A stretch of DNA of 58,626 nt from Prevotella sp. (GTDB lineage: Bacteria > Bacteroidota > Bacteroidia > Bacteroidales > Bacteroidaceae). Each line of letters opens with the position of its first letter. Position 1 is the stretch's first letter. The translations under genes were made by a program, and so were the position numbers. The DNA lies in contig JAFZSL010000050.1 of assembly GCA_017619375.1 (NCBI GenBank), positions 1 through 58,626 of the forward strand, given 5' to 3'. Shown here in pieces: positions 1-58,626 of this stretch. A model generated the notes under the pieces. It was not told the DNA's origin. It worked only from the letters and a program-made list of their open reading frames with translations, and did not search any database.

Positions 1-78
1 GACGGTGTAGAGCCTGAGTGCGATGACGAAGGTGGTGAGTCCCTTCATCAGTGAGTCCATGCCTTTCTGCACGAGTCT

Positions 79-1770
79 CTAGGTGCGTCTGTCGATGGAT
101 GAGGTGGCCTCGTCGAGGATGAGCACGGGCGGGTCGGCGATGGCGGTCCTGGCGATGGAGAGCAGTTGTCGCTCGCCTTGGCTGAGGTTGGATGCCGTGC
201 CGCTGATGACGGTGAGGTAGCCGTTGGAGAGACGGCGTATGAAGTCGTCGGCGCCCACGAGTTTGGCGGCCTCGATGCACTCCTGGTCGGTGGCGTCGAG
301 CCGTCCGTAGCGGATGTTGTCCATCACGGTGCCGGTGAAGAGTTGTGTCTCCTGAAGCACCATGCCGAGGCTTCGGCGCAAGTGGCTCTTGTCGATGTCG
401 TTGATGTTGATGCCGTCGTAGTGTATCTTGCCGTCTTGGATGTCGTAGAACCGGTTGATGAGGTTTGTGATGGTGGTCTTGCCTGCTCCCGTCCCTCCCA
501 CGAAGGCGATTTTCTGTTCGGGCATGGCGTCGAGGACGATGTCGAAGAGCACTTGCTTGTCTTCGTTATAGCCGAAGTCCACCATGTCGAAACTGACACC
601 GCCCTCCACCTTCGTAAGTTTCCCTTCAGGGGTCTTCCATGCCCATGTGCCGGTCCTTCTCTCGGTGGGGGTGATGACGCCGTCGTGTTCTGTGACATTC
701 ACCATCGTCACTTTCCCATTGTCGGTCTCTGCCTCCTGGTCGAGGAGTTCGAACACGCGTTCCGCACCTGCCGATGCGTTGAGCACGCTGTTGATTTGCT
801 GGCTGATTTGCGCGATGGGCTGTGAGAAGTTCTTGTTGAGCGTAAGGAAGGCGACGAGGGTGCCGATGGTGAGTGGCGACGACGGATGAATGGCGATGGC
901 GGCTCCGACGACGGCGATGAGGACGTAGCCCAGGTTGCCGAGGTTGCCGTTGACGGGCATCACGATGTTGGCGATTTTGTTGGCGTTGTAACTGCTGTCG
1001 CGCAACTCTTCGTTGATGGTGGAGAACCGCTGGATGGCCTCGTCCTCATAACAGAACACCTTCACCACTTTCTGTCCGGTAAGCATCTCCTCGATGAAGC
1101 CGTTGACATTGGCGAGGTTCTGCTGCTGTGCCACGAAATGCTTTCTCGACATCTTCCCAAGGTATGTGGTGGCCCAGGCCATGACCACCGCCATGACGAT
1201 GGACACGCAGGTGAGCGGCAGGCTGAGGACCACCATGCTGACAAAGGTGATGGCGAGGGTGATGAGCGAACTGAACGCCGAGGGGAGGCTCGAACTGACG
1301 ACTTGCCTGAGACTGTCGACATCGTTGGTGTAGGTGGACATCACGTCGCCATGTGAATGGGAGTCGAAAAACTTGATGGGCAGCCGTTGCATGTGCTCGA
1401 ACATGCTCTTGCGGAGTTTGAGCATGGTGCCTTGGCTGACTTTTATCATGATGCGGTTGTAGGCGTAGGAACAGACTACACCGACGATGAGCACCGCAGC
1501 CAGTTTGAGAAGGGCGGCGGCGAGCGGGGAGAAGTCGGGGTTGGCTACTCCCTGCAAGGGTTTGATGTAGTCGTCGATGAGCGTCTTGGTGAAGAGCGTC
1601 GACATCAGCGTGGCGCAGGAGGATACGATGATGAAGACGAAGACGGTGATGAAGGAGAACTTGTAGTCTTTCATCACAAACTTGAACAGTCTCAGCAGGG
1701 TGGCTTTCTTGTTCTTGCCCATTTTTTGTGAATACACCTCTCCTGGAGGCGTGCGCATACCCATTCTCAT
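79..1770 (-). CDS. ABC exporter half-transporter, ATPase plus permease, prematurely terminated
   Basis: Inner-membrane half of an ABC exporter of the MdlB/BmrD type. The N-terminal half is the six-helix transmembrane domain. The C-terminal half is the nucleotide-binding domain, with Walker A GGTGAGKTT, Q-loop (VLQETQLFTG), a degenerate signature (LSQGERQ) and Walker B with canonical catalytic Glu (LILDEATSSID). A TAG stop at 79-81 ends the protein directly after Walker B and the D-loop. Reading on in the same frame to base 1 gives the expected family C-terminus (RLVQKGMDSLMKGLTTFVIA), but the H-loop histidine is Leu and the next conserved Ser is Tyr. The 563-aa product therefore lacks the switch region and is probably a decaying gene, or carries sequence errors. 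The start overlaps the stop of the upstream partner by 4 nt (ATGA), so the two are translationally coupled. The exported substrate is unknown. Confidence 0.85.
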   Translation of the reverse strand: MRMGMRTPPGEVYSQKMGKNKKATLLRLFKFVMKDYKFSFITVFVFIIVSSCATLMSTLFTKTLIDDYIKPLQGVANPDFSPLAAALLKLAAVLIVGVVCSYAYNRIMIKVSQGTMLKLRKSMFEHMQRLPIKFFDSHSHGDVMSTYTNDVDSLRQVVSSSLPSAFSSLITLAITFVSMVVLSLPLTCVSIVMAVVMAWATTYLGKMSRKHFVAQQQNLANVNGFIEEMLTGQKVVKVFCYEDEAIQRFSTINEELRDSSYNANKIANIVMPVNGNLGNLGYVLIAVVGAAIAIHPSSPLTIGTLVAFLTLNKNFSQPIAQISQQINSVLNASAGAERVFELLDQEAETDNGKVTMVNVTEHDGVITPTERRTGTWAWKTPEGKLTKVEGGVSFDMVDFGYNEDKQVLFDIVLDAMPEQKIAFVGGTGAGKTTITNLINRFYDIQDGKIHYDGININDIDKSHLRRSLGMVLQETQLFTGTVMDNIRYGRLDATDQECIEAAKLVGADDFIRRLSNGYLTVISGTASNLSQGERQLLSIARTAIADPPVLILDEATSSIDRRT

Positions 1771-3557
1771 GGCTTCTTGTTTTTATGTTTGTCTGTGCCC
1801 TTCTGCCGGCGATTCTTCCGTGGCTCGTCGAAGTCGCCGCCATCCTCGTTCTGGATGGTGTAGATCTCATGGTAGATGGCGTTGGTACGCAGGAGATTCT
1901 CATGGGTGTCGAAACCGCTGACCTTGCCTTTGTCGAGTACGAGGATGCGGTCGCAATCCTTCACGCTGGATATGCGTTGCGCGATGATGATTTTGGTGAG
2001 TTGGGGGAGGTCTTCCCTGAAGGCGCGTTGTATGGCGGCATCGGTGGCGGTGTCGCAGGCGCTGGTGCTGTCGTCAAGGACAAGGACGCGGGGCTTCTTC
2101 AGCAATGCCCGGGCGATGCAGAGTCGCTGCTTCTGTCCGCCTGAAACATTGGCGCCGCCCTGCTCGATGCGGGTGTCGTAGCCTTGCGGCATCTGGTCGA
2201 TGAACTCGTCGGCGCAGGCCATGCGGCAGGCCTCCTTGCACTCCTCAAGGGTGGCGTCGGCGTTGCCCCAACGGAGGTTGTCGAGGATGGTGCCGGAGAA
2301 GAGCACGTTTTTCTGCAAGACGACAGAGACGGCATTGCGCAGGGTGTCGAGGTCGTAATGGCGAACGTCGCGGCCGCCCACCATGACACTGCCCTTGGAG
2401 ACGTCGTAGAGGCGGCTGACGAGGTTGATGAGCGACGACTTGCCACTGCCCGTGCCGCCGATGACGCCGATGGTCTCTCCCGATTTGACATGGAAGGAGA
2501 TGTTTTGTATGGCGTATTCTCCGCTGCCTGACTTGTAGGCGAAATAGACGTGGTTGAAGTCGATGCTGCCATTGGGCACCTCCATCACCGGGTTCTTGGG
2601 ATTGACGATGTCGGCCTGCTCGTCGATGACCTCAGCCACGCGCTGGCCGCTGGCCGCACTCTGCGTGAGCATGACGAAAATCATGCTGAGCATCATGAGT
2701 GACATGAGGATGCTCATCACGTAGGTGAAGAGGGATGTTATCTCGCCGGTGGTGAGCGTGCCGCCAACGACGAACTGTGCTCCAAACCAGGAGATGGCGA
2801 TGATGCAGGCATAGACCACGAGGTTCATCACAGGATGGTTGAGCGCCATCAAACCCTCGGTGCGGACGTAGAGTTTGTAGAGACCTTCCGCGGCGCGGAG
2901 GAACTTGTGGTTCTCATAGTCTTCCCTGACGAAGGCCTTCACCACCCGCATGCCGGCGATGTTCTCCTGCACGCTGCTGTTGAGTTGGTCGTAACGCTCG
3001 AACACCATCTTGAAAAGTCCCGACACGCGGCTGATGAGGAAATAGAGGAAGATGGAGAGGATGACCATGGCGACGATGAAGATGATGCTCATCCTCACGT
3101 CGATGACGAAGCACATGAAGATGCTGAACAGCATGCGGAAGGGGGCACGCACCGACACGCGCAGAAGTTGCTGGAAGGCGTTCTGAAGGTTGGACACGTC
3201 GGTCGTCATGCGTGTGATGAGACCCGAGGCGCTGAACTTGTCGATGTCGGAGAAGGAGAAGGTCTGTATGTTGCTGTACATCGCCTCCCTCAGGTTGCAG
3301 GCGAAACCGGCGGAGGCCATTGCGGAGCAACGTCCGGCCTTGATGCCGAACATGAGGCTGAGGAAGGCCATGCCGAGCATGATGCCGCCATAGAGGTAGA
3401 CATTCCCCATGTCGCCGGCGTTGATGCCCAGGTCGATGAGTTTGGCGGTGACATAGGGGATGAGCACGTCCATCACCACCTCGAGGGAGGTGAAGACGGG
3501 CGTGAGCACCGACACCCGCTTGTATTGCTTGATTTGTGAATAGAGGGTCTTGAGCAT
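1767..3557 (-). CDS. ABC exporter half-transporter, ATPase plus permease (MdlA-like partner)
   Basis: 596-aa partner of the overlapping downstream half-transporter, so the pair should form a heterodimeric exporter in the inner membrane. Residues about 1-310 are the transmembrane domain. The ATPase domain follows, with Walker A GGTGSGKSS, Q-loop VLQKNVLFSG, a good signature VSGGQKQR and Walker B VLVLDDSTSACD. The catalytic glutamate position is Asp here, whereas the partner keeps Glu, the asymmetry expected for heterodimers with one degenerate ATP site. The H-loop region (IIIAQRISSV) has Gln where His is usual, consistent with this being the non-canonical subunit. A lysine-rich tail ends the protein. 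Family membership is clear; the substrate (drug, lipid or peptide) cannot be told. Confidence 0.9.
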   Translation of the reverse strand: MLKTLYSQIKQYKRVSVLTPVFTSLEVVMDVLIPYVTAKLIDLGINAGDMGNVYLYGGIMLGMAFLSLMFGIKAGRCSAMASAGFACNLREAMYSNIQTFSFSDIDKFSASGLITRMTTDVSNLQNAFQQLLRVSVRAPFRMLFSIFMCFVIDVRMSIIFIVAMVILSIFLYFLISRVSGLFKMVFERYDQLNSSVQENIAGMRVVKAFVREDYENHKFLRAAEGLYKLYVRTEGLMALNHPVMNLVVYACIIAISWFGAQFVVGGTLTTGEITSLFTYVMSILMSLMMLSMIFVMLTQSAASGQRVAEVIDEQADIVNPKNPVMEVPNGSIDFNHVYFAYKSGSGEYAIQNISFHVKSGETIGVIGGTGSGKSSLINLVSRLYDVSKGSVMVGGRDVRHYDLDTLRNAVSVVLQKNVLFSGTILDNLRWGNADATLEECKEACRMACADEFIDQMPQGYDTRIEQGGANVSGGQKQRLCIARALLKKPRVLVLDDSTSACDTATDAAIQRAFREDLPQLTKIIIAQRISSVKDCDRILVLDKGKVSGFDTHENLLRTNAIYHEIYTIQNEDGGDFDEPRKNRRQKGTDKHKNKKP

Positions 3558-3585
3558 ATATGAATAGGTTTTGGGGGATATTGCC

Positions 3586-3655
3586 TCCTAGGGTCTCTAG
3601 TATTCCTAGGGTTTCTGGTGTTCCTAGGGCTTCTAAGAATCTTTAAGGTCTAAAA
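3586..3655. repeat. Degenerate 9/18-nt periodic tract upstream of the ABC pair
   Basis: Three near-identical 18-bp units beginning CCTAGGG (around 3586, 3604 and 3622) run into CTTTAAGGTC-type 9-mers. The tract fills most of the gap between the ABC operon start and the end of the DUF5020 gene. It belongs to a family of short-period tracts seen at many places in this window. Confidence 0.8.
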
Positions 3656-4390
3656 ACTCCATTTTGCGGCGAGGGTGGGGATGGCTCTGAACTTGTCGTT
3701 GCGCCCCTTGTTGTCATAGACGAAATTGTAACTCATTTCCACTTCCGAGCCAAGGCTGAGGTTGAGGTTTTGGCAACCTTTGAGGGCGTTGAGGTTGAAC
3801 CAGAACTGTGGTTCGGAAACGACGACCCATTTGCCTTTCACATTGCCGTCATACCAACAGTCGATGAAACCGGAGCAGGTGAAAAGGCGGTTGCTGGTAT
3901 GCAACCCCCAGACAGCAGTGGCTTGGAAACTGCTGAAGGGTCGGTTCCACGGATTCTGGCCTTTGAAATAATATTTGTACAGGGCTTGCAAGGAGAGGGT
4001 CTTGGTGAAGTCTTTGCTGGCGTAGTTCCAAGAGGGACCGATGAGGGCGGCATGCTGGAAGCGCGTGGAGAGGTCGGTGTGTTTGTTGGAAGTGAGTCCT
4101 CCGTTGTATTCCACGTGGGCTGCCCAGTGCTTGTCACGGCTGACATTGAACTCCCTTGACACCTCCCAATAGGCACCTGCCACGCCGTCGTGGAAATAGT
4201 CGAGGTCGATGAAGAAGAAGGTGTTTCCCCACTGGTCGGGCTTGTAATACTCTACGGTAGTGGTGACGGAGGGCCGACCGTCGAGGTCATCGTCAATAGT
4301 CCGTCCCAGGTCGTAGTGAAACTGCACGTTTTGGGCGTTGACAGTGGCCCAAGTGGAAAAAAAGATGATGATGGTGAAAAGCTTTCTCAT
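3650..4390 (-). CDS. DUF5020 family outer-membrane beta-barrel protein
   Basis: 246-aa exported protein. A signal peptide (MRKLFTIIIFFSTWATVNAQ) with a typical Bacteroidetes A-Q cleavage site is followed by alternating aromatic/polar strands. The protein ends in Phe (AAKWSF), as outer-membrane barrels usually do. Composition and length match DUF5020, a Bacteroidetes family distantly like Tsx nucleoside channels. The likely role is a small outer-membrane channel or structural barrel; no substrate can be assigned. Upstream at 4391-4440 a TAATTTCG box is one mismatch from the -7 consensus. Confidence 0.75.
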   Translation of the reverse strand: MRKLFTIIIFFSTWATVNAQNVQFHYDLGRTIDDDLDGRPSVTTTVEYYKPDQWGNTFFFIDLDYFHDGVAGAYWEVSREFNVSRDKHWAAHVEYNGGLTSNKHTDLSTRFQHAALIGPSWNYASKDFTKTLSLQALYKYYFKGQNPWNRPFSSFQATAVWGLHTSNRLFTCSGFIDCWYDGNVKGKWVVVSEPQFWFNLNALKGCQNLNLSLGSEVEMSYNFVYDNKGRNDKFRAIPTLAAKWSF

Positions 4391-4465
4391 TTTCTTTCAT
4401 GATTTATCGGGTGCGAAATTAGTGAAAAAAAATGAGAAAGGCCCTCCTCCATGATTGAAATTTCT

Positions 4466-5401
4466 CTATTTGCTCTCATACATCATCGCAGCCTCCAGGT
4501 GCATGTCATGGATTTCGTCTGCCAGCCACTGGGGTGAAAGCACCTTGATTTGACTACCACGACTCAACAGATGCCCGCTAAAATCAATGGTCGGACGCAT
4601 GAACAATTCGAAATCGGCATAGTTCTCACCTTGTCCAATCTCTCGTTGGCTGATATGCATGCGCAGGTCCCTCAGATAATACCTTTCGAAACCATATGCC
4701 CGAATGACTATCCGCTCCGGCTTCGTGTCATCGCCGACCAATACGCCATAGCACTCATCAAAATATTCTTGTGCGTCAAAATCAGGGTCGATCCTGAATT
4801 TGATGTCCGTCAACTCCATGTCCAGAATCCTGTCGAAAGAGAACACACCGAAATAGTCCGACTCCGGCTTTTCCTCTGTCGCATCACGGTGGAAATGCCC
4901 GAGGATATACCAGCGTTGCTTGAAGAGTTTGATGCAATAAGGTTCGAAGTTCAGGTGGTTGGGATTGTCGGTGCCGTATTTTCGGTAATCGACGGCTATT
5001 CTCACGCTTTTCTTCATCGCCTCGATGACCATCCCCAGATAGTCGTCCTCTGTTGGGACAGACTGGAGCAAAATCCTTTTTTGCAGCGACAGGCTTTCGC
5101 TGATGATGTTGTTGACGGAAAGCGTGGAGAGAAGCCAGTTCTGCACACTATCGTTTTCCAGCACTTCATCGTTGCCGATGTAGTATTTGTAGCCATTCTG
5201 GCGGTCGCATTCGATATAGATGCCGAACATGTCCTGGATGGCATCCTTGTGCCGGTTGAAAGTGGAACGGGCAAGTTCCACTCCCTCGCTCAGTGAACTT
5301 CGTAGCCATTTCTCCTGAATCTCCGAAAAAGTGATTTTCCGGGCCTTGTGAATGGTTTCCACAAGCCAGATGTATTCCTTGAATTTGAATGCTGTTTTCA
5401 T
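4466..5401 (-). CDS. WYL-domain transcriptional regulator
   Basis: 311-aa regulator. Residues about 1-65 form a winged helix-turn-helix (KFKEYIWLVETIHKARKITF onward). The central part, about 140-235, is a WYL domain (AMKKSVRIAVDYRKYG, FEPYCIKLFKQRWYILGHF). A C-terminal WCX-like extension follows (VLSPQWLADEI). WYL proteins bind DNA and sense ligands; relatives such as BrxR and CapW repress phage-defence operons. This gene is the last minus-strand gene after the defence-like operon, separated from it by 193 nt of repeat-containing sequence. It could regulate that operon or be an independent chromosomal neighbour. It has moderately higher GC than the island genes, so it may mark the island edge. 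Confidence 0.85.
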   Translation of the reverse strand: MKTAFKFKEYIWLVETIHKARKITFSEIQEKWLRSSLSEGVELARSTFNRHKDAIQDMFGIYIECDRQNGYKYYIGNDEVLENDSVQNWLLSTLSVNNIISESLSLQKRILLQSVPTEDDYLGMVIEAMKKSVRIAVDYRKYGTDNPNHLNFEPYCIKLFKQRWYILGHFHRDATEEKPESDYFGVFSFDRILDMELTDIKFRIDPDFDAQEYFDECYGVLVGDDTKPERIVIRAYGFERYYLRDLRMHISQREIGQGENYADFELFMRPTIDFSGHLLSRGSQIKVLSPQWLADEIHDMHLEAAMMYESK

Positions 5402-5464
5402 ACTCGTCTGATTGAGGTTCTAATCTTGTCACGCTTTTCTCAAACCTTTTTGTTGTATCTCTAT

Positions 5465-5575
5465 AATAATATCCCGAATTATCGAATTGGAGAATTATCA
5501 TGGAAACTGTCACTTTGGTGACAAGAATTCTATGATTCGAAAATTCGTGATAAAAAGAACTCGTGATATAGGTCA
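5465..5575. repeat. Intergenic 8-nt periodic repeat (GAATTATC/AATTCGTG type)
   Basis: The gap between the WYL gene and the 87-aa ORF contains GAATTATC GAATTGGA GAATTATC, and further on AATTCGTGATAAAAAGAAC. Closely related strings recur at 21141-21205 and, in part, at 16495-16517. It is therefore a dispersed, roughly 8-nt periodic repeat rather than unique regulatory DNA. Confidence 0.65.
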
Positions 5576-5594
5576 CCCTTGATTGAACATGGAA

Positions 5595-5858
5595 TCACAC
5601 TTCCCAAATGATTGCCGCACAATGCCCCATGAAGGTTTCAAACTCTACCTTATAGGTCTTACAATCAGGTCTCGCTTGTGGGTCTGAGGAGTCAAGAAGA
5701 GTTACCGTTGGTTCGGGATCACACAAAATCATAAACAGATTGTGTTCACAACCTTCATATGGCTCTTCAGGCCCGTCATTAATCTGCTGTACGATATTGT
5801 AGCAGCCAGATTGAACGAGTTGCAAAACTTTTTTCTTGTAGTCAATTTTCTTTGCCAT
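5595..5858 (-). CDS. Small hypothetical protein (87 aa), last gene of the defence-like operon
   Basis: I do not recognise this family. The 87-aa product starts MAKKIDYKKKVLQLVQSGCY and is acidic in the middle. It has four cysteines (including C-E-H and MILCDPEP contexts) and no signal peptide or membrane segment. Its start lies 2 nt after the stop of the 88-aa ORF, so it is clearly in the same transcription unit. The low-GC composition matches the island genes. Position suggests an accessory or immunity-like component, but that is inference only. Confidence 0.55.
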   Translation of the reverse strand: MAKKIDYKKKVLQLVQSGCYNIVQQINDGPEEPYEGCEHNLFMILCDPEPTVTLLDSSDPQARPDCKTYKVEFETFMGHCAAIIWEV

Positions 5859-5860
5859 GA

Positions 5861-6127
5861 TTAATTATCAAATGAATATTCTGATGGTTCAATTCCATCT
5901 TTGCAAGCTGCAATAATTTCTTCACGCAATTCTGCTTGAGTGAAAGCATCAACATTTTCGCCATTATTCAATGACGCCTTATAATAAAGCCTACCTTCGG
6001 ATGACGATGGCCTGAAGTGTGATGAACCTGCTATATAATCACTTTCCCAATAGCCTATCACATGATTGCCGACACGTACACATTCATCTCTACTGAGAAC
6101 CACTTTTTTGGGAAAAATCTTCTTCAT
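5861..6127 (-). CDS. Small hypothetical protein (88 aa)
   Basis: Unrecognised 88-aa soluble protein starting MKKIFPKKVVLSRDECVRVG. The first half is predicted beta-rich and the C-terminus acidic (EPSEYSFDN). It begins 6 nt after the stop of the 351-aa gene and ends 2 nt before the next start, so the three are tightly coupled. There is no signal peptide. The pairing with the 87-aa ORF resembles a two-gene small cassette (for example toxin and partner), but no toxin motif is visible. Confidence 0.55.
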   Translation of the reverse strand: MKKIFPKKVVLSRDECVRVGNHVIGYWESDYIAGSSHFRPSSSEGRLYYKASLNNGENVDAFTQAELREEIIAACKDGIEPSEYSFDN

Positions 6128-6133
6128 ATCCTC

Positions 6134-7189
6134 TTATTTTTTATCATTAACAACTTTATTATAGTCGCCATAGGTGTCAACGATGACTATCCATTTAAAT
6201 TTCTTGTCGTAGCGGTGAGCCCAGGACTTGATGGCCTCGTAGACGCAACTTGCACCCTCTACTGTTGAGCCGCTGACGGGCACATTGCAGAGGAAACCGT
6301 ACACCTTACACCGCTGGTCGCGCAATTGCTTTAAGCACCTGAATAACACCTCGTGAAGGCGCTCCTGCGTCGGTTCCTTCTTGAACACGTGCTGCACCAG
6401 AGGCACTTTGCCATTATAGCGCTTGCAAGCTTGGCCCAAGTCATCATCTTCACTGCGTCTCAGAACAACCAGTCCATCTGCACCGTAGCTTTTGACATCG
6501 AACAAGTCGCCTTCGCCAAGTCTAATTTTCTTATCCTGAGTGCCTGTCAAAATCATACCTCGCAATTGGAAAGCAAAGCGACCATCGCGACACGCGGTCC
6601 ACGCACCTTGGTCGGGTACATGAATGAATAGTTGACCCGCATATCGGATGTCACGCTTCAAGTCGGCTCTCCCTGCATCGGTCGATGCCACAAGAAACGC
6701 CGTACGGCTGATGCCGCCTTTTTTGTAGAGGAAACTATCTTGGTCGTATTTTTCGGACAACCTGTAAATCCTTGTGAAGAATTGCTTGGCATCGGCTTGT
6801 CCCTCATTGGTAACAAAGAAGCAGTACTCTTCACAGGCATATTCCCAATCGGCCTCACGGTAGCAGCCCGTAACGCCGTTAAATATAAAACCATATTGCT
6901 CAAGGTCAGCTCGAAGCAATTGGTTGCGGGCCTTATTCTGCTCCAGCGAATAACCACCCCTAAAGGCTGTCAGGACAACGCACGTATGGTCCTTGAAAGC
7001 ACGCTCGGCCCTTCCAAGAGTCAGAGCATCATCTTCGGCAGGTGCTGTTGCAGCAATAGCTATTTGACCTGGCTTTAGTTCGCCCCTTAGCAGTTTGCGG
7101 ATAGCTGCCATGCGCAATTTTTGGCATCTTGCGTTTAGGTCTTCGTATACCTGCTCTATGTATTGTTGTGATACCATATCCTTCTTCAC
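6134..7189 (-). CDS. DUF3293-like protein in the defence-like operon
   Basis: 351-aa cytosolic protein. The N-terminal half contains a pattern resembling DUF3293 and phage homologues: TAFRGGYSLEQNKARNQLL, then a glycine-containing strand (GVTGCYREAD), an acidic-aromatic segment (EEYCFFV) and KYDQDSFLYK. The second half has beta-rich stretches and a conserved-looking tail (WIVIVDTYGDYNKV). Function in this family is unknown. The gene lies 34 nt after the 357-aa gene and 6 nt before the 88-aa ORF, so it belongs to the operon headed by the helicase. No catalytic triad or nuclease motif is evident to me. The DUF3293 call is by eye and tentative. Confidence 0.6.
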   Translation of the reverse strand: MKKDMVSQQYIEQVYEDLNARCQKLRMAAIRKLLRGELKPGQIAIAATAPAEDDALTLGRAERAFKDHTCVVLTAFRGGYSLEQNKARNQLLRADLEQYGFIFNGVTGCYREADWEYACEEYCFFVTNEGQADAKQFFTRIYRLSEKYDQDSFLYKKGGISRTAFLVASTDAGRADLKRDIRYAGQLFIHVPDQGAWTACRDGRFAFQLRGMILTGTQDKKIRLGEGDLFDVKSYGADGLVVLRRSEDDDLGQACKRYNGKVPLVQHVFKKEPTQERLHEVLFRCLKQLRDQRCKVYGFLCNVPVSGSTVEGASCVYEAIKSWAHRYDKKFKWIVIVDTYGDYNKVVNDKK

Positions 7190-7223
7190 TGCTTACTTGA
7201 TGATTTCTACCGATGTGTCTGCC

Positions 7224-8297
7224 TCATTTTTTAAACCTTTTCTCCCACTCTTCTATGAACTTCAGATATTGATTTAAAGCGGCTGACATGGAACGATGTT
7301 TGCGATTGTTCTCAGCAACATATTCTGGAGAAGAATTGAGCATTTCGATGCATAGTCGAACATCTTCTGCTGTAATGTAACTGTATATGGATTCTGCATG
7401 TTCGTCAACCTCCTTCTTTATCCATTGGCGAACAGCATTGTCAATAGTGCTAATATAGCTGTCGGCTGTAGTTTCAGCCAAATGTTTTGACAAGTAGAAT
7501 TGGAATTGTATATTTATAGGGAGATTCCATTTAGTTGCTTCCTCATTGATTACTGGCTTTTTTGTTGTTACTTGTGCCTCGTCATCCCAGATTACTTTTA
7601 TGCCTAATTTGGGAAGAAACTCACCAAGGGCCAGCAGGTCTTTCTCTTTTTGGCCATTGCTCAACTGCGTCATTACATAGAATCCATCAACCAATGTTTG
7701 GGGCGACTTCCCATCAGAATCTCGTAAAGTTTCTGAACGCTCTACAATACAAATGTCTCGACCATTTACACGATGCCAAGCACTATGTTTACTCCTATTA
7801 TTACAGATAGTTTCCAAACCAATCTTTTTCAGGGCAAGAATCCATGTATTTACGGCCTTCTTCTCATGATAGACTGTGCCATCGCGGAATGAGACAGAAA
7901 AACCTATCGACTTGGATTTAGTGAACCTAGGCTCAGCCGTAACGACAGCTTCGTCATCTGTCGTTTCTGGCTCATTTGCAACATCGGTATTCGCTTCCTC
8001 TTCAGATGCGGTCACTCCTTGAACTCTCTGAATGACAGTCTGAGAAGGTGACAACGTTGATAGTTGTATACAGTTTCTGGTAAACGAAACGCTAATGCAA
8101 CCATTGGGGTCATAGCTACCGCTAAACATCAATGGACTCTGCACTTTTGAGAGCACGGTCTTCAAATGCTCTATGAGTTCTGGCAGCAACTCTTCTTTCA
8201 ATAGCTGGTCTTCCAGTTGTTCCCATTTTGAATCAATAGGCTTGCCTTCTTCTTGGAGTGAAGCCCTGTGGGTGTAAAAATCAGTTAGTTTACTCAT
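7224..8297 (-). CDS. Restriction-operon accessory protein with recombinase core-binding-like C-terminus
   Basis: 357 aa from the ATG at 8297, which overlaps the methyltransferase stop by 8 nt (ATGAGTAA); an upstream in-frame ATG at 8336 would overlap far more and is less likely. Residues about 1-75 are helical. An acidic linker (SEEEANTDVANEPETTDDEA) leads to a middle alpha/beta domain (about 125-240) with SIGFSVSFRDGTVYHEK, RDICIVERSE and VDGFYVMTQLSNGQKEKDL. The last 85 residues (FQFYLSKHLAETTADSYIST onward) look like the SAM-like core-binding domain of tyrosine recombinases, but no catalytic recombinase domain follows. The translational coupling implies a partner of the methyltransferase, for example a specificity or DNA-tethering subunit. 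Function is not known. Confidence 0.6.
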   Translation of the reverse strand: MSKLTDFYTHRASLQEEGKPIDSKWEQLEDQLLKEELLPELIEHLKTVLSKVQSPLMFSGSYDPNGCISVSFTRNCIQLSTLSPSQTVIQRVQGVTASEEEANTDVANEPETTDDEAVVTAEPRFTKSKSIGFSVSFRDGTVYHEKKAVNTWILALKKIGLETICNNRSKHSAWHRVNGRDICIVERSETLRDSDGKSPQTLVDGFYVMTQLSNGQKEKDLLALGEFLPKLGIKVIWDDEAQVTTKKPVINEEATKWNLPINIQFQFYLSKHLAETTADSYISTIDNAVRQWIKKEVDEHAESIYSYITAEDVRLCIEMLNSSPEYVAENNRKHRSMSAALNQYLKFIEEWEKRFKK

Positions 8298-11200
8298 TGT
8301 CTTCGGTTTCGTTATCGTTATTTGAATGGAAATCAATATAGCCTATGGCTTCACGCTCTTCTTGCGTTAAGCCATAGAGGTCGAAAATGCGCTGGTCGAT
8401 TGCCTTTGCTTTTTCGTCAGAGTATTCGTTTTGGATGTCAAGCACTAATTCACGGAATTCAGCATCGGTATCATCATCAACTTCGAGGACGGGTATTTTG
8501 TCAAAGAAAATTTTACTCATTCCTCTTGCTCCCCCAAATAAAGCACCAAAGTCATCACGGAAACAATATTTGAACAATGAAGAATTGAAAAATGCAACTA
8601 GATAAAACAAATATTTGCCAACCATGATGAAACATGTTTTGTTTGCAAGAAAGTGCTTGTCATCAAATACGAATGGCATGAATTTTGTGGTTTCTGGATA
8701 TACAATTTTAGGTTTATCAAATTCTTTCCAATAAGCTATAGTATCTTGGAGTTCATACCATTTACCTCTAGTCTTCTTTCTAGACTTTATTAGTTCACCG
8801 TTAATATAGTGTTTAGCGCCTGTTTGTTCAAGCTTTTCAATTGGGAAAGATTGTAGATATCTCTTTATGGCAGGATAATCGTCAATATTGTAATTCCTTG
8901 ATGGGAAAGTGCTTATAAGCCAAATATTTGCCCATTTATATCCATATTTGTTAATATCCTTGCCTCGTAGAAGTGGACATATTAATTTGGATGTCTCTTC
9001 ACGCTCTTTTTCTGAAGAACACCATGAAAGTATTTCTTCTCTTTTGGTGCTGTCAATCCAAAATGCCTTGTCGTATCCTGTAAGAATACCACGATATATA
9101 TTTATTTCCCACTTTGCCAAAGGTATGCCAACATCTTCAACTTTTTTCTTTATTTTTCTCATAGTATCAGACATAATAACCCAATTATCACCACCTTCAA
9201 ATTGACAATTAATATTGTGAAGTTTTACATAATCATTCAAAGTGCAAGGATTTGTGAAGTCTTCTAGTATTTGTGTAGCATGAATATATTCCCTTTTTAA
9301 TGAGTTCTGAAATAAAAGAATATTGGTCATAACTGTTGCACTTTCAAATACATGAGTCTCTCCAAAGTCAATCAATAACTTGGGGTTGGTCTCAGTGGTC
9401 AGATAACCCCTTAATTCCTCACCATAACCAGCTCGCATCCATTTGTTAGAGGTAATATAGCATAATGAGCCTTTATCCTTCAACAATTGGTTCCCTCGCT
9501 CATAGAAAAGGCAATAGATGTCACCACCACGATTGAATGTCTTAAAACCACATAGTGAATAGAGATTGGCTAATTTTCCTTTGTCTGCCTGAAGTTGAAT
9601 ATATGGTGGATTACCAATCACAATGTCAAAACCATCTGTTACACCAAACATCCATTCTATATCCAAGAAAGGAGATACGCTGTTCTGGTCATATGGATTC
9701 CAATCGGTCACTTGCAGCACAGCGGCCTCAAAGCCTTGGGGAGTACATTTGTTCTGTTCGCGCTCAATGTCTCGACGGCAGGCTGCAATTACACTTTTGA
9801 TACGGTCACGTTCACGCTGATTTCTATTCACTTTGATAATTTTCGGAGGAGAGAACAAATCTGTTTGTACGGCCTCTTCCACCCAATCATCACCTTGATA
9901 GAGTGCCAATAACTTCTCATTTTCAGTTATTTGCTGACTGAGCATCTTGATTTTTTCCTCATTAGGTTCTCCTACTAATCGTTTGATGTGTTGATGTATT
10001 TGCTTGCGCTTGGCTTCATCTTCACGCAACAAACGAATTTTCTCACTGCGCTTACGAGTATAGAAGTGTCGATGGCGAATGGTTAATAGTTCGTTTTTCA
10101 ACAGGGTAAGAACCTCGTCTTGTGTCCAATCCTCGTTATACTGATGGATGTCGGCATTGATGAGCGAGTTGGCGGCCACAAACTTTGATTCAAGGTTGGG
10201 CAATGTTTTAATGCCGAAGTTTAACTCTGGCTTTTCGCGTTGAATGTCAGTTTGTTCACAAATAAGCGTAATGAAGAATCTTAATCTGGAAATCAGCATG
10301 GCGATGGGCTGAATGTCGACTCCATAAATGCACGACTCTATTATATATAGTTTGCGCGTGTAGTCAGGTGAGTTCAGTCCGTTGTTGAATGTTTCTTCTA
10401 TCTCCAAAAGTTTTTTCCTTCGTTCTTCTTCATCCACAATGCCAAAAGCCCTGCGACTTTCGTCCACGGCCAAATTCGTAAGAACTTCACGCCACATGGT
10501 GTTGTCGGGGTCTACTTGTTGAAGAATATGCACCATTTGCTGGAGCATACCCATAGGGAATGCACCAGAACCACAGGCAGGGTCGAGAATTTTGCAGGTG
10601 AAGAGTGCGTGAAGGATTTTATCTTTTTGTTCTGCTGTTAATTCCACTTCCTCTGTTGTGAAATCCAAAAGTTGGCGGTATTGGATTTCCAAATCTTCAC
10701 CAACTGTCTGCTTCAGATGGGCCACCAAACTCTCGTTCACCATATATTGCACTATCTCGCGTGGTGTGTAGAATGAACCACTTTCGTTGCGGGCTGTTTC
10801 TTTGGTCTCTGGATTGTACGCTCCCAATAAGTTTTCGAAGACCTTTCCCAACAGTTCAGGGTCGAGTGCTACCTGCACATCTTGTGGGGTATTTTCCTCA
10901 ATAGTGAATACATAACGATTGAAGATGGATATCAAACCCTTTGTAGGATGAAAAAACAGTATGTTCGGAACAAAAGCACGATACAAGAACACGCCATTCT
11001 TCTTGCGGTCATTACGAGAGAATCCGTCGTAATAGTACCTGTGCTCTACACCATCCAGCTTCTTGGTCTTATCCTGACATTCAAAGAGGCCACAGTTAAG
11101 GAAAGGAACGGTTGAAAACAAATCAATTACCTCGTCTTCTGTAATAGAGAAAAGTTCAGAATAGCGATAGAGGTTCTTCACATCTGCTGTGTTGGCTTGA

Positions 11201-12177
11201 GCAAACTCACGACGTTCCCCATCTTCAATAATTGGGCGATTCAGTGTTCCAAAAAACAGGTTTTGGAGAATGGCTTGGTAGTAGTTGCTATCTGTACTGC
11301 TTTGTGCATTGAAATTTTTCAAGATAGTGGCCAAATACTTTTCATCGAATATGCAGGCTGGCACGAGGTCTTTTTGTTTGATGAACCAAACAAACATTAA
11401 TCGTGTTATCAGTCGGATGACGCGGGTGTCAATGTCCTCTCTGTCATCTTCCTGTGTTTCAACATCACCAGGGAAGGTAACATTGGTTTCTGGAGCGACG
11501 GCCCACTGATACCAGTCAAACAAGTCATTATAGAATTGTTTGGTGAGGAGTTCAGAGTTGAACACTTCCATCCAGTGCTTATATAAATCTTCGAAAGTTG
11601 AATATGGTTTGTCACCCAGGGACTTCAAAATATCAATATGGCCACGGTGAGGTTTCACACAATTAATATTCCGCAGAATACTCACCTTTCCCAACTTCTC
11701 ACCACTTCCTTGGCGCCATTCCTGAGAATAGTTCCTCCGTTCGCAAGTAGAGAGCGAGAGCAGATTGTTCTGGCGTATGATAAGGATAACCGGGTTTGCA
11801 GTTGCAAGACGATTGAAAGCACGAGTCAATGCAGCAGCAGCAGTACGTGTTAGGTTTGCATCTTGCTTTGCATCACATGCAAAAACGAACATGCCATCAT
11901 ACTTACCTCCATGTTGTATGGTTTCGGCAACATATTCAAGACTGTCAGCATTCTTTGCCCCTGCCAATGACTTGTCGTTGACGATACCAATGTAATAAGT
12001 ATCATTGATGGATTCGAGAGCATCTGTGAGATACTTGGGCATAGGCCCATCATAAAGGCCTGCCACATCGATAGATTCGGCAGTATCTCGGTCGAACTCG
12101 ATATTCAGTTTATGAAGCAGATGTGAAGTCGCATCGAAAAGAGACTCCGAAGAGAATCTGTTAAGTGTCTGTATCAT
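8290..12177 (-). CDS. Eco57I-class adenine DNA methyltransferase with C-terminal target-recognition domain
   Basis: 1295-aa protein of the type IIG/ISP/PglX-like class. A long N-terminal domain (about 1-430) precedes motif X (SGSFYTPREIVQYMV, about 466-480), motif I DPACGSGAF (532-540), GVDIQPIAMLISRLRF (about 619-634) and motif IV NPPY (856-859), indicating N6-adenine methylation. A helical spacer between motifs (about 700-810) is typical of Eco57I enzymes. The region after about 930 is a TaqI-like target-recognition domain. I see no PD-(D/E)XK motif in the N-terminus, so cleavage is probably supplied by the partner helicase/PLD protein. The gene follows the helicase by 74 nt and overlaps the next gene. 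The recognition-domain DNA (about 8550-9500) is much more AT-rich than the rest. Confidence 0.85.
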   Translation of the reverse strand: MIQTLNRFSSESLFDATSHLLHKLNIEFDRDTAESIDVAGLYDGPMPKYLTDALESINDTYYIGIVNDKSLAGAKNADSLEYVAETIQHGGKYDGMFVFACDAKQDANLTRTAAAALTRAFNRLATANPVILIIRQNNLLSLSTCERRNYSQEWRQGSGEKLGKVSILRNINCVKPHRGHIDILKSLGDKPYSTFEDLYKHWMEVFNSELLTKQFYNDLFDWYQWAVAPETNVTFPGDVETQEDDREDIDTRVIRLITRLMFVWFIKQKDLVPACIFDEKYLATILKNFNAQSSTDSNYYQAILQNLFFGTLNRPIIEDGERREFAQANTADVKNLYRYSELFSITEDEVIDLFSTVPFLNCGLFECQDKTKKLDGVEHRYYYDGFSRNDRKKNGVFLYRAFVPNILFFHPTKGLISIFNRYVFTIEENTPQDVQVALDPELLGKVFENLLGAYNPETKETARNESGSFYTPREIVQYMVNESLVAHLKQTVGEDLEIQYRQLLDFTTEEVELTAEQKDKILHALFTCKILDPACGSGAFPMGMLQQMVHILQQVDPDNTMWREVLTNLAVDESRRAFGIVDEEERRKKLLEIEETFNNGLNSPDYTRKLYIIESCIYGVDIQPIAMLISRLRFFITLICEQTDIQREKPELNFGIKTLPNLESKFVAANSLINADIHQYNEDWTQDEVLTLLKNELLTIRHRHFYTRKRSEKIRLLREDEAKRKQIHQHIKRLVGEPNEEKIKMLSQQITENEKLLALYQGDDWVEEAVQTDLFSPPKIIKVNRNQRERDRIKSVIAACRRDIEREQNKCTPQGFEAAVLQVTDWNPYDQNSVSPFLDIEWMFGVTDGFDIVIGNPPYIQLQADKGKLANLYSLCGFKTFNRGGDIYCLFYERGNQLLKDKGSLCYITSNKWMRAGYGEELRGYLTTETNPKLLIDFGETHVFESATVMTNILLFQNSLKREYIHATQILEDFTNPCTLNDYVKLHNINCQFEGGDNWVIMSDTMRKIKKKVEDVGIPLAKWEINIYRGILTGYDKAFWIDSTKREEILSWCSSEKEREETSKLICPLLRGKDINKYGYKWANIWLISTFPSRNYNIDDYPAIKRYLQSFPIEKLEQTGAKHYINGELIKSRKKTRGKWYELQDTIAYWKEFDKPKIVYPETTKFMPFVFDDKHFLANKTCFIMVGKYLFYLVAFFNSSLFKYCFRDDFGALFGGARGMSKIFFDKIPVLEVDDDTDAEFRELVLDIQNEYSDEKAKAIDQRIFDLYGLTQEEREAIGYIDFHSNNDNETEDNE

Positions 12178-12251
12178 TGTGATGAAATTTTTAAGGCATT
12201 TTACTTGTTACATATTGACTTCGTCGATTCGTGGCTGCGGCTTGGTAATAA

Positions 12252-15200
12252 TCAAATTGGCTTGTTTTTGCTCTCGCTCTCGCTCACGTATTCCCAGACG
12301 ATAAGGTCGAAGTTTTGGATTTGGAACTTTTCTTCAAGGAGTTGCTGTTTCCTGTTAGCAGCAGCAGGAGTGCTGATGTTCTTACGCTTGAGTTTATCCT
12401 TGATGTTCTTGATGGCTTGTTGAGGAGCATGGGCACGCATCCACTGCTTTAAGACATCCGAGAGGCGATTGATGCGCTCGGTGTCGTTGTCGACTATCCA
12501 CTGAGGCACGCTACGGGCTGCACTCTTGTTCTTGCGAAGGAACTCCAGGACATCGGCCTTGTTGACTTCCTTCCAATCAGGTTCAGCATCAATAGGCTGA
12601 CACACTAAATATAATTCAGAATACGCATGTTCTTTTTTGCCTTCCGGTTTCTTGGGATAACCAACAAGCGCAATGAGACACTCTGGCATGTCAGGAAAGT
12701 CAGCACTCTGATTTTGGAATCCGGAGAATACCCCGTTAGGCATCTTGCGATAGAAGTCCTGTTGCTTCTCATAGTAGTCAACAAGGTCCTGCCTGTAAGT
12801 CTCGAAGGAGAAATCCTTCAGTGAAAGGGTCTGTGGTGACTCAATATCAGAAATGCTGTTTTTTGTAAGCTCTTCAAGCAGACGGTCGGCATTCTTGTCC
12901 TGCAGAGGATTGTCTTTCACCATATTCTTGTAGGCGTCATTCACTTCCTGGGTTTCGCTGCCAACAAGGTTCATGATAGACATGCGATTCTGAATGCGGG
13001 TCTCAAGATGGAGGTAGTCCTCAAAAGACTTTGCCGGCCAGAAATTGACACACGAAATGATTTCGTTGGGTGAGCCGATGCGGTCAATACGTCCAAAACG
13101 CTGAATGAGACGGACTGGATTCCAATGAATGTCGTAGTTGACCTGCATGTCTGCATCTTGGAGGTTCTGGCCTTCCGAGAGACAATCGGTGGCAATAAGG
13201 ATGTCGATGCCATCGTCAATAAGACGGGCATACTGTGGACGATGCTCCTTGACCAACTTCAGCCAGAGGTCGTAGGGTACATCCCAACGCTGCTTCTCAT
13301 CATTATAATATCGTGCAGCATCAAGCTTCTCCTCATACAATCCATCCCAGTCAAGTTCCTTGTAAAGTTTGCTGTAAGGAGCAAAACTCTGAAGGATTTC
13401 GGTAAAGTTCTTCTTTGAATGATTTCCAGTAGAAAGAATCTCCTGTCCCGAAGCCGATGCCATGCGTGAGAATCCGCGAGCTTTCAACTCATCAAAGATG
13501 AACTTTGCGGTATCTGCATATGCTGTGAAAATAACGATTTTCTTATTGTCAGCAGTCTGCTTCTTATGAAGAAGTTTTACCAGTTCGTCGAGCTTCAAAT
13601 CACGCTCTTCTTGCTGACGATATTTCTGTTCGAAGTCTTGCAAACTCTTGTAAATCTTGCGAAGCAGGTTGCAGTCATGCTGGAGACCCTTCTTGAAACC
13701 GCCAAGATTCTTGATGTCGGAAAGCTTGATTTGACGACGACGGACAATCTGCTCATCATAGTATTCATCGTCGACTTCTTCACCTGTACGAATGATTTCA
13801 TCAATACCTTCTTCCTCGTATCTGAGCACCTTGGCAAGTGTTTCCTCGTGAACATCAAGAACCTTCTTGACTGTCGACTGAAGGGCAAACCATGAGCTCT
13901 CCAAACGTTTCATGAATAGAATACACATCATCTTCACGAGGAACATCTCACGGTTGATATCGTCATCCCAGTCGGATGAAGCTTCTATTCGTCCTACCTT
14001 GCGGGTTTTGTGCAGGAAGATTGATGGTTGATAGGCTGTAAGGTTCAACTCCTCAAAAGCAGTGTAAATATCCTCTGTTGTCTTGTATTCGCCAAAATGG
14101 TCAACGCCCTGATAGATGTTTAAAGGAGGATTCTTTTGCGGGAAGCCCAAATTTTCGCCAAGCGTCTTCTCGATAAGCTTTCGGGTGCGCGCCACAATGA
14201 GTTTATCGGTAAGATTGAAGAAACGCTGTGGGAGCATTTTTATAAATCCTCCGATGGTGCGGTCCGAGTCGTTACACCATCGAGTGTACTTACCCTGTGC
14301 ATCCTTGAATGTGTTTTCAAGAGACTCTACGTCAAACTCCGGATTGTCAAAGGCGTTGTCGACACCATGGCCAATTAGATTGAACTGCCCCTTTACATCG
14401 GCAAGACCGGTATTGATAGGAGTTGCAGAGAGCATCAGCACTTTCACATTTCGTTTTTCTTGACCTTCTTGATTCTGAATGAGCGTTTTCATCAGTTCAA
14501 TATATCGACCTGATTTCTCATTACGAAGATTATGACTTTCATCGATTACAACAAGAACCTTCTTGCGTGTTTGAAGATAATCAAGCTTGAATGTGTCGTA
14601 TGCCGTTTGCATTCGTTCGTTTTGAAGGTCGGTGTGGAATCGTACCTTGTATTTGAACTCATCCTTGTCGAAACGAGAACCTGCACCATAAAGGTATTGA
14701 GTCCAGTTCTGTTCAAGTTTCTTTGGACATAATAAGACGGTCGTGTAGTTCTGAATCTGGAAGTACTTGATGACAGCCAAAGCAGAGAAAGTCTTGCCAA
14801 GACCAACGGCGTCGGCAAGAATGGCGCCATTATACTTGCGAAGCATCTTGATGAGCGAAATAACTCCCTTCTGTTGATAATTGAACAGGGTCTTCCAGAT
14901 GACACTCGTCTGAAGGAGACTCATGTCGCGAGTGTGTTCAATGCCACCTTCGAGATTCAATTCTGAATTGAACAATTCAAATAGTATCTTATAGTAGATT
15001 TCCTCTGGCGAATATTTGCGGAAATATTCATTAATCTTTCGGATAAAATACTCCTTGACAGGAATCTTTGGAGATTTCTTGTCTTCACTATCTTCTGGAA
15101 CTTCTGTGCGGGCTTTTTTCCAAATGTCCTCATACCAATCTCTCAGTTCTTTGAATTCTACGTCTTCTGCTCCTAAGCGTTTGGCAATATTTAGTTCAAC

Positions 15201-15668
15201 GTTTGGCACTTTCTTTAATCCAACACCGGCAGGAGTAAGATTGGATGAACCAGTAATATAATAGCTTTGGTCGTCAGAATTTTTATTGGTGAAAATATAT
15301 GCCTTGGCATGACAGAAATCAGGAATTTCCGCACGCATCTGAACTGTAGGACGCTCAAGGAATGCGATGGCCTTGGGAGCATCTTCGTTAATCATGCCCA
15401 ACTTGTCTATATCAAGATTATCGCTAAGAAGATCTACAATCATATCCTTGCAATAATCATCGCCAACCATTTCAGAAGAAATAATCCGGAATTCGTCTTC
15501 TTCAGGAATGGCATCATGGAGTTTCGCCAGAGTATGAATCATGAAATAGCCTGTTACTATATCAAGCTTACCTTTCCGGCCACTCTCCTTGCCAGAAAAT
15601 TTGTTGATAAAGTCCCAAACTGTCGTGATGTTTAGAGTTTGATTTGGCTTCTTGTTGTCAATAAGCAT
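12252..15668 (-). CDS. PLD-family nuclease fused to SNF2-type helicase
   Basis: 1138 aa. Residues about 1-190 are a phospholipase-D-like domain with an HxK...GSSN signature (H120, K122, GSSN 140-143), as in nuclease members such as DISARM DrmC. A superfamily-2 SNF2 helicase core follows: motif I DAVGLGKT (about 286-293), motif II DESH (376-379), motif III SAT (414-416) and motif [13 protein letters not shown] (about 855-866). A long charged C-terminal region of unknown role completes it. Family knowledge suggests ATP-driven translocation with single-motif PLD cleavage, probably as a dimer. The gene precedes the methyltransferase on the same strand, so together they look like a split translocating restriction-modification machine. 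Confidence 0.85.
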
Positions 15669-15770
15669 ATCAAATAGAGTTTATTATATCATGTTATAGG
15701 GTTCAAAAATATATGTAAGTGATGTAGGCTTGTCTTTCCCCTCCATGGAATCAAAGACCAGTCCCTTGAT

Positions 15771-15986
15771 TCAGACCAATACCGTCATAGGATAAAAAGT
15801 CTGTGCGAAATCACCTTCTTCTGGATTGCCTATTTGAACGAAGGTCTTCTCGTCAACGTCTCCAATAGGCAAATCGAAAAGTTCTCCCATCAATTTGTCA
15901 TAACCAATATCCTTGCCGAAAATATATAATGGTTTGTCACGTAAACAATCAAGCAGTTGATTCGTTGTTAGGTTGAATTTGTTCAT
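15771..15986 (-). CDS. Small acidic hypothetical protein (71 aa) heading the operon
   Basis: Unrecognised 71-aa protein starting MNKFNLTTNQLLDCL, rich in Asp/Glu and ending hydrophobic (FYPMTVLV). It lies 102 nt upstream of the helicase start on the same strand. AT-rich DNA upstream (15987-16240) is suitable for a promoter. It has no signal peptide. It could be a small regulator or an antitoxin-like first gene, but nothing in the sequence decides this. Confidence 0.5.
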   Translation of the reverse strand: MNKFNLTTNQLLDCLRDKPLYIFGKDIGYDKLMGELFDLPIGDVDEKTFVQIGNPEEGDFAQTFYPMTVLV

Positions 15987-16274
15987 GTTAATGTAATTTA
16001 TTTTATATAAGTATGCGGTTAATAGCTACATTCTTTGGCAAGGCTTTAAATTGATAAGAAAAATGGTTTCTACTATATTATTATTAATTTGCACACCCCT
16101 AAGTCCCAGTCTTTGGGTATAGCTTCTGTAATTTCATGGTAAGACATCCTATCGGTTTATGGTAATAAATAGTTTTAAGATAACAAAAGTAACAATTAAT
16201 CTCCATATATCAAAAGTCAGTCAAGCATAATTATTTTTCTTTAACATTGCATGAATTACGAGTATCTATTCAGC
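15987..16274. other. AT-rich intergenic stretch upstream of the island operon
   Basis: No convincing coding sequence. Strongly AT-rich, with several TATA-like runs (for example around 16000-16010) and long A/T tracts. It presumably contains the promoter for the minus-strand island operon, but no good TTTG/TAnnTTTG pair was found. It borders the 112-bp repeat array on its right. Confidence 0.4.
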
Positions 16275-16862
16275 GAATGTCTACGGACTCAAAGGACTCA
16301 AAGACAGGTCAAGTCCTATTAGTCCTGAAAGTCCGTAGACTATACCATATGCACCATCGGTGCATTCTTGTGCTCCGGAATGTCCTCCTAGAACGAGAAG
16401 TCTACGGACTCAAAGGACTCAAGGGACTTGGGGCGGGTCTTGTGCCCGCCCGCAAAAATTCTTCAATTACTCCCTATGGTCGTGGGTCTTCGACAAATCT
16501 CTTAAATTCGGGATAATAAAATGAGTCAAGGAGTTTGGGAGGACGCGCACCAAGAATGAGAAGTCTACGGACTCGAAGAACTCAAGGGACTCAAAGACAA
16601 GTCCTATTAGTCCTGAAAGTCCGTAGACTATAACATATGCACCATCGATGCATTCTTGTGCTCCGGAATGAGAAGTCTACGGACTCGAAGGACACAAGGG
16701 ACTCGAAGGCAAGTCCTATTAGTCCTAAAAGTCCGTAGACTATAATTTATGCACCATCGATGCATTCTTGTGCTCCGGAACGAGAAGTCTACGGACTCAA
16801 AGGACTCAAGGGACTCGAAGGCAAGTCCTATTAGTCCTAAAAGTCCGTAGACTATAACATAT
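16275..16862. repeat. Five-copy tandem array of about 112-bp palindromic units
   Basis: Units begin near 16275, 16397, 16560, 16672 and 16784; the last three are spaced exactly 112 bp. Each opens with GTCTACGGACT and closes its hairpin with AGTCCGTAGAC. In between, 9-nt steps (CTCAAAGGA, CTCAAGGGA versus AGTCCTATT, AGTCCTGAA) pair imperfectly, giving a stem of roughly 30 bp. The spacer ATAACATATGCACCATCGAT plus a TTCTTGTGCTCCGGAA string is also conserved. Unit 2 is interrupted by foreign repeat DNA. The array ends at the stop codon of the 224-aa gene. Confidence 0.85.
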
Positions 16863-16867
16863 GCATG

Positions 16868-17542
16868 TCAATGTCTTTGCGACATCAATTCTTCCAATTC
16901 GGAATCAGATTTTTCGAAGATTTCTTCTGGCTTGAAAAAATGAGTGAGCATGGTGGCAACGACCTTGTTTTTGTAGATGAAGACAAAGTCGTAGTAGCCA
17001 GGGACGACCTCATCGGCTTGAAGGTAAAACGACCCCCAATGGTAAGTTTCTTCTTCATTGGGATCTTTGTTCAGTTCTAATTCTTGAACATAGCCAGGGG
17101 TCTTGTCGTTCAAAGCTTTTCCCAGATAGAAACCTTGGTCTGCCTTGTGCGAGAAAACCATTACCTTGATGCCTGATTGTGCGCTGGCTTGTGGATGGAA
17201 TTCTATCCATTCGTCAAGTTCGAAAACAGAGCGGATTCCATCGGTGGCAAATGGCTTGCTGTTGAAAGCCTCGCTTCCGCAACGGTTGCCGAACAAGCTC
17301 AAGGCGGTCATTACAGGCTGTTCTCCCTCTTTGAGGTTGACGAAATAGAGTTTGCCAAGGACCATTGTGTCTTTAGCTTGCGAGATGTTGGCTGCAGTGT
17401 TGTTGCCGTCGATGTTGTTAACGGCGTTGTAGGTGATGCTGATGTCGCTTGGGGTTGTCGCATTCGCATTTGCGCCATTGTTGAAGTGGACTGTTGAAAA
17501 CATGGCAAGTCCTGCGGCAATGAGTATGGCTGTTTTTTTCAT
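16868..17542 (-). CDS. Exported hypothetical protein (224 aa)
   Basis: Signal peptide MKKTAILIAAGLAMFSTVHF, then a low-complexity Asn/Ala/Thr stretch (NNGANANATTP) and a mostly beta mature domain. I recognise no family. Around residues 120-175 are segments such as IKVMVFSHKADQGFYLGKAL and PGYYDFVFIYKNKVVATMLT, suggesting a ligand- or partner-binding beta domain in the periplasm or on the surface. The C-terminus is acidic and helical (EEIFEKSDSELEELM). It is monocistronic, with its stop abutting the tandem repeat array. A TATCTTTG -7 box lies about 140 nt upstream. Confidence 0.6.
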   Translation of the reverse strand: MKKTAILIAAGLAMFSTVHFNNGANANATTPSDISITYNAVNNIDGNNTAANISQAKDTMVLGKLYFVNLKEGEQPVMTALSLFGNRCGSEAFNSKPFATDGIRSVFELDEWIEFHPQASAQSGIKVMVFSHKADQGFYLGKALNDKTPGYVQELELNKDPNEEETYHWGSFYLQADEVVPGYYDFVFIYKNKVVATMLTHFFKPEEIFEKSDSELEELMSQRH

Positions 17543-17680
17543 AAACCTGAATCACGCACCACTTTTGATGAGTAATGTTGATTCCTGAGCAACAAGAAGT
17601 TGCTTGGGATTTTGTCAAGTCGGAAATTTTACTTGCCTTAGTGGTGCAATGGAAAGTCAATAAAACTCCGATTGTCATGG

Positions 17681-17688
17681 CAAAGATA
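17681..17688 (-). promoter_or_regulatory. Predicted -7 promoter element for the 224-aa exported protein
   Basis: On the minus strand the sequence is TATCTTTG, an exact match to the Bacteroidetes TAnnTTTG element. The expected upstream TTTG is only a T-run, so the promoter is incomplete by consensus. Transcription would start near 17675, leaving a leader of about 130 nt. Confidence 0.45.
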
Positions 17689-17738
17689 GTAAATAATAGT
17701 GATAAAAACGTTTTTGGCGGTATTATTTTCGTGTTGGA

Positions 17739-17907
17739 TTGCCTCCGGCGAATCGTTTGTCGCTCGGGAAAAGACTGAAAAACGCTGTTTTTCGTCATTT
17801 TCCTCTCGCTTGTGCCACGATTTGCCTCCGGCGAATCGTTTGTCGCTCGGGAAAAGACTGAAAAACGTTGTTTTTCGTCATTTTCCTCTCGCTTGTGCCA
17901 CGATTTG
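17739..17907. repeat. 83-bp tandem duplication
   Basis: Two nearly identical copies with an 83-bp period (17739-17821 and 17822-17907) start TTGCCTCCGGCGAATCG and end GCTTGTGCCACGATTTG. They differ at one visible base (AACGCTG versus AACGTTG). Each contains a small inverted repeat (GAAAAACG...TTTTTC). The second copy abuts the ncRNA candidate's promoter region. Confidence 0.85.
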
Positions 17908-17929
17908 ACACAAGCGGATGATACCTTTG

Positions 17930-18173
17930 CAGTGCCTTGGGAGTTCTTTGGGGTGACTCACTGAACAATGGCGTAGTCCTCTCACGTAGAGGATCACGCC
18001 CGGAAACCCAGGAATGGGAGATGTAGTCAAATTGTATTACTGAGCATCCATAACCAAGGCAAAACGGAGACATGGGGCTCCCCTCAGGGGTTGAGATGTC
18101 GAGGCAGCGCGATAACTTCAAGCAGAAACCTCCCTGTTGTATAGGAATCGGATTGCCGGAGCCGGTTCCTTTT
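17930..18173 (+). ncRNA. Candidate structured small RNA, about 240 nt, family unknown
   Basis: No credible ORF here, but nested stems are dense. CAGTG (17930) pairs CACTG (17959). GGCGT (17970) pairs ACGCC (17996), enclosing TCCTCT/AGAGGA. CCCA-GGAA-TGGG (18007-18018) closes with a GNRA tetraloop. GACAT (18069) pairs ATGTC (18096) around CCCC-TCA-GGGG. The end is a terminator-like hairpin, AGGAATCGG (18143-18151) with CCGGTTCCT (18162-18170), followed by Ts. A TACCTTTG promoter box (17922-17929) sits just upstream. The string AAGCAGAAACCTCC (18120-18133) recalls the right-end scaffold of IS200/IS605 omega-RNAs, but no TnpB or IscB is nearby. It does not look like tmRNA, RNase P or SRP RNA. 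Confidence 0.55.
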
Positions 18174-18317
18174 ACATCAACAAAAAAGATAGTTGTTATA
18201 TGGCAAGTAGATTCATGATGTCTACGTGGATGGCCGACAAAGAATGGCTTCCAATCTTACAACATGCCTGCCTCGGGTTTTGACAAACTCTGAAAACGTA
18301 ACATGATTATATAAACG

Positions 18318-19658
18318 ATGATTCAAAAATACACAATCAAAGGAATCCGTCGGTTCAATGACAGGAAAGTCGTTGAGCGGACAAAAATGATGTTCAAAGT
18401 CCATGCCGGTGGTTCGGATGTCATAAGTCGGTATCGTTGTCCCATGGATGACGAGGCGGAATATTTCACTTTGATGATGGGCAAGGGTTCCACGCAGGGT
18501 GTCAACGTCAAGCAACGCATAGGAGGGACCATTGTCGTGGAATTGCCCCGGCTTGCTTCCGAGTGTGATGTCCGCCTATGTTATGCCTTCCTGAACGCTG
18601 TGATGAAAGTGCATCGCACAGCAAGAATCATGGGCGAGGGTGAGAAGCCTGTATCACTATCCGATTGCGATGCGGAGGAGCAGTGGCACCTTCGTCGTAA
18701 GAATATGGCTGGCATCATCCACAAGGGTGAAACCATGGTGTTGGCCGGCGTGAACAAGAATTTTTATTTAGAGCCATCTTGCTATCATCACGATGTAGGG
18801 GAGGCCGATGCCACGTCCGCTGCTTTTGAGGATTTTGCCTTGTTGCAGTCGGCCGATTCAGGAAGAAGGAATGTGATGGAAGAAAAATGCCATGTCACAG
18901 ACGAGGAGGAGTATAGTACCATCAGGGTGGTGGACAATTCCAAGGATGTCTTTATCGGTGCCTGCCGATATGTGGGCATGATGAAGGGAAACACCTGCAA
19001 GATGATAAGATTCGAGACCTTTTGCCAGTTGATGGATGGGGAAAGCGGGTTCAGGAGAATGGATGCGGCACAAGTCCTTCTTGACAAGATGGATGAGAAG
19101 AGATGGAGTGAACTGTTTGACAAGGCCGATGGCGTTGTCAGGGACCATTTCCGCAAGACCTTCATCATGCGATGGAATACTGACATCAGCAATCATAAGA
19201 TGGTTGATTTTGAAGACAGTTTTGAGAATTTCCATAACGAAGGGTTTTATTACGACTGGAGTATCTGGGATTTCAAGAATGCCCGAGTCGGTGACCTGTT
19301 CTATATGATTCGCACGGGGGACGGCGTGAATGGCGTCGTGATGAAAGGCATCCTGACAGGTACACCATACGAAGATGAAGATTGGAGCGGAAGGGGCAGA
19401 AAGGTCTATTATGTACGTATGGAGTTAAGCCATCTCATTCACCCCGACAAAGCATCTCTGGTCTTGACCACGGATGAGTTGACGGCGGCCGTTCCAGACT
19501 TTGACTGGCAGGAAGGGCATTCCGGTGAAATGCTCACCGATGAACAAGCTGACCTGTTGGGGCGACTATGGGAAGGGTATTTGAAACGTTTGCATGAACA
19601 ATTGCGTGAAAAGGGGATGACAACAGCCGCTTCCTCCAAATATTTCAAGGAAAAATGA
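18318..19658 (+). CDS. 446-aa protein with EVE/PUA-like C-terminal domain
   Basis: The N-terminal about 140 residues are a beta-rich unknown domain, perhaps DUF4299-like by eye. The middle (about 150-290) is helical with little similarity to anything I know. Residues about 300-405 (YYDWSIWDFKNARVGDLFYM, GVVMKGILTG, PYEDEDWSGRGRKVYYVRME) resemble the EVE/PUA-like fold found in modified-base readers and in many restriction proteins. A helical tail closes it. There is no nuclease motif. The gene sits about 145 nt downstream of the ncRNA candidate and beside the defence island. A role in sensing modified nucleic acid is possible but inferred. The start ATG follows AT-rich DNA with no clear competing start. 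Confidence 0.65.
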   Translation: MIQKYTIKGIRRFNDRKVVERTKMMFKVHAGGSDVISRYRCPMDDEAEYFTLMMGKGSTQGVNVKQRIGGTIVVELPRLASECDVRLCYAFLNAVMKVHRTARIMGEGEKPVSLSDCDAEEQWHLRRKNMAGIIHKGETMVLAGVNKNFYLEPSCYHHDVGEADATSAAFEDFALLQSADSGRRNVMEEKCHVTDEEEYSTIRVVDNSKDVFIGACRYVGMMKGNTCKMIRFETFCQLMDGESGFRRMDAAQVLLDKMDEKRWSELFDKADGVVRDHFRKTFIMRWNTDISNHKMVDFEDSFENFHNEGFYYDWSIWDFKNARVGDLFYMIRTGDGVNGVVMKGILTGTPYEDEDWSGRGRKVYYVRMELSHLIHPDKASLVLTTDELTAAVPDFDWQEGHSGEMLTDEQADLLGRLWEGYLKRLHEQLREKGMTTAASSKYFKEK

Positions 19659-19864
19659 CGGCAGGAAACAACGCTTGTCGGACAGAGGCGTTTGGCTATC
19701 CAGAATTGGTTGCAAAACATGGGGCGTCAATATGCTATATCAATCACTGAGTCCCACCTGCTGTTTTTGTGATGCCAAGACCCGAATTTGCCATATTTAA
19801 TACATAAAAATCGGGTGATAAGGCTACAGCCGAGGGGTCTGGTAAAGGCGATGAACATAACAAT

Positions 19865-19902
19865 CCCGAAGGGGTGACAGACCATTCTGCCACCCCTTCG
19901 GG
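19865..19902. terminator. Strong hairpin of the CCCGAAGGGGTG dispersed type
   Basis: CCCGAAGGGGTG at 19865 pairs with CACCCCTTCGGG ending 19902, with extra CAGA/TCTG pairing inside. It lies between the 446-aa gene and the convergent OmpA-type gene, so it may terminate both. The same ACCCCGAAGGGGTG core recurs at about 32865 across the end of the B12 methyltransferase gene. Confidence 0.7.
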
Positions 19903-19965
19903 GTTCTTGCATGCAATCCTTAATGGCAGGGTTTCATCCCTGTCCACTTTTTAAAGTGGGCTCAG

Positions 19966-20820
19966 TTAGTTTTCTGGTGCCTGGTCGATCAACTCCATGA
20001 ACTGGTCGAGTTTCGGAGTGATGATGATTTGCGTGCGGCGGTTGCGCTGACGGCCCAGGTCGGTGTCGTTGGTGGTGACAGGGTTGTATTCGCCCCTTCC
20101 ACCAGCGGTGAGGCGCTTCGGGTCTACGCCGAAATTGTTCTGCAGGTACTGGACGACGCTGGATGCCCTGAGGCAGCTGAGGTCCCAGTTGTTGCGGATG
20201 TTCTCCCTTGAGATGGGCACCGTGTCGGTGTTGCCTTCCACCAGGACGTCGAAATCCTTGTAGTCCATGATAATCTTGGCCACCTTGCTCAAGGTCTCTT
20301 GTGCACGACTGTTGATTTCATAACTGCCGCTCTTGTAGAGCATGTTGTCGGCCAGTGAGATGTAGACCACGCCTTTGAGCACTTGCACGTCGACCTCCTT
20401 GAGCTCTTCCTTGCTCAGAGAACGTGTGAGGTTGTTGGTGAGGACCATGGAGAGGGAGTCGCTCTTGCTCTTTACGTCGACAAGGTGACGGATATACTGA
20501 TTGGACTCGTTGATTTGGTCCACCAATTTGTCAATGCTGACGTTGGTTTGGTTGGAGTTTTCCAAACTCTTGTCCAGAGAGCGTTGCAACCTGGCGTAGT
20601 CGCGCTTGGCCTGTTGCAGTTGCTCTTCCAGGCTGGCGACCCTCGAATTGCTGGCGGCCAACTGCTCCTTGGTGTTGGAAAGTTGGTCTTTCACGTCTTG
20701 GTAATTGCTGCTCAGCGTGCGGTTTTCGCTCTGGCAGTTGAGCAAGTCCTTCTTGCTGGCGCAACTGGTCATGAGTAAACCTGCCGCCAATACGGTAAGG
20801 ATGTAAACTTGATACTTCAT
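19966..20820 (-). CDS. OmpA-family lipoprotein
   Basis: 284 aa from the ATG at 20820, chosen because it gives a clean lipoprotein signal (LAAGLLMTSC followed by ASKK); an upstream in-frame ATG at 20895 would bury that signal. After lipidation come a coiled coil (about residues 35-110, heptads such as LEEQLQQAKRDYARLQRSL) and a C-terminal OmpA/MotB peptidoglycan-binding domain with VEGNTDTVPISRENIRNNWD and LTAGGRGEYNP, ending DLGRQRNRRTQIIITP. It likely tethers the outer membrane to peptidoglycan. Monocistronic by position. Confidence 0.88.
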   Translation of the reverse strand: MKYQVYILTVLAAGLLMTSCASKKDLLNCQSENRTLSSNYQDVKDQLSNTKEQLAASNSRVASLEEQLQQAKRDYARLQRSLDKSLENSNQTNVSIDKLVDQINESNQYIRHLVDVKSKSDSLSMVLTNNLTRSLSKEELKEVDVQVLKGVVYISLADNMLYKSGSYEINSRAQETLSKVAKIIMDYKDFDVLVEGNTDTVPISRENIRNNWDLSCLRASSVVQYLQNNFGVDPKRLTAGGRGEYNPVTTNDTDLGRQRNRRTQIIITPKLDQFMELIDQAPEN

Positions 20821-21100
20821 AAATATGGGTATTAATGTGAAACTTTTAGTGACTTTCTGATAATTTCCAATCAGGTTCATCATAAAGACGGACAAATCTC
20901 ATATTTGTTGAGTGGCTTTAGAAATATTTAACCAAGAAAGCGGCCCTTTATCTAAAATTAACGAAAACGGATGCCTGTGTGACCATTTTGCAAATCATTT
21001 TTTTTGACTCTCCTGCGGCGAGAACCAACGGTTTCCGGTCGAAGGGCAAGGGACGTATGTCCACTTGCATGCACATTCCAAATGGCGTAATGATTTCTCT

Positions 21101-21205
21101 AATTACTCCCTATCAGTCGCGGGTCTTCGACAAATCTCTCTAATTCGTGATAACAAGAACATGGTGCGGAATGATTCATCCCGAATTATCGAATTAGAGT
21201 ATTCT
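21101..21205. repeat. Dispersed repeat shared with 16465-16517 and 5465-5575
   Basis: About 53 bp (21101-21153, AATTACTCCCTAT through GGGTCTTCGACAAATCTC to ATTCGTGATAA) match 16465-16517 nearly base for base. The next part, CCCGAATTATCGAATTAGAG at 21180, matches 5473 onward. The surrounding 20.9-21.4 kb gap contains no supported gene. Confidence 0.75.
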
Positions 21206-21314
21206 TTGTCTTGCTCGCTTGGCGATGTAGAGACGGGTTTGGGATTGCTCTGTCGTCATCACCATGGAACCTGGCGGTGCGGACAAGGATGAGGGCCGGG
21301 CATAAGGATGAAAT

Positions 21315-21356
21315 GACGACAAGCGGGCGGTTTCCGAAAACCGCCCGCTTGTCGTC
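21315..21356. terminator. Perfect 19-bp inverted repeat, terminator-like
   Basis: GACGACAAGCGGGCGGTTT (21315-21333) and its exact complement (21338-21356) flank a 4-nt loop. It lies just past the end of the 93-aa minus-strand gene. There is no long U-run on either side, so intrinsic termination is plausible but not certain. Confidence 0.6.
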
Positions 21357-21412
21357 CCTATGGCTTCTGTAGCCAGATTCCAATCATCTAAATCCTACGA
21401 CCCTCGGTCATG

Positions 21413-21694
21413 TTAGAACTGCAAGAACATGGGCATCTTGGCTATGGTGCCTGAGATGCGAATCTTCCATTGTCCATACAGGTGCTTGATGTTTTGAGGG
21501 AGGTGGTTGGAGTCGCGCAAAGCAGCAAGGATTTCCCGCAAAGGTCTGCCCGGGTGTGGAGGGTCGTCTTCCAACAAGCCGGCGCGTGCCAACTCGCAGT
21601 TGGCCTCCATGTCATTGATTTCATGTTTTCCCGTGCGTATCATGTATTTGTCGAGGCAATCCTGAAAGCGTTGAATTTGTTTAAAGTCAATCAT
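21413..21694 (-). CDS. Small hypothetical protein (93 aa)
   Basis: 93-aa soluble protein starting MIDFKQIQRFQDCLDKYMIR. It has a helical first half and a proline-rich turn (LLEDDPPHPGRPLREIL), then HLPQNIKHLYGQWKIRISGT and a hydrophobic tail. I have no firm family for it; the PGRPLREIL...LPQNI pattern looks conserved enough to be a real gene. A TATATTTG promoter box lies about 85 nt upstream and a strong hairpin follows the stop, so it is a single-gene unit. No function can be stated. Confidence 0.6.
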   Translation of the reverse strand: MIDFKQIQRFQDCLDKYMIRTGKHEINDMEANCELARAGLLEDDPPHPGRPLREILAALRDSNHLPQNIKHLYGQWKIRISGTIAKMPMFLQF

Positions 21695-21778
21695 GATAGG
21701 TAATAATTGAGATTTTGAGAAATGTTGAAGATATTGGGCGGAGAGGGAGCCAAAATGGCTAAGTAAGTTCTGACACTA

Positions 21779-21786
21779 CAAATATA
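21779..21786 (-). promoter_or_regulatory. Predicted -7 promoter element for the 93-aa gene
   Basis: Minus-strand TATATTTG matches TAnnTTTG exactly. It lies in a very AT-rich stretch (21770-21940) with no well-spaced TTTG upstream. The predicted leader is about 75 nt. Confidence 0.45.
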
Positions 21787-21945
21787 AGGCATATGTTCCA
21801 AAGTTGTACTTTTTTACCTTGATTTTTAACAAATTTTACAAATTAATAGAATAATATGCATATTTCTTACAATCTATTGTTGTTTTTATTGTAATTCTTA
21901 CAATTTAATACTTTTGAGTGTAGTCTTTACCCTTGTCGGAAATAA

Positions 21946-21973
21946 AAAAGACCACTTGCAGAAGTGGTCTTTT
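21946..21973. terminator. Intrinsic terminator after the cohesin/dockerin gene
   Basis: AAAAGACCACTT (21946-21957) pairs perfectly with AAGTGGTCTTTT (21962-21973) around a 4-nt loop. A/T runs on both sides make it bidirectional. It lies 20 nt beyond the stop of the minus-strand 444-aa gene. Confidence 0.85.
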
Positions 21974-21992
21974 CAGGTAATGTAGTGGTTGG

Positions 21993-23327
21993 TTATTCTT
22001 TGTCTTTCAAGACTATTTCTATGATTCCGACAATGTCGGCGATGGAAATGATTTTGTCGTACGCCACATTGGCTGCAGCAAGGCGTATTTGAATATCTTC
22101 TCCCAAGACGTAGTGGATCACCAAGACGATGTCGGTGATGTTCACCTCGCCGTCGACGTTGACATCACCGAGCAGGAAGGTGGGGAAGAGGGAGAGGTAT
22201 CCTTCGCTATCCACCTCTACACGCCATTCTTCCGGGTTGTTGGCAATCACTACGGAGAAGGCGTCGGTTAAGGTCAATGGATAGCCGTCTTCGGAGCCCA
22301 TGATGCGGAAGCCCTCATGCAAGCCATCCTCTGGAACGCGTATCGTGATGTCGCCTGTCAAGGGAGATGCAGAGAAAAGGTTCACCTCTTCACCTGCCAT
22401 CAACTCCACGCCGTTGAGTTGCGCACCATTGAGGGTGACTGTTCCGGATGTGGGGGAGATGACTGTCGTCCCTCCACCTTGTATGTTGGTTCCCTGGTTG
22501 AGGTACAGCGTTCCGGCCACGTCGAAAAGTACGAGCGATGCGGGCAGCGACGAGTCGGAGAAGTCCATGTCGATGGCCTCGAGAGAGAGGTTGCTTGTGG
22601 GAGGCACGATGAACGTGGTCGCTCCGTTCCATCCTTCACCTGCGGAGAACGAGCCGTTGGTGATGGTGAGGTCTGCGTCTTCAGGCACTTCCACCGGATA
22701 GGTGAGCGGGATGTCCACTCCGTGGAGGTTGAGTTCTTGGCGTAGGTTGTCGCCTTTTCTATTGCCTAACCAATCAAGGAAAAAGTGAAGGTCCTCTTCG
22801 TTCTTGACAATGAAGTCGATGGTCAAGTTGAGTGTTGTGGCGGGCAGGAACAAGGCGGTGATGTTGTCTTTCTCAGGGGAACTCACGGGAACCTTTGTAA
22901 ATTCCACAGTAGGTACGTCAAGTTCGTATTCGCCCAGGGACACTTCTTCGTCGGCTTTAAGGGTGAAGGTGAAGAGTTCATGTTTTCCTGTGGGCAGCCC
23001 TCCCGTCAAGGACGATGGGGAAAAGCCGACGAACATGCAACCTTTTTTACCGTCGTTGGTGACGTTGTTGTAGACGATTCTCATCTGTGGTGAGTTGTCG
23101 CATACGTCCTCGCCGAGTTGGGCATCGACGACGTTGACGCCATCTGGCAGTTGGATTTCTATTTGGAATGCAGAAAAGAAGTAGTCCTCGATAGAGGAGG
23201 TATAGGACACCTCTACTTCACATGTGGCTCCAGGCATGATGGTGGCATCGGAGAAGGTGACGCTGTCGACGGCGAATGAACAAATCGACGTAAACAGCAT
23301 GACCAAAGGAAGTATTATTCTTTTCAT
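21993..23327 (-). CDS. Secreted protein with cohesin-like N-terminus and dockerin-like C-terminus
   Basis: 444 aa. Signal peptide MKRIILPLVMLFTSICSFA is followed by a cohesin-type beta-sandwich (about 22-165: VTFSDATIMPGATCEVEVSY, FQIEIQLPDGV, HELFTFTLKADEE). The middle, about 195-380, is a repetitive beta region with WNGATTFIVPPTSNLSL-like strands, perhaps a beta-helix. The last 65 residues carry a duplicated dockerin I-like calcium loop (GDVNVDGEVNITDIVLVIHY and the degenerate NVAYDKIISIADIVGIIEI). Such proteins are surface-exposed in Prevotella, but a cellulosome is not implied. A TACCTTTG promoter box sits about 50 nt upstream and a perfect terminator follows. Confidence 0.75.
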   Translation of the reverse strand: MKRIILPLVMLFTSICSFAVDSVTFSDATIMPGATCEVEVSYTSSIEDYFFSAFQIEIQLPDGVNVVDAQLGEDVCDNSPQMRIVYNNVTNDGKKGCMFVGFSPSSLTGGLPTGKHELFTFTLKADEEVSLGEYELDVPTVEFTKVPVSSPEKDNITALFLPATTLNLTIDFIVKNEEDLHFFLDWLGNRKGDNLRQELNLHGVDIPLTYPVEVPEDADLTITNGSFSAGEGWNGATTFIVPPTSNLSLEAIDMDFSDSSLPASLVLFDVAGTLYLNQGTNIQGGGTTVISPTSGTVTLNGAQLNGVELMAGEEVNLFSASPLTGDITIRVPEDGLHEGFRIMGSEDGYPLTLTDAFSVVIANNPEEWRVEVDSEGYLSLFPTFLLGDVNVDGEVNITDIVLVIHYVLGEDIQIRLAAANVAYDKIISIADIVGIIEIVLKDKE

Positions 23328-23376
23328 ATTTTGTGAGTGTTAAGAGTTCAGAGCGTCTTGTTTTCGAATTTGAATG

Positions 23377-23384
23377 CAAAGGTA
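23377..23384 (-). promoter_or_regulatory. Predicted promoter of the cohesin/dockerin gene
   Basis: Minus-strand TACCTTTG at 23377-23384, with TTG about 18 nt upstream, fits the Bacteroidetes promoter pattern. The predicted leader is about 45 nt. Confidence 0.55.
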
Positions 23385-23404
23385 ATAAAATGAAATGAAA
23401 TGCA

Positions 23405-23452
23405 ATGCGTCATTCTTCATTTTTCAATCTTCAATTTTCAATTTTCAAAATC
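23405..23452. repeat. Seven-nt periodic tract at the end of rmuC
   Basis: Consecutive units TCATTCT TCATTTT TCAATCT TCAATTT TCAATTT TCAAAAT. The tract reaches the rmuC stop codon and encodes its last residues (KDFEN). Related 7-nt tracts occur at 42564-42592 and 58454-58472. Confidence 0.8.
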
Positions 23453-24910
23453 TTTAGGCAATCTTTGCTGTCTTTTGGGATTTTCCTTCGCTCCGTATTT
23501 CAAGAGTTTGTTGGCGGCCGTGACGATTCCCTGTCCTGTGGGAGAGGCGGTGGTCCTGAGTTTGGCGAACGCCTCTTGTGCCTTTTTGAGTTGTTCTTCA
23601 GCCGTGAGGAATCGTTCGTAAAAGAGTTGGACGCGATTCACCAGTTCGTTGGCTGTATTCATGATTTCTTCTTGGTTCTCAGCCTGTCTCACCTGTCTCC
23701 ATGTCATCTCCAGCACCCTGAGCATCATGTACATGTTCTGGCTGCCACAGACGAGCACCCCTTGGTCATACGCCTCCCGGTAAAGGGATGGGTCGCCGAG
23801 AAGGGCCAGTTGGAGGGCACCCTCGTTATAGACATACATGATGACGAAGTCGGGCTTCTGCCGTCCCTCGTGGATGTAGTGGCTGTAGTTCTTGTGGGCC
23901 AGTTCCTTCACGTGGTTCCTCACCGACAGCAGGTGCCTTCGCATGGCATCCTCCTTGTCGTTTTCTGTGGCGGCGTTGTGATAGTCCTCGAAAGCCTTCA
24001 TCGACATCTTGGAGTCGATGACGACGTCGCGCTTGTCGGGGAAATGGAGCACGACGTCGGGCACCATCCTCTTCCCTTGTTCCTCTTCAAGAATGGTCTT
24101 TCCTTTCTCGTCTCTCAATGTCACTTGCTCTTCAAACTGCACGCCTTCCTCAAAGCCCATCCCTTCGAGCAAGGTGCGCAGCCGCAGTTCTCCGAAGTTG
24201 CCTTGTGTCTTGTTGTCGGCGGTGAGGGCTTGGGCGAGTTTGTCGGCTCTGGACCCCACTTCCCTTGCCTGTTCCAGGTTGGCTTTGATGGAGGCGTCGA
24301 GCCTCTCCATGGTCGTGGTGTGCTCCCTGTCGCTGCGTTCCACCGCCTCTTTCATCAGTCGGAGGTGTTCGCCCAAGGGAGTGAGGATGGCAGAGAGTTG
24401 TTGGCTGTTGGTTGCCGAAAGTTCTTCGGAGCGTTTCTTGAGAATCTCCTCAGAGGCGGTGTTCACTTGTTCCCTGACGAGTTCCCCCTGTTGTTTCATC
24501 TGTTGTTGGTGTCGTTGCTCCATCTCGTCCAATTGTCGCTCATGCTGCGCTTTCATGTCGGCCAAACGCTGGTCACGGTCGGCAACAAGGGAGGCTATCT
24601 GGCTTTCAAACTGCCGGCGTACCTCGTCGCGTTGTTCTCCGGCAAAGGTTTTCATTTCTTCCATCTGTCCCAGCAGGGTCTCCACACGAGACTCCAGCAC
24701 GTCGCGACGTGCCATCAAGGAGGCACGCTCGTCGGCCATCGTCTTGGTGCCTGTGCGTTCCTTCTCCAACTGCTTTTTGAGCGATAGCAGTTCTTCGCCC
24801 AACAGGCGGCCGCTGGTCTCCAGGGATGCCATCTTGCTTCGAGCGGCAAGATAGGCGATGACCGCCCCTACGATGGCGGCGAATATAGCCACGATGATTA
24901 TTGTTCCCAT
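23438..24910 (-). CDS. rmuC: RmuC family DNA recombination protein
   Basis: 490 aa. An N-terminal membrane anchor (MGTIIIVAIFAAIVGAVIAYLA) leads to a long coiled coil (about 30-205), then the RmuC nuclease-like core (about 225-430: TQGNFGELRLRTLLEGMGFE, VPDVVLHFPDKRDVVIDSKM, PDFVIMYVYNEGAL, LRVLEMTWRQ). RmuC limits rearrangements between inverted repeats and has a PD-(D/E)XK-like core; D and DSK of the core motif are present. It lies 51 nt downstream of the DUF2207-like gene on the same strand and is probably co-transcribed. The C-terminal few residues are encoded by a 7-nt periodic tract. Confidence 0.92.
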   Translation of the reverse strand: MGTIIIVAIFAAIVGAVIAYLAARSKMASLETSGRLLGEELLSLKKQLEKERTGTKTMADERASLMARRDVLESRVETLLGQMEEMKTFAGEQRDEVRRQFESQIASLVADRDQRLADMKAQHERQLDEMEQRHQQQMKQQGELVREQVNTASEEILKKRSEELSATNSQQLSAILTPLGEHLRLMKEAVERSDREHTTTMERLDASIKANLEQAREVGSRADKLAQALTADNKTQGNFGELRLRTLLEGMGFEEGVQFEEQVTLRDEKGKTILEEEQGKRMVPDVVLHFPDKRDVVIDSKMSMKAFEDYHNAATENDKEDAMRRHLLSVRNHVKELAHKNYSHYIHEGRQKPDFVIMYVYNEGALQLALLGDPSLYREAYDQGVLVCGSQNMYMMLRVLEMTWRQVRQAENQEEIMNTANELVNRVQLFYERFLTAEEQLKKAQEAFAKLRTTASPTGQGIVTAANKLLKYGAKENPKRQQRLPKDFEN

Positions 24911-24961
24911 GTCATTTCATTGTCAAGTGAAGTGTGAGCAACTTCGGACGTGTTACCATCT

Positions 24962-25849
24962 TCAACCCTTCTTTTTCCATCGTTTCACGGCGTATAGCAG
25001 CACGGCGGTCAAGGCCGCCCAGAGCAGGATGCCCGCCACGATCAAGAAGCCGATGTGGCCACCTTTCTTCTTTTTCGTTGAGGTGCTTTTGTCCGCCTTT
25101 CCCGCCGAGGTGAAGTCATCCAACAATTCCTTGAACGCCACGTCGGTGGAAAGGGAGGGTTCCAAGATGCCCTTGTCCAGTCGGCACAGCAGTGTCACAT
25201 GTTCCTTGTTGCCAAGAGGCGAGAACTTCTTGGCCACGACGGAATGCTCTCTCACATGGAGTTCGCCTTTGTATCCTTGTTTCCACGCTTTCACACTGCC
25301 CACGGGGAAATCTTTGTCGCCTCCTTGGGAGATGATGACCTCCATGAAACGGGGCAGGGGTTCCATGCCAGGGGCGATGAACTGATGGTAGAAGGCATCG
25401 TAGTCGGCATAACTCCTCACCACGTTGGTAATGGTGTAGTTCACCCAGTATTCGCGCACACCCTCATGACCCAGACCCCAACAGATGCAGAATGTTCCGG
25501 GTTCGCTTTCCACCACACCGCATTTCAGCGCTTTCTCGTTGCGCGTATGCAGGGCATCCCAGTCGGGCACGTGGGTGTAGAAGTGCTCGCCATGGTCGTC
25601 AAACAACTTGTACTCCTTGATGTGGCAGCCTTCCATGAGATTGCTCACCACGGTGTATCCTTCTGTCCCCGTATCATCCACGTGCATCATGCGTTTCTCG
25701 GTAAACTCGGCATCGCCGTTGGGCTTCAGCCACACCACCACATAAAGGGAGTCGAGCACGGAGTCGGCCCATGCTCCCAATGGCATCACCAGGACAAATA
25801 ACAACAGCAGGCGACGCAAAAATGCCTGCCACACATTTCCATCTTTCAT
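24962..25849 (-). CDS. DUF2207-like membrane protein
   Basis: 295 aa from the ATG at 25849; an earlier ATG at 25885 lies upstream of the predicted promoter and can be excluded on that ground. Signal sequence (about 8-28, LLLLFVLVMPLGAWA), then an extracytoplasmic beta domain resembling the N-terminal domain of DUF2207 (LYVVVWLKPNGDAEFTEKRM, REYWVNYTITNVVRSYADYD, MEVIISQGG), a lysine-rich linker and one C-terminal transmembrane helix (IGFLIVAGILLWAALTAVLL) with a basic tail. It is shorter than full DUF2207 proteins, which have a large cytoplasmic half. Function unknown. Confidence 0.7.
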   Translation of the reverse strand: MKDGNVWQAFLRRLLLLFVLVMPLGAWADSVLDSLYVVVWLKPNGDAEFTEKRMMHVDDTGTEGYTVVSNLMEGCHIKEYKLFDDHGEHFYTHVPDWDALHTRNEKALKCGVVESEPGTFCICWGLGHEGVREYWVNYTITNVVRSYADYDAFYHQFIAPGMEPLPRFMEVIISQGGDKDFPVGSVKAWKQGYKGELHVREHSVVAKKFSPLGNKEHVTLLCRLDKGILEPSLSTDVAFKELLDDFTSAGKADKSTSTKKKKGGHIGFLIVAGILLWAALTAVLLYAVKRWKKKG

Positions 25850-25854
25850 GCAGC

Positions 25855-25886
25855 CAAAGGTACGAATAAGCGAGCGAAAAACCAAA
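25855..25886 (-). promoter_or_regulatory. Consensus promoter for the DUF2207-like/rmuC operon
   Basis: On the minus strand TTTG (25886-25883), exactly 20 nt, then TACCTTTG (25862-25855). The predicted transcription start falls at about the ATG (25849), implying a leaderless or nearly leaderless message. Confidence 0.75.
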
Positions 25887-25899
25887 AGTTTTTGAGTTT

Positions 25900-25958
25900 T
25901 TCCTCCTAAGACTTCCTATATCCTCCTATTTCTTCCTATATCTTCTCCTTTTCTCCTA
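25900..25958. repeat. Ten-nt periodic tract between divergent promoters
   Basis: Units TCCTCCTAAG, ACTTCCTATA, TCCTCCTATT, TCTTCCTATA, TCTTCTCCTT, TTCTCCTACT follow each other in strict 10-nt steps. The tract fills the gap between the minus-strand promoter at 25855-25886 and the plus-strand promoter at 25967-25998. Confidence 0.8.
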
Positions 25959-25966
25959 CTTTGTTG

Positions 25967-25998
25967 TTTGTGTTTTTCCTTGAAAATGCTTATATTTG
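25967..25998 (+). promoter_or_regulatory. Consensus promoter for the GH31/symporter operon
   Basis: TTTG (25967-25970), exactly 20 nt, then TATATTTG (25991-25998), a full match to the Bacteroidetes consensus. The start codon of the first ORF lies only about 14 nt beyond the -7 box, so the leader is very short. Confidence 0.8.
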
Positions 25999-26011
25999 CG
26001 CCAAAAAGCGG

Positions 26012-26194
26012 ATGATGGGTAAAAGGTGCGTGATATCGGCCTTGTTGTGTTGGCTTAGCATGGGGATGGCTGTCCTCCCCGTCATCCACACGCTCTATGG
26101 AAAGGTGGAGGTGACCAGTGACGACGGCGTGTTGCGGGTCACCGCTCCCTTGGGATGCGAGGAGTATGACAAAAACAACAACCTCTTGCCATGA
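26012..26194 (+). CDS. Small exported or membrane peptide preceding the GH31 gene
   Basis: 60 aa from the ATG at 26012; the in-frame ATG at 25961 lies upstream of the promoter and is excluded. A signal-like N-terminus (KRCVISALLCWLSMGMAVLPV) is followed by about 35 polar residues ending NNNLLP. The stop overlaps the GH31 start by 4 nt (ATGA), so it is translationally coupled to the hydrolase. It may be a genuine small exported protein or a leader peptide that couples translation. GH31 itself has no signal peptide. No homology is recognised. Confidence 0.5.
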   Translation: MMGKRCVISALLCWLSMGMAVLPVIHTLYGKVEVTSDDGVLRVTAPLGCEEYDKNNNLLP

Positions 26195-28419
26195 AACAAA
26201 CCAATTACCACTTGTTCGACTTCATGGACTTCGACCCCTCCTTGCAGCGAGACGAAGTCCTTTGGAAAGCGTGGGCGCCTTCCCGTGTCAAGGAGAAAGA
26301 CGGCGACATCCACATCACCATCCCCTTTCAAAGACAAAAACGCCAGGAGGATATGGCACCCGACACCGATGCGCCGCAGCGAACATACACCCTCGTGGTC
26401 AGGGCCTATGGTCCAAGAATACTGCGGCTCTTCATCACCATGGCTGACGACGGGATGGTGGAGGAGGATGACATGCTGCAGATGCAGGTGCGTCACACAC
26501 CCCTTCATCTGGAGGATGGTCGCGTGATGGATGGCGATGGCCGTTGCCGAGCCACCATCGACCAGCAGCCGCCCCTCCTCGACCCATGGAGCGACCTGCT
26601 CCCTGCTCCCCAACCGGCACCCCGCATCACCTTCTTCCCTGATGGCGATGAGGAAAAGCCGGTAGCCCTCAGTGATGACCATTTCTCACCACCACGATAC
26701 GACGCCCTGCCCATCGGCTTTGTGGAGACGGGAGAGAGTGTGGAACGCGCCACCATCAGTTTGCAATGCGCCCCCGACGAGTGCTTCGCCGGGACAGGAG
26801 AGCGGTTTCGGAAGATGGACCTCAGCGGACAGACCTTCCAACTGAAAAACCAGGACGCGCAGGGCGTGAACAACCGTCGTTGCTACAAGAACATCCCCTT
26901 CTTCCTGTCCAGCAGGATGTATGGCGCCTTCTACCACACCAGCGACTACTGCAAACTATCCCTCGCCGACCATTCCACCCGTTCCGTGCAGTTCCTCTGC
27001 GACCGCGCCACCCTCGATGTGTTCCTCATAGGAGGGAGCACGCCAGAGGAGGTGCTGCGAGGATACCGCATGCTCACCGGCTTCCCGCAGATGCCCCCGT
27101 TGTGGTCGTTTGGCATTTGGATGAGTCGCATGACCTATTTCTCCGCAGAGGAGGTGGAGGGCATCTGCCAAAGGCTGCGCCAAGAGCATTTCCCCTGCGA
27201 CGTCATACACCTCGACACGGGATGGTTCCGCACCGACTGGCTCTGCGAATGGAAATTCAACCCGGAGCGCTTCCCCGACCCCGAGGGCTTCATCCAAAGG
27301 CTGGCCAGACAAGGTTTCAAGGTCTCGCTATGGCAACTGCCTTATGTCGCCAAGGGTGCAGAACAGTTGGAGGAGGCGAAGGAGCACCGCTACATCGCCC
27401 CGCTGCGGAAGGAGCAGGCCACGGAAGGCAGCAATTTCTCCGCACTCGACTATGCCGGCACCATCGATTTCACCAATCCCGATGCCACCGCCTGGTACAA
27501 AGGGCTGCTGCGACGACTGTTGAAAATGGGCGTGAAATGCATCAAAACCGATTTCGGGGAGAACATCCACATGGATGCCGACTACCACGCCATGCCCCCC
27601 GAGCGACTCAACAACCTCTATGCACTGCTCTACCAGAGGGCGGCCTATGAGGTGACACGCGAGGTGACGGGGGAGGGCATCGTCTGGGCCAGGGCCGCCT
27701 GGGCGGGATGCCAGAGATACCCCCTCCACTGGGGAGGCGACAGCGCCAGCACTTGGGACGGCATGGCGGGGTCGTTGAAGGGAGGGCTGCACCTCGGACT
27801 GAGCGGGTTCGCCTTCTGGAGCCACGACGTGCCGGGTTTCCATTCCGTACCCGACTTCATGAATTCACCTCTCGACCCGCAAGTGTATGTGAGATGGACG
27901 CAGATGGGCGTCTTCACCTCGCATTTCCGCTACCACGGCACCTGCAAGCGCGAACCATGGCATTATCCCGACATCGCACCCATCGTAAGAAGGTGGTGGA
28001 GATTCAGATACAGACTCATACCCTACATCGTGGAACAGGCGCGGAAGGCTTGTTCAAACGGCATGCCCATGGTGCAGGCACTGCTCATCCGACATCCCTA
28101 CGACCGGCAATGCTGGCATGTGGACGATGAATACTATTTCGGAAGCGAATTCCTTGTCTGTCCTGTCATGAACGGGAAGGGATGGCGTGACATCTACCTG
28201 CCCGAAGGGATGTGGGTGGACTTCTTCACCGGAGAACGGTGGGACGGCGGACGATGGTACGAACATGTCGACACGACTCTCGAACGGATGCCCGTCTTCG
28301 TGCGGCCGGGAGCCATCATTCCCCTCTATCCGGAAGAGGTGGACAGCACCGACGACATGGACCTCTCCAAGGCCATCCATTGGAACATCAGCAAGGACTA
28401 CAAAGGATACGACATATGA
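26191..28419 (+). CDS. GH31 alpha-xylosidase-like glycoside hydrolase
   Basis: 742 aa. An N-terminal beta-sandwich (about 1-270) is followed by the GH31 (beta/alpha)8 barrel. The catalytic nucleophile is D454 in KTDFGE and the acid/base D517 in HWGGDS, as in E. coli YicI (TDFGE, HWGGD). WFRTDWLCEWKFNPERFPDP and LSGFAFWSHDVPGF also fit alpha-xylosidases better than alpha-glucosidases. There is no signal peptide, so it acts in the cytoplasm on imported oligosaccharides such as xyloglucan fragments. The start overlaps the preceding 60-aa ORF and the end overlaps the symporter start, both by ATGA, giving a tight operon under a consensus promoter at 25967-25998. Confidence 0.9.
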   Translation: MKQTNYHLFDFMDFDPSLQRDEVLWKAWAPSRVKEKDGDIHITIPFQRQKRQEDMAPDTDAPQRTYTLVVRAYGPRILRLFITMADDGMVEEDDMLQMQVRHTPLHLEDGRVMDGDGRCRATIDQQPPLLDPWSDLLPAPQPAPRITFFPDGDEEKPVALSDDHFSPPRYDALPIGFVETGESVERATISLQCAPDECFAGTGERFRKMDLSGQTFQLKNQDAQGVNNRRCYKNIPFFLSSRMYGAFYHTSDYCKLSLADHSTRSVQFLCDRATLDVFLIGGSTPEEVLRGYRMLTGFPQMPPLWSFGIWMSRMTYFSAEEVEGICQRLRQEHFPCDVIHLDTGWFRTDWLCEWKFNPERFPDPEGFIQRLARQGFKVSLWQLPYVAKGAEQLEEAKEHRYIAPLRKEQATEGSNFSALDYAGTIDFTNPDATAWYKGLLRRLLKMGVKCIKTDFGENIHMDADYHAMPPERLNNLYALLYQRAAYEVTREVTGEGIVWARAAWAGCQRYPLHWGGDSASTWDGMAGSLKGGLHLGLSGFAFWSHDVPGFHSVPDFMNSPLDPQVYVRWTQMGVFTSHFRYHGTCKREPWHYPDIAPIVRRWWRFRYRLIPYIVEQARKACSNGMPMVQALLIRHPYDRQCWHVDDEYYFGSEFLVCPVMNGKGWRDIYLPEGMWVDFFTGERWDGGRWYEHVDTTLERMPVFVRPGAIIPLYPEEVDSTDDMDLSKAIHWNISKDYKGYDI

Positions 28420-29969
28420 ACACACACTACATGCAGGGCCTCGACTGGCTCATCCTCGCCACCTATTTCATCATCCTCCTCGCCATCGGCATCTGGGCCA
28501 GCAGGCGGCGCGACAAGAAGGGAAGCCTCTTCCTCGCGGAACGTTCGCTGAGGTGGCACCACATCGGGTTCTCCATGTGGGGCACCAACGTGGGACCGTC
28601 GATGCTCATTGCCAGCGCCAGTGCGGGATTCACCACGGGCATCGTCTCAGGCAACTACGCTTGGTATGCCTTCGTCTTCATCGCCATGCTCGCCTTTGTC
28701 TTCGCACCGCGATACCTCGGGGCGGGGGTCAGTACGTTGCCGGAGTTCATGGGGCTGCGCTACGGTCAGTCCACGCGCAACATCCTGGCGTGGTACACCA
28801 TTGTCACCATCGTCATCTCATGGCTCGCGCTCACCCTCTTCGCCGGCGGCATCCTCATCCGACAGGTGTTCGACATCCCGATGTGGCTCTCCGCCGCCAT
28901 CCTCCTGCTCATCTCCGCCTTCTTCACCATGCTCGGCGGACTGAAGGCGGTGGCCTACACCAATGTATACCAGATGGTGCTGCTCATCATCGTGTCCGCC
29001 ACGCTCACCATCGTGGGACTTTCCCATGTCGGTGGCGTCTCCGCATTGGTGGCAAAGGTGCCTGCCGACTATTGGGTGCTCTTCAAACCCAACAGCGACG
29101 AGGCCTTCCCCTGGCTCCCCATCATTTTAGGGTATCCCGTCATGGGCGTGTGGTTCTGGTGCACCGACCAGTCGATGGTGCAACCCGTGCTCGCCGCACG
29201 AAATCTCAGGGAAGGGCAGTTGGGCACCAACTTCACGGGATGGCTGAAAATCCTCGACGTGCCATTGTACATCCTTCCCGGTGTCATCTGTTGCGCCCTC
29301 TTCCCCACGTTGAATAACCCCGATGAGGCCTACCTCACCATGGTGGAGAACCTCTTTCCCGTGGGGATGGTCGGACTGGTCTTCGCCGTGCTCACCGCCT
29401 GCTTGGTGTCCACCATAGGGTCGGCGCTCAACGCCTTGAGCACCGTCTTCACGATGGACATCTATGTGAAAAAGTTCGAGCCCGATGCCTCGCAGCAGCG
29501 CATCAACCATGTGGGGCGCATCGTCACCCTTGTGGGAGCGGCGGTGGCCATCGTACTCACCGTCGCCATCGACAGCATCAAGGGGCTCAACCTCTTCAAT
29601 GTCTTCCAGTCGGTGCTGGGGTTCATCGCACCGCCCATGACGGCCGTGTTCCTCTTCGGCGTGTTCTGGAAACGTGCCACCACAAGGGCGGCCAACCTCG
29701 CACTCACCGCCGGCACCGCCTTCTGCATCGGCATCGGCATACTCTATCTCTGGGGACCCAAGAGCGACCTTTGGCCTCATTTCATGATGCTATCCTTCCT
29801 CCTCTTCGTCATCTTGGCGTTAATGATGGTGGTGGTCTCGCTCGTCGACAAAAAAAGGGAGTGCCACGACATCCCCTTGCCCGTGCCGGGAAAACGTTCG
29901 ATGCTGCCCGTCGCTTTATGGCTCATCCTGGCCTTGGTGATGGTGGGGCTGTATGTTTTCTTTAATTAG
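28416..29969 (+). CDS. Sodium:solute symporter (SSS/SGLT family)
   Basis: 517 aa from the ATG overlapping the GH31 stop. About 13-14 transmembrane helices are visible. SSS hallmarks are FLAERSLRWHHIGFSMWGTN near helix 1-2, the TMLGGLKAVAYTNVYQM motif, and a STIGSALNALSTVFTMDIY segment in the Na-site helix. It should import a sugar or similar solute with sodium across the inner membrane. Coupling to an intracellular alpha-xylosidase suggests a xylose-containing glycoside as substrate. The UroD/B12 fusion follows 77 nt later on the same strand, so a methylated substrate is also conceivable. Confidence 0.9.
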   Translation: MNTHYMQGLDWLILATYFIILLAIGIWASRRRDKKGSLFLAERSLRWHHIGFSMWGTNVGPSMLIASASAGFTTGIVSGNYAWYAFVFIAMLAFVFAPRYLGAGVSTLPEFMGLRYGQSTRNILAWYTIVTIVISWLALTLFAGGILIRQVFDIPMWLSAAILLLISAFFTMLGGLKAVAYTNVYQMVLLIIVSATLTIVGLSHVGGVSALVAKVPADYWVLFKPNSDEAFPWLPIILGYPVMGVWFWCTDQSMVQPVLAARNLREGQLGTNFTGWLKILDVPLYILPGVICCALFPTLNNPDEAYLTMVENLFPVGMVGLVFAVLTACLVSTIGSALNALSTVFTMDIYVKKFEPDASQQRINHVGRIVTLVGAAVAIVLTVAIDSIKGLNLFNVFQSVLGFIAPPMTAVFLFGVFWKRATTRAANLALTAGTAFCIGIGILYLWGPKSDLWPHFMMLSFLLFVILALMMVVVSLVDKKRECHDIPLPVPGKRSMLPVALWLILALVMVGLYVFFN

Positions 29970-29974
29970 TTTTG

Positions 29975-30031
29975 GCGTTATATCGTTATTCCGTTATCAC
30001 GTTATATCGTCATTCCGTCATTCCGTCATCC
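29975..30031. repeat. Eight-nt periodic tract (CGTTATAT/CGTCATTC)
   Basis: Seven consecutive 8-nt units (CGTTATAT CGTTATTC CGTTATCA CGTTATAT CGTCATTC CGTCATTC CGTCATCC) fill the gap between the symporter and the B12 methyltransferase gene. A relative of the same period lies at 51533-51609, next to another SSS symporter. Confidence 0.85.
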
Positions 30032-30046
30032 TGAAAAAAATACACC

Positions 30047-32875
30047 ATGATCCATTCAAGTTGGAAAAAAAACCTTGAGGAGACCAAACACCACTATGTA
30101 GACTGGTGGAACCGCAAGGGCGTCATCGTCAACATGTGGGAGCATTTCCAAGAAGGAGTGACTCCCCATGCCGACATCCTGAAACCGGAACCGCCTGCAA
30201 ACCTTCAACAACAGTGGTTCGACCCGCAATGGAGGGCGCGTTACCTCGATTGGTACGTGGCGCACAGTTCGCTGAAGGCCGACATCCTCCCCGTGGCCAA
30301 CACCCAACTGGGACCGGGGTCGTTGGCCGCCATCCTTGGCGGGGTGTTTGAGGGAGGAGAGGACACCATCTGGATTCACCCCGCATCCGATTTCAACGAT
30401 GCCATTCCTTTCGACAAGGAGCATCCCAACTACCTCTTGCACAAGCAACTGTTGCGGGCCTGCAAGGAGAGGGCGAAGGGCAACTACTATGTGGGAATGC
30501 CCGACCTGATGGAGGGCCTTGATGTTTTGGCGGCTCTCAAAGGCACGGACCAGGTGTTGATGGACACCGTGATGAGGCCGGAGGTGGTGGAGCGACAGAT
30601 GCAGCGCATCAACGACATCTATTTTGAGGTGTTCGACGAACTCTACGACATCATCCGCGAGGGCGACGAGATGGCTTTCTGCTATTTCTCTGCATGGGCG
30701 CCGGGAAAGATGAGCAAGTTGCAGAGCGACATCTCCACCATGGTGAGCGAGGACGATTATCGGCGATTCGTGCAACCGTTTATCAGGGAGCAGTGCCAGC
30801 GCATCGACTACACCCTCTACCACCTCGATGGCGTGGGGGCCATACGTCACCTGCCCGCCATCCTGGAAATCGAGGAACTCGACGCCATTCAATGGACACC
30901 GGGAGTGGGGGAACCGCAAGGTGGTAACGCCAAGTGGTACGGACTCTACCGACAGATTCTCGAGGCGGGAAAGAGTCTGATGTGCTGTTGGGTGCAACTT
31001 GACGAACTCCCGTCGTTGCTCGACCACATCGGGACGGAGGGTGTGCACCTGGAGATGGATTTCCACAACGAGCAGGAGGTGGAACAGGCATTGGAAATCG
31101 TGGAAAGGGCGAAAGCGGCAGCACCGAAAGCCATGCCGACGACTACGACACGGACGCGCTCGCTGCCCGACAATAGAATCCTCATCCTCGACGGGGCGAT
31201 GGGGACGATGATACAGCAACATCATTTGCAGGAAGAGGATTTCCGGGGCGACCGTTTCAAGGATGTGGAGGGTGCCCTGAAAGGTTGCAACGACCTGCTG
31301 TGCCTGACGCGACCCGATGTCATCGAGGGCATCCATCGCAAATACCTCGAGGCGGGGGCGGACCTCATAGAGACCTGCACCTTCAACGCACAGCGTGTCT
31401 CACTCGCCGACTATGGCGTGGAGGACTGCGCCCGTGAGGTGAACCTCGCCGCCTGCCGCATAGCAAGGGAAGTGACGGAGGAATATTCGCGCCTCACACC
31501 CGAAAAACCGCGTTTCGTCCTCGGCAGCGTAGGACCCACTAATGGCATCTGTTCGCCGGAGGCTACCAGCGGCGTGCCGCTCGACCAGAAACTGTTGAGA
31601 CATGCTTACGAGGAACAGATGGCGGCTCTCCTCGACGGCGGTGTGGATGGCATCCTCATAGAAACCATCTTTGACACGCTCAACGCCCGCATCGCCATCG
31701 AGGCGGCTATCCACGTGATGAAAGAAAAAGGAAAAAGACTGCCCGTCCTGCTGAGTTTCTCCGTTTCCACTCCCGACGGCCATAACATGTTGGGACAGGA
31801 CATCCTCGCTTTCATCGACACATTGATGGACAACCCCGGCATCCGCCCGCACATCTATTCCATCGGCATCAACTGCCTCGCCGACGTGCCTCTTATGACT
31901 CCTCTCGTAATGGAGATGGGGCGTCGATTTGGCTGTCGCGTCAGCCTCTATCCCAATGCGGGGATGCCGGATGCACAAGGACACTATGGAAAGACCGCTG
32001 AGAGCCTCCTCGCTGACGTGTGGCCGCTCATCGACGGCCATCACCTCAACGTACTCGGTGGATGCTGCGGCACCTCCGATGACAACATCCGCGCCTTCGC
32101 GCAAGCCATACAGCCGGCAAAGGGACTTTTCATCTCGCCACATCAGGTGGTAGCGGATGGTGAACATAGTGGCTATAGAGGGTATAGAGGTCCTGGTGAA
32201 TCTAATGCCTCTATGGATACTATTGCTTCTATCGCCACCCTCTATGACGCCATCCTCGGTGGCAGGGATGACATTGCTGCCGCCGCCACAAAGACCGCTC
32301 TGGAAGAGGGAAAATCTCCCCAGGACCTCATCGAAAAGCAGATGATTGCTGCCATGACCGAACTGGGACGACAGTTCCAAGAGGGAAAGGCCTTTGTCCC
32401 GCAGTTGTTGATGGCGGGGCGTGCAATGAAAACCGCCTTGGCGCAAATCAAAATGACGGATGGCGAAGCCCAGGTAAGAAGTCGGGGAAGGGTGGTCATC
32501 GGAACAGTGAAAGGCGACCTTCACGACATCGGCAAAAACCTCGTGGCGGCCATGCTCGAGGGCTGTGGCTTCGAGGTGGTCAACGTCGGCATCGATGTCT
32601 CGGCGGGACAATTTGTCGAAGCGATAAAAAAGCATCGCCCCGACCTCCTCTGCATGAGTGCGCTCCTCACCACCACCATGGGGTATATGAAAAATGTCAT
32701 CGAAACCTTGGAACAGGCGGGACTACGCCAACAAATAAAAATCATGGTGGGTGGTGCCCCCGTCACCCAGCGCTTCGCCGATGAAATCGGCGCCGACGGT
32801 TACAGCGATAACGCCAATTCCGCCGTCATCCTCGCAAAACAGTTGATGGAGCAGTCACCAACCCCGAAGGGGTGA
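30047..32875 (+). CDS. Corrinoid methyltransferase fusion: UroD-type + homocysteine S-methyltransferase + B12-binding
   Basis: 942 aa, three modules. Residues about 1-365 are a uroporphyrinogen-decarboxylase-type domain as in MtaA/CmuA methyltransferases (FCYFSAWAPGKMSKLQSDIS, YHLDGVGAIRHLPAI, IQWTPGVGEPQGG). The HxC zinc motif of MtaA appears as HLD. About 379-690 is a MetH-type homocysteine methyltransferase (ILDGAMGTMIQ) with all three zinc cysteines (INCLAD, GGCCGT). After a repetitive linker (about 706-727), a B12 cap and cobalamin-binding domain carry DxHxxG (GDLHDIGKN, about 824). There is no folate-binding domain and no reactivation domain. Probable reaction: methyl from an unknown donor to the corrinoid, then to homocysteine giving methionine. 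The last codons lie in a CCCGAAGGGG hairpin. Confidence 0.85.
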   Translation: MIHSSWKKNLEETKHHYVDWWNRKGVIVNMWEHFQEGVTPHADILKPEPPANLQQQWFDPQWRARYLDWYVAHSSLKADILPVANTQLGPGSLAAILGGVFEGGEDTIWIHPASDFNDAIPFDKEHPNYLLHKQLLRACKERAKGNYYVGMPDLMEGLDVLAALKGTDQVLMDTVMRPEVVERQMQRINDIYFEVFDELYDIIREGDEMAFCYFSAWAPGKMSKLQSDISTMVSEDDYRRFVQPFIREQCQRIDYTLYHLDGVGAIRHLPAILEIEELDAIQWTPGVGEPQGGNAKWYGLYRQILEAGKSLMCCWVQLDELPSLLDHIGTEGVHLEMDFHNEQEVEQALEIVERAKAAAPKAMPTTTTRTRSLPDNRILILDGAMGTMIQQHHLQEEDFRGDRFKDVEGALKGCNDLLCLTRPDVIEGIHRKYLEAGADLIETCTFNAQRVSLADYGVEDCAREVNLAACRIAREVTEEYSRLTPEKPRFVLGSVGPTNGICSPEATSGVPLDQKLLRHAYEEQMAALLDGGVDGILIETIFDTLNARIAIEAAIHVMKEKGKRLPVLLSFSVSTPDGHNMLGQDILAFIDTLMDNPGIRPHIYSIGINCLADVPLMTPLVMEMGRRFGCRVSLYPNAGMPDAQGHYGKTAESLLADVWPLIDGHHLNVLGGCCGTSDDNIRAFAQAIQPAKGLFISPHQVVADGEHSGYRGYRGPGESNASMDTIASIATLYDAILGGRDDIAAAATKTALEEGKSPQDLIEKQMIAAMTELGRQFQEGKAFVPQLLMAGRAMKTALAQIKMTDGEAQVRSRGRVVIGTVKGDLHDIGKNLVAAMLEGCGFEVVNVGIDVSAGQFVEAIKKHRPDLLCMSALLTTTMGYMKNVIETLEQAGLRQQIKIMVGGAPVTQRFADEIGADGYSDNANSAVILAKQLMEQSPTPKG
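32166..32233. repeat. In-frame 9-nt periodic tract in the methyltransferase linker
   Basis: GGCTATAGA GGGTATAGA GGTCCTGGT GAATCTAAT GCCTCTATG GATACTATT run at 9-nt steps and encode GYRGYRGPGESNASMDTI, the linker between the homocysteine and B12 modules. Nucleotide composition is AT-richer than the flanking gene. Confidence 0.75.
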
Positions 32876-32947
32876 TAGAACACAGACGAGGGTGTCAATC
32901 CCCGGGAGACATATTTCCCCTTCGAAATGGATGCCAGTCTTTGGCCT

Positions 32948-33652
32948 TCATTTCCTCTTGAAACATCCCTTGTTATTGCATAAAGCGCAGGGGTAGGGGT
33001 GTTTTTTCACCGTAGGACCTAATCCGATGACCCCGCTGACCGACTTGACGGGAATCATCATCTGACCCTCGGTGAGGGTGACTCCGCAGGGTGCGTTTCC
33101 CAAAAGGGGAAACAGTTGCTGTTGGTCGGCGACATCCCATCCGCAGTAACCGGGAGAGAAACGGTTGGTGTGACGCCAACCCAGTTTGTCGATGCTGGCT
33201 TGTATGGTGTTCTCCATCAGGTCGGCACAACGCTCCACCATCACCGAACCCACGGCGTCGGCCACAAATACGCGCACAGGGTCTTTCTCCTCCTTGCGCA
33301 ACCGCTCATATTCCATTCCCGCCGTTGCTACGAAAAATGCGAATGACTCACTGCCACCCAACTGCCGTGCGATGGTGGCACCCACCTTTAGACATGTCTC
33401 TCCTCCAAAGTCGTTGGGATGGGGTTTGTGTCCACCCGAAAACACCATCAAAAGAGGCGGATGGTCGTTAAGCGTTCCACCCATCACATGGTAGCAAAAA
33501 CGTGGTCTCGCCACTTTCTCCGCCATCGCCATCACCATCGCAACCTCCTCCACCACACGACTGTCGGGCAACGTGTCACCATACCCCATTTGCACATACA
33601 CCTCGTGCGGGGAGATGTCCAAGTCGTGGAAGCAAAGGGACTTCTGGGTCAT
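32948..33652 (-). CDS. MetH activation-domain-like (B12 methyltransferase reactivation) protein
   Basis: 234 aa. It resembles the SAM-binding reactivation domain at the C-terminus of MetH and free-standing homologues such as TM0269. Diagnostic parts are GWRHTNRFSPGYCGWDVADQ, matching the R-x-S-P-G-Y core, then QLFPLLGNAPCGVTLTEGQM, PVKSVSGVIGLG and a Cys-rich tail (CALCNNKGCFKRK) that may bind metal. It is convergent with, and 72 nt from, the UroD-Hcy-B12 fusion, which lacks such a domain. The obvious inference is that it reductively remethylates the fusion's inactivated cob(II)alamin with SAM. It could also serve other corrinoid enzymes. Confidence 0.8.
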   Translation of the reverse strand: MTQKSLCFHDLDISPHEVYVQMGYGDTLPDSRVVEEVAMVMAMAEKVARPRFCYHVMGGTLNDHPPLLMVFSGGHKPHPNDFGGETCLKVGATIARQLGGSESFAFFVATAGMEYERLRKEEKDPVRVFVADAVGSVMVERCADLMENTIQASIDKLGWRHTNRFSPGYCGWDVADQQQLFPLLGNAPCGVTLTEGQMMIPVKSVSGVIGLGPTVKKHPYPCALCNNKGCFKRK

Positions 33653-33707
33653 GATTCTTTCAAATGTGATGTTGATTTTGAATATCTTTCGGGGATTTGT
33701 AGTACGC

Positions 33708-33741
33708 TCAGGTGGATTTGCAATATTTCAAATCCGCCTGA
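33708..33741. terminator. Hairpin between the reactivation-like gene and the repeat block
   Basis: TCAGGTGGATTTG (33708-33720) pairs with CAAATCCGCCTGA (33729-33741) with a single G-U. It is upstream of the minus-strand reactivation gene and after the S41 protease gene's upstream partner region. It could be a terminator for leftward transcription or another dispersed palindrome. Confidence 0.4.
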
Positions 33742-33759
33742 ACATTCTTGGTCATAAAG

Positions 33760-33875
33760 AGGACATTTGTCCCTTCAACTCCCCCTCTGCCTGAGAGGGG
33801 GTGGCCGCAGGCCGGGGGCGAGGGAGACCCTCTGCCCGAGAGGGGGTGGCCGCAGGCCGGGGGCGAGGGAGAACA
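33760..33875. repeat. Two tandem 45-bp copies of a GC-rich dispersed palindromic repeat
   Basis: Copies at 33783-33827 and 33828-33872 (CCCTCTGCC..GAGAGGG, then GGCCGCAGGCC, then CGAGGGAGA). Each contains two small palindromes. A third, diverged copy lies at 40157-40201, preceded in both places by a TTTGTCCCTTCAACTCC/ATGTCCCTTTAATTCC string. Confidence 0.85.
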
Positions 33876-33883
33876 CCCGTGTT

Positions 33884-34915
33884 TCATTTCAGCAGTTTTC
33901 GGGCAAACTCGATGATGGTGTCGCGACCTCGTAGAAAGTCCTCGTCGGTGAGGTTGACGAAATGGTCGGGGTCGATGCCGAACTCTGTGCTCTGCTTGTT
34001 TCGGTCGTATATGGGGCAGGCGGAGAAACGGATGCTCCATCCGCAGGGCAGTTGGCTGGAGAAAGGCATTCCTGCACCGCCGCCGGTCCTGTCGCCCACC
34101 ACGGTGACGTTGGGGCAGCATTTCATGTATTTCACAAACTCGTTGGCGGCGCTGAAGACGCCACGGTTGGTGAGCACCACCACGGGCTTCTGCCAACGCA
34201 ATGCCTTGGCAGGTTCCAACCACTGTTCCTTCATCTGAGAGAAGTCGTTGTGCCCTTTTCCGGTCTTATGCTGCATATAGCCCACAAGCAGTCTTTGGTT
34301 GGTGAACCGCGCCGCGAACTGCTCCGCAGTGGTGAGCATTCCGCCACCATTGCTACGGATGTCGATGATCAGGCCACGGCAGGGGGCGAGCAAGGAAAGC
34401 ATGTCATCCAGGTTGCCTGCACCGAGGTCGTTGCCGAAACTCGGAAAGCGCACGTAGCCGATGTTGTCGTCGAGGACACGGTAGTTCAACCCGTTGCTCA
34501 TATGGTAGTCGGTGCCGAGGTAACGGCGCAGAAGGGTGTCGCTGACGTTGCTGGGATAGTCTTCCTGCCAACTCCATTCACGCGCCGTGTCGAAAGAGGT
34601 GTAGATGTTTACGTGGCCGTCACGCAACTCCGACAGCATCTCGCAGAGCACTTCAAAGAGTTGGGTGCGCGACATTCCTTCGTCAACACGGGTGGAATAG
34701 CGGGCGTGCACCTCGTCCCAGTCCAGGCCGATTTCGGCTTTCTTGTAGTCCAGGAAGCAATAATGCTCGTCGATGATGCGCCACAAGGCATCGAGGTTGC
34801 CCTGCGGCGTGTCGGGATATTCGTCTTCGTCCACGCAACCCGTCACGCAGCAAAGCCCGAACAGGCAGCACAACACCGCCAGCCATCGTGTCGTCATATC
34901 TTTTGAAAATCTCAT
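33884..34915 (-). CDS. S41 family peptidase, lipoprotein
   Basis: 343 aa. The N-terminal lipoprotein signal (WLAVLCCLFGLCCVTGC) is followed by an acidic stretch. A helical region precedes the S41 domain (about 135-343), with ELRDGHVNIYTS, IIDIRSNGGGM and the catalytic-serine segment VVLTNRGVFSAANEFVKYM (Ser followed by AANE). DRTGGGAGMPF forms the usual oxyanion/loop motif. No PDZ domain is obvious. It belongs to the tricorn/CtpA-like hydrolases anchored in the outer or inner membrane of Bacteroidetes; the substrate is unknown. An internal ATG at 34897 is an alternative start with the same lipobox. Confidence 0.85.
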   Translation of the reverse strand: MRFSKDMTTRWLAVLCCLFGLCCVTGCVDEDEYPDTPQGNLDALWRIIDEHYCFLDYKKAEIGLDWDEVHARYSTRVDEGMSRTQLFEVLCEMLSELRDGHVNIYTSFDTAREWSWQEDYPSNVSDTLLRRYLGTDYHMSNGLNYRVLDDNIGYVRFPSFGNDLGAGNLDDMLSLLAPCRGLIIDIRSNGGGMLTTAEQFAARFTNQRLLVGYMQHKTGKGHNDFSQMKEQWLEPAKALRWQKPVVVLTNRGVFSAANEFVKYMKCCPNVTVVGDRTGGGAGMPFSSQLPCGWSIRFSACPIYDRNKQSTEFGIDPDHFVNLTDEDFLRGRDTIIEFARKLLK

Positions 34916-34920
34916 ATTGT

Positions 34921-35102
34921 CTTCTCCTTGAAGCGGGCGAATTCTTAATTGTAAATTATTAATTATTAATTGCTAATCGTCTCCTCACCCCTGGCCCCCC
35001 TTAATAGGGGATATGCGCACCGGTCTTTTTCTCCTTGAAACGGGCGAATTCTCAATTGTAAATTATTAATTGTTAATTGTTAATTGTTAATTATTAATTA
35101 TC
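34921..35102. repeat. Direct repeat with 7-nt periodic TTAATTG/TTAATTA tracts
   Basis: CTCCTTGAAGCGGGCGAATTC (34924) recurs with one change at about 35031. Each copy is followed by AATTGTAAATTATTAATT and multiple TTAATTG or TTAATTA heptamers, the second copy longer. The tract runs into the stop codon of the DUF3316 gene and encodes its last residues (IKIINN). Confidence 0.8.
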
Positions 35103-35986
35103 TTAATTTTCTTCACCCATCCTAATAGTAGGGCGTGCGTGTAGTTGTGTTGCTTCAAGTGGTTCACCTCGGCCTGTTGGTAGTCGCCGAGATAGCCCAC
35201 TCGCCACGTGACGCCCCATAGTGGGAAGTCGAGGGTGAAGGCGTGACGCATGGAAGGTGAGTTGAACGGGGTGGTCACCACGGCGTTGTGGTCGTAGTCC
35301 CCACGTGAGAATATCTCATAGTAGGACTGTCCGTAGTTGGGACTGAACATCACCCCGAGCACGGGGATGAAGAATTCGTAGCGCGTGCTGCACGCCTTGC
35401 CGAAAAGATGGAATTTGTAGGTGGCTGAGGCGGCAGGTCCCACCTGGGCTGACAGGCGCAATTGTGCGGGGTTGTTCTGGTTGCGTGGGTTGTCAAGTAC
35501 GCCGATGTTGAAGTCGGCCATGCCGCCCACGCAGAACTGCCATTTCCCGCCGCGAAGGTCGATGGGGCGTTGCAAGCCATAACTCAACGTGTAGAGCGCG
35601 CCCATCATGCTGCCGTCGCCCGAACGGTCATCGGCGAAGGAGGCATACCCTTGGTGCATCATCTGTTGCTGCCAGCGTTTGCCGGGGATGTCGCGCACGG
35701 TATGGGAGATGAAACGGAGTTCGGCACCCTTGTATTTCTCGGGTGAGAGGTAGGTGTCGAGGATATTGGTGCCGCCTATGCCGAACAATTGGGTGTTGGT
35801 CACCACCTTCTCCTTCTTTGGGGCGGAAGCATTATCTTCTTCGAGATGGTAGGGATGGGTGTTGTGCCCACCCGTAGCCACGTATTCCCCTTCGGACTTT
35901 TGGGCGTTGAGGAAAGATGACATGAAGAGGAAGGCCAACAGGCAGGCCAATCTGGCCATGGGTGAGGTGAATCGTCTATTCGTCAT
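35087..35986 (-). CDS. DUF3316 family exported protein
   Basis: 299 aa. A signal peptide lies at about residues 10-29 (MARLACLLAFLFMSSFLNAQ); the ATG at 35959 is an alternative start giving a cleaner signal. The long start overlaps the topoisomerase stop by 11 nt. The mature part is beta-rich with alternating aromatic residues (YKFHLFGKACSTRYEFFIPV, FTLDFPLWGVTWRVGYLGDY), fitting DUF3316, a Bacteroidetes outer-membrane or periplasmic family of unknown function. It is downstream of, and likely co-transcribed with, the topoisomerase IV gene. Confidence 0.75.
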   Translation of the reverse strand: MTNRRFTSPMARLACLLAFLFMSSFLNAQKSEGEYVATGGHNTHPYHLEEDNASAPKKEKVVTNTQLFGIGGTNILDTYLSPEKYKGAELRFISHTVRDIPGKRWQQQMMHQGYASFADDRSGDGSMMGALYTLSYGLQRPIDLRGGKWQFCVGGMADFNIGVLDNPRNQNNPAQLRLSAQVGPAASATYKFHLFGKACSTRYEFFIPVLGVMFSPNYGQSYYEIFSRGDYDHNAVVTTPFNSPSMRHAFTLDFPLWGVTWRVGYLGDYQQAEVNHLKQHNYTHALLLGWVKKIKIINN

Positions 35987-38876
35987 CGTCGAATTGCAGG
36001 AATTGTTGCCCGGTGAGTTCCGTAATCACGTCTTGTTCACTCTTGTCCTTGTCGGGGTCGAGGTTTTCAGGCTCTTCCGCCTCTTCAACGGTTTCCGTCT
36101 CTTCCTCAGGCTCGGGAAGACGTGTGGGTTCCAACTCCTCCACCGATGCCACATGCAGCGTTGTGATGCGCTTGCCGCGCGCCTTGAAACCCTTCACGGC
36201 GATGAATTCCTCCACTTCGATGACGAGTGGCGGGTGGTTGGCGTCGGTGTCGCCGAAGTTCACCTGGATGCGCGGGTAGGGTTGGTCGGTGAGCAGCACT
36301 TCCTTGCTCGACGGGTTCTCGCCAAGGTAGTTCTGATGGCGTTTCGTGGCTTCCATCTTGAAGCGTTTGAGGTAGAGGAAACCTTGTTGGTCGGCATCGA
36401 AAAGCACGGCGCTCCACACCTTCTCCGGATTCCATTTCTCCACGAAACGGACATTGGACTCGTAATGGTTGCTGCTGTCGAAGTTGGAGATGTAGAACTC
36501 CCCGCCTTCGAGCACCACGAGGATGGAATCGCCCTCGTTGAACTCGCCCAACAGTTGACCGTGTTCGTCGTAGTTCAGGCGGTTGACATCGGGGTCCCAC
36601 CACACCTTGCGTCCGCCGAGGGTGCTGTGGCCGTGGCTCTTCAGTGCGATGCGGTGGATGGGGAATTTGGTGAGCAGGTTGCCCTTGCTTCCACGTCCTT
36701 TGATGAGGATTTCGGAGAAATCGCGTTCGAGGAAGATTTTCTTGATTTTCGGGTTGGGTTCGAGGGTCACCTTGATGATCTCTGCCTCGCCGTTGGGGTT
36801 GCAGGTGAAATACACCACGCGTGAACCGGGCGTGCCTTGGGTCAGGTCGTATTCCTTGTCGCGGGCAAGGCTTGTTACGTTGAAACGCTTGATGAAGTAA
36901 CTGCCGCGCTTGCCGTCGCGATACACCACGTTGTAGATGGTGCGCTGGTCGTTCTTCTTGAACACCTGCACGTGGAGGATGTTCTTCCCCACGAAGATTT
37001 TCTCGGCCACCTTCACCACCTTGTATTTGCCATCGCGGTAGAACACGATGATGTCGTCGATGTCGGAGCAGTTGCACACAAACTCGTCCTTCTTCAGTCC
37101 GGTGCCGATGAAGCCGTCCGTACGGTTGATGTAAAGTTTTTGGTTGGCTTCCACCACCTTCGAGGCCACGATGGTGTCGAAATTCTTGATTTCCGTGAGG
37201 CGTGGGTGTTGAGCGCCATATTTTTCGAGGATGAACTCAAACCATTTCACCGTGTAGTCCACCAGATGGGCCAGGTCGTGGTCGATTTGCTCTATCTCGG
37301 CCTTGATGCGAAGGATGAGTTCGTCGGCCTTGTCCTTGTTGAATTTCAGGATGCGGTGCATCTTGATTTCCATCAACTTGAGGATGTCGTCGCGGGTCAC
37401 CTCGCGGATGAGACGGGGGTAGTATGGACTGAGCCGTTCGTCCACGTAGGCCACGGCGGAATCCATGTCGGGGGCGTTCTCGAAAGGCTTGCCCTTGTAG
37501 ATGCGCTCCTCGATGAAAATCTTCTCCAAGGAGGCGAAAAGCAACTGCTCCTCCAACTCGCCCTTGCGGATTTCCAACTCGCGGCGAAGCAGGTCCTTCG
37601 TGTGGTCGGTGGAGGCGCGGAGCAGGTCGCTCACCGTGAGGAACAAGGGGGTCTTGTCCACGATGACGCAGCAGTTGGGGGAGATGTTGATTTCGCAGTC
37701 GGTGAAGGCATAGAGGGCGTCGATGGTCTTGTCGGATGACACGCCGGGAGCCAGGTGCACCAGAATCTCCACCGTGGCGGCAGTGTTGTCGTCCACCTTC
37801 TTCACCTTGATCTTGTTGCGCTCGATGGCCTTGAGAATCGAGTCGATGAGTGTCGTCGTGGTCTTGCTATAGGGTATCTCGCGGATGACGAGGGTCTTCG
37901 TGTCCAACTTCTCGATTTTGGCACGCACGCGAAGCCCGCCGCCGCGCTGACCGTCGTTGTAGCGGCCCACATCAATGGAACCGCCAGTGGGGAAGTCAGG
38001 ATATAGTTGGAATTCTTCGCCACGGAGGTAACTGATGGCGGCCTGGCACAACTCGCAAAAGTTGTGCGGGAGAATTTTCGAGGTGAGGCCCACGGCGATG
38101 CCTTCCGTGCCTTGGGCGAGGAGCAAGGGGAATTTGACGGGAAGGGCCACCGGCTCCTTGTTGCGTCCGTCGTAACTCATCTGCCACTCCGTGGTCTTCG
38201 GGTTGAAGACGGTGTCGAGGGCGAATTTCGACAATTTCGCCTCGATGTATCGGGGAGCGGCGGCACGGTCGCCGGTGAGGATGTTGCCCCAGTTGCCCTG
38301 GGTGTCTACCAACAGGTCTTTCTGCCCCAACTGCACCAGGGCGTCGCCGATGGAGGCGTCGCCATGGGGGTGGAACTGCATCGTGTGTCCCACGATGTTC
38401 GCCACCTTGTTGAATCGGCCATCATCCATCCGCTTCATCGAATGGAGGATGCGGCGCTGAACGGGTTTCAAGCCATCGTCAATCTTCGGCACGGCGCGCT
38501 CCAAAATCACGTAGGAGGCGTAGTCGAGGAACCAGTTCTGATACATCCCGCTCAGATGACGCACAGCAGAGGCGTCGAAGCGATTGACGGGCTTGTAGTC
38601 GCTGTGCTCGTCCTCTGGAAGGTCTTCGGAGTTTTCGGAATCTTCGGAGTCACCAGAATCTTCGGAGTTTTCGGAGTCATCGGAATCTTCAGAGTTTCTG
38701 GAGTCATTAGAATCATCGACCTCTTCAGACCCGTCGGACCCATCGGCCCCGACAATCTCTTCCTCAGAGGATGGCTCTTCTCCGTCGTCCTCGGATGTGT
38801 CTGGCGTGTTTCCTTTGGCTTTCAGTTTTTCTTCGTCTTTCTTATCTTTTTTCTTATCTTTATCTTTGTCGTCCAT
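35976..38876 (-). CDS. parC: DNA topoisomerase IV subunit A, with acidic Ser/Asp repeat N-terminus
   Basis: 966 aa. Residues about 105-560 are the topoisomerase breakage-reunion domain (YQNWFLDYASYVILERAVPK, catalytic Y210 in AAAPRYIEAKLS, HPHGDASIGDALV). A beta-propeller-like C-terminal domain follows. There is no GyrA-box (QRRGGKG), which favours ParC over GyrA. Its partner ParE is not in the window. The first 100 residues are unusual: a lysine-rich start then an acidic run of D/E-S-D/E tripeptides coded by a 9-nt periodic tract. A consensus promoter lies 40-70 nt upstream. The protein decatenates chromosomes. Confidence 0.92.
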   Translation of the reverse strand: MDDKDKDKKKDKKDEEKLKAKGNTPDTSEDDGEEPSSEEEIVGADGSDGSEEVDDSNDSRNSEDSDDSENSEDSGDSEDSENSEDLPEDEHSDYKPVNRFDASAVRHLSGMYQNWFLDYASYVILERAVPKIDDGLKPVQRRILHSMKRMDDGRFNKVANIVGHTMQFHPHGDASIGDALVQLGQKDLLVDTQGNWGNILTGDRAAAPRYIEAKLSKFALDTVFNPKTTEWQMSYDGRNKEPVALPVKFPLLLAQGTEGIAVGLTSKILPHNFCELCQAAISYLRGEEFQLYPDFPTGGSIDVGRYNDGQRGGGLRVRAKIEKLDTKTLVIREIPYSKTTTTLIDSILKAIERNKIKVKKVDDNTAATVEILVHLAPGVSSDKTIDALYAFTDCEINISPNCCVIVDKTPLFLTVSDLLRASTDHTKDLLRRELEIRKGELEEQLLFASLEKIFIEERIYKGKPFENAPDMDSAVAYVDERLSPYYPRLIREVTRDDILKLMEIKMHRILKFNKDKADELILRIKAEIEQIDHDLAHLVDYTVKWFEFILEKYGAQHPRLTEIKNFDTIVASKVVEANQKLYINRTDGFIGTGLKKDEFVCNCSDIDDIIVFYRDGKYKVVKVAEKIFVGKNILHVQVFKKNDQRTIYNVVYRDGKRGSYFIKRFNVTSLARDKEYDLTQGTPGSRVVYFTCNPNGEAEIIKVTLEPNPKIKKIFLERDFSEILIKGRGSKGNLLTKFPIHRIALKSHGHSTLGGRKVWWDPDVNRLNYDEHGQLLGEFNEGDSILVVLEGGEFYISNFDSSNHYESNVRFVEKWNPEKVWSAVLFDADQQGFLYLKRFKMEATKRHQNYLGENPSSKEVLLTDQPYPRIQVNFGDTDANHPPLVIEVEEFIAVKGFKARGKRITTLHVASVEELEPTRLPEPEEETETVEEAEEPENLDPDKDKSEQDVITELTGQQFLQFDDDE
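38624..38725. repeat. In-frame 9-nt periodic tract encoding the acidic ParC segment
   Basis: About eleven 9-nt units of the TCGGAGTTT / TCGGAATCT / TCGGAGTCA type, giving protein triplets such as NSE, DSD, DSE, DSG. It has the same period as the in-gene tracts at 32166, 43089, 50117 and 56410. Confidence 0.85.
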
Positions 38877-38914
38877 AAGAATTTGGCTGGTTGCTTGTTG
38901 ATGAATTCAGTTTG

Positions 38915-38945
38915 CAAAGGTAGTGAAAGCCGAATACAATGCAAA
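38915..38945 (-). promoter_or_regulatory. Consensus promoter of parC
   Basis: Minus-strand TTTG (38945-38942), 19 nt, then TACCTTTG (38922-38915). The predicted leader is about 30-35 nt. Confidence 0.75.
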
Positions 38946-39039
38946 GCAAAAGACGAAGTTTTTGCTTTCATTGTTGAGGCGCATCCTATCTTCGCGAAGC
39001 AAAGATAATGCTTTTTTTCGAAAAGACGGAAGTGAAAGG

Positions 39040-39096
39040 TGAGGAAAAGGTGTTTTACCTCCTATTTCCTCCTAAAACCTCCTGTTTTCCCTTAAA
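39040..39096. repeat. Ten-nt periodic tract (CCTCCTATTT / CCTCCTAAAA)
   Basis: ACCTCCTATTTCCTCCTAAA and following units repeat at 10 nt, like 25900-25958 and the complementary tract at 49318-49370. It lies just left of a strong terminator. The rest of the 38.95-39.15 kb gap holds no gene. Confidence 0.7.
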
Positions 39097-39101
39097 AAAA
39101 A

Positions 39102-39140
39102 CATCAGGGGCGTGACCTGCATGTGGTCACGCCCCTGATG
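39102..39140 (-). terminator. Intrinsic terminator after the 247-aa exported-protein gene
   Basis: CATCAGGGGCGTGACC (39102-39117) pairs perfectly with GGTCACGCCCCTGATG (39125-39140). On the minus strand it is followed by a run of eight Ts, the classic rho-independent form. Confidence 0.9.
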
Positions 39141-39155
39141 GTGAAAAAAGCCATG

Positions 39156-39899
39156 TCACAGGACCACGCGCCTTGTGAGCATGATGTAGCCCACCTTGCG
39201 CTTCAGGCCTTGCTGGCCGGGGAAGTCGGTGTCGAAGAAGTTGTGCAGGGGCATGGAGAACTGCAGCAGGGTTTTTCCGCCTTTGTCCACATCGACGAGG
39301 GCGAAGTCCAGACCCCATCCGCTCTTCAGCATGTCCTTGTCTGTCACGGGTACCGACCCACCGCAACTGGTCACCATGTCGTAGAAGACTCCGGCCTCAA
39401 ACTGGTCATCCTTTCCACCGATGACAATACCGGCACGGGGTTGGAAGTAGAAGCCACGTACGTTGTCCTTCGTGTGTTTGTAGATGACTTCCTGGCTCTT
39501 GTAGTAGGCACCGCCATAGAAGCCCAATACGCCGGGCTTATAGGAGATGTCGAGTCCGATAGCGTAATCACCGATGTGCTTGAACGGGTTGGAGAAAGCA
39601 CGATGGTAGGGACAATAGATGTTGTTGCCGGGTGCAGGGTCGTGGCTGAATCCCTTCTTGCCCATGCCGATGGGGAACACCAGGTCGGGGGTGGGGATGA
39701 TGCGCTCCGCCCATAGCGAATCGGATCTGCTTTTGAAGGTCAAATCAACGAAACCCTCCTTGGCGACGGCATAGATGAGGGTGGTGAAGTAGTTGGTGCT
39801 CCATACACGGGTGTTGAAGGTCCAGTCGCTATTGGACTGGGCATTTATGTTTGTCGTGGTCATCATGGCGGCCACAAACAGGATGACAATTTTTTTCAT
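39156..39899 (-). CDS. Exported hypothetical protein (247 aa)
   Basis: 247 aa from the ATG at 39899, chosen for its signal peptide (MKKIVILFVAAMMTTTNINA, then Q); an upstream in-frame ATG at 39938 falls inside the predicted -7 box. The mature protein is beta-rich with aromatic alternation (GDYAIGLDISYKPGVLGFYG, VRGFYFQPRAGIVIGG) and ends YIMLTRRVVL. It could be a small outer-membrane barrel, but I know no family name. Single gene with promoter and a perfect terminator. Confidence 0.65.
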   Translation of the reverse strand: MKKIVILFVAAMMTTTNINAQSNSDWTFNTRVWSTNYFTTLIYAVAKEGFVDLTFKSRSDSLWAERIIPTPDLVFPIGMGKKGFSHDPAPGNNIYCPYHRAFSNPFKHIGDYAIGLDISYKPGVLGFYGGAYYKSQEVIYKHTKDNVRGFYFQPRAGIVIGGKDDQFEAGVFYDMVTSCGGSVPVTDKDMLKSGWGLDFALVDVDKGGKTLLQFSMPLHNFFDTDFPGQQGLKRKVGYIMLTRRVVL

Positions 39900-39935
39900 T
39901 GAAGATAAGTTTTTATATGAATGATAACTTGAGGA

Positions 39936-39943
39936 CAAAGATA
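39936..39943 (-). promoter_or_regulatory. Predicted -7 promoter element of the 247-aa exported-protein gene
   Basis: Minus-strand TATCTTTG matches TAnnTTTG; the upstream element is only a T-rich stretch. The predicted leader is about 30 nt. Confidence 0.5.
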
Positions 39944-40002
39944 CATTATTTTTTTAAAACATGGACATTTTAAATGAAAGAATCATAAAAAACAGACGTT
40001 CT

Positions 40003-40034
40003 TTTGGCTGTCGGAGAAATTTTTCCTAACTTTG
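40003..40034 (+). promoter_or_regulatory. Consensus promoter for glyQS-FKBP operon
   Basis: TTTG (40003-40006), exactly 20 nt, then TAACTTTG (40027-40034). Transcription starting near 40040 would give a leader of about 230 nt that contains a copy of the GC-rich palindromic repeat. Confidence 0.8.
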
Positions 40035-40136
40035 CGGCGAATTTTTGGGAGGGTGTGTCGCCTCGGTGATTACATCCCAAGAAAATGCAAGGAACTCAAC
40101 TTTCGCGAGTAAGGAAAAAAGGTAGAATAAGCGAAC

Positions 40137-40225
40137 AAATGTCCCTTTAATTCCTCCCCCTCTGCCTGAGAGGGTGTGGCCGCAGGCTGGGGACGAGGGA
40201 GAACTCCCCTTTAACTCCCCTTTAA
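40137..40225. repeat. Third copy of the GC-rich palindromic repeat, in the glyQS leader
   Basis: CCCTCTGCCTGAGAGGG then GGCCGCAGGC and CGAGGGAGAAC, diverged from the 33783 copies. It is followed by two CTCCCCTTTAA units. It sits within the predicted 5' UTR of glyQS. Confidence 0.75.
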
Positions 40226-40272
40226 TGAAAGTTGCGCGAATACGAAATTTGAATTAGGTATTATCAATCAAT

Positions 40273-41814
40273 ATGGCACAAGAAGATGTATTCAAGAAGA
40301 TTGTGAGCCATTGCAAGGAATATGGCTTCGTCTTCCCCAGTAGTGATATTTATGATGGTCTGGCCGCTGTCTATGACTACGGCCAGAATGGTGTGGAACT
40401 GAAAAACAACATCAAGGAATATTGGTGGAAGAGCATGGTGTTGCTGCACGAGAACATCGTCGGCATCGACTCCGCCATCTTCATGCACCCCACCATCTGG
40501 AAGGCCTCCGGACATGTCGACGCCTTCAACGACCCACTCATCGACAACCGTGACTCCAAGAAACGTTATCGCGCCGACGTGCTCATCGAGGACCAGATGG
40601 CGAAGTATGACGAGAAGATACAAAAGGAGGTGGAAAAAGCCCGCAAGCGCTTCAAGGACGCCTTCAACGAGCAACAGTTCCTGGAGACCAGCCCGAGAGT
40701 GGCGGAACTGCTGGCCAAGCGCGACGCGCTCCATACGCGTTTCACCGCAGCCATGCAAGGTCCCGACCTCGATGAACTCCGTCAAATCATCATCGACGAG
40801 GAAATCGTCGACCCCATCAGCGGCACGAAAAACTGGACCGATGTGAGGCAGTTCAACCTCATGTTCTCCACCGAGATGGGTTCAGTCTCCGATGCGGCCA
40901 GCAAGATATATCTCAGACCGGAAACTGCTCAAGGCATCTTTGTCAACTACCTCAACGTGCAGAAGACGGGACGCATGAAAATACCTTTCGGCATCGCACA
41001 GATAGGCAAGGCTTTCCGTAACGAAATCGTGGCCAGGCAGTTCATCTTCCGCATGAGGGAGTTCGAGCAGATGGAGATGCAGTTCTTCGTCAAGCCGGGC
41101 ACCGAACTGGAGTGGTTTGAGAAATGGAAGCAGACGCGCATGGCATGGCATCAGGCACTGGGATTCGGAGCAGAGAACTATCGCTTCCACGACCACGACA
41201 AACTTGCCCATTACGCCAACGCCGCTACAGACGTGGAGTTCCGCATGCCATTCGGATTCAAGGAGGTGGAGGGCATCCACAGCCGCACCAATTTCGACCT
41301 CTCGCAGCATGAGAAATACAGTGGCAGGTCCATCAAGTACTTCGACCCGCAGAGCAATGAGAGTTATACTCCGTTCGTCATCGAGACTTCCATCGGTGTC
41401 GACCGTATGTTCCTCTCCGTCATGTGCCACTCCTTCGAGGAGGAGAAACTGGAGAACGGCGAGACACGCGTGGTGCTCAAGTTGCCTGCCGCCCTCGCTC
41501 CTGTCAAACTCGCCGTGCTGCCTCTGGTGCGCAAGGATGGTCTGCCAGAGAAGGCGCGTGAGATCATCGACAACCTGCGTTTCCATTTCAACTGCCAGTA
41601 TGATGAGAAAGACACCATCGGCAAGCGTTATCGCAGGCAGGATGCCATCGGCACGCCCTATTGCGTCACCGTCGATTACGATACACTGAAGGACAATACC
41701 GTCACACTGCGTTTCCGTGACACCATGGAGCAGGAAAGGGTGAGTATCGACCAACTCAACAGCATCATCGAGGACAAGGTGAGCATCGCAAGCCTCCTCA
41801 AGAAACTACAATAA
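40273..41814 (+). CDS. glyQS: Glycyl-tRNA synthetase, homodimeric type
   Basis: 513 aa class II synthetase of the alpha2 (eukaryote/Thermus-like) type, which charges tRNA-Gly. The N-terminal motif DVFKKIVSHCKEYGFVFPSS and YDYGQNGVELKNNIKEYWW are diagnostic. The motif 2 region is FRNEIVARQFIFRMREFEQME; the motif 3 region is PFVIETSIGVDRMFLS. The C-terminal anticodon-binding domain includes APVKLAVLPLVRKDGLPEKA. Usual length for Bacteroidetes. A consensus promoter lies about 235 nt upstream, and the FKBP gene follows after 9 nt. Confidence 0.95.
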   Translation: MAQEDVFKKIVSHCKEYGFVFPSSDIYDGLAAVYDYGQNGVELKNNIKEYWWKSMVLLHENIVGIDSAIFMHPTIWKASGHVDAFNDPLIDNRDSKKRYRADVLIEDQMAKYDEKIQKEVEKARKRFKDAFNEQQFLETSPRVAELLAKRDALHTRFTAAMQGPDLDELRQIIIDEEIVDPISGTKNWTDVRQFNLMFSTEMGSVSDAASKIYLRPETAQGIFVNYLNVQKTGRMKIPFGIAQIGKAFRNEIVARQFIFRMREFEQMEMQFFVKPGTELEWFEKWKQTRMAWHQALGFGAENYRFHDHDKLAHYANAATDVEFRMPFGFKEVEGIHSRTNFDLSQHEKYSGRSIKYFDPQSNESYTPFVIETSIGVDRMFLSVMCHSFEEEKLENGETRVVLKLPAALAPVKLAVLPLVRKDGLPEKAREIIDNLRFHFNCQYDEKDTIGKRYRRQDAIGTPYCVTVDYDTLKDNTVTLRFRDTMEQERVSIDQLNSIIEDKVSIASLLKKLQ

Positions 41815-41823
41815 GGTTTGTTA

Positions 41824-42498
41824 ATGAAGTATACAGCATATGTGAAGATGGCGTTGGCCTTCCTGGTGGCGCTCCTCTGCCTGGAGGGATGCAAGGAGAC
41901 CGATGACACCGTGGAAGAGTTCCCCGACTGGCAGAAGAGAAACGAGGCGTTCTTCGCAACGAAATACCAAGCGGCGAAAACTGCAATCGCACAAGGGGAC
42001 AACTCTTGGAAAATCTTCAAAAGCTACTCCAGGAGCGATTCCGAGCAAGGCAACACCACCGACTACATCGTCGTTAAGGTGATTAGCGAGGGCACGGGTT
42101 CAGGTTCGCCCCTCTACACCGATACCGTCAGGGTGCATTACAAGGGACAGATGATAGCCTCGACCACCCATGTAGATAGCGAGGACCGTGAACTTGGCTA
42201 TGTCTTCGACAAGTCGTGGAGCACGGATACCTTCGACAGCCACATCTTCACGCCCTCCAAGTTTGCCGTTAGCGGGTTGGTGGATGGATTCTCCACCGCA
42301 TTGCAGCATATGAGGATAGGTGACAGGTGGAAGGTCTATATCCCGCATCAGTTGGGATATGGTTCGCAAGTCAATGGCGCCATCCAGCCTTACAGCACAT
42401 TGGTCTTCGACATCGCACTCGCTGCCTACTACCGACCAGGAACACCTGTCCCGCAATGGAATGCCAATATGATGCTTCTCTGGGAAGAGAACAAATAA
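41824..42498 (+). CDS. FKBP-type peptidyl-prolyl isomerase, lipoprotein
   Basis: 224 aa from the ATG at 41824, 9 nt after the glyQS stop, so co-transcribed. Lipoprotein signal MALAFLVALLCLEGC, a helical spacer, then an FKBP domain (about 95-200: DTVRVHYKGQMI, FDKSW, VSGLVDGFSTALQHMRIGDR, YIPHQLGYGS, STLVFDIALAAYY). A short tail (TPVPQWNANMMLLWEENK) is not part of the domain. It acts as a proline isomerase/chaperone in the periplasm. A terminator hairpin follows at 42526-42554. Confidence 0.88.
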   Translation: MKYTAYVKMALAFLVALLCLEGCKETDDTVEEFPDWQKRNEAFFATKYQAAKTAIAQGDNSWKIFKSYSRSDSEQGNTTDYIVVKVISEGTGSGSPLYTDTVRVHYKGQMIASTTHVDSEDRELGYVFDKSWSTDTFDSHIFTPSKFAVSGLVDGFSTALQHMRIGDRWKVYIPHQLGYGSQVNGAIQPYSTLVFDIALAAYYRPGTPVPQWNANMMLLWEENK

Positions 42499-42525
42499 TA
42501 GTTTATATATAAGAATGTGTGCAAT

Positions 42526-42554
42526 ATCCCCATCCGCAACGGCGTGATGGGGAT
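42526..42554 (+). terminator. Terminator of the glyQS-FKBP operon
   Basis: ATCCCCATC (42526-42534) pairs with GATGGGGAT (42546-42554), followed by TGTTGT. Confidence 0.7.
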
Positions 42555-42563
42555 TGTTGTATG

Positions 42564-42666
42564 TTGAAGATTGAAGATTGAAGATTGAAGATTGGCCTTC
42601 GGCCTAAGTTGCTCACGCTCGGCAGACTTCAAGCAAGCTTGGTCTGCTCTCGCTTAATCGCAACTT
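42564..42666. repeat. Seven-nt periodic tract plus compound inverted repeat
   Basis: Four TTGAAGA heptamers (42564-42592) precede GGCCTTCGGCC. A larger compound palindrome (42606-42666) follows: AAGTTGC...GCAACTT outer arms, GCAGAC...GTCTGC and AAGC/GCTT inner arms. It lies between two convergent genes. Confidence 0.75.
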
Positions 42667-42681
42667 TGAAGATTGGCCTCA

Positions 42682-45600
42682 TTATTCTACCACGAGTGGG
42701 TCGAAGATCATCGTGTCGAGGCCTTCGCCACTGATGGTGACGTGATAGGTGCCGGCATTCACCTGTGTGCCGGTGGTGATGCTGGTGGCCTTTCGCTTGC
42801 TCTTCTTCTCTTGTGTCTGCAGGAACGTGATGTCGTCGTCCTTGTAAACCACGCCGTTCGCATCGGTGATGTGCACGTGAAGCACTCGAGGCTTTTCCGC
42901 ATTGTGGTATCTCCAGCGCAGGGCGTAGACCTTCGCAACGCCCACGGTGAAGTCCCATTCCATCTGGCCTTTCCTCATTCTTCCCTCCACCTCGACTACG
43001 GTGTTGTCACGCAGTGGCAGCAGCGAGTCGGGAGTGCTCACCAGGATGTCTTTGTCGAAGTCGGCCCACAAGGTCTTAGAGGGGGAGACTTTAAGGTCCT
43101 TAGGGTCTTTAAGGTCTTTAGAGTCTTTAAGGTCATTGTGGTCTTTTGTGGCGATGGCGATGGCGGTGATGATGGCCTGCCCTGCTTTCACCTTGGGAAA
43201 GTCGATGACGAGGTCGCCACCTTGATGCTCCACCTCCACGACGCGCTTGTAGGGCTTGCCATAGTGTGCTTGTGCCCAGATGTCGAGGTCGTGTATCACC
43301 GTTTCGCCGTTGATGGCCACGTCGAAGAGGCGCAGCCCTTCAGCATCGGCCTGGCGGTACCATGGTTCGATGAAATACAGTTCCACGCGGTAGTGCCCTT
43401 TCTGGATGGGGAAGTGGTAACTCAGTTGATGCCGTCCGAAGCGCGAGGTTTGGAAGAGAGCGCTGGAGAAGTCGGCGTTGCGGGTCTGCGAGGCGAGGTA
43501 GGGATTCAAGGTGTCGCTCAGCGCCTGTGCCCAGGAGCGCGACCATCGGCTGTTGTCTTGGCTCCAACGGTTGCCGTGACGGTCTTCATATTCGTCGCCT
43601 CCGCAGTTGACACGATGGATGTAGTTCCATCCCTCCGCAGGTCGCAGCACCTCCTCGTCGATGTCGCTCTTGGCAGATGCCAGGGGCTGTGGGTTGTAGT
43701 GTTGCTGGTAGCGGTAGTAGGCATCGGTGGGTTGCTCCCAGATGGTGAACAGTCCTTTGTAGTTGAACGGCCCCACCTTGTCCACGCGGCGCAGCGCCTC
43801 GTCGGGTTGTCGCCGCCCTGGGTTGTCGTGACTCACGAGCAGCCACTGGAATTGTCCGCAGACGCTGTCTTTCACGCTTTCCGCCAACATCACTTTCTTC
43901 ATCAGCAGGTCACTGAAAGCCTCCTCGGTATAGCCCTCCCCGGTGTGGTTGCCCAGGGTGCGCCATGCACCATATTCGCCATTGAGCAATTGGTCGTCGC
44001 GCTTCAACTCGTTGCCGTAGTTTTCCACGTCGCCGCCGTAGGTGCCGCTCCAGTTCTGCACCACGTTCCAGTCGCTTCCCTCTCCACCGTTGCAGGTGGT
44101 GATGAGCCGTTGGGTGCCGCAGCGCGGGTCCATCTCGCGGATGATGTCGCAACACTCCTTGGCAAAGTCGGCGGGCAGCGTACTCTCGTTCTGCAAGCCC
44201 CAGAGGATGATGGAGGGGGAGTTGCGGCGCTCCTTCACCCATTGGCGGAGGTGGCGCTTGAAACTCTCGCGGAACTCCGGTGTGTCATACCAGATATGGG
44301 CGGAGAACTGTGGCCACCACAGCAGCCCTTCCTTGTCGAGCAACTCCTGGTAGTGCAGGTTGTGGGGTTGGTGGGCATCGCGGAAAGCGTTGAACCCGGC
44401 ATCCTTGACCAACTTCACGCGTGCGGCGATTTGTTCGGGAGAGAAGGCATGGCTTTGGCCGAACTCATGCTCATACTCGCAGGTGCCGTTGATGAACAAT
44501 GGCTCGCCGTTGAGGAGGAAGCGGTGGTCGCCATCGTTTCGGGTGAGCGGCCATGACGGGGCGCTGAAACCATAGGGTGTTTCCATGCTCTCGGTGGCCT
44601 TGCCGTTGCGTTTCACGATGGTGCCCACTTGGTAGAGATAGGGCTTCTTTGGAGTCCACAGTCGGGGGTTGGTCACGGCACTCGCCTGTCGGATGGTCCT
44701 GGCCTCCCCGGGAGCGAGGGTCAATCGTTCCGTCAGCCGCACCACCTGCTTGCCGCTTTTGTCGGTGAGTTTGTTGACAAGTTCGATGGATGCCTCCTCG
44801 TCGCCGTAGTTCTTCACCTCGGTGTCTACGAAAAGGCTGTCGCAATGGTCGTTGTTCCAGAGATGCACGCCGAAGGGTTCGATGCGCACGGCATCGGTGG
44901 CCTCCAACACGACGGGACGGAAGATGCCGAAGGGTTGGCTGCCCTCACTGAAACCCCATTCGCTGCTGCACCCACCGCACACCCATGGCATGTCGGTGAT
45001 GCCGGAGGGGTGTGAGACAAGCACCTCCAACAGGTTGTCGCCGGGGTGCACCTGTCGTGTGACGTCAATGGTTTCCGTGGTGCGTCCGATGTCGAAACGC
45101 CCCAGATGGAAACCGTTGAGGGTGATGTCGGCATAGGTTCCCACGCCCTCGAAGCGCAGGAAGAAATGCTTGCCGGGGAGGTCGGGGACGGTGAAACGCT
45201 TTTTGAACAGCGCCTCGCCGTGCAGGTTGCCGTGCATTTTTTGCAAGGCGCCGTGATAGTCGTCGAGGTTGAGGGGGATGTCGCTGCGGAATGTGCGCCC
45301 GTCGTGTGTCACCTCCCAATTGTCATTGAGCGATTGCGTGTAGCGATGGCCGCCGGGCGACGGGGTGGGGAACGTCACCTCGCTCTTCCCCATGTGACGG
45401 CTGGTGGCGAGGGCGATGCCACGCTGCCCGGCATTGTTCACCGCACAGTAGAAATGATAGACGGTGCCTTCGTGCTCCAACACCCAACTCTTATGGGCGA
45501 ATTTCTCGTCATATGGTTTCGAGGGGATGATGAGGTCGGGACCTGTCCAGTCGGTCCACTCCACAAGGTCGTAACTCGCGGCGAAAGTATTGTAGGCATT

Positions 45601-46521
45601 GTATTCCCGGGTGGGGTTGAAGGCGGAGAAATAGAACATCACCCATACGTCGCCCATGCGCACCAACTGGGCATCGCCCGTGATGGTGCCGTCGCTGTCG
45701 TGGGCGAAGACGGGGTTGCCGCCGTAGCGCTTCCACCGCTTCAAGTCCTTAGACAGGGCGATGCCGATACGTTCGCCCTTGGGGTGGGTGTCGTCCTTGC
45801 CGCCGGCATTGTAGAACATCACGAATGGGTATTTCTCCTCGCCCTTGAGGCGCTGGCTCTTTTCTTTCAACCAATAGATGGTGCTCTTGTACTGCGTCAA
45901 CTGCTCCCACCATTGTGCGTCGGCATCATCGTGGCTGAGCAACGGCTTTTTACTTGTTTCCCAGAGGTAGGCGGTACCGATGTCGCCCTTGGTGGAGGCG
46001 ATGCCGATGTTCAAGGGTGCGTTCACCGCCTCATAGCCTGTGCCGCTGCCACCGATGTAGGTCATCCAGTGTCGCCCTTTGTAACTCTCCATCGTATGGC
46101 TGCCATTCCATTCGTGGTCGATGAGGGCGGGAAAGCCGCCGCGTTGGTTCTGGTCCCAGAGAGTGGATGGATAAGGTTCGCCGTCTTTTTCCGAGATGGC
46201 GTGAGGCAGGGCGAGTATGGTGCCTTTGATGTCCCAGTGCAACAGGTCGTCGCTCGTTGCCAGCCAGGTGGTGTAGCCGCGACCGTCGTTGCCCTCCTTG
46301 CCATCATAACACACGAAGGTCATGCACCATGTTTCACCGTCGCGGAAGACCGTGGGACAGTCGTATTGCTCATGGTCGGACGGGGGCGTCACTACCAACC
46401 CGTATTTCCATGGGGTGGCAACAGCCTCGTAGATGGCTTGCATTCGTTCGGGAGGCACGACCTGTCCGGCGACCGCCTGGGCTGTCGTCAACATGCATGC
46501 GATGAGGAGGGTTCTTGTCAT
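42682..46521 (-). CDS. Multidomain glycosidase: GH43-like propeller + GH2 + malectin
   Basis: 1279 aa. Signal peptide MTRTLLIACMLTTAQAVAGQ. Residues about 25-395 form a five-bladed propeller of the GH43/GH32-like kind (HEQYDCPTVFRDGETWCMTF, GDAQLVRMGDVWVMFYFSAF). About 400-960 is a GH2 enzyme: jelly roll, Ig-like domain and a barrel with acid/base E779 (GLQNES) and nucleophile E849 (NGEYG). A malectin carbohydrate-binding domain follows (about 1040-1125), then a 9-nt-repeat-coded linker (DLKDSKDLKDPKDLK) and a C-terminal beta domain. It probably acts in the periplasm on a branched glycan, cleaving two linkages in one polypeptide. It is the last gene of the minus-strand cluster. Confidence 0.85.
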   Translation of the reverse strand: MTRTLLIACMLTTAQAVAGQVVPPERMQAIYEAVATPWKYGLVVTPPSDHEQYDCPTVFRDGETWCMTFVCYDGKEGNDGRGYTTWLATSDDLLHWDIKGTILALPHAISEKDGEPYPSTLWDQNQRGGFPALIDHEWNGSHTMESYKGRHWMTYIGGSGTGYEAVNAPLNIGIASTKGDIGTAYLWETSKKPLLSHDDADAQWWEQLTQYKSTIYWLKEKSQRLKGEEKYPFVMFYNAGGKDDTHPKGERIGIALSKDLKRWKRYGGNPVFAHDSDGTITGDAQLVRMGDVWVMFYFSAFNPTREYNAYNTFAASYDLVEWTDWTGPDLIIPSKPYDEKFAHKSWVLEHEGTVYHFYCAVNNAGQRGIALATSRHMGKSEVTFPTPSPGGHRYTQSLNDNWEVTHDGRTFRSDIPLNLDDYHGALQKMHGNLHGEALFKKRFTVPDLPGKHFFLRFEGVGTYADITLNGFHLGRFDIGRTTETIDVTRQVHPGDNLLEVLVSHPSGITDMPWVCGGCSSEWGFSEGSQPFGIFRPVVLEATDAVRIEPFGVHLWNNDHCDSLFVDTEVKNYGDEEASIELVNKLTDKSGKQVVRLTERLTLAPGEARTIRQASAVTNPRLWTPKKPYLYQVGTIVKRNGKATESMETPYGFSAPSWPLTRNDGDHRFLLNGEPLFINGTCEYEHEFGQSHAFSPEQIAARVKLVKDAGFNAFRDAHQPHNLHYQELLDKEGLLWWPQFSAHIWYDTPEFRESFKRHLRQWVKERRNSPSIILWGLQNESTLPADFAKECCDIIREMDPRCGTQRLITTCNGGEGSDWNVVQNWSGTYGGDVENYGNELKRDDQLLNGEYGAWRTLGNHTGEGYTEEAFSDLLMKKVMLAESVKDSVCGQFQWLLVSHDNPGRRQPDEALRRVDKVGPFNYKGLFTIWEQPTDAYYRYQQHYNPQPLASAKSDIDEEVLRPAEGWNYIHRVNCGGDEYEDRHGNRWSQDNSRWSRSWAQALSDTLNPYLASQTRNADFSSALFQTSRFGRHQLSYHFPIQKGHYRVELYFIEPWYRQADAEGLRLFDVAINGETVIHDLDIWAQAHYGKPYKRVVEVEHQGGDLVIDFPKVKAGQAIITAIAIATKDHNDLKDSKDLKDPKDLKVSPSKTLWADFDKDILVSTPDSLLPLRDNTVVEVEGRMRKGQMEWDFTVGVAKVYALRWRYHNAEKPRVLHVHITDANGVVYKDDDITFLQTQEKKSKRKATSITTGTQVNAGTYHVTISGEGLDTMIFDPLVVE
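43089..43146. repeat. In-frame 9-nt periodic tract in the GH43-like/GH2 gene
   Basis: Units CTTTAAGGT, CCTTAGGGT, CTTTAAGGT, CTTTAGAGT, CTTTAAGGT, CATTGTGGT. The coded linker is HNDLKDSKDLKDPKDLK, between the malectin domain and the C-terminal domain. Confidence 0.85.
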
Positions 46522-46550
46522 ATCTTTTTCGGGGTGGTTTTTCTATGGGC

Positions 46551-46630
46551 TCTATAGTCTCTATAGTTTCTATAGTCTCTATAGTTTCTATAGATTCTAT
46601 AGATTCTATAGTTTCTATAGCCTCTAAAAC
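46551..46630. repeat. Nine-nt periodic tract (TCTATAGTT)n between two glycosidase genes
   Basis: Nine consecutive 9-mers of consensus TCTATAG(T/A/C)(T/C) in the 112-nt gap between the GH67/GH115-like gene and the GH2 fusion gene. It is the most regular tract in the window. Confidence 0.9.
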
Positions 46631-46633
46631 TTC

Positions 46634-49288
46634 CTAATTCTTTTCAAACAGCCAGTCCAATTCGTTGCCGGCTCCGTGGAGGTTGGCATCGCGGGGTTTC
46701 AGGTCGGTGGTGGTGAATCCTGCCACCATGATGATGCCCTTGGGCAGCCTGACGACATGGTGACCAGCGCCGAAATGATAGGCGTGGATGTTGACGGTGG
46801 GCATTCCTGTCATGTTGATGGCATTGAGGATGACGGGCTCGGCTTGGCCGAACTCATTGGCGCTGGCATCTGTTTCCAGTTGCGGTGCTTTCGCCCATTT
46901 CGGGTCGTCGTCGCGGAAGAAACCCACCAGCATCTGCACGGGTTCGTCGCAGTCGAACACCACCGTGGTGCCTTCGATGCGTGTCGTGTCGCGGTTGAGG
47001 ATGAGGGCTTCCAAACCTTCCAGTTCCGGGGCGACGGAGTCGATGCGCTCCTCACGTCCTTGGTAGGGCAGGGCGTTTTTCCGGAGGGTGACAGTGGATG
47101 GGGTGCCGTTGGCTGTCTCCGCACCTTCCGGCCTTCCGGCATATTGCAGGCGTACTTTTGCGGGGTTGGCCACCGTCAGTTCTTCCGCAGGTGTCGGGGC
47201 CTCGGGATTTCTCAGTTGCTGGACGTTCTTTTCAAAGTTGGCCAACTCCTCTTTATAGACGGGCAACATCTCCGACCAGGTTTTGTATTGCCCGTTGTCG
47301 CCACCTATCGGGATTCGCCTCTGTGCGGTCTGCATGCTGTTGGCATAGAGGTAGGTGTCTTCGGTGATACGGGCGAGTTTCTCCCAATAATCAATGCTTG
47401 CATTCATGAATGCCTCAACACCTTTGAAGTTTTTCTTGCCCTTTATTTTTTCTTCAAGTATGATATCTGCCGCAAGCGCTTTGAATCTGAACGACCTCGC
47501 ATAGAACATATAGCAGCAGGCGTCGTTGTAAAGGCGGATGAATTCCGGGTTGCTGGCTACGGGTGAATGTCGGAGTTTATATAGGAGACCGACAGCATTC
47601 TCACCATGTTTCACGCATTGCAGGGTGACTTCGAGAGGCAGTTCTCCTGTGTGTCCCTCCCTTCTGACGCTCTTTTCCACGTATTCGGCAAGTGTCTCGC
47701 CTTTGGGAGCACAACTCTCACGGAAGCCGGGATAGACGTTGAATCTGGAGGGATTGATCAACTGCGGCATCGTCATGCCAAGCAACAGGGTCTGGCGGTT
47801 GCCGTCGGTGATGCCGAAGCGGCGGAGGAGTTTGGGCGCGATTTCTCCCATCTCGTTGTAGGCCTTCAGCAGGATGCTTGCAGAGACGCTGTCGGTGTGG
47901 AAGTGTTCGGCGAGGATATGGCACCAGTATTCATCTTCCTCTACATAGGATTTCTTCCATGCGCTATGGCCGAAGGCCTTGTACCACAGCCAATCGCGGT
48001 CGATTTGCAACAGTCGGGTACCGTCGTGTGTCTTGTCGGCAGTGTAGGGCCAGTCCCAGTAACTGGCTTGCGGGTAGATATGCAGTCCTTTGGCATTGTG
48101 GTAGATGTGCATGGCATTCACCGCCTTGCGGATGAATGAGGGTGACGACCATCGCCACGGCTCCAGGTTGGCCATGATATGGACGTTGTCGATATGGACG
48201 GGGGCGGCGGAAGCCAGTTTGCGGTGTGTCTCTCCCCATGGGCCGTTGGGCGAGTAGGTGGTGAGGCTCTCCCCGTTGTATTTGCTCATCGTGTAGATGT
48301 TGGGGTAGAGGGGCAGTGCCTTCTCCAGCACCTTCACCGCGTCGGTGTCGTGCGAGCGCAGGATGATGGGTGGCGTGTCGTTGCGGCCAGATGCGGCGAG
48401 GCCGTCCTTCAGACCGGGGATGATGGTGCCGGTCATCCACTCGATGTCGGTGTCGATGCCTTCCATCGCCTCACCCAGGCAGACGAGGAATCCCACATTG
48501 GGGTAACGCTGTACGAAGGCGGAGATGCTCTTGCGTGTGTAGTCGGCTATGAGGGGTGTGATGGGGCGGTGGCGGTCTTGTGTCTCGATGCCGTAATGGT
48601 CGGCAAAGGGTTTCGACACGATGATGTTGTAGAACATCTGGATGACACGGATGCCACGGCGGGCAGCCTCGGTAGTGAGGAAGTCATACATCTCTTGGTT
48701 CTTCGCCATCGTGGCATCGTCAACCTCCGGGGCGAAGGGGTAGTCGTCCACCTTCACCAAGGAGGCGAAGGGATGGCCGTTCCATAGGTACAGTGAGTTC
48801 ATGTCGCTCTCTGCCAGCAGGTCGAGATAGCGCAACCACAATGCCTTGTCGTAAAACCATGGGAAGTTTTCCGGTGTGATGGGGTATTCATACACTTTAT
48901 GTCCGGGCAGGTAGGTGGGTTTCTGTAGTCCTACGCAGGCGCCGCGCATCACCATGTCCGGAGCACTGGAAAAGGTTTTCTCTTTGCTCTTCAATGTGTG
49001 CCCGTGGGTGATGTAATGGTCTACGAGGCTGTTGGCACCGTGGATGATGCCGTTGGCATCGTTGCCGATGATTTGCACCTTCTTGTTCTTGAACTTCAAA
49101 GTGAAGCCTTCGGCGGGGCCTTTGTGCTTCTCCTTGATTTCAATCGTGTAGTCGCCTTCCAATCGCGACAGACGGGTGGCGGCATACTCAGCCTGGGGCG
49201 ACTTGCTCTTCACCTTGATTCTCACCTGGGCGGAAAGGGGTAGGGTGAGTAGCAGCACCATAAGGGTGGTTAGGGCTTTGGGTCTCAT
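46634..49288 (-). CDS. Large glycoside hydrolase of the GH67/GH115-like alpha-uronidase type
   Basis: 884 aa. Signal peptide (LTTLMVLLLTLPLSAQ). An N-terminal alpha/beta domain (about 20-110, AEYAATRLSRL..IIGNDANGIIHGANSL) resembles the GH20b/GH67 N-domain. A (beta/alpha)8 barrel (about 110-430) has LAESDMNSLYLWNGHPFASL, GFLVCLGEAMEGIDTDIEWM and YGNK-like segments. A helical domain and a C-terminal beta domain (about 700-870) follow. Similar Bacteroidetes proteins are often named alpha-D-galacturonidase. I infer release of uronic acid from pectin fragments; specificity is uncertain. Candidate acid residues are the E in CLGEAMEG and nearby E/D, not proven. It lies in a minus-strand glycan cluster. 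Confidence 0.65.
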   Translation of the reverse strand: MRPKALTTLMVLLLTLPLSAQVRIKVKSKSPQAEYAATRLSRLEGDYTIEIKEKHKGPAEGFTLKFKNKKVQIIGNDANGIIHGANSLVDHYITHGHTLKSKEKTFSSAPDMVMRGACVGLQKPTYLPGHKVYEYPITPENFPWFYDKALWLRYLDLLAESDMNSLYLWNGHPFASLVKVDDYPFAPEVDDATMAKNQEMYDFLTTEAARRGIRVIQMFYNIIVSKPFADHYGIETQDRHRPITPLIADYTRKSISAFVQRYPNVGFLVCLGEAMEGIDTDIEWMTGTIIPGLKDGLAASGRNDTPPIILRSHDTDAVKVLEKALPLYPNIYTMSKYNGESLTTYSPNGPWGETHRKLASAAPVHIDNVHIMANLEPWRWSSPSFIRKAVNAMHIYHNAKGLHIYPQASYWDWPYTADKTHDGTRLLQIDRDWLWYKAFGHSAWKKSYVEEDEYWCHILAEHFHTDSVSASILLKAYNEMGEIAPKLLRRFGITDGNRQTLLLGMTMPQLINPSRFNVYPGFRESCAPKGETLAEYVEKSVRREGHTGELPLEVTLQCVKHGENAVGLLYKLRHSPVASNPEFIRLYNDACCYMFYARSFRFKALAADIILEEKIKGKKNFKGVEAFMNASIDYWEKLARITEDTYLYANSMQTAQRRIPIGGDNGQYKTWSEMLPVYKEELANFEKNVQQLRNPEAPTPAEELTVANPAKVRLQYAGRPEGAETANGTPSTVTLRKNALPYQGREERIDSVAPELEGLEALILNRDTTRIEGTTVVFDCDEPVQMLVGFFRDDDPKWAKAPQLETDASANEFGQAEPVILNAINMTGMPTVNIHAYHFGAGHHVVRLPKGIIMVAGFTTTDLKPRDANLHGAGNELDWLFEKN

Positions 49289-49317
49289 GATATGTGGCTT
49301 TTTTTTGTTTTTACTAT

Positions 49318-49370
49318 GAGGCTATAGGAGGTTTTAGGAGGTGATAGGAGGTTTTAGGACATTTTGGGGT
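49318..49370. repeat. Ten-nt periodic tract (GAGGTTTTAG)
   Basis: Units GAGGCTATAG GAGGTTTTAG GAGGTGATAG GAGGTTTTAG GACATTTTGG in the gap between the GH78 gene and the GH67/GH115-like gene. It is the reverse-complement flavour of the tracts at 25900 and 39040. Confidence 0.8.
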
Positions 49371-49376
49371 CTGCTG

Positions 49377-51503
49377 TCATCTCCTATGGACTATCTCCTT
49401 GCCTGGTGGGATGGGGATGCGCTGCTCTCCAAGGACAAGGGTGCCTTCTCCGCCGTCGCTGTGCACCGTTACCTCGTCGGGCGTGACGTGCACGGTGATG
49501 AGGCCGTGGGGAGTGGGCACCTTGCCTTCCATCCATTGCAGGCCGCCGAGCATGGGGCGCACCTCGTAGGCAGCATAACCGGGGAGGGTGGGGCGCACGC
49601 CGAGGAAATAACGTCCGAGGAGGTAGAGCGGACTGGCTCCCCAGGCATGGCAGAGACTTTTGCCGTAGGGACGGCCATACATCGCCAGGTGTTCGGCTCC
49701 GTGCTCCGTGGGGATGTATTTCTCCCAGAACGTGGTGGCGCCTTCACGCAGCATGCCGCCCCAATAGGCTTTCATCTCCTCCAGCACGGTGGTGTGCAGG
49801 TCGGCCATGCAGAGTGCTTCCAACTCATAAAAGCGCATGTAGGGCGTAGTGATAGGGGGCACGTCGTTGTTGAGCAGCACGTGGTGCAGGATGTCTTTTT
49901 GCTCCTCGTCGTCGGCATAGCCGTAGAGGATGGCAAACATGTTGGGGAATTTCGTCACCATCGTGTTGGGTTGACCTTCTTCGATGGCGTGTATGAAGGC
50001 ATGGCGCTCCTCATCCCAGAAGGTGGGGCGCAGTTTTTCACGCAGGGCGTGGGCCAGTCGGGCATAGTTCTCTGCATAGGAGGCGTAATCGGCAGTGGTG
50101 AGGCTGTCTCGAGGAGGGTCTTTAAAGTCTTTGGGTTCACTCAATAATTTGGCGCATTGCGCCATGGTTTCCAGAGACTTGCAGAAGAGTAGTTGCTCGA
50201 AGCAGAGGGTGCCGCGCTTGCGCATGGGGAAGTCCACCCAGTCCACAAAGACCCAGTCGTCGGCCTGCCCTTCCATCATCCCGTCTTTGTTGGCGCGTTT
50301 CAGGCAGTAGTCCATCAGCGTGCGCATGAGAGGGTATGCCTCGCGCACGAAGTTGAGGTCGCCGGTGTAGAGGTGGTAGTCTTGAATGGACTTGAACCAA
50401 TAAAAGGTGTAGTCCATGATGGTGTTGACATGGGTGGTCACCGGGTCCTTGCCCCTCAACTGCCGGATGGTGCGCTTGACGCAGTCAATGTCGAAGCGCA
50501 GATAGTAGTTCATCAAATAACTCTGTATGGCGTCGCCGCTCCATGTCCACCGGTCGCGCTTGATGCCATCGGTGAAAAACTCCCGTGTGGTGAGGTCCAG
50601 CGTGTAGGCCGACACGTCCCAGATGCGGTTCAACTCTTCGTCGTTGCAGCGGAAGGCGCCGCTGTGCGCCGGGTCGTGGACGCTGTATTCGTAGTCCAGG
50701 GCCACACCGGAGAGGCGAACGTTTCCGGTGCCTTCGAGATAGACGTGGCGGAAGGCCTTGCTCTCAGGGAAGACATAGTCGTCGGTGCGCTCGGCATAGG
50801 CCAGGGTGACGAGGTCGAGGATGCCTTTCTCGGTCACCTCTATTTGGTCGAGGGTCTCGCAGAAGGCGCGGTCGAGGGCCTCCTTCTCACTCTCTCCGTA
50901 ATAGATGTTGAGCATCCCCTCGCCTTCAAGCCCTTCGATGACAAGGTAGCCCATGGTCTCCTTGCCGAAATCGACGAGTACGCCTCGCCCTCTTTCCTCC
51001 AATTTGGCGGGTTGCACACGGCGACGGGCGAGTGCAAACATGGAAGGTCCTCTGTCGGGGTCGGAGAGGTTGCCCGTGCCAGCGGCGACATAGATGCCGG
51101 AGCCATGGGCCACGCCTTCCTCGTCAATCCATATCTTGTCTTCGTAGGTGGCTTGCCACGTATTGTCGCTGTCCACGCCTTCGCCGACGACGAGCAGGGC
51201 GGGTGGAGATACGACATTGTGCACCTTGATGCTCAACAGGTGTTCGCCGGCGGGAATGAGGAGGGTTTCGGGCATGCCGAACTGCAGCCAACCATCGATG
51301 CTGACGCGGTAGCGCCCTTCGGCATAGAGGTTGACGCGTGTTGTGGTCGGCAGTGTCACCGTTTTTCGGAATTCCACGGTCACCCAGTGGCTGTCCTGCT
51401 TCCAGAACGGGGAAAGCATGGTGCCGCGTTCCGTGCGGCGGTTGTTGAAGCGATTGCCCAGCCAGATTTCAAAGTCGCCGGGATACCATATCCATTGAGC
51501 CAT
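49377..51503 (-). CDS. GH78 family alpha-L-rhamnosidase-like protein
   Basis: 708 aa. An N-terminal jelly-roll region (about 1-260) includes HWVTVEFRKTVTLP. A six-hairpin (alpha/alpha)6 barrel (about 280-610) carries the GH78 signature FFTDGIKRDRWTWSGD and later YIPTEHGAEHLAMYGR / SLCHAWGASPLYLLGR. A C-terminal beta domain follows (RPTLPGYAAYEVRPML). There is no evident signal peptide, so it may be cytoplasmic, consistent with the adjacent inner-membrane symporter. A short 9-nt repeat insertion (SEPKDFKDPPRDS) falls in the barrel. It would remove terminal rhamnose from imported oligosaccharides. Confidence 0.82.
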   Translation of the reverse strand: MAQWIWYPGDFEIWLGNRFNNRRTERGTMLSPFWKQDSHWVTVEFRKTVTLPTTTRVNLYAEGRYRVSIDGWLQFGMPETLLIPAGEHLLSIKVHNVVSPPALLVVGEGVDSDNTWQATYEDKIWIDEEGVAHGSGIYVAAGTGNLSDPDRGPSMFALARRRVQPAKLEERGRGVLVDFGKETMGYLVIEGLEGEGMLNIYYGESEKEALDRAFCETLDQIEVTEKGILDLVTLAYAERTDDYVFPESKAFRHVYLEGTGNVRLSGVALDYEYSVHDPAHSGAFRCNDEELNRIWDVSAYTLDLTTREFFTDGIKRDRWTWSGDAIQSYLMNYYLRFDIDCVKRTIRQLRGKDPVTTHVNTIMDYTFYWFKSIQDYHLYTGDLNFVREAYPLMRTLMDYCLKRANKDGMMEGQADDWVFVDWVDFPMRKRGTLCFEQLLFCKSLETMAQCAKLLSEPKDFKDPPRDSLTTADYASYAENYARLAHALREKLRPTFWDEERHAFIHAIEEGQPNTMVTKFPNMFAILYGYADDEEQKDILHHVLLNNDVPPITTPYMRFYELEALCMADLHTTVLEEMKAYWGGMLREGATTFWEKYIPTEHGAEHLAMYGRPYGKSLCHAWGASPLYLLGRYFLGVRPTLPGYAAYEVRPMLGGLQWMEGKVPTPHGLITVHVTPDEVTVHSDGGEGTLVLGEQRIPIPPGKEIVHRR

Positions 51504-51532
51504 TTTGAAGATGAATGATTAAGATGAGATGG

Positions 51533-51609
51533 CATTATCACGTTTTCATGATGTGCCATTGTCACGTTATGCCGTTATATCGTTATTCCGTTATCACGAT
51601 TTTCCGTTA
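51533..51609. repeat. Eight-nt periodic tract overlapping the symporter 3' end
   Basis: CGTTATGC CGTTATAT CGTTATTC CGTTATCA CGATTTTC CGTTA runs from the gap into the symporter's last codons (GNGKS). Same unit as 29975-30031. Confidence 0.8.
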
Positions 51610-53063
51610 CCTCTCGCCAAAAACGAGAGCAGGAATCCCGTCACGAAGATGGTGGTGGTGCCGAGCACGATGGCCAGGTATTCATGCAGGTGGATGCCGG
51701 GCAGGTCGTAAAGGCCGGCGAGCGATATCCATGCGATGACGGCGATGCCTGCCACGCACCCTGCTAAAGCAGCCATCTTGTTGATGCGTCGGGGCATGAT
51801 GCCCAAGAGGAAGAGGCCGAGCATGCCGCCGGAGAAGATGGACGACAACTTCCACCATGCGTCGATGATGCTCTCCACGCTGAGCATGGCGATGGCCACG
51901 AAAATGCCGATGACACCCACGATGACGCTCGACAGGCGCAGCACGAACACTTGTCGCCGCTCCGTTGGATTTTTGGCCAGGGGCTTGTAATAGTCGGTGA
52001 GGATGATGGTGGAGGCGGAGGACACACTCGTGGAGACGGTGCTCATGCCGGCGGCGAAGATGGAGGCGATGAGCAGGCCGCGAAGTCCCACCGGCAGCCC
52101 GTTGACGATGAAGAAGGGAAACACGTAGTCGGGCTTCGAGGCGATGTCCTCAGGCAGCAGGGCGGGATGGGCGGTGTAGTAACTGTAGAGGGCCGAACCG
52201 ATGAGAAAGAACAGGGCAGAGACGGGGATGTAGAGATAACCGCCGAAGAGGGCGGAGAAACGGGCGTCGCGGTCGGTCTTCGCCGCATGGTAGCGCTGCA
52301 CGTAGTTCTGGTCGATGCCGTAGTTCTGCAGGTTGATGAAGATGCCGTAGATGAGGCATACCCAGAAGGTGGAGGTGGTGAGGTCGCCGGTGAACTCTCC
52401 CAAGGAGAACTTGTTGCCCTCTGGCGAGTGCATGGCGAGGTCGAACACCTGCGAAGGGCCTTCAGGCATGGAGAAGCAGAGGATGCCGAGGCACAGCAGG
52501 GCGCCGCCGATGAGGATGATGCCTTGGATGGCGTCGGCCCAGATGACGGCCTTCAGTCCGCCCAGCATCGAATAGAGGATGATGGCGATGGAGGTGGCGA
52601 TGATCACCATGTGAATGTTCCATCCCATGAGGATGTGCATGGGGACGGCCAGGAGGTAGAGGATGCTGCCCATGCGGGCGATTTGCGTGAGCAGGTAGCA
52701 GGCGGAGGCGTAGAAACGTGCCCAACGGCCGAACTTATCCTCAAGGAAGGTGTAGGCCGACACGCTGTCGCCGTTGCGGTAGAAGGGGACGAAATAGCGG
52801 GCGGCGAAATAACTGGCGATGGGGATGGAGAGGGAGAAGACGAAGGCGTTCCAGTTGGAGGCGAAGGCCTTCCCCGGATAACCGATGTAACTGATGCTCG
52901 ACACGTAGGTGGCGAAGATGCTCATGCCCACCACCCATCCTGGCAGCGACCGTCCGGCGTGGGTGAGGTCGCTTGTGGTATGGTCTTTTTTGTAGAAACT
53001 ACAACCGAAAATCACCACGCCGATGGTGAAGACAAGGAAGATGATGAGGTCGATGGTGTTCAT
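51594..53063 (-). CDS. Sodium:solute symporter (SSS family)
   Basis: 489 aa, about 13 transmembrane helices. SSS motifs: DLTHAGRSLPGWVVGMSIFA, SSISYIGYPGKAF, IILYSMLGGLKAVIWADAIQ and a Na-site segment AAGMSTVSTSVSSASTIILT. It should import a mono- or oligosaccharide with sodium. The gene starts 13 nt downstream of the beta-helix gene and precedes the GH78 gene, so the cluster couples uptake with cytoplasmic trimming. The last residues are coded by an 8-nt periodic tract, so the C-terminus may be a late addition. Confidence 0.9.
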   Translation of the reverse strand: MNTIDLIIFLVFTIGVVIFGCSFYKKDHTTSDLTHAGRSLPGWVVGMSIFATYVSSISYIGYPGKAFASNWNAFVFSLSIPIASYFAARYFVPFYRNGDSVSAYTFLEDKFGRWARFYASACYLLTQIARMGSILYLLAVPMHILMGWNIHMVIIATSIAIILYSMLGGLKAVIWADAIQGIILIGGALLCLGILCFSMPEGPSQVFDLAMHSPEGNKFSLGEFTGDLTTSTFWVCLIYGIFINLQNYGIDQNYVQRYHAAKTDRDARFSALFGGYLYIPVSALFFLIGSALYSYYTAHPALLPEDIASKPDYVFPFFIVNGLPVGLRGLLIASIFAAGMSTVSTSVSSASTIILTDYYKPLAKNPTERRQVFVLRLSSVIVGVIGIFVAIAMLSVESIIDAWWKLSSIFSGGMLGLFLLGIMPRRINKMAALAGCVAGIAVIAWISLAGLYDLPGIHLHEYLAIVLGTTTIFVTGFLLSFLARGNGKS

Positions 53064-53075
53064 GGCTGCTCTCCT

Positions 53076-54845
53076 TTAGGGTTCGTTCTGGTTGATGCCT
53101 GCCGCCTTGCGGATGCTGTCTGCCACCTGCGGTCCGTTGTTTTCCCATGTGTTTCCTGGTCCGCAGGAGTTCTGCAGGTATTTCTCCGAGGGGGTCCAGT
53201 TGTTGCGCACGGTGATGTACGACGACCCTTCGTCGGTGTAGAGGTAGAACCAGTGTTCGGGGTCGTGCACGTAGCCGGGTGTATAGATGTCGCGCACCAC
53301 GTTCTCTTCGATGAAGGTGTGGGGTTGTGCGCCGAGGGTGTAGATGCCGGCGGTGTCGTACATGTGGCGGGCATAGTGGTGGATGAGGTTGCCACGCACC
53401 ATGTTGTCGGACATTGCACAGGTTTGCTGGTTCCATCCCCAACCCAGACTGATGCCGGTGTACGACACGTTGGAGATTTCGTTGTGCTCGATGCGGATGC
53501 CGCGCACATAGCCGGCGCCGATGCCCACGCAGCCCCAGTCCTCGTTGGCGGCGTCGTCGATGATGTTGTCCATGACCAGAAGGTCGCTGCAGAGGACGCG
53601 TTGGTCGGTGGGACGGTAGGGCAGGTGTGCCTCATGGGCCTCGGAGCCGAACGTCCCGGCAAGGATGGCGCTGCCGCCGATGTCTTGGAAGATGCAACTG
53701 ATGACATGGCCTCCTTGGGTGAAGGTGTGGTAGTCGAGGGCTGTCGAGGCGCAGTGCTCGAAGGTGCAACCTTCGAAACGGACGTCGATGGCGCCGTTCA
53801 CCTCAACGGCGGCGGCAGGACGCCCCACCCACCCTTGGTTGTCAAGACCGTGGTCGCCGTTTGGCCGTTTGATTTGGGGACGTATCTTGTATGCCTCTAT
53901 CATGTACATGCCGGCTTGCAAGGGAGCGTGACCTTGCAGACTCGGACGCATCCATGTACTATGCCGGAAGGTGATACCCCAGATGGTGACATCGCTGACG
54001 GGGCGGTCGGGGGTGCCTTCCACCTTCAACAGGGTCTCCAGGGCTGGAACTTCCACCTCGGCGGTGCGCAGGTCTTCGCCAGGCAGGGGCATGTAGTATA
54101 ACTTCTGTTCTTTCGCATCGAGATACCACTCTCCGGGTTGGTCGAGCAACTCCTTCGCGTTGGTGAGGTAGAAGGCGGAGTTGTGGCCTTCGGTGTTCAC
54201 CATCGGCGAGGGCCAGGGGTGCATGAAGTGCACGTGGCTCTCGGGGTTGTGGAAGGTGACAGCGGCACTGTCGCCCTCCACCTTGATGTCCTTGATGCGA
54301 AGGTTGGCGGTGCACCACATCTCATGCAGCACCATCTCGGCATGGGGGGCATGGAGGATTTTTCTTACAGAGGCGGCTGGCACGTAGAGGGTCTCTTTCT
54401 CTTTGTCCATCGAAAGAATGCGGTGCATCTGTTCGAAGTCTTCCACGTCACGGGCGCGCACGGCCTTTCTGCCATTCACCCACATCTGCCGGAACTCCAA
54501 AGGTCGGCCGTTCCATTCCGGCACGTCGGCCACCCAGAACTTGCCTTGCTTGCGCCATCCGGTGATTTGCACGCCGCCGGTGATGACCACGTCGTTGCCG
54601 CCTTCCATGATGGTCCCTTGGTCTTCCGGACGAAGGATGACGGGTTGGGTGAGGCGGTAGGTGCCGGGATGGAAGCGGAGGACAGGTGTGATGTCCTCGC
54701 CGTGCAGGCGCTCCAAGCGTGCCGTCTGCAGGGCTTGCTCTATGGTGTATGCACCGGGTTCCACCTCAATGACCACCACATCGGCTGCGACGGTGAGGGT
54801 GAAAACCACGAAGACGGCGAGGGTCAATAGGCGACGGGCATCCAT
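53076..54845 (-). CDS. Secreted right-handed parallel beta-helix protein
   Basis: 589 aa from the ATG at 54845, chosen because it starts a signal peptide (RLLTLAVFVVFTLTVAADVV); it overlaps the GH127 stop by 22 nt. After an N-terminal region (VEPGAYTIEQALQTARLERL, as in pectate-lyase-like proteins) come beta-helix coils with Asn/Asp turns and WGITFRHSTW, VRFEGCTFEHCASTALDYHT, IRIEHNEISNVSYTGISLGW. Relatives include PL1/PL9-, GH28- and GH141-like proteins. I cannot assign catalytic residues, so lyase versus hydrolase is open. Context (GH127, GH78) suggests pectin or another plant glycan. Confidence 0.78.
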   Translation of the reverse strand: MDARRLLTLAVFVVFTLTVAADVVVIEVEPGAYTIEQALQTARLERLHGEDITPVLRFHPGTYRLTQPVILRPEDQGTIMEGGNDVVITGGVQITGWRKQGKFWVADVPEWNGRPLEFRQMWVNGRKAVRARDVEDFEQMHRILSMDKEKETLYVPAASVRKILHAPHAEMVLHEMWCTANLRIKDIKVEGDSAAVTFHNPESHVHFMHPWPSPMVNTEGHNSAFYLTNAKELLDQPGEWYLDAKEQKLYYMPLPGEDLRTAEVEVPALETLLKVEGTPDRPVSDVTIWGITFRHSTWMRPSLQGHAPLQAGMYMIEAYKIRPQIKRPNGDHGLDNQGWVGRPAAAVEVNGAIDVRFEGCTFEHCASTALDYHTFTQGGHVISCIFQDIGGSAILAGTFGSEAHEAHLPYRPTDQRVLCSDLLVMDNIIDDAANEDWGCVGIGAGYVRGIRIEHNEISNVSYTGISLGWGWNQQTCAMSDNMVRGNLIHHYARHMYDTAGIYTLGAQPHTFIEENVVRDIYTPGYVHDPEHWFYLYTDEGSSYITVRNNWTPSEKYLQNSCGPGNTWENNGPQVADSIRKAAGINQNEP

Positions 54846-56920
54846 ACGGTCATTTCGGTTTTTCCGCGGTTCCCCCAGGCGTAGTAGGGGATGAGGCGGA
54901 TGGTTTGACGTTTTGTGGCTTTGGCAGCGTCGCGGTAGAGGGTGCCTTCCCACGACTGGTGCTCTCTCACGAGGACTTCGCATTCCAAGGCGGTGACCCT
55001 GCTGTCGGCGATGCGGGTCTCCACGGGGGTGAAGCGGGTGTCGAGGGGCAGGAGGAGGTCGTCGATGTCGGTGCCGTCGAGGTCTTGGCTCTCCACGCAG
55101 TAGACAAGGGGGCCGCGCACCACGGCCACCTGGCCACGTGACTCTTCCACGAGGGGGTTGGCTTCAACGATGCGCACGGGCATGGGGAGGTCGATGGTCA
55201 CCATGTCACCTTTGCGCCACGTCCCTTCAAGGGTGAGATAGCCGTTTCCTGTTTTCAGGGTGGCGCCGTTGTCGGCTTTCACCTCCATCTTTTCACACCA
55301 CGCGGGCTGACGCAGTTTGATGGAAAAATCTTTCTTGCCTTTCAGGCGTGTGATGCGCAGGGTGAGGCGTCCGTCCCAAGGGTAGTCGCCGGTCTGCTCG
55401 ATGCCTACCTCTCCCACGCCGTCGATGGTGGCGGTCGTGGTGTTGGCGCCGTAGAGGTTCACCCATAGCGTGCCCTTGCTGACAGCATAGGCGTAGTCCT
55501 GTGCCTGGCAGAGGGTGCGGAGGGTGTTGGGTGGGCAGCAGAAGCAACTGATGAGTTTCTTTCGCTCCTTGGGCCAGCGCAGGGTGTAGGGCAGTTCGTC
55601 GCTGAGGCGCAGCGGGTTGGTGTAGAAATAACTCTCTCCGTCGAGGGAGATGCCGCAGAGGATGCTGTTGTAGAAACAGTTTTCCATGATGTCGCCGTAT
55701 TTGCCCTCTCCTGTGGCAAGGAGCATGCGCCAGTTGAAGAGCATGTTGCCGATGTTGGCACAGGTCTCGTTGTGGGCGGTTGAGTGGGGCAGTTGGTAGG
55801 GACGTCCGTAACTCTGGTGCACCTTCTGGATGTTCTCGGGCTTGTAGTCGGTGCCGTCGGGTGAGGTGCCGTCGTATAAGGCGCCGCAGGCACCGGTGAT
55901 GTACATCTTCCGCTCCACGATGTCTTTCCAGATGGAGGTGAGGTTGCGCATCAGTTGCGCCTCGCCATCCTCGAGGAAGAGGTCGGCGACGCCGGCGTAG
56001 AGGTAGTTGGCGCGTACGGCGTGCCCCATGGCGGCATATTGCTCGCGGAAGGGGATGCGGTCTTGGTTGTCGTCGGTGCCTTCCTGCACCATGCCGCGGA
56101 TGTCGATGAATTTCTTGCAGAGGGCGAGGTAGCGTGGGTCGCCGCTCTCACGGTAGAGTTCTGCCACGGCCATGTAGTGGGAGGGGCAGATGGCGTTGCC
56201 GGCGAGTTCTTCCGGGGCTTCCATGCAGAAGCGGTAGAGGAAGTCGGCGGCTTTCACGGCGGCGTCATAGAGGGTGGTCTTCCCCGTGGCGCGCTTGTGG
56301 ATGATGCCGGCGGTGATGAGGTGCCCCAGGTTGTAGGTCTCGAAGTTCAGGCGGTTGGCGAAGGCGCTGTCGTCTTTTGTCCCCACGGCGGTGCCGACGA
56401 TGCTGGTGTCCTTAGGATTACTAATATCCCTATGATTATTAGTCTCTTCTGCCAGCCTTTTGTTCAGTTCGGCGATGATGACGGGGGTGTGGATGTAGCC
56501 GTCGGCGCGTTGGGCCTTCACCACACAACCGATGAAGCGGTCCATCACTTTTTCCAGTTCGGGGTCGTGGGTGATGGCATGGACGGAGGCGACAGCCTCC
56601 AGCCACTTGTACATGTCACCGTCGTGGAACGGCGGTCCGTGGTGCTCGCCGCGTATCTCTCCGGAGGCGATGAGGAAGTTGTTGAAACCCTTGCCTTCCT
56701 TGGTCTGCCATGTCTCCCACATGCTCTGCACGGAAGTCTTGCTGAAGACGTCGAAGCGCTCGCCCCAGAAGCCGCCTTGCCATCGCGTGGCGTCGAGGGG
56801 GAGGCTGGTCATCATGGCATGGGGACTGTCCTTGGTGGAGGTGAGTCCCTGCGCCGTGGCGGTGAGGGCGCCCGACAGGAAGAGCGTGGCGGCGAGGGTG
56901 TGTAGGATGGGATGTTTCAT
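54824..56920 (-). CDS. GH127 beta-L-arabinofuranosidase-like protein
   Basis: 698 aa from the ATG at 56920 with signal peptide (LHTLAATLFLSGALTATAQ); a longer in-frame extension upstream is rejected because it lies over the preceding gene. (alpha/alpha)6 barrel with RWQGGFWGERFDVF, then the GH127 zinc/catalytic set: E385 and C387 in NETCAN, and C460-C461 in CFCCPPN. In HypBA1 the last-pair cysteine is the nucleophile. A beta-sandwich C-terminus follows (GQVAVVRGPLVYCVESQD). A 9-nt-repeat insertion codes ETNNHRDISNPKDTSI near residue 165. Likely removes beta-L-arabinofuranose from plant glycans or glycoproteins. Confidence 0.9.
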   Translation of the reverse strand: MKHPILHTLAATLFLSGALTATAQGLTSTKDSPHAMMTSLPLDATRWQGGFWGERFDVFSKTSVQSMWETWQTKEGKGFNNFLIASGEIRGEHHGPPFHDGDMYKWLEAVASVHAITHDPELEKVMDRFIGCVVKAQRADGYIHTPVIIAELNKRLAEETNNHRDISNPKDTSIVGTAVGTKDDSAFANRLNFETYNLGHLITAGIIHKRATGKTTLYDAAVKAADFLYRFCMEAPEELAGNAICPSHYMAVAELYRESGDPRYLALCKKFIDIRGMVQEGTDDNQDRIPFREQYAAMGHAVRANYLYAGVADLFLEDGEAQLMRNLTSIWKDIVERKMYITGACGALYDGTSPDGTDYKPENIQKVHQSYGRPYQLPHSTAHNETCANIGNMLFNWRMLLATGEGKYGDIMENCFYNSILCGISLDGESYFYTNPLRLSDELPYTLRWPKERKKLISCFCCPPNTLRTLCQAQDYAYAVSKGTLWVNLYGANTTTATIDGVGEVGIEQTGDYPWDGRLTLRITRLKGKKDFSIKLRQPAWCEKMEVKADNGATLKTGNGYLTLEGTWRKGDMVTIDLPMPVRIVEANPLVEESRGQVAVVRGPLVYCVESQDLDGTDIDDLLLPLDTRFTPVETRIADSRVTALECEVLVREHQSWEGTLYRDAAKATKRQTIRLIPYYAWGNRGKTEMTVWMPVAY
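56410..56447. repeat. In-frame 9-nt periodic tract in the GH127 gene
   Basis: CCTTAGGAT TACTAATAT CCCTATGAT TATTAGTCT, coding NNHRDISNPKD. It is AT-rich within a GC-rich gene. Confidence 0.7.
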
Positions 56921-56937
56921 GGTGTTGCTGTTGTCGT

Positions 56938-58398
56938 TTACAGGGTGCCGCCGCTCGCTTTCACGCGTTTTTCCCACTCCTCGCGTTCTTTCTGGATGTC
57001 GTATCCGCGCTTGGAGAGGTAGTTGTTGATGCGACCTTTGTATTTGTTGAATGTCTCGTGCTTCTTGTTCGAACTCTCTGCGTCGATGGCGTATTCGCGG
57101 GCTTCCACAAGCCAGACCATGATTTGTTCCTTCTCCTCCTCGGTGAGGGTGGGTATCATGTCGCAGTAGGCCTTGTAGGTCACGTCCACCACGTTGTAGG
57201 TCATCACGTCTTTCACCTTCACGATGTCGGCAGGTGAGAGGTGGATGGAGAGGTCGGCGTCGAAATCGAAATGGGAACGGTAGAGCCGGGAGTCGCAGGT
57301 GGCTTCGGCGAGGGTTTTGTTGGCCTTCTTCAGCGTGTCGCGCTCGGCATAGATGTCGTTGAGTTTGAAATAGCGGTTGGCGACAATGTTCTGCACGGTC
57401 TGCCCGCGTGGGGTCCATGTGATGCCCAGGGCGTCGGTGGCTTTTCTGGCCCGCTCGACGATGGTGGCGACATAGGAGGGGTCGCGGCCGATGCTGTCAA
57501 GGGCGACGGCGGGGTCGGGGTAGGTGTTGAACAGCGTCTTGAGGGTGTGGACGTTGCTGCCGAAGTTCATCTTCACGTTGCGCACCATCTTTACGTCGCG
57601 GCTGCGCTCCACGAAGAGCCAGCCGCGCCATCCCATGCGGTCGAGGGTCTGTTTCACGGCAGGTAGGTCGATGGCGGGGTCGTTGCAAAGCCAGAGGCTG
57701 TCGGTGTTGCTGGCGTGGATGGCGCAGATGTTTTTCGCACCGAGACGTTGCATGTCGGCGCAGAGGTCCCAACCGTGCTCCACGATGGTCTGCAACTTGT
57801 AGAAAATGCGTATGCCGTCGCTCTTCACCTCGCGCAACAGGCGGAGGTTGCCTTTCGCGTCCAACGGGGTGTCGATGCCCACCACCTTGCCGCGGGCCTT
57901 CGCTGCCTCGCCGATGGCGTGGAGGCGCTCCACGACCAGGGTGCGCACTTCCTTGTTTTCCGCCCAGTCGTTGCCGCAGCCGCCGAGGGGGAGGAAGGCC
58001 ACTTCCACGTTGCCCATCTTGTCCATCGTGTCGAAACAGTCGGACAGCAGCGACAGATAGGTGTCTTTCTTCGTCAGGTCCTGGGCGTAGAATCCGCTCA
58101 TCGCCACGGCGCCGACACGGATGCCGAGGCTGTCTGCCGTGTGCTTGAAAAGTGCGGCCTGGGCATCGTCGCGCAACTGGTTGTCGAAGGCCTCGCGGTT
58201 GCCCAATCCTCCCATGTCCAACTCCACGCCGTCGCAGCCCAATTCCTTGGCGAGGGCGAAAACGCCGAGTTTCTGCCGCTTGAGCACCATCCAGTCGCAG
58301 ACGCCGACAGAATAACGTTCTTGTCCCCATAGCGTATCGGGTAGCAAAAGGGCAAACAGCACCACAAGCCACATCACTTTCCGTTCCTTGGTTGTCAT
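56938..58398 (-). CDS. Xylose-isomerase-like TIM barrel fused to DUF3826
   Basis: 486 aa. Signal peptide (VMWLVVLFALLLPDTLWGQ). Residues about 28-280 are a sugar-phosphate isomerase/epimerase-type (AP endonuclease 2 superfamily) barrel: FALAKELGCDGVELDMGGLG, GKVVGIDTPLDAKGNLRLL, GWRGWLFVERSRDV. About 310-486 is a DUF3826-like helical domain (VATIVERARKATDALGITWT, RYFKLNDIYAERDTLKK). Exported barrels of this kind may act on sugars in the periplasm. It is the first gene of the minus-strand cluster; a TAACTTAG box about 30 nt upstream is one mismatch from the -7 consensus. It ends 17 nt before the GH127 start. Confidence 0.75.
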   Translation of the reverse strand: MTTKERKVMWLVVLFALLLPDTLWGQERYSVGVCDWMVLKRQKLGVFALAKELGCDGVELDMGGLGNREAFDNQLRDDAQAALFKHTADSLGIRVGAVAMSGFYAQDLTKKDTYLSLLSDCFDTMDKMGNVEVAFLPLGGCGNDWAENKEVRTLVVERLHAIGEAAKARGKVVGIDTPLDAKGNLRLLREVKSDGIRIFYKLQTIVEHGWDLCADMQRLGAKNICAIHASNTDSLWLCNDPAIDLPAVKQTLDRMGWRGWLFVERSRDVKMVRNVKMNFGSNVHTLKTLFNTYPDPAVALDSIGRDPSYVATIVERARKATDALGITWTPRGQTVQNIVANRYFKLNDIYAERDTLKKANKTLAEATCDSRLYRSHFDFDADLSIHLSPADIVKVKDVMTYNVVDVTYKAYCDMIPTLTEEEKEQIMVWLVEAREYAIDAESSNKKHETFNKYKGRINNYLSKRGYDIQKEREEWEKRVKASGGTL

Positions 58399-58626
58399 AA
58401 GGCTTTAGTTTGGTTTCACGCCGCTAAGTTAAGAAAAAAAATGGAAAAAGAGGTTTGAAGATTGAAAATTGAGTCCACTTTAAAAGGAATAAGATGGCCG
58501 TGAGCCGAATGGTATCCCCTCCCATTCAAGGCTAACCTTCTATACACAAGTCTGCATCCTTCTGAATGACAATAAAATAAAAAAACGCTTCGCTTAAGAA
58601 AAAGAAATAAAAAGTTTGAAAATATC
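58399..58626. other. Right-hand intergenic end of the window
   Basis: No gene seen. It contains a probable minus-strand promoter (TAACTTAG near 58425-58432) and a short 7-nt periodic tract (TTGAAGA TTGAAAA TTGAG, 58454-58472), then AT-rich DNA that ends the window. Confidence 0.45.

Follow-up and report, generated by a model that had tools for sequence, protein, structure and literature searches.

In acetogens, corrinoid O-demethylases follow a general three-component scheme, and the core methionine synthases MesA-MesD are of the MetE type. MesA-MesD are reported to be folate-independent and probably receive the methyl group from a corrinoid protein (PMC7857596). In O-methyltransferases of the UroD superfamily, the cysteine ligands of the zinc are replaced by carboxylates or non-ligands (PMC10418091). 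Chain A of the pectin RG-II bears 2-O-methyl-xylose-alpha-1,3-fucose, reportedly the sole linkage uncut by Bacteroides thetaiotaomicron, and BT1002 (GH141) has been reported to release this disaccharide from RG-II. No treatment of corrinoid demethylation of sugars was found among the paper titles listed in searches of open-access literature. Here we analysed a 58,626-nt stretch of DNA from Prevotella sp. (hereafter, the window) encoding a fusion protein that we consider, on balance, to be an O-methyl-sugar:homocysteine methyltransferase acting on RG-II-derived 2-O-methyl-xylose.

Domain architecture of the fusion protein

The open reading frame spans exactly 30047-32875 on the forward strand, starts with ATG and encodes 942 aa with no internal stops. 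Its N-terminal UroD-like, putative donor domain (hereafter, N-domain; residues 1 to ~360, 30047-31126) is followed by a MetH-type homocysteine S-methyltransferase domain with the motifs GINC and GGCCG (S-methyl_trans, PF02574; residues 379-687, 31181-32107; E 3.6e-76), and then by a corrinoid cap domain and a B12-binding domain (together residues 730-927, 32234-32827; B12-binding_2 at 730-802 and B12-binding at 814-927). The corrinoid part is MtgC/MtbC/MtaC-like and carries the DxHxxG motif of MetH as GDLHDIG. No pterin-binding (methyl-folate) domain was detected by Pfam in the 942 aa. The GxNC, GGCCG and GDLHDIG motifs were all kept in 31/31 full fusions. The open reading frame, Pfam and the predicted fold thus confirm the architecture proposed in a previous sequence-only reading, i.e., UroD, homocysteine and B12 modules in the absence of a folate domain, and the cysteine motifs bear out its claim of a complete zinc-site homocysteine module. 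A search across genomes returned nearly full-length relatives from five other genomes (65-91% identity), so the fusion is no chance artefact, and further genomes matched it in two or three separate pieces.

The N-domain has an MtaA-like predicted fold and an HLD motif

The N-terminal 368 aa had no match in Pfam (including PF01208), NCBIfam or PDB sequences at E values up to 10, in searches where the HMMER filters discard most matches above E ~0.1. A confident AlphaFold2 model built from 17 relatives (pLDDT 89.9) was closest in fold to MtaA of Methanosarcina mazei (PDB 4ay8 and 4ay7; E 3.0e-8 and 8.4e-8; 9% identity), then to uroporphyrinogen decarboxylases, and then to MetE (E 9e-4). The label "UroD-type" is therefore correct at the level of the predicted fold only, as no family matched at the sequence level.

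The HLD motif is found at residues 259-261 (30821-30829). HLDG was present in 99/99 N-domains, including that of the window and leaving out the spurious open reading frame L088; because 80 of the loci behind these domains came from a scan with two patterns, DY[TS]LYHLD being one, the unbiased figure is 20/20, from N-domains obtained by a whole-protein search. The only invariant cysteine in a 17-row alignment is C208, which precedes HLD; none follows it, and the N-domain is without the His-x-Cys...Cys zinc site of the MtaA type. The replacement of the MtaA zinc motif HxC by HLD, as claimed earlier, was thereby verified, and it is in line with the statement on the superfamily's O-methyltransferases (PMC10418091).

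When the N-domain profile was compared with that of the HxC UroD family from the same loci (hereafter, UroDHxC), nothing significant emerged. A second UroD-like neighbour family of four sequences was linked to it (probability 94.6, E 6.6e-8), in an alignment that places His-Leu-Asp one column off His-Tyr-Cys and whose register was set by eye. The N-domain is mostly from Bacteroidota, with two Opitutales and one Sedimentisphaerales among the 80 retained loci.

Modular forms and a possible stepwise assembly

The N-domain and corrinoid parts also occur as separate proteins in other genomes, which the sequence-only reading had overlooked. The two genes adjoin at L103 and L104, and 14 two-domain proteins (N-B12) join both parts, the fusion being called by motif in all of them and by Pfam for L090 only, the version of Phocaeicola vulgatus ATCC 8482. 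The tree suggests a stepwise assembly in which separate proteins would have given rise to UroD-like plus B12 proteins, to which the homocysteine module was later added.

UroDHxC, an MtaA-like thiol enzyme with His-Cys-Cys motifs, was detected in 13 of the 19 genomes with an N-domain in a sample of 100 relatives. It is kept in 10/16 fusion genomes and missing from 6/16, compared with 0/3 of those whose N-domain stands alone (in one case detected by fragments). In the window genome it had no match in a first search or in a second one that included positive relatives, and none was within reach at the unfused loci L043, L045 and L056. A simple replacement of UroDHxC by the homocysteine domain was dropped, since 10 fusion genomes have both, the numbers are small, and some unfused loci are without UroDHxC.

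The N-domain might instead decarboxylate sugar acids or be a UroD relative with a structural role, with the whole protein an odd MetH whose methyl-cobalamin is loaded elsewhere, e.g., by UroDHxC. The low identity to MtaA, the lack of HxC and the frequency of UroDHxC among the N-domain genomes would fit such a protein. We give this little probability, given the direct fusion of N-domain to corrinoid domain in the N-B12 proteins, the side-by-side genes at L103 and L104, and the window genome without a UroDHxC match.

Gene neighbourhood of the fusion

Upstream, on the same strand and in an operon with the fusion gene, are an alpha-xylosidase-like GH31 gene (26191-28419; best NCBIfam match 485 bits, below the cut-off of 606; best PDB match 5f7c) and a sodium/solute symporter gene (28416-29969; start picked by eye), which overlap in an ATGA start/stop. 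By eye, the N-terminus of the GH31 protein does not look like a signal peptide. Among loci with 9 kb of sequence to either side, GH31 was within 9 kb of the N-domain in 40/41 and the symporter in 39/41; the GH31 linkage is looser for full fusions (12/19 among those with 6 kb to either side).

Convergent with the fusion gene is the gene of a stand-alone Met_synt_B12-like protein of 234 aa (32948-33652, reverse strand), a relative of the MetH activation domain and a putative reactivation partner of the fusion. It was found in 18 of the 19 N-domain genomes of the relatives sample. The idea that it mainly serves MetH was rejected, because only 6 of the 81 genomes without an N-domain had a match, and these were weaker. 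The genome also encodes a separate folate-type MetH with the pterin-binding domain present.

Rfam at gathering scores had no match in the window or at L040, L067, L090 and L134, i.e., a known cobalamin riboswitch was not found there. A scan for sigma-70-like promoters around the operon found 0, with 3.6 expected by shuffling; such scans fit Bacteroidota badly. Some Prevotella loci are near dehydrogenase, amidohydrolase and aldo/keto reductase genes (models for L035 only), which may be chance chromosomal neighbours.

RG-II-type enzymes in the window and across genomes

Approximately 10 kb downstream of the fusion, the window contains what looks, from sequence matches, like an RG-II degradation locus, also overlooked by the sequence-only reading. 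Its genes, all on the reverse strand, encode a beta-D-glucuronidase/beta-L-arabinofuranosidase-like enzyme (42685-46521; best NCBIfam 1779 bits, cut-off 1800; best PDB 5mt2, 541 bits), an alpha-D-galacturonidase-like enzyme (46637-49288; best NCBIfam 1212 bits, cut-off 1300; best PDB 6hzf/6hze, BPa0997, 999 bits) that we take to be of family GH138, an alpha-rhamnosidase-like enzyme (49380-51503; best PDB 3cih, 864 bits), a second sodium/solute symporter (51597-53063), a GH141 (53079-54983; best PDB 5mqp, BT_1002, 756 bits), and an aceric acid hydrolase-like GH127 (54827-57418; best NCBIfam 944 bits, cut-off 950). All three NCBIfam matches of these RG-II-type enzymes, like that of GH31, are below the curated cut-offs.

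GH138 was present in 33/33 genomes with an N-domain and in 21/186 without one in two pooled samples, for which the Fisher p-values take no account of relatedness among genomes. The respective counts were 19/19 and 4/81 (one of the four weak) in the relatives sample, and 14/14 and 17/105 in 119 genomes from the genus of Bacteroides faecis. In the latter sample, the 14 genomes with an N-domain are the same 14 that have the alpha-xylosidase-type GH31 subtype. At six loci (L063, L067, L068, L069, L077 and L119, with identical N-domains in L119 and L069), the N-domain operon comes after a gene for a GH138 relative, and the next gene behind it encodes a protein of 1403-1412 aa; the one tested, from L067, is an RG-II glucuronidase/arabinofuranosidase (2476 bits, cut-off 1800). 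The N-domain is thus both linked to and co-occurring with RG-II-type enzymes, and gene order and co-occurrence strengthen the earlier hint at a methylated-sugar donor and narrow it to pectin RG-II.

Methyl esters are also present on RG-II, and the protein could be a methanol or methylamine methyltransferase, perhaps using methanol from pectin methylesterase. The corrinoid domain resembles MtgC/MtbC/MtaC, and BT_0340, BT_0342 and BT_0343 are labelled "Mta" in print. Methanol use would not require the conserved neighbours GH31, symporter, GH141 and GH138, and we regard it as very improbable.

A different O-methyl donor used with the same chemistry, such as 2-O-methyl-fucose from RG-II chain B or another methylated pectic or algal sugar, is unlikely, with some points in its favour. 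The GH141 of the N-domain loci in Bacteroidaceae and Prevotellaceae is a distinct subtype, 30-43% identical to the BT1002-type GH141 of the window; rhamnose genes are found at some Paludibacter-type loci (rhaM and RhaT models for L043 only); and 2-O-Me-Fuc is labelled too in a spent-medium figure legend. However, 2-O-Me-Fuc is reportedly freed directly by GH139, and an alpha-xylosidase-type GH31 would be superfluous for it; in the Bacteroides sample, this GH31 and the N-domain occur in exactly the same genomes.

A proposed route from 2-O-methyl-xylose to methionine

We computed domain order, motifs, gene linkage, co-occurrence and a tree consistent with stepwise assembly, and we infer all reactions, cell compartments, donor identity and the direction of transfer. 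In the route proposed for 2-O-methyl-xylose, periplasmic GH141 would act on chain A of RG-II and free 2-O-methyl-D-xylose-alpha-1,3-L-fucose, which the symporter would take up and GH31 would cleave in the cytoplasm. The N-domain, with a His/Asp metal site, would then release xylose by transferring the methyl group of 2-O-methyl-xylose to Co(I) in the C-terminal corrinoid part. From methyl-Co(III) the group would pass to homocysteine bound at the middle domain's zinc site, so that methionine would form with no folate. Oxidised cobalamin would be reactivated by the Met_synt_B12-like protein (32948-33652).

The route draws on the fold nearest to MtaA, HLD, the motifs kept in 31/31 fusions, the GH31/symporter linkage, the exact match of N-domain and GH31 in the Bacteroides sample, the GH138 co-occurrence, the six loci flanked by RG-II-type genes, the RG-II-type locus of the window and the product of BT1002. 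Counting against it are the divergence of the N-locus GH141 subtype, the looser GH31 linkage in fusions, the relatedness ignored by the Fisher p-values, the persistence of UroDHxC in 10/16 fusion genomes and the sub-cut-off scores. The kept motifs, the absent folate domain, HLD and the separate MetH lend inferential support to the earlier proposal of folate-independent transfer from a small donor via corrinoid to homocysteine.

A further point against the route comes from B. thetaiotaomicron, in which a related locus with a two-domain version is probably present as BT_0338-BT_0343; BT_0338 is listed as GH141 in one paper, and BT_0340, BT_0342 and BT_0343 as B12 methyltransferase proteins in another, a gene content that matches the locus described here. 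Yet this species reportedly accumulates 2-O-Me-Xyl-alpha-1,3-Fuc (wild type in the text, BT1017 mutant in the figure legend). The locus may therefore be unexpressed or lacking B12 there, or the donor may be another sugar.

It is conceivable, at slightly less than even chance, that the missing end of RG-II catabolism is a widespread Bacteroidota system (probably BT_0338-BT_0343 in B. thetaiotaomicron) that cuts the reportedly uncut linkage and demethylates the released sugar by a new UroD-fold O-demethylase with an HLD site, which in the Prevotella type passes the methyl group to homocysteine within one polypeptide, so that methionine would derive from dietary pectin rather than folate. If true, plant-fibre breakdown would be tied directly to methionine synthesis in a gut-type bacterium, making the latter partly folate-independent and diet-linked. 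A function would be assigned to a mostly Bacteroidota domain family without Pfam or NCBIfam match, the possible fate of RG-II's methylated sugars would be explained, along with that of the linkage reported as uncleaved, and ordinary gut fibre degraders would be carrying out corrinoid demethylation of a sugar.

Comparison with known systems

The homocysteine domain of the fusion shares the cysteine motifs of MetH and is 47% identical to the MetH of the same genome (query residues 358-689), and the corrinoid domain has the same Pfam families and motif. In contrast to MetH, the fusion has no pterin-binding and activation domains, and an unrelated UroD-fold domain stands N-terminally in their place. 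The N-domain shares its predicted fold, and the partnership with a corrinoid protein, with the coenzyme M methyltransferases MtaA/MtbA and the Mlp proteins. It differs from these in having HLD for HxC, no later invariant cysteine and no sequence match, and it would act on the donor rather than the acceptor side.

The acetogen O-demethylases (OdmB/VdmB type, PMC10418091) would resemble the fusion system in combining a donor methyltransferase, a corrinoid protein and a separate reactivation protein, and presumably in using an O-methyl substrate. In the fusion, the proposed acceptor is homocysteine instead of tetrahydrofolate and the proposed substrate a sugar instead of a phenol; the functions are in one chain, and the candidate reactivation protein is Met_synt_B12-like. 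Like MesA-MesD, the fusion would need no folate-binding domain to convert homocysteine to methionine, whereas its homocysteine module is of the MetH type (PF02574), with no MetE-type domain by Pfam, and is fused to the donor and corrinoid modules.

Domain architecture and active-site motifs of the fusion

The fusion (942 aa; 30047-32875, + strand) carries an S-methyl_trans domain at residues 379-687 and two corrinoid-binding domains at residues 730-802 and 814-927, and no pterin-binding domain was found in it by Pfam, confirming the sequence-only reading of a homocysteine module and a cobalamin domain joined without a folate domain. The first 368 residues had no match in Pfam, NCBIfam or the PDB sequences. 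A model of this N-domain, built from 17 relatives (pLDDT 89.9), best matched the fold of MtaA of M. mazei in the PDB (4ay8, E 3.0e-8; 4ay7, E 8.4e-8), followed by uroporphyrinogen decarboxylases and then MetE, and the predicted fold supports the UroD-type module claimed for the N-terminus.

The replacement of HxC by HLD, also noted earlier, held throughout, with HLDG in 99/99 N-domains (the window and two identical pairs counted, one spurious ORF removed). The fair figure is the 20/20 N-domains from whole-protein searches, because 80 loci had been recruited by a scan with two patterns, one of them DY[TS]LYHLD. A UroD-like neighbour family with HYC aligned to the N-domain in profile comparison (probability 94.6, E 6.6e-8), so HLD most likely takes the HxC position of thiol methyltransferases, the motif register being set by our own reading. 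In O-methyltransferases of the UroD superfamily, one or both Cys are replaced by carboxylate residues or non-ligands, according to Kountz and Balskus (PMC10418091). GxNC, GGCCG and GDLHDIG were kept in all full fusions (31/31).

Genomic context in the window

Upstream of the fusion lie a GH31 gene (26191-28419, +) and a sodium symporter gene (28416-29969, +), which share an ATGA overlap, and a 234-aa Met_synt_B12-like gene (32948-33652, -), encoding the reactivation-like protein, is convergent with the fusion. The best NCBIfam model for GH31 was alpha-xylosidase (485 bits, under the 606 cut-off), and the best PDB match was 5f7c (1205 bits), presumably B. thetaiotaomicron BT_0339. By eye, the N-terminus of the window's GH31 had no signal-peptide-like segment, and six of nine inspected GH141 relatives had a signal-peptide-like start. 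HDxPGF was present in 80/81 GH31 relatives (HDVPGF in the window, HDIGGF in YicI), and the fixed proline may mark substrate specificity. The canonical MetH of the window genome (L138:1124-3883; G000 C67) has a pterin domain and no activation domain.

Ten kb downstream of the fusion, an RG-II-type locus on the minus strand encodes a glucuronidase/arabinofuranosidase, an alpha-galacturonidase and an aceric acid hydrolase, with NCBIfam scores all slightly below the curated cut-offs (1779, 1212 and 944 bits; cut-offs 1800, 1300 and 950). It also encodes a rhamnosidase (PDB 3cih, 864 bits), a second symporter and GH141 (PDB 5mqp, BT_1002, 756 bits). We take 3cih to be BT1001, 5mt2 (best PDB match of the glucuronidase/arabinofuranosidase) to be BT0996 and 6hze (with 6hzf, that of the alpha-galacturonidase) to be GH138.

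Relatives and their neighbourhoods

From 311 relatives, a contig scan kept 80 loci; another 17 stretches were fetched, and together with the window this made 98 tabulated loci. N-domain proteins had three architectures. The N-domain alone (~354 aa) usually came with three further proteins: one carrying the corrinoid domain, a UroD enzyme (HNC in 48/48, [ST][ST]GC in 47/48) and a reactivation-like protein. N-B12 (~600 aa, 14 proteins), which lacks the homocysteine module, occurred in Bacteroides and Phocaeicola. The three-domain form, whose distribution the sequence-only reading had proposed to search, was recovered in Prevotella-type genomes as 31 full proteins (934-1046 aa) and one cut by a contig end.

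Neighbours were counted at 94 loci (two duplicates and two without a clean N gene removed). Within 9 kb of the N-domain, at the 41 loci with 9 kb on both sides (the window being the only full fusion), we found GH31 in 40, the symporter in 39, the reactivation-like protein in 27, the corrinoid protein in 23, UroDHxC (an MtaA-like enzyme with HxC) in 23, GH141 in 15 and GH138 in 11. GH31 was near full fusions at 12/19 loci (6 kb on both sides); across the 70 loci of any architecture with 3 kb on both sides, 11 had no GH31 within 9 kb. These counts lean low because grouping ORFs at >35% identity misses relatives, such as the L031 GH31 caught by looser grouping.

N-domain loci of Bacteroidaceae/Prevotellaceae (e.g., L134:10964-12808, L090:5717-7732) carry a second, diverged type of GH141, which shares 30-43% identity with the BT1002-type enzyme of the window. 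The N-B12 gene of one Bacteroides genome (L136, G211; 10228-12130) lies in two overlapping frames and is broken or mis-assembled. At L043, L051-L054, L059, L060 and L062, the N-domain operon adjoins genes for another UroD enzyme and for proteins related to RhaT and to rhamnose mutarotase (compared with models at L043 only), hinting at a rhamnose-related methyl sugar. GH31 also adjoins the N-domain in bins labelled Planctomycetota (L087, Sedimentisphaerales) and Verrucomicrobiota (L086, Opitutales), which suggests transfer across phyla unless these metagenome bins are mixed.

Co-occurrence across genomes

Among 100 genomes (the window's own and 99 relatives), 19 had the N-domain by strong matches among the matches listed; on that basis GH138 was present in 19/19 genomes with it vs 4/81 without (one of the four weak). 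Outside the window's genus (40 genomes), strong GH138 matches occurred only in the two genomes with the N-domain. The reactivation-like protein was detected in 18/19 vs 6/81 (the six weaker), and UroDHxC was strong in 13/19 vs 0/81, with weak matches in 6/81. In a second sample of 119 genomes from the genus of Bacteroides faecis, 14 had the N-domain, and exactly these had the GH31 subtype (at least 64% identity to 5f7c; next best 44%); GH138 was present in 31, including all 14. Fisher p-values for co-occurrence, with genome relatedness ignored, were 7e-17, 4e-10 and 2e-18.

The likely methyl donor

Passages of a review (PMC10154630) describe BT1002 (GH141) as freeing 2-O-methyl-D-xylose-alpha-1,3-L-fucose from RG-II chain A (for GH139, see passages of PMC12282258). 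B. thetaiotaomicron cleaves 21/22 RG-II linkages, the exception being 2-O-methyl-xylose-fucose, and this disaccharide accumulates, in the wild type per the text and a BT1017 mutant per the legend, in passages that leave the medium's B12 and methionine unstated (PMC7939467). A cytoplasmic alpha-xylosidase-type GH31, an importer and an O-demethylase fit this left-over disaccharide: GH31 would split it after import, the N-domain would move the sugar O-methyl to cobalamin, and the homocysteine module would make methionine.

The main difficulty is B. thetaiotaomicron itself. In published passages, BT_0340, BT_0342 and BT_0343 are labelled Mta methylamine/trimethylamine corrinoid proteins (PMC8941943), and BT_0338 is named a GH141 alongside BT_1002 (PMC8264420). 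A genome with a GH31 99% identical to 5f7c has GH141, GH31, N-B12, symporter, reactivation-like protein and UroDHxC in one block; given these labels, B. thetaiotaomicron therefore probably carries N-B12. Disaccharide build-up despite N-B12 may reflect limited expression, limited B12 or a different donor. In minimal medium, according to PMC8941943, a B12 probe was bound by four known B12 proteins or complexes but not by Mta, and a Mta-labelled locus silent in that medium would fit this; BT_0338, BT_1002 and BT_0984 differed >2.8-fold in co-culture (passages of PMC8264420). Because the disaccharide accumulates although N-B12 is probably present, we regard the fusion only as a reasonably probable O-methyl-sugar:homocysteine methyltransferase for RG-II 2-O-methyl-xylose, and suggest more tentatively that the system is the missing end of RG-II catabolism, passing the methyl to methionine in Prevotella-type bacteria.

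Proposed stepwise assembly and comparison with known enzymes

In the N-domain tree (97 rows), the 46 fused forms grouped together (support 95/97), and just outside were two unfused Bacteroides with adjacent N and corrinoid genes and the long-branched, unfused L023. The tree suggests that separate proteins came first, then N-B12, and that the homocysteine module was added last; as the root is a midpoint, this direction of assembly is inferred. The homocysteine-bearing forms required two changes on this tree, and may have a single origin. L023 (G054) belongs to the window's own genus and has a stand-alone N-domain with separate corrinoid and UroD genes, and its kin are fused.

Neither the N-domain nor corrinoid sugar demethylation was named in the open-access paper titles found or in the Pfam/NCBIfam libraries. 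Each part of the fusion belongs to a known kind; what appears to be new is the way they are combined, together with the likely substrate and an acceptor module built into the chain.
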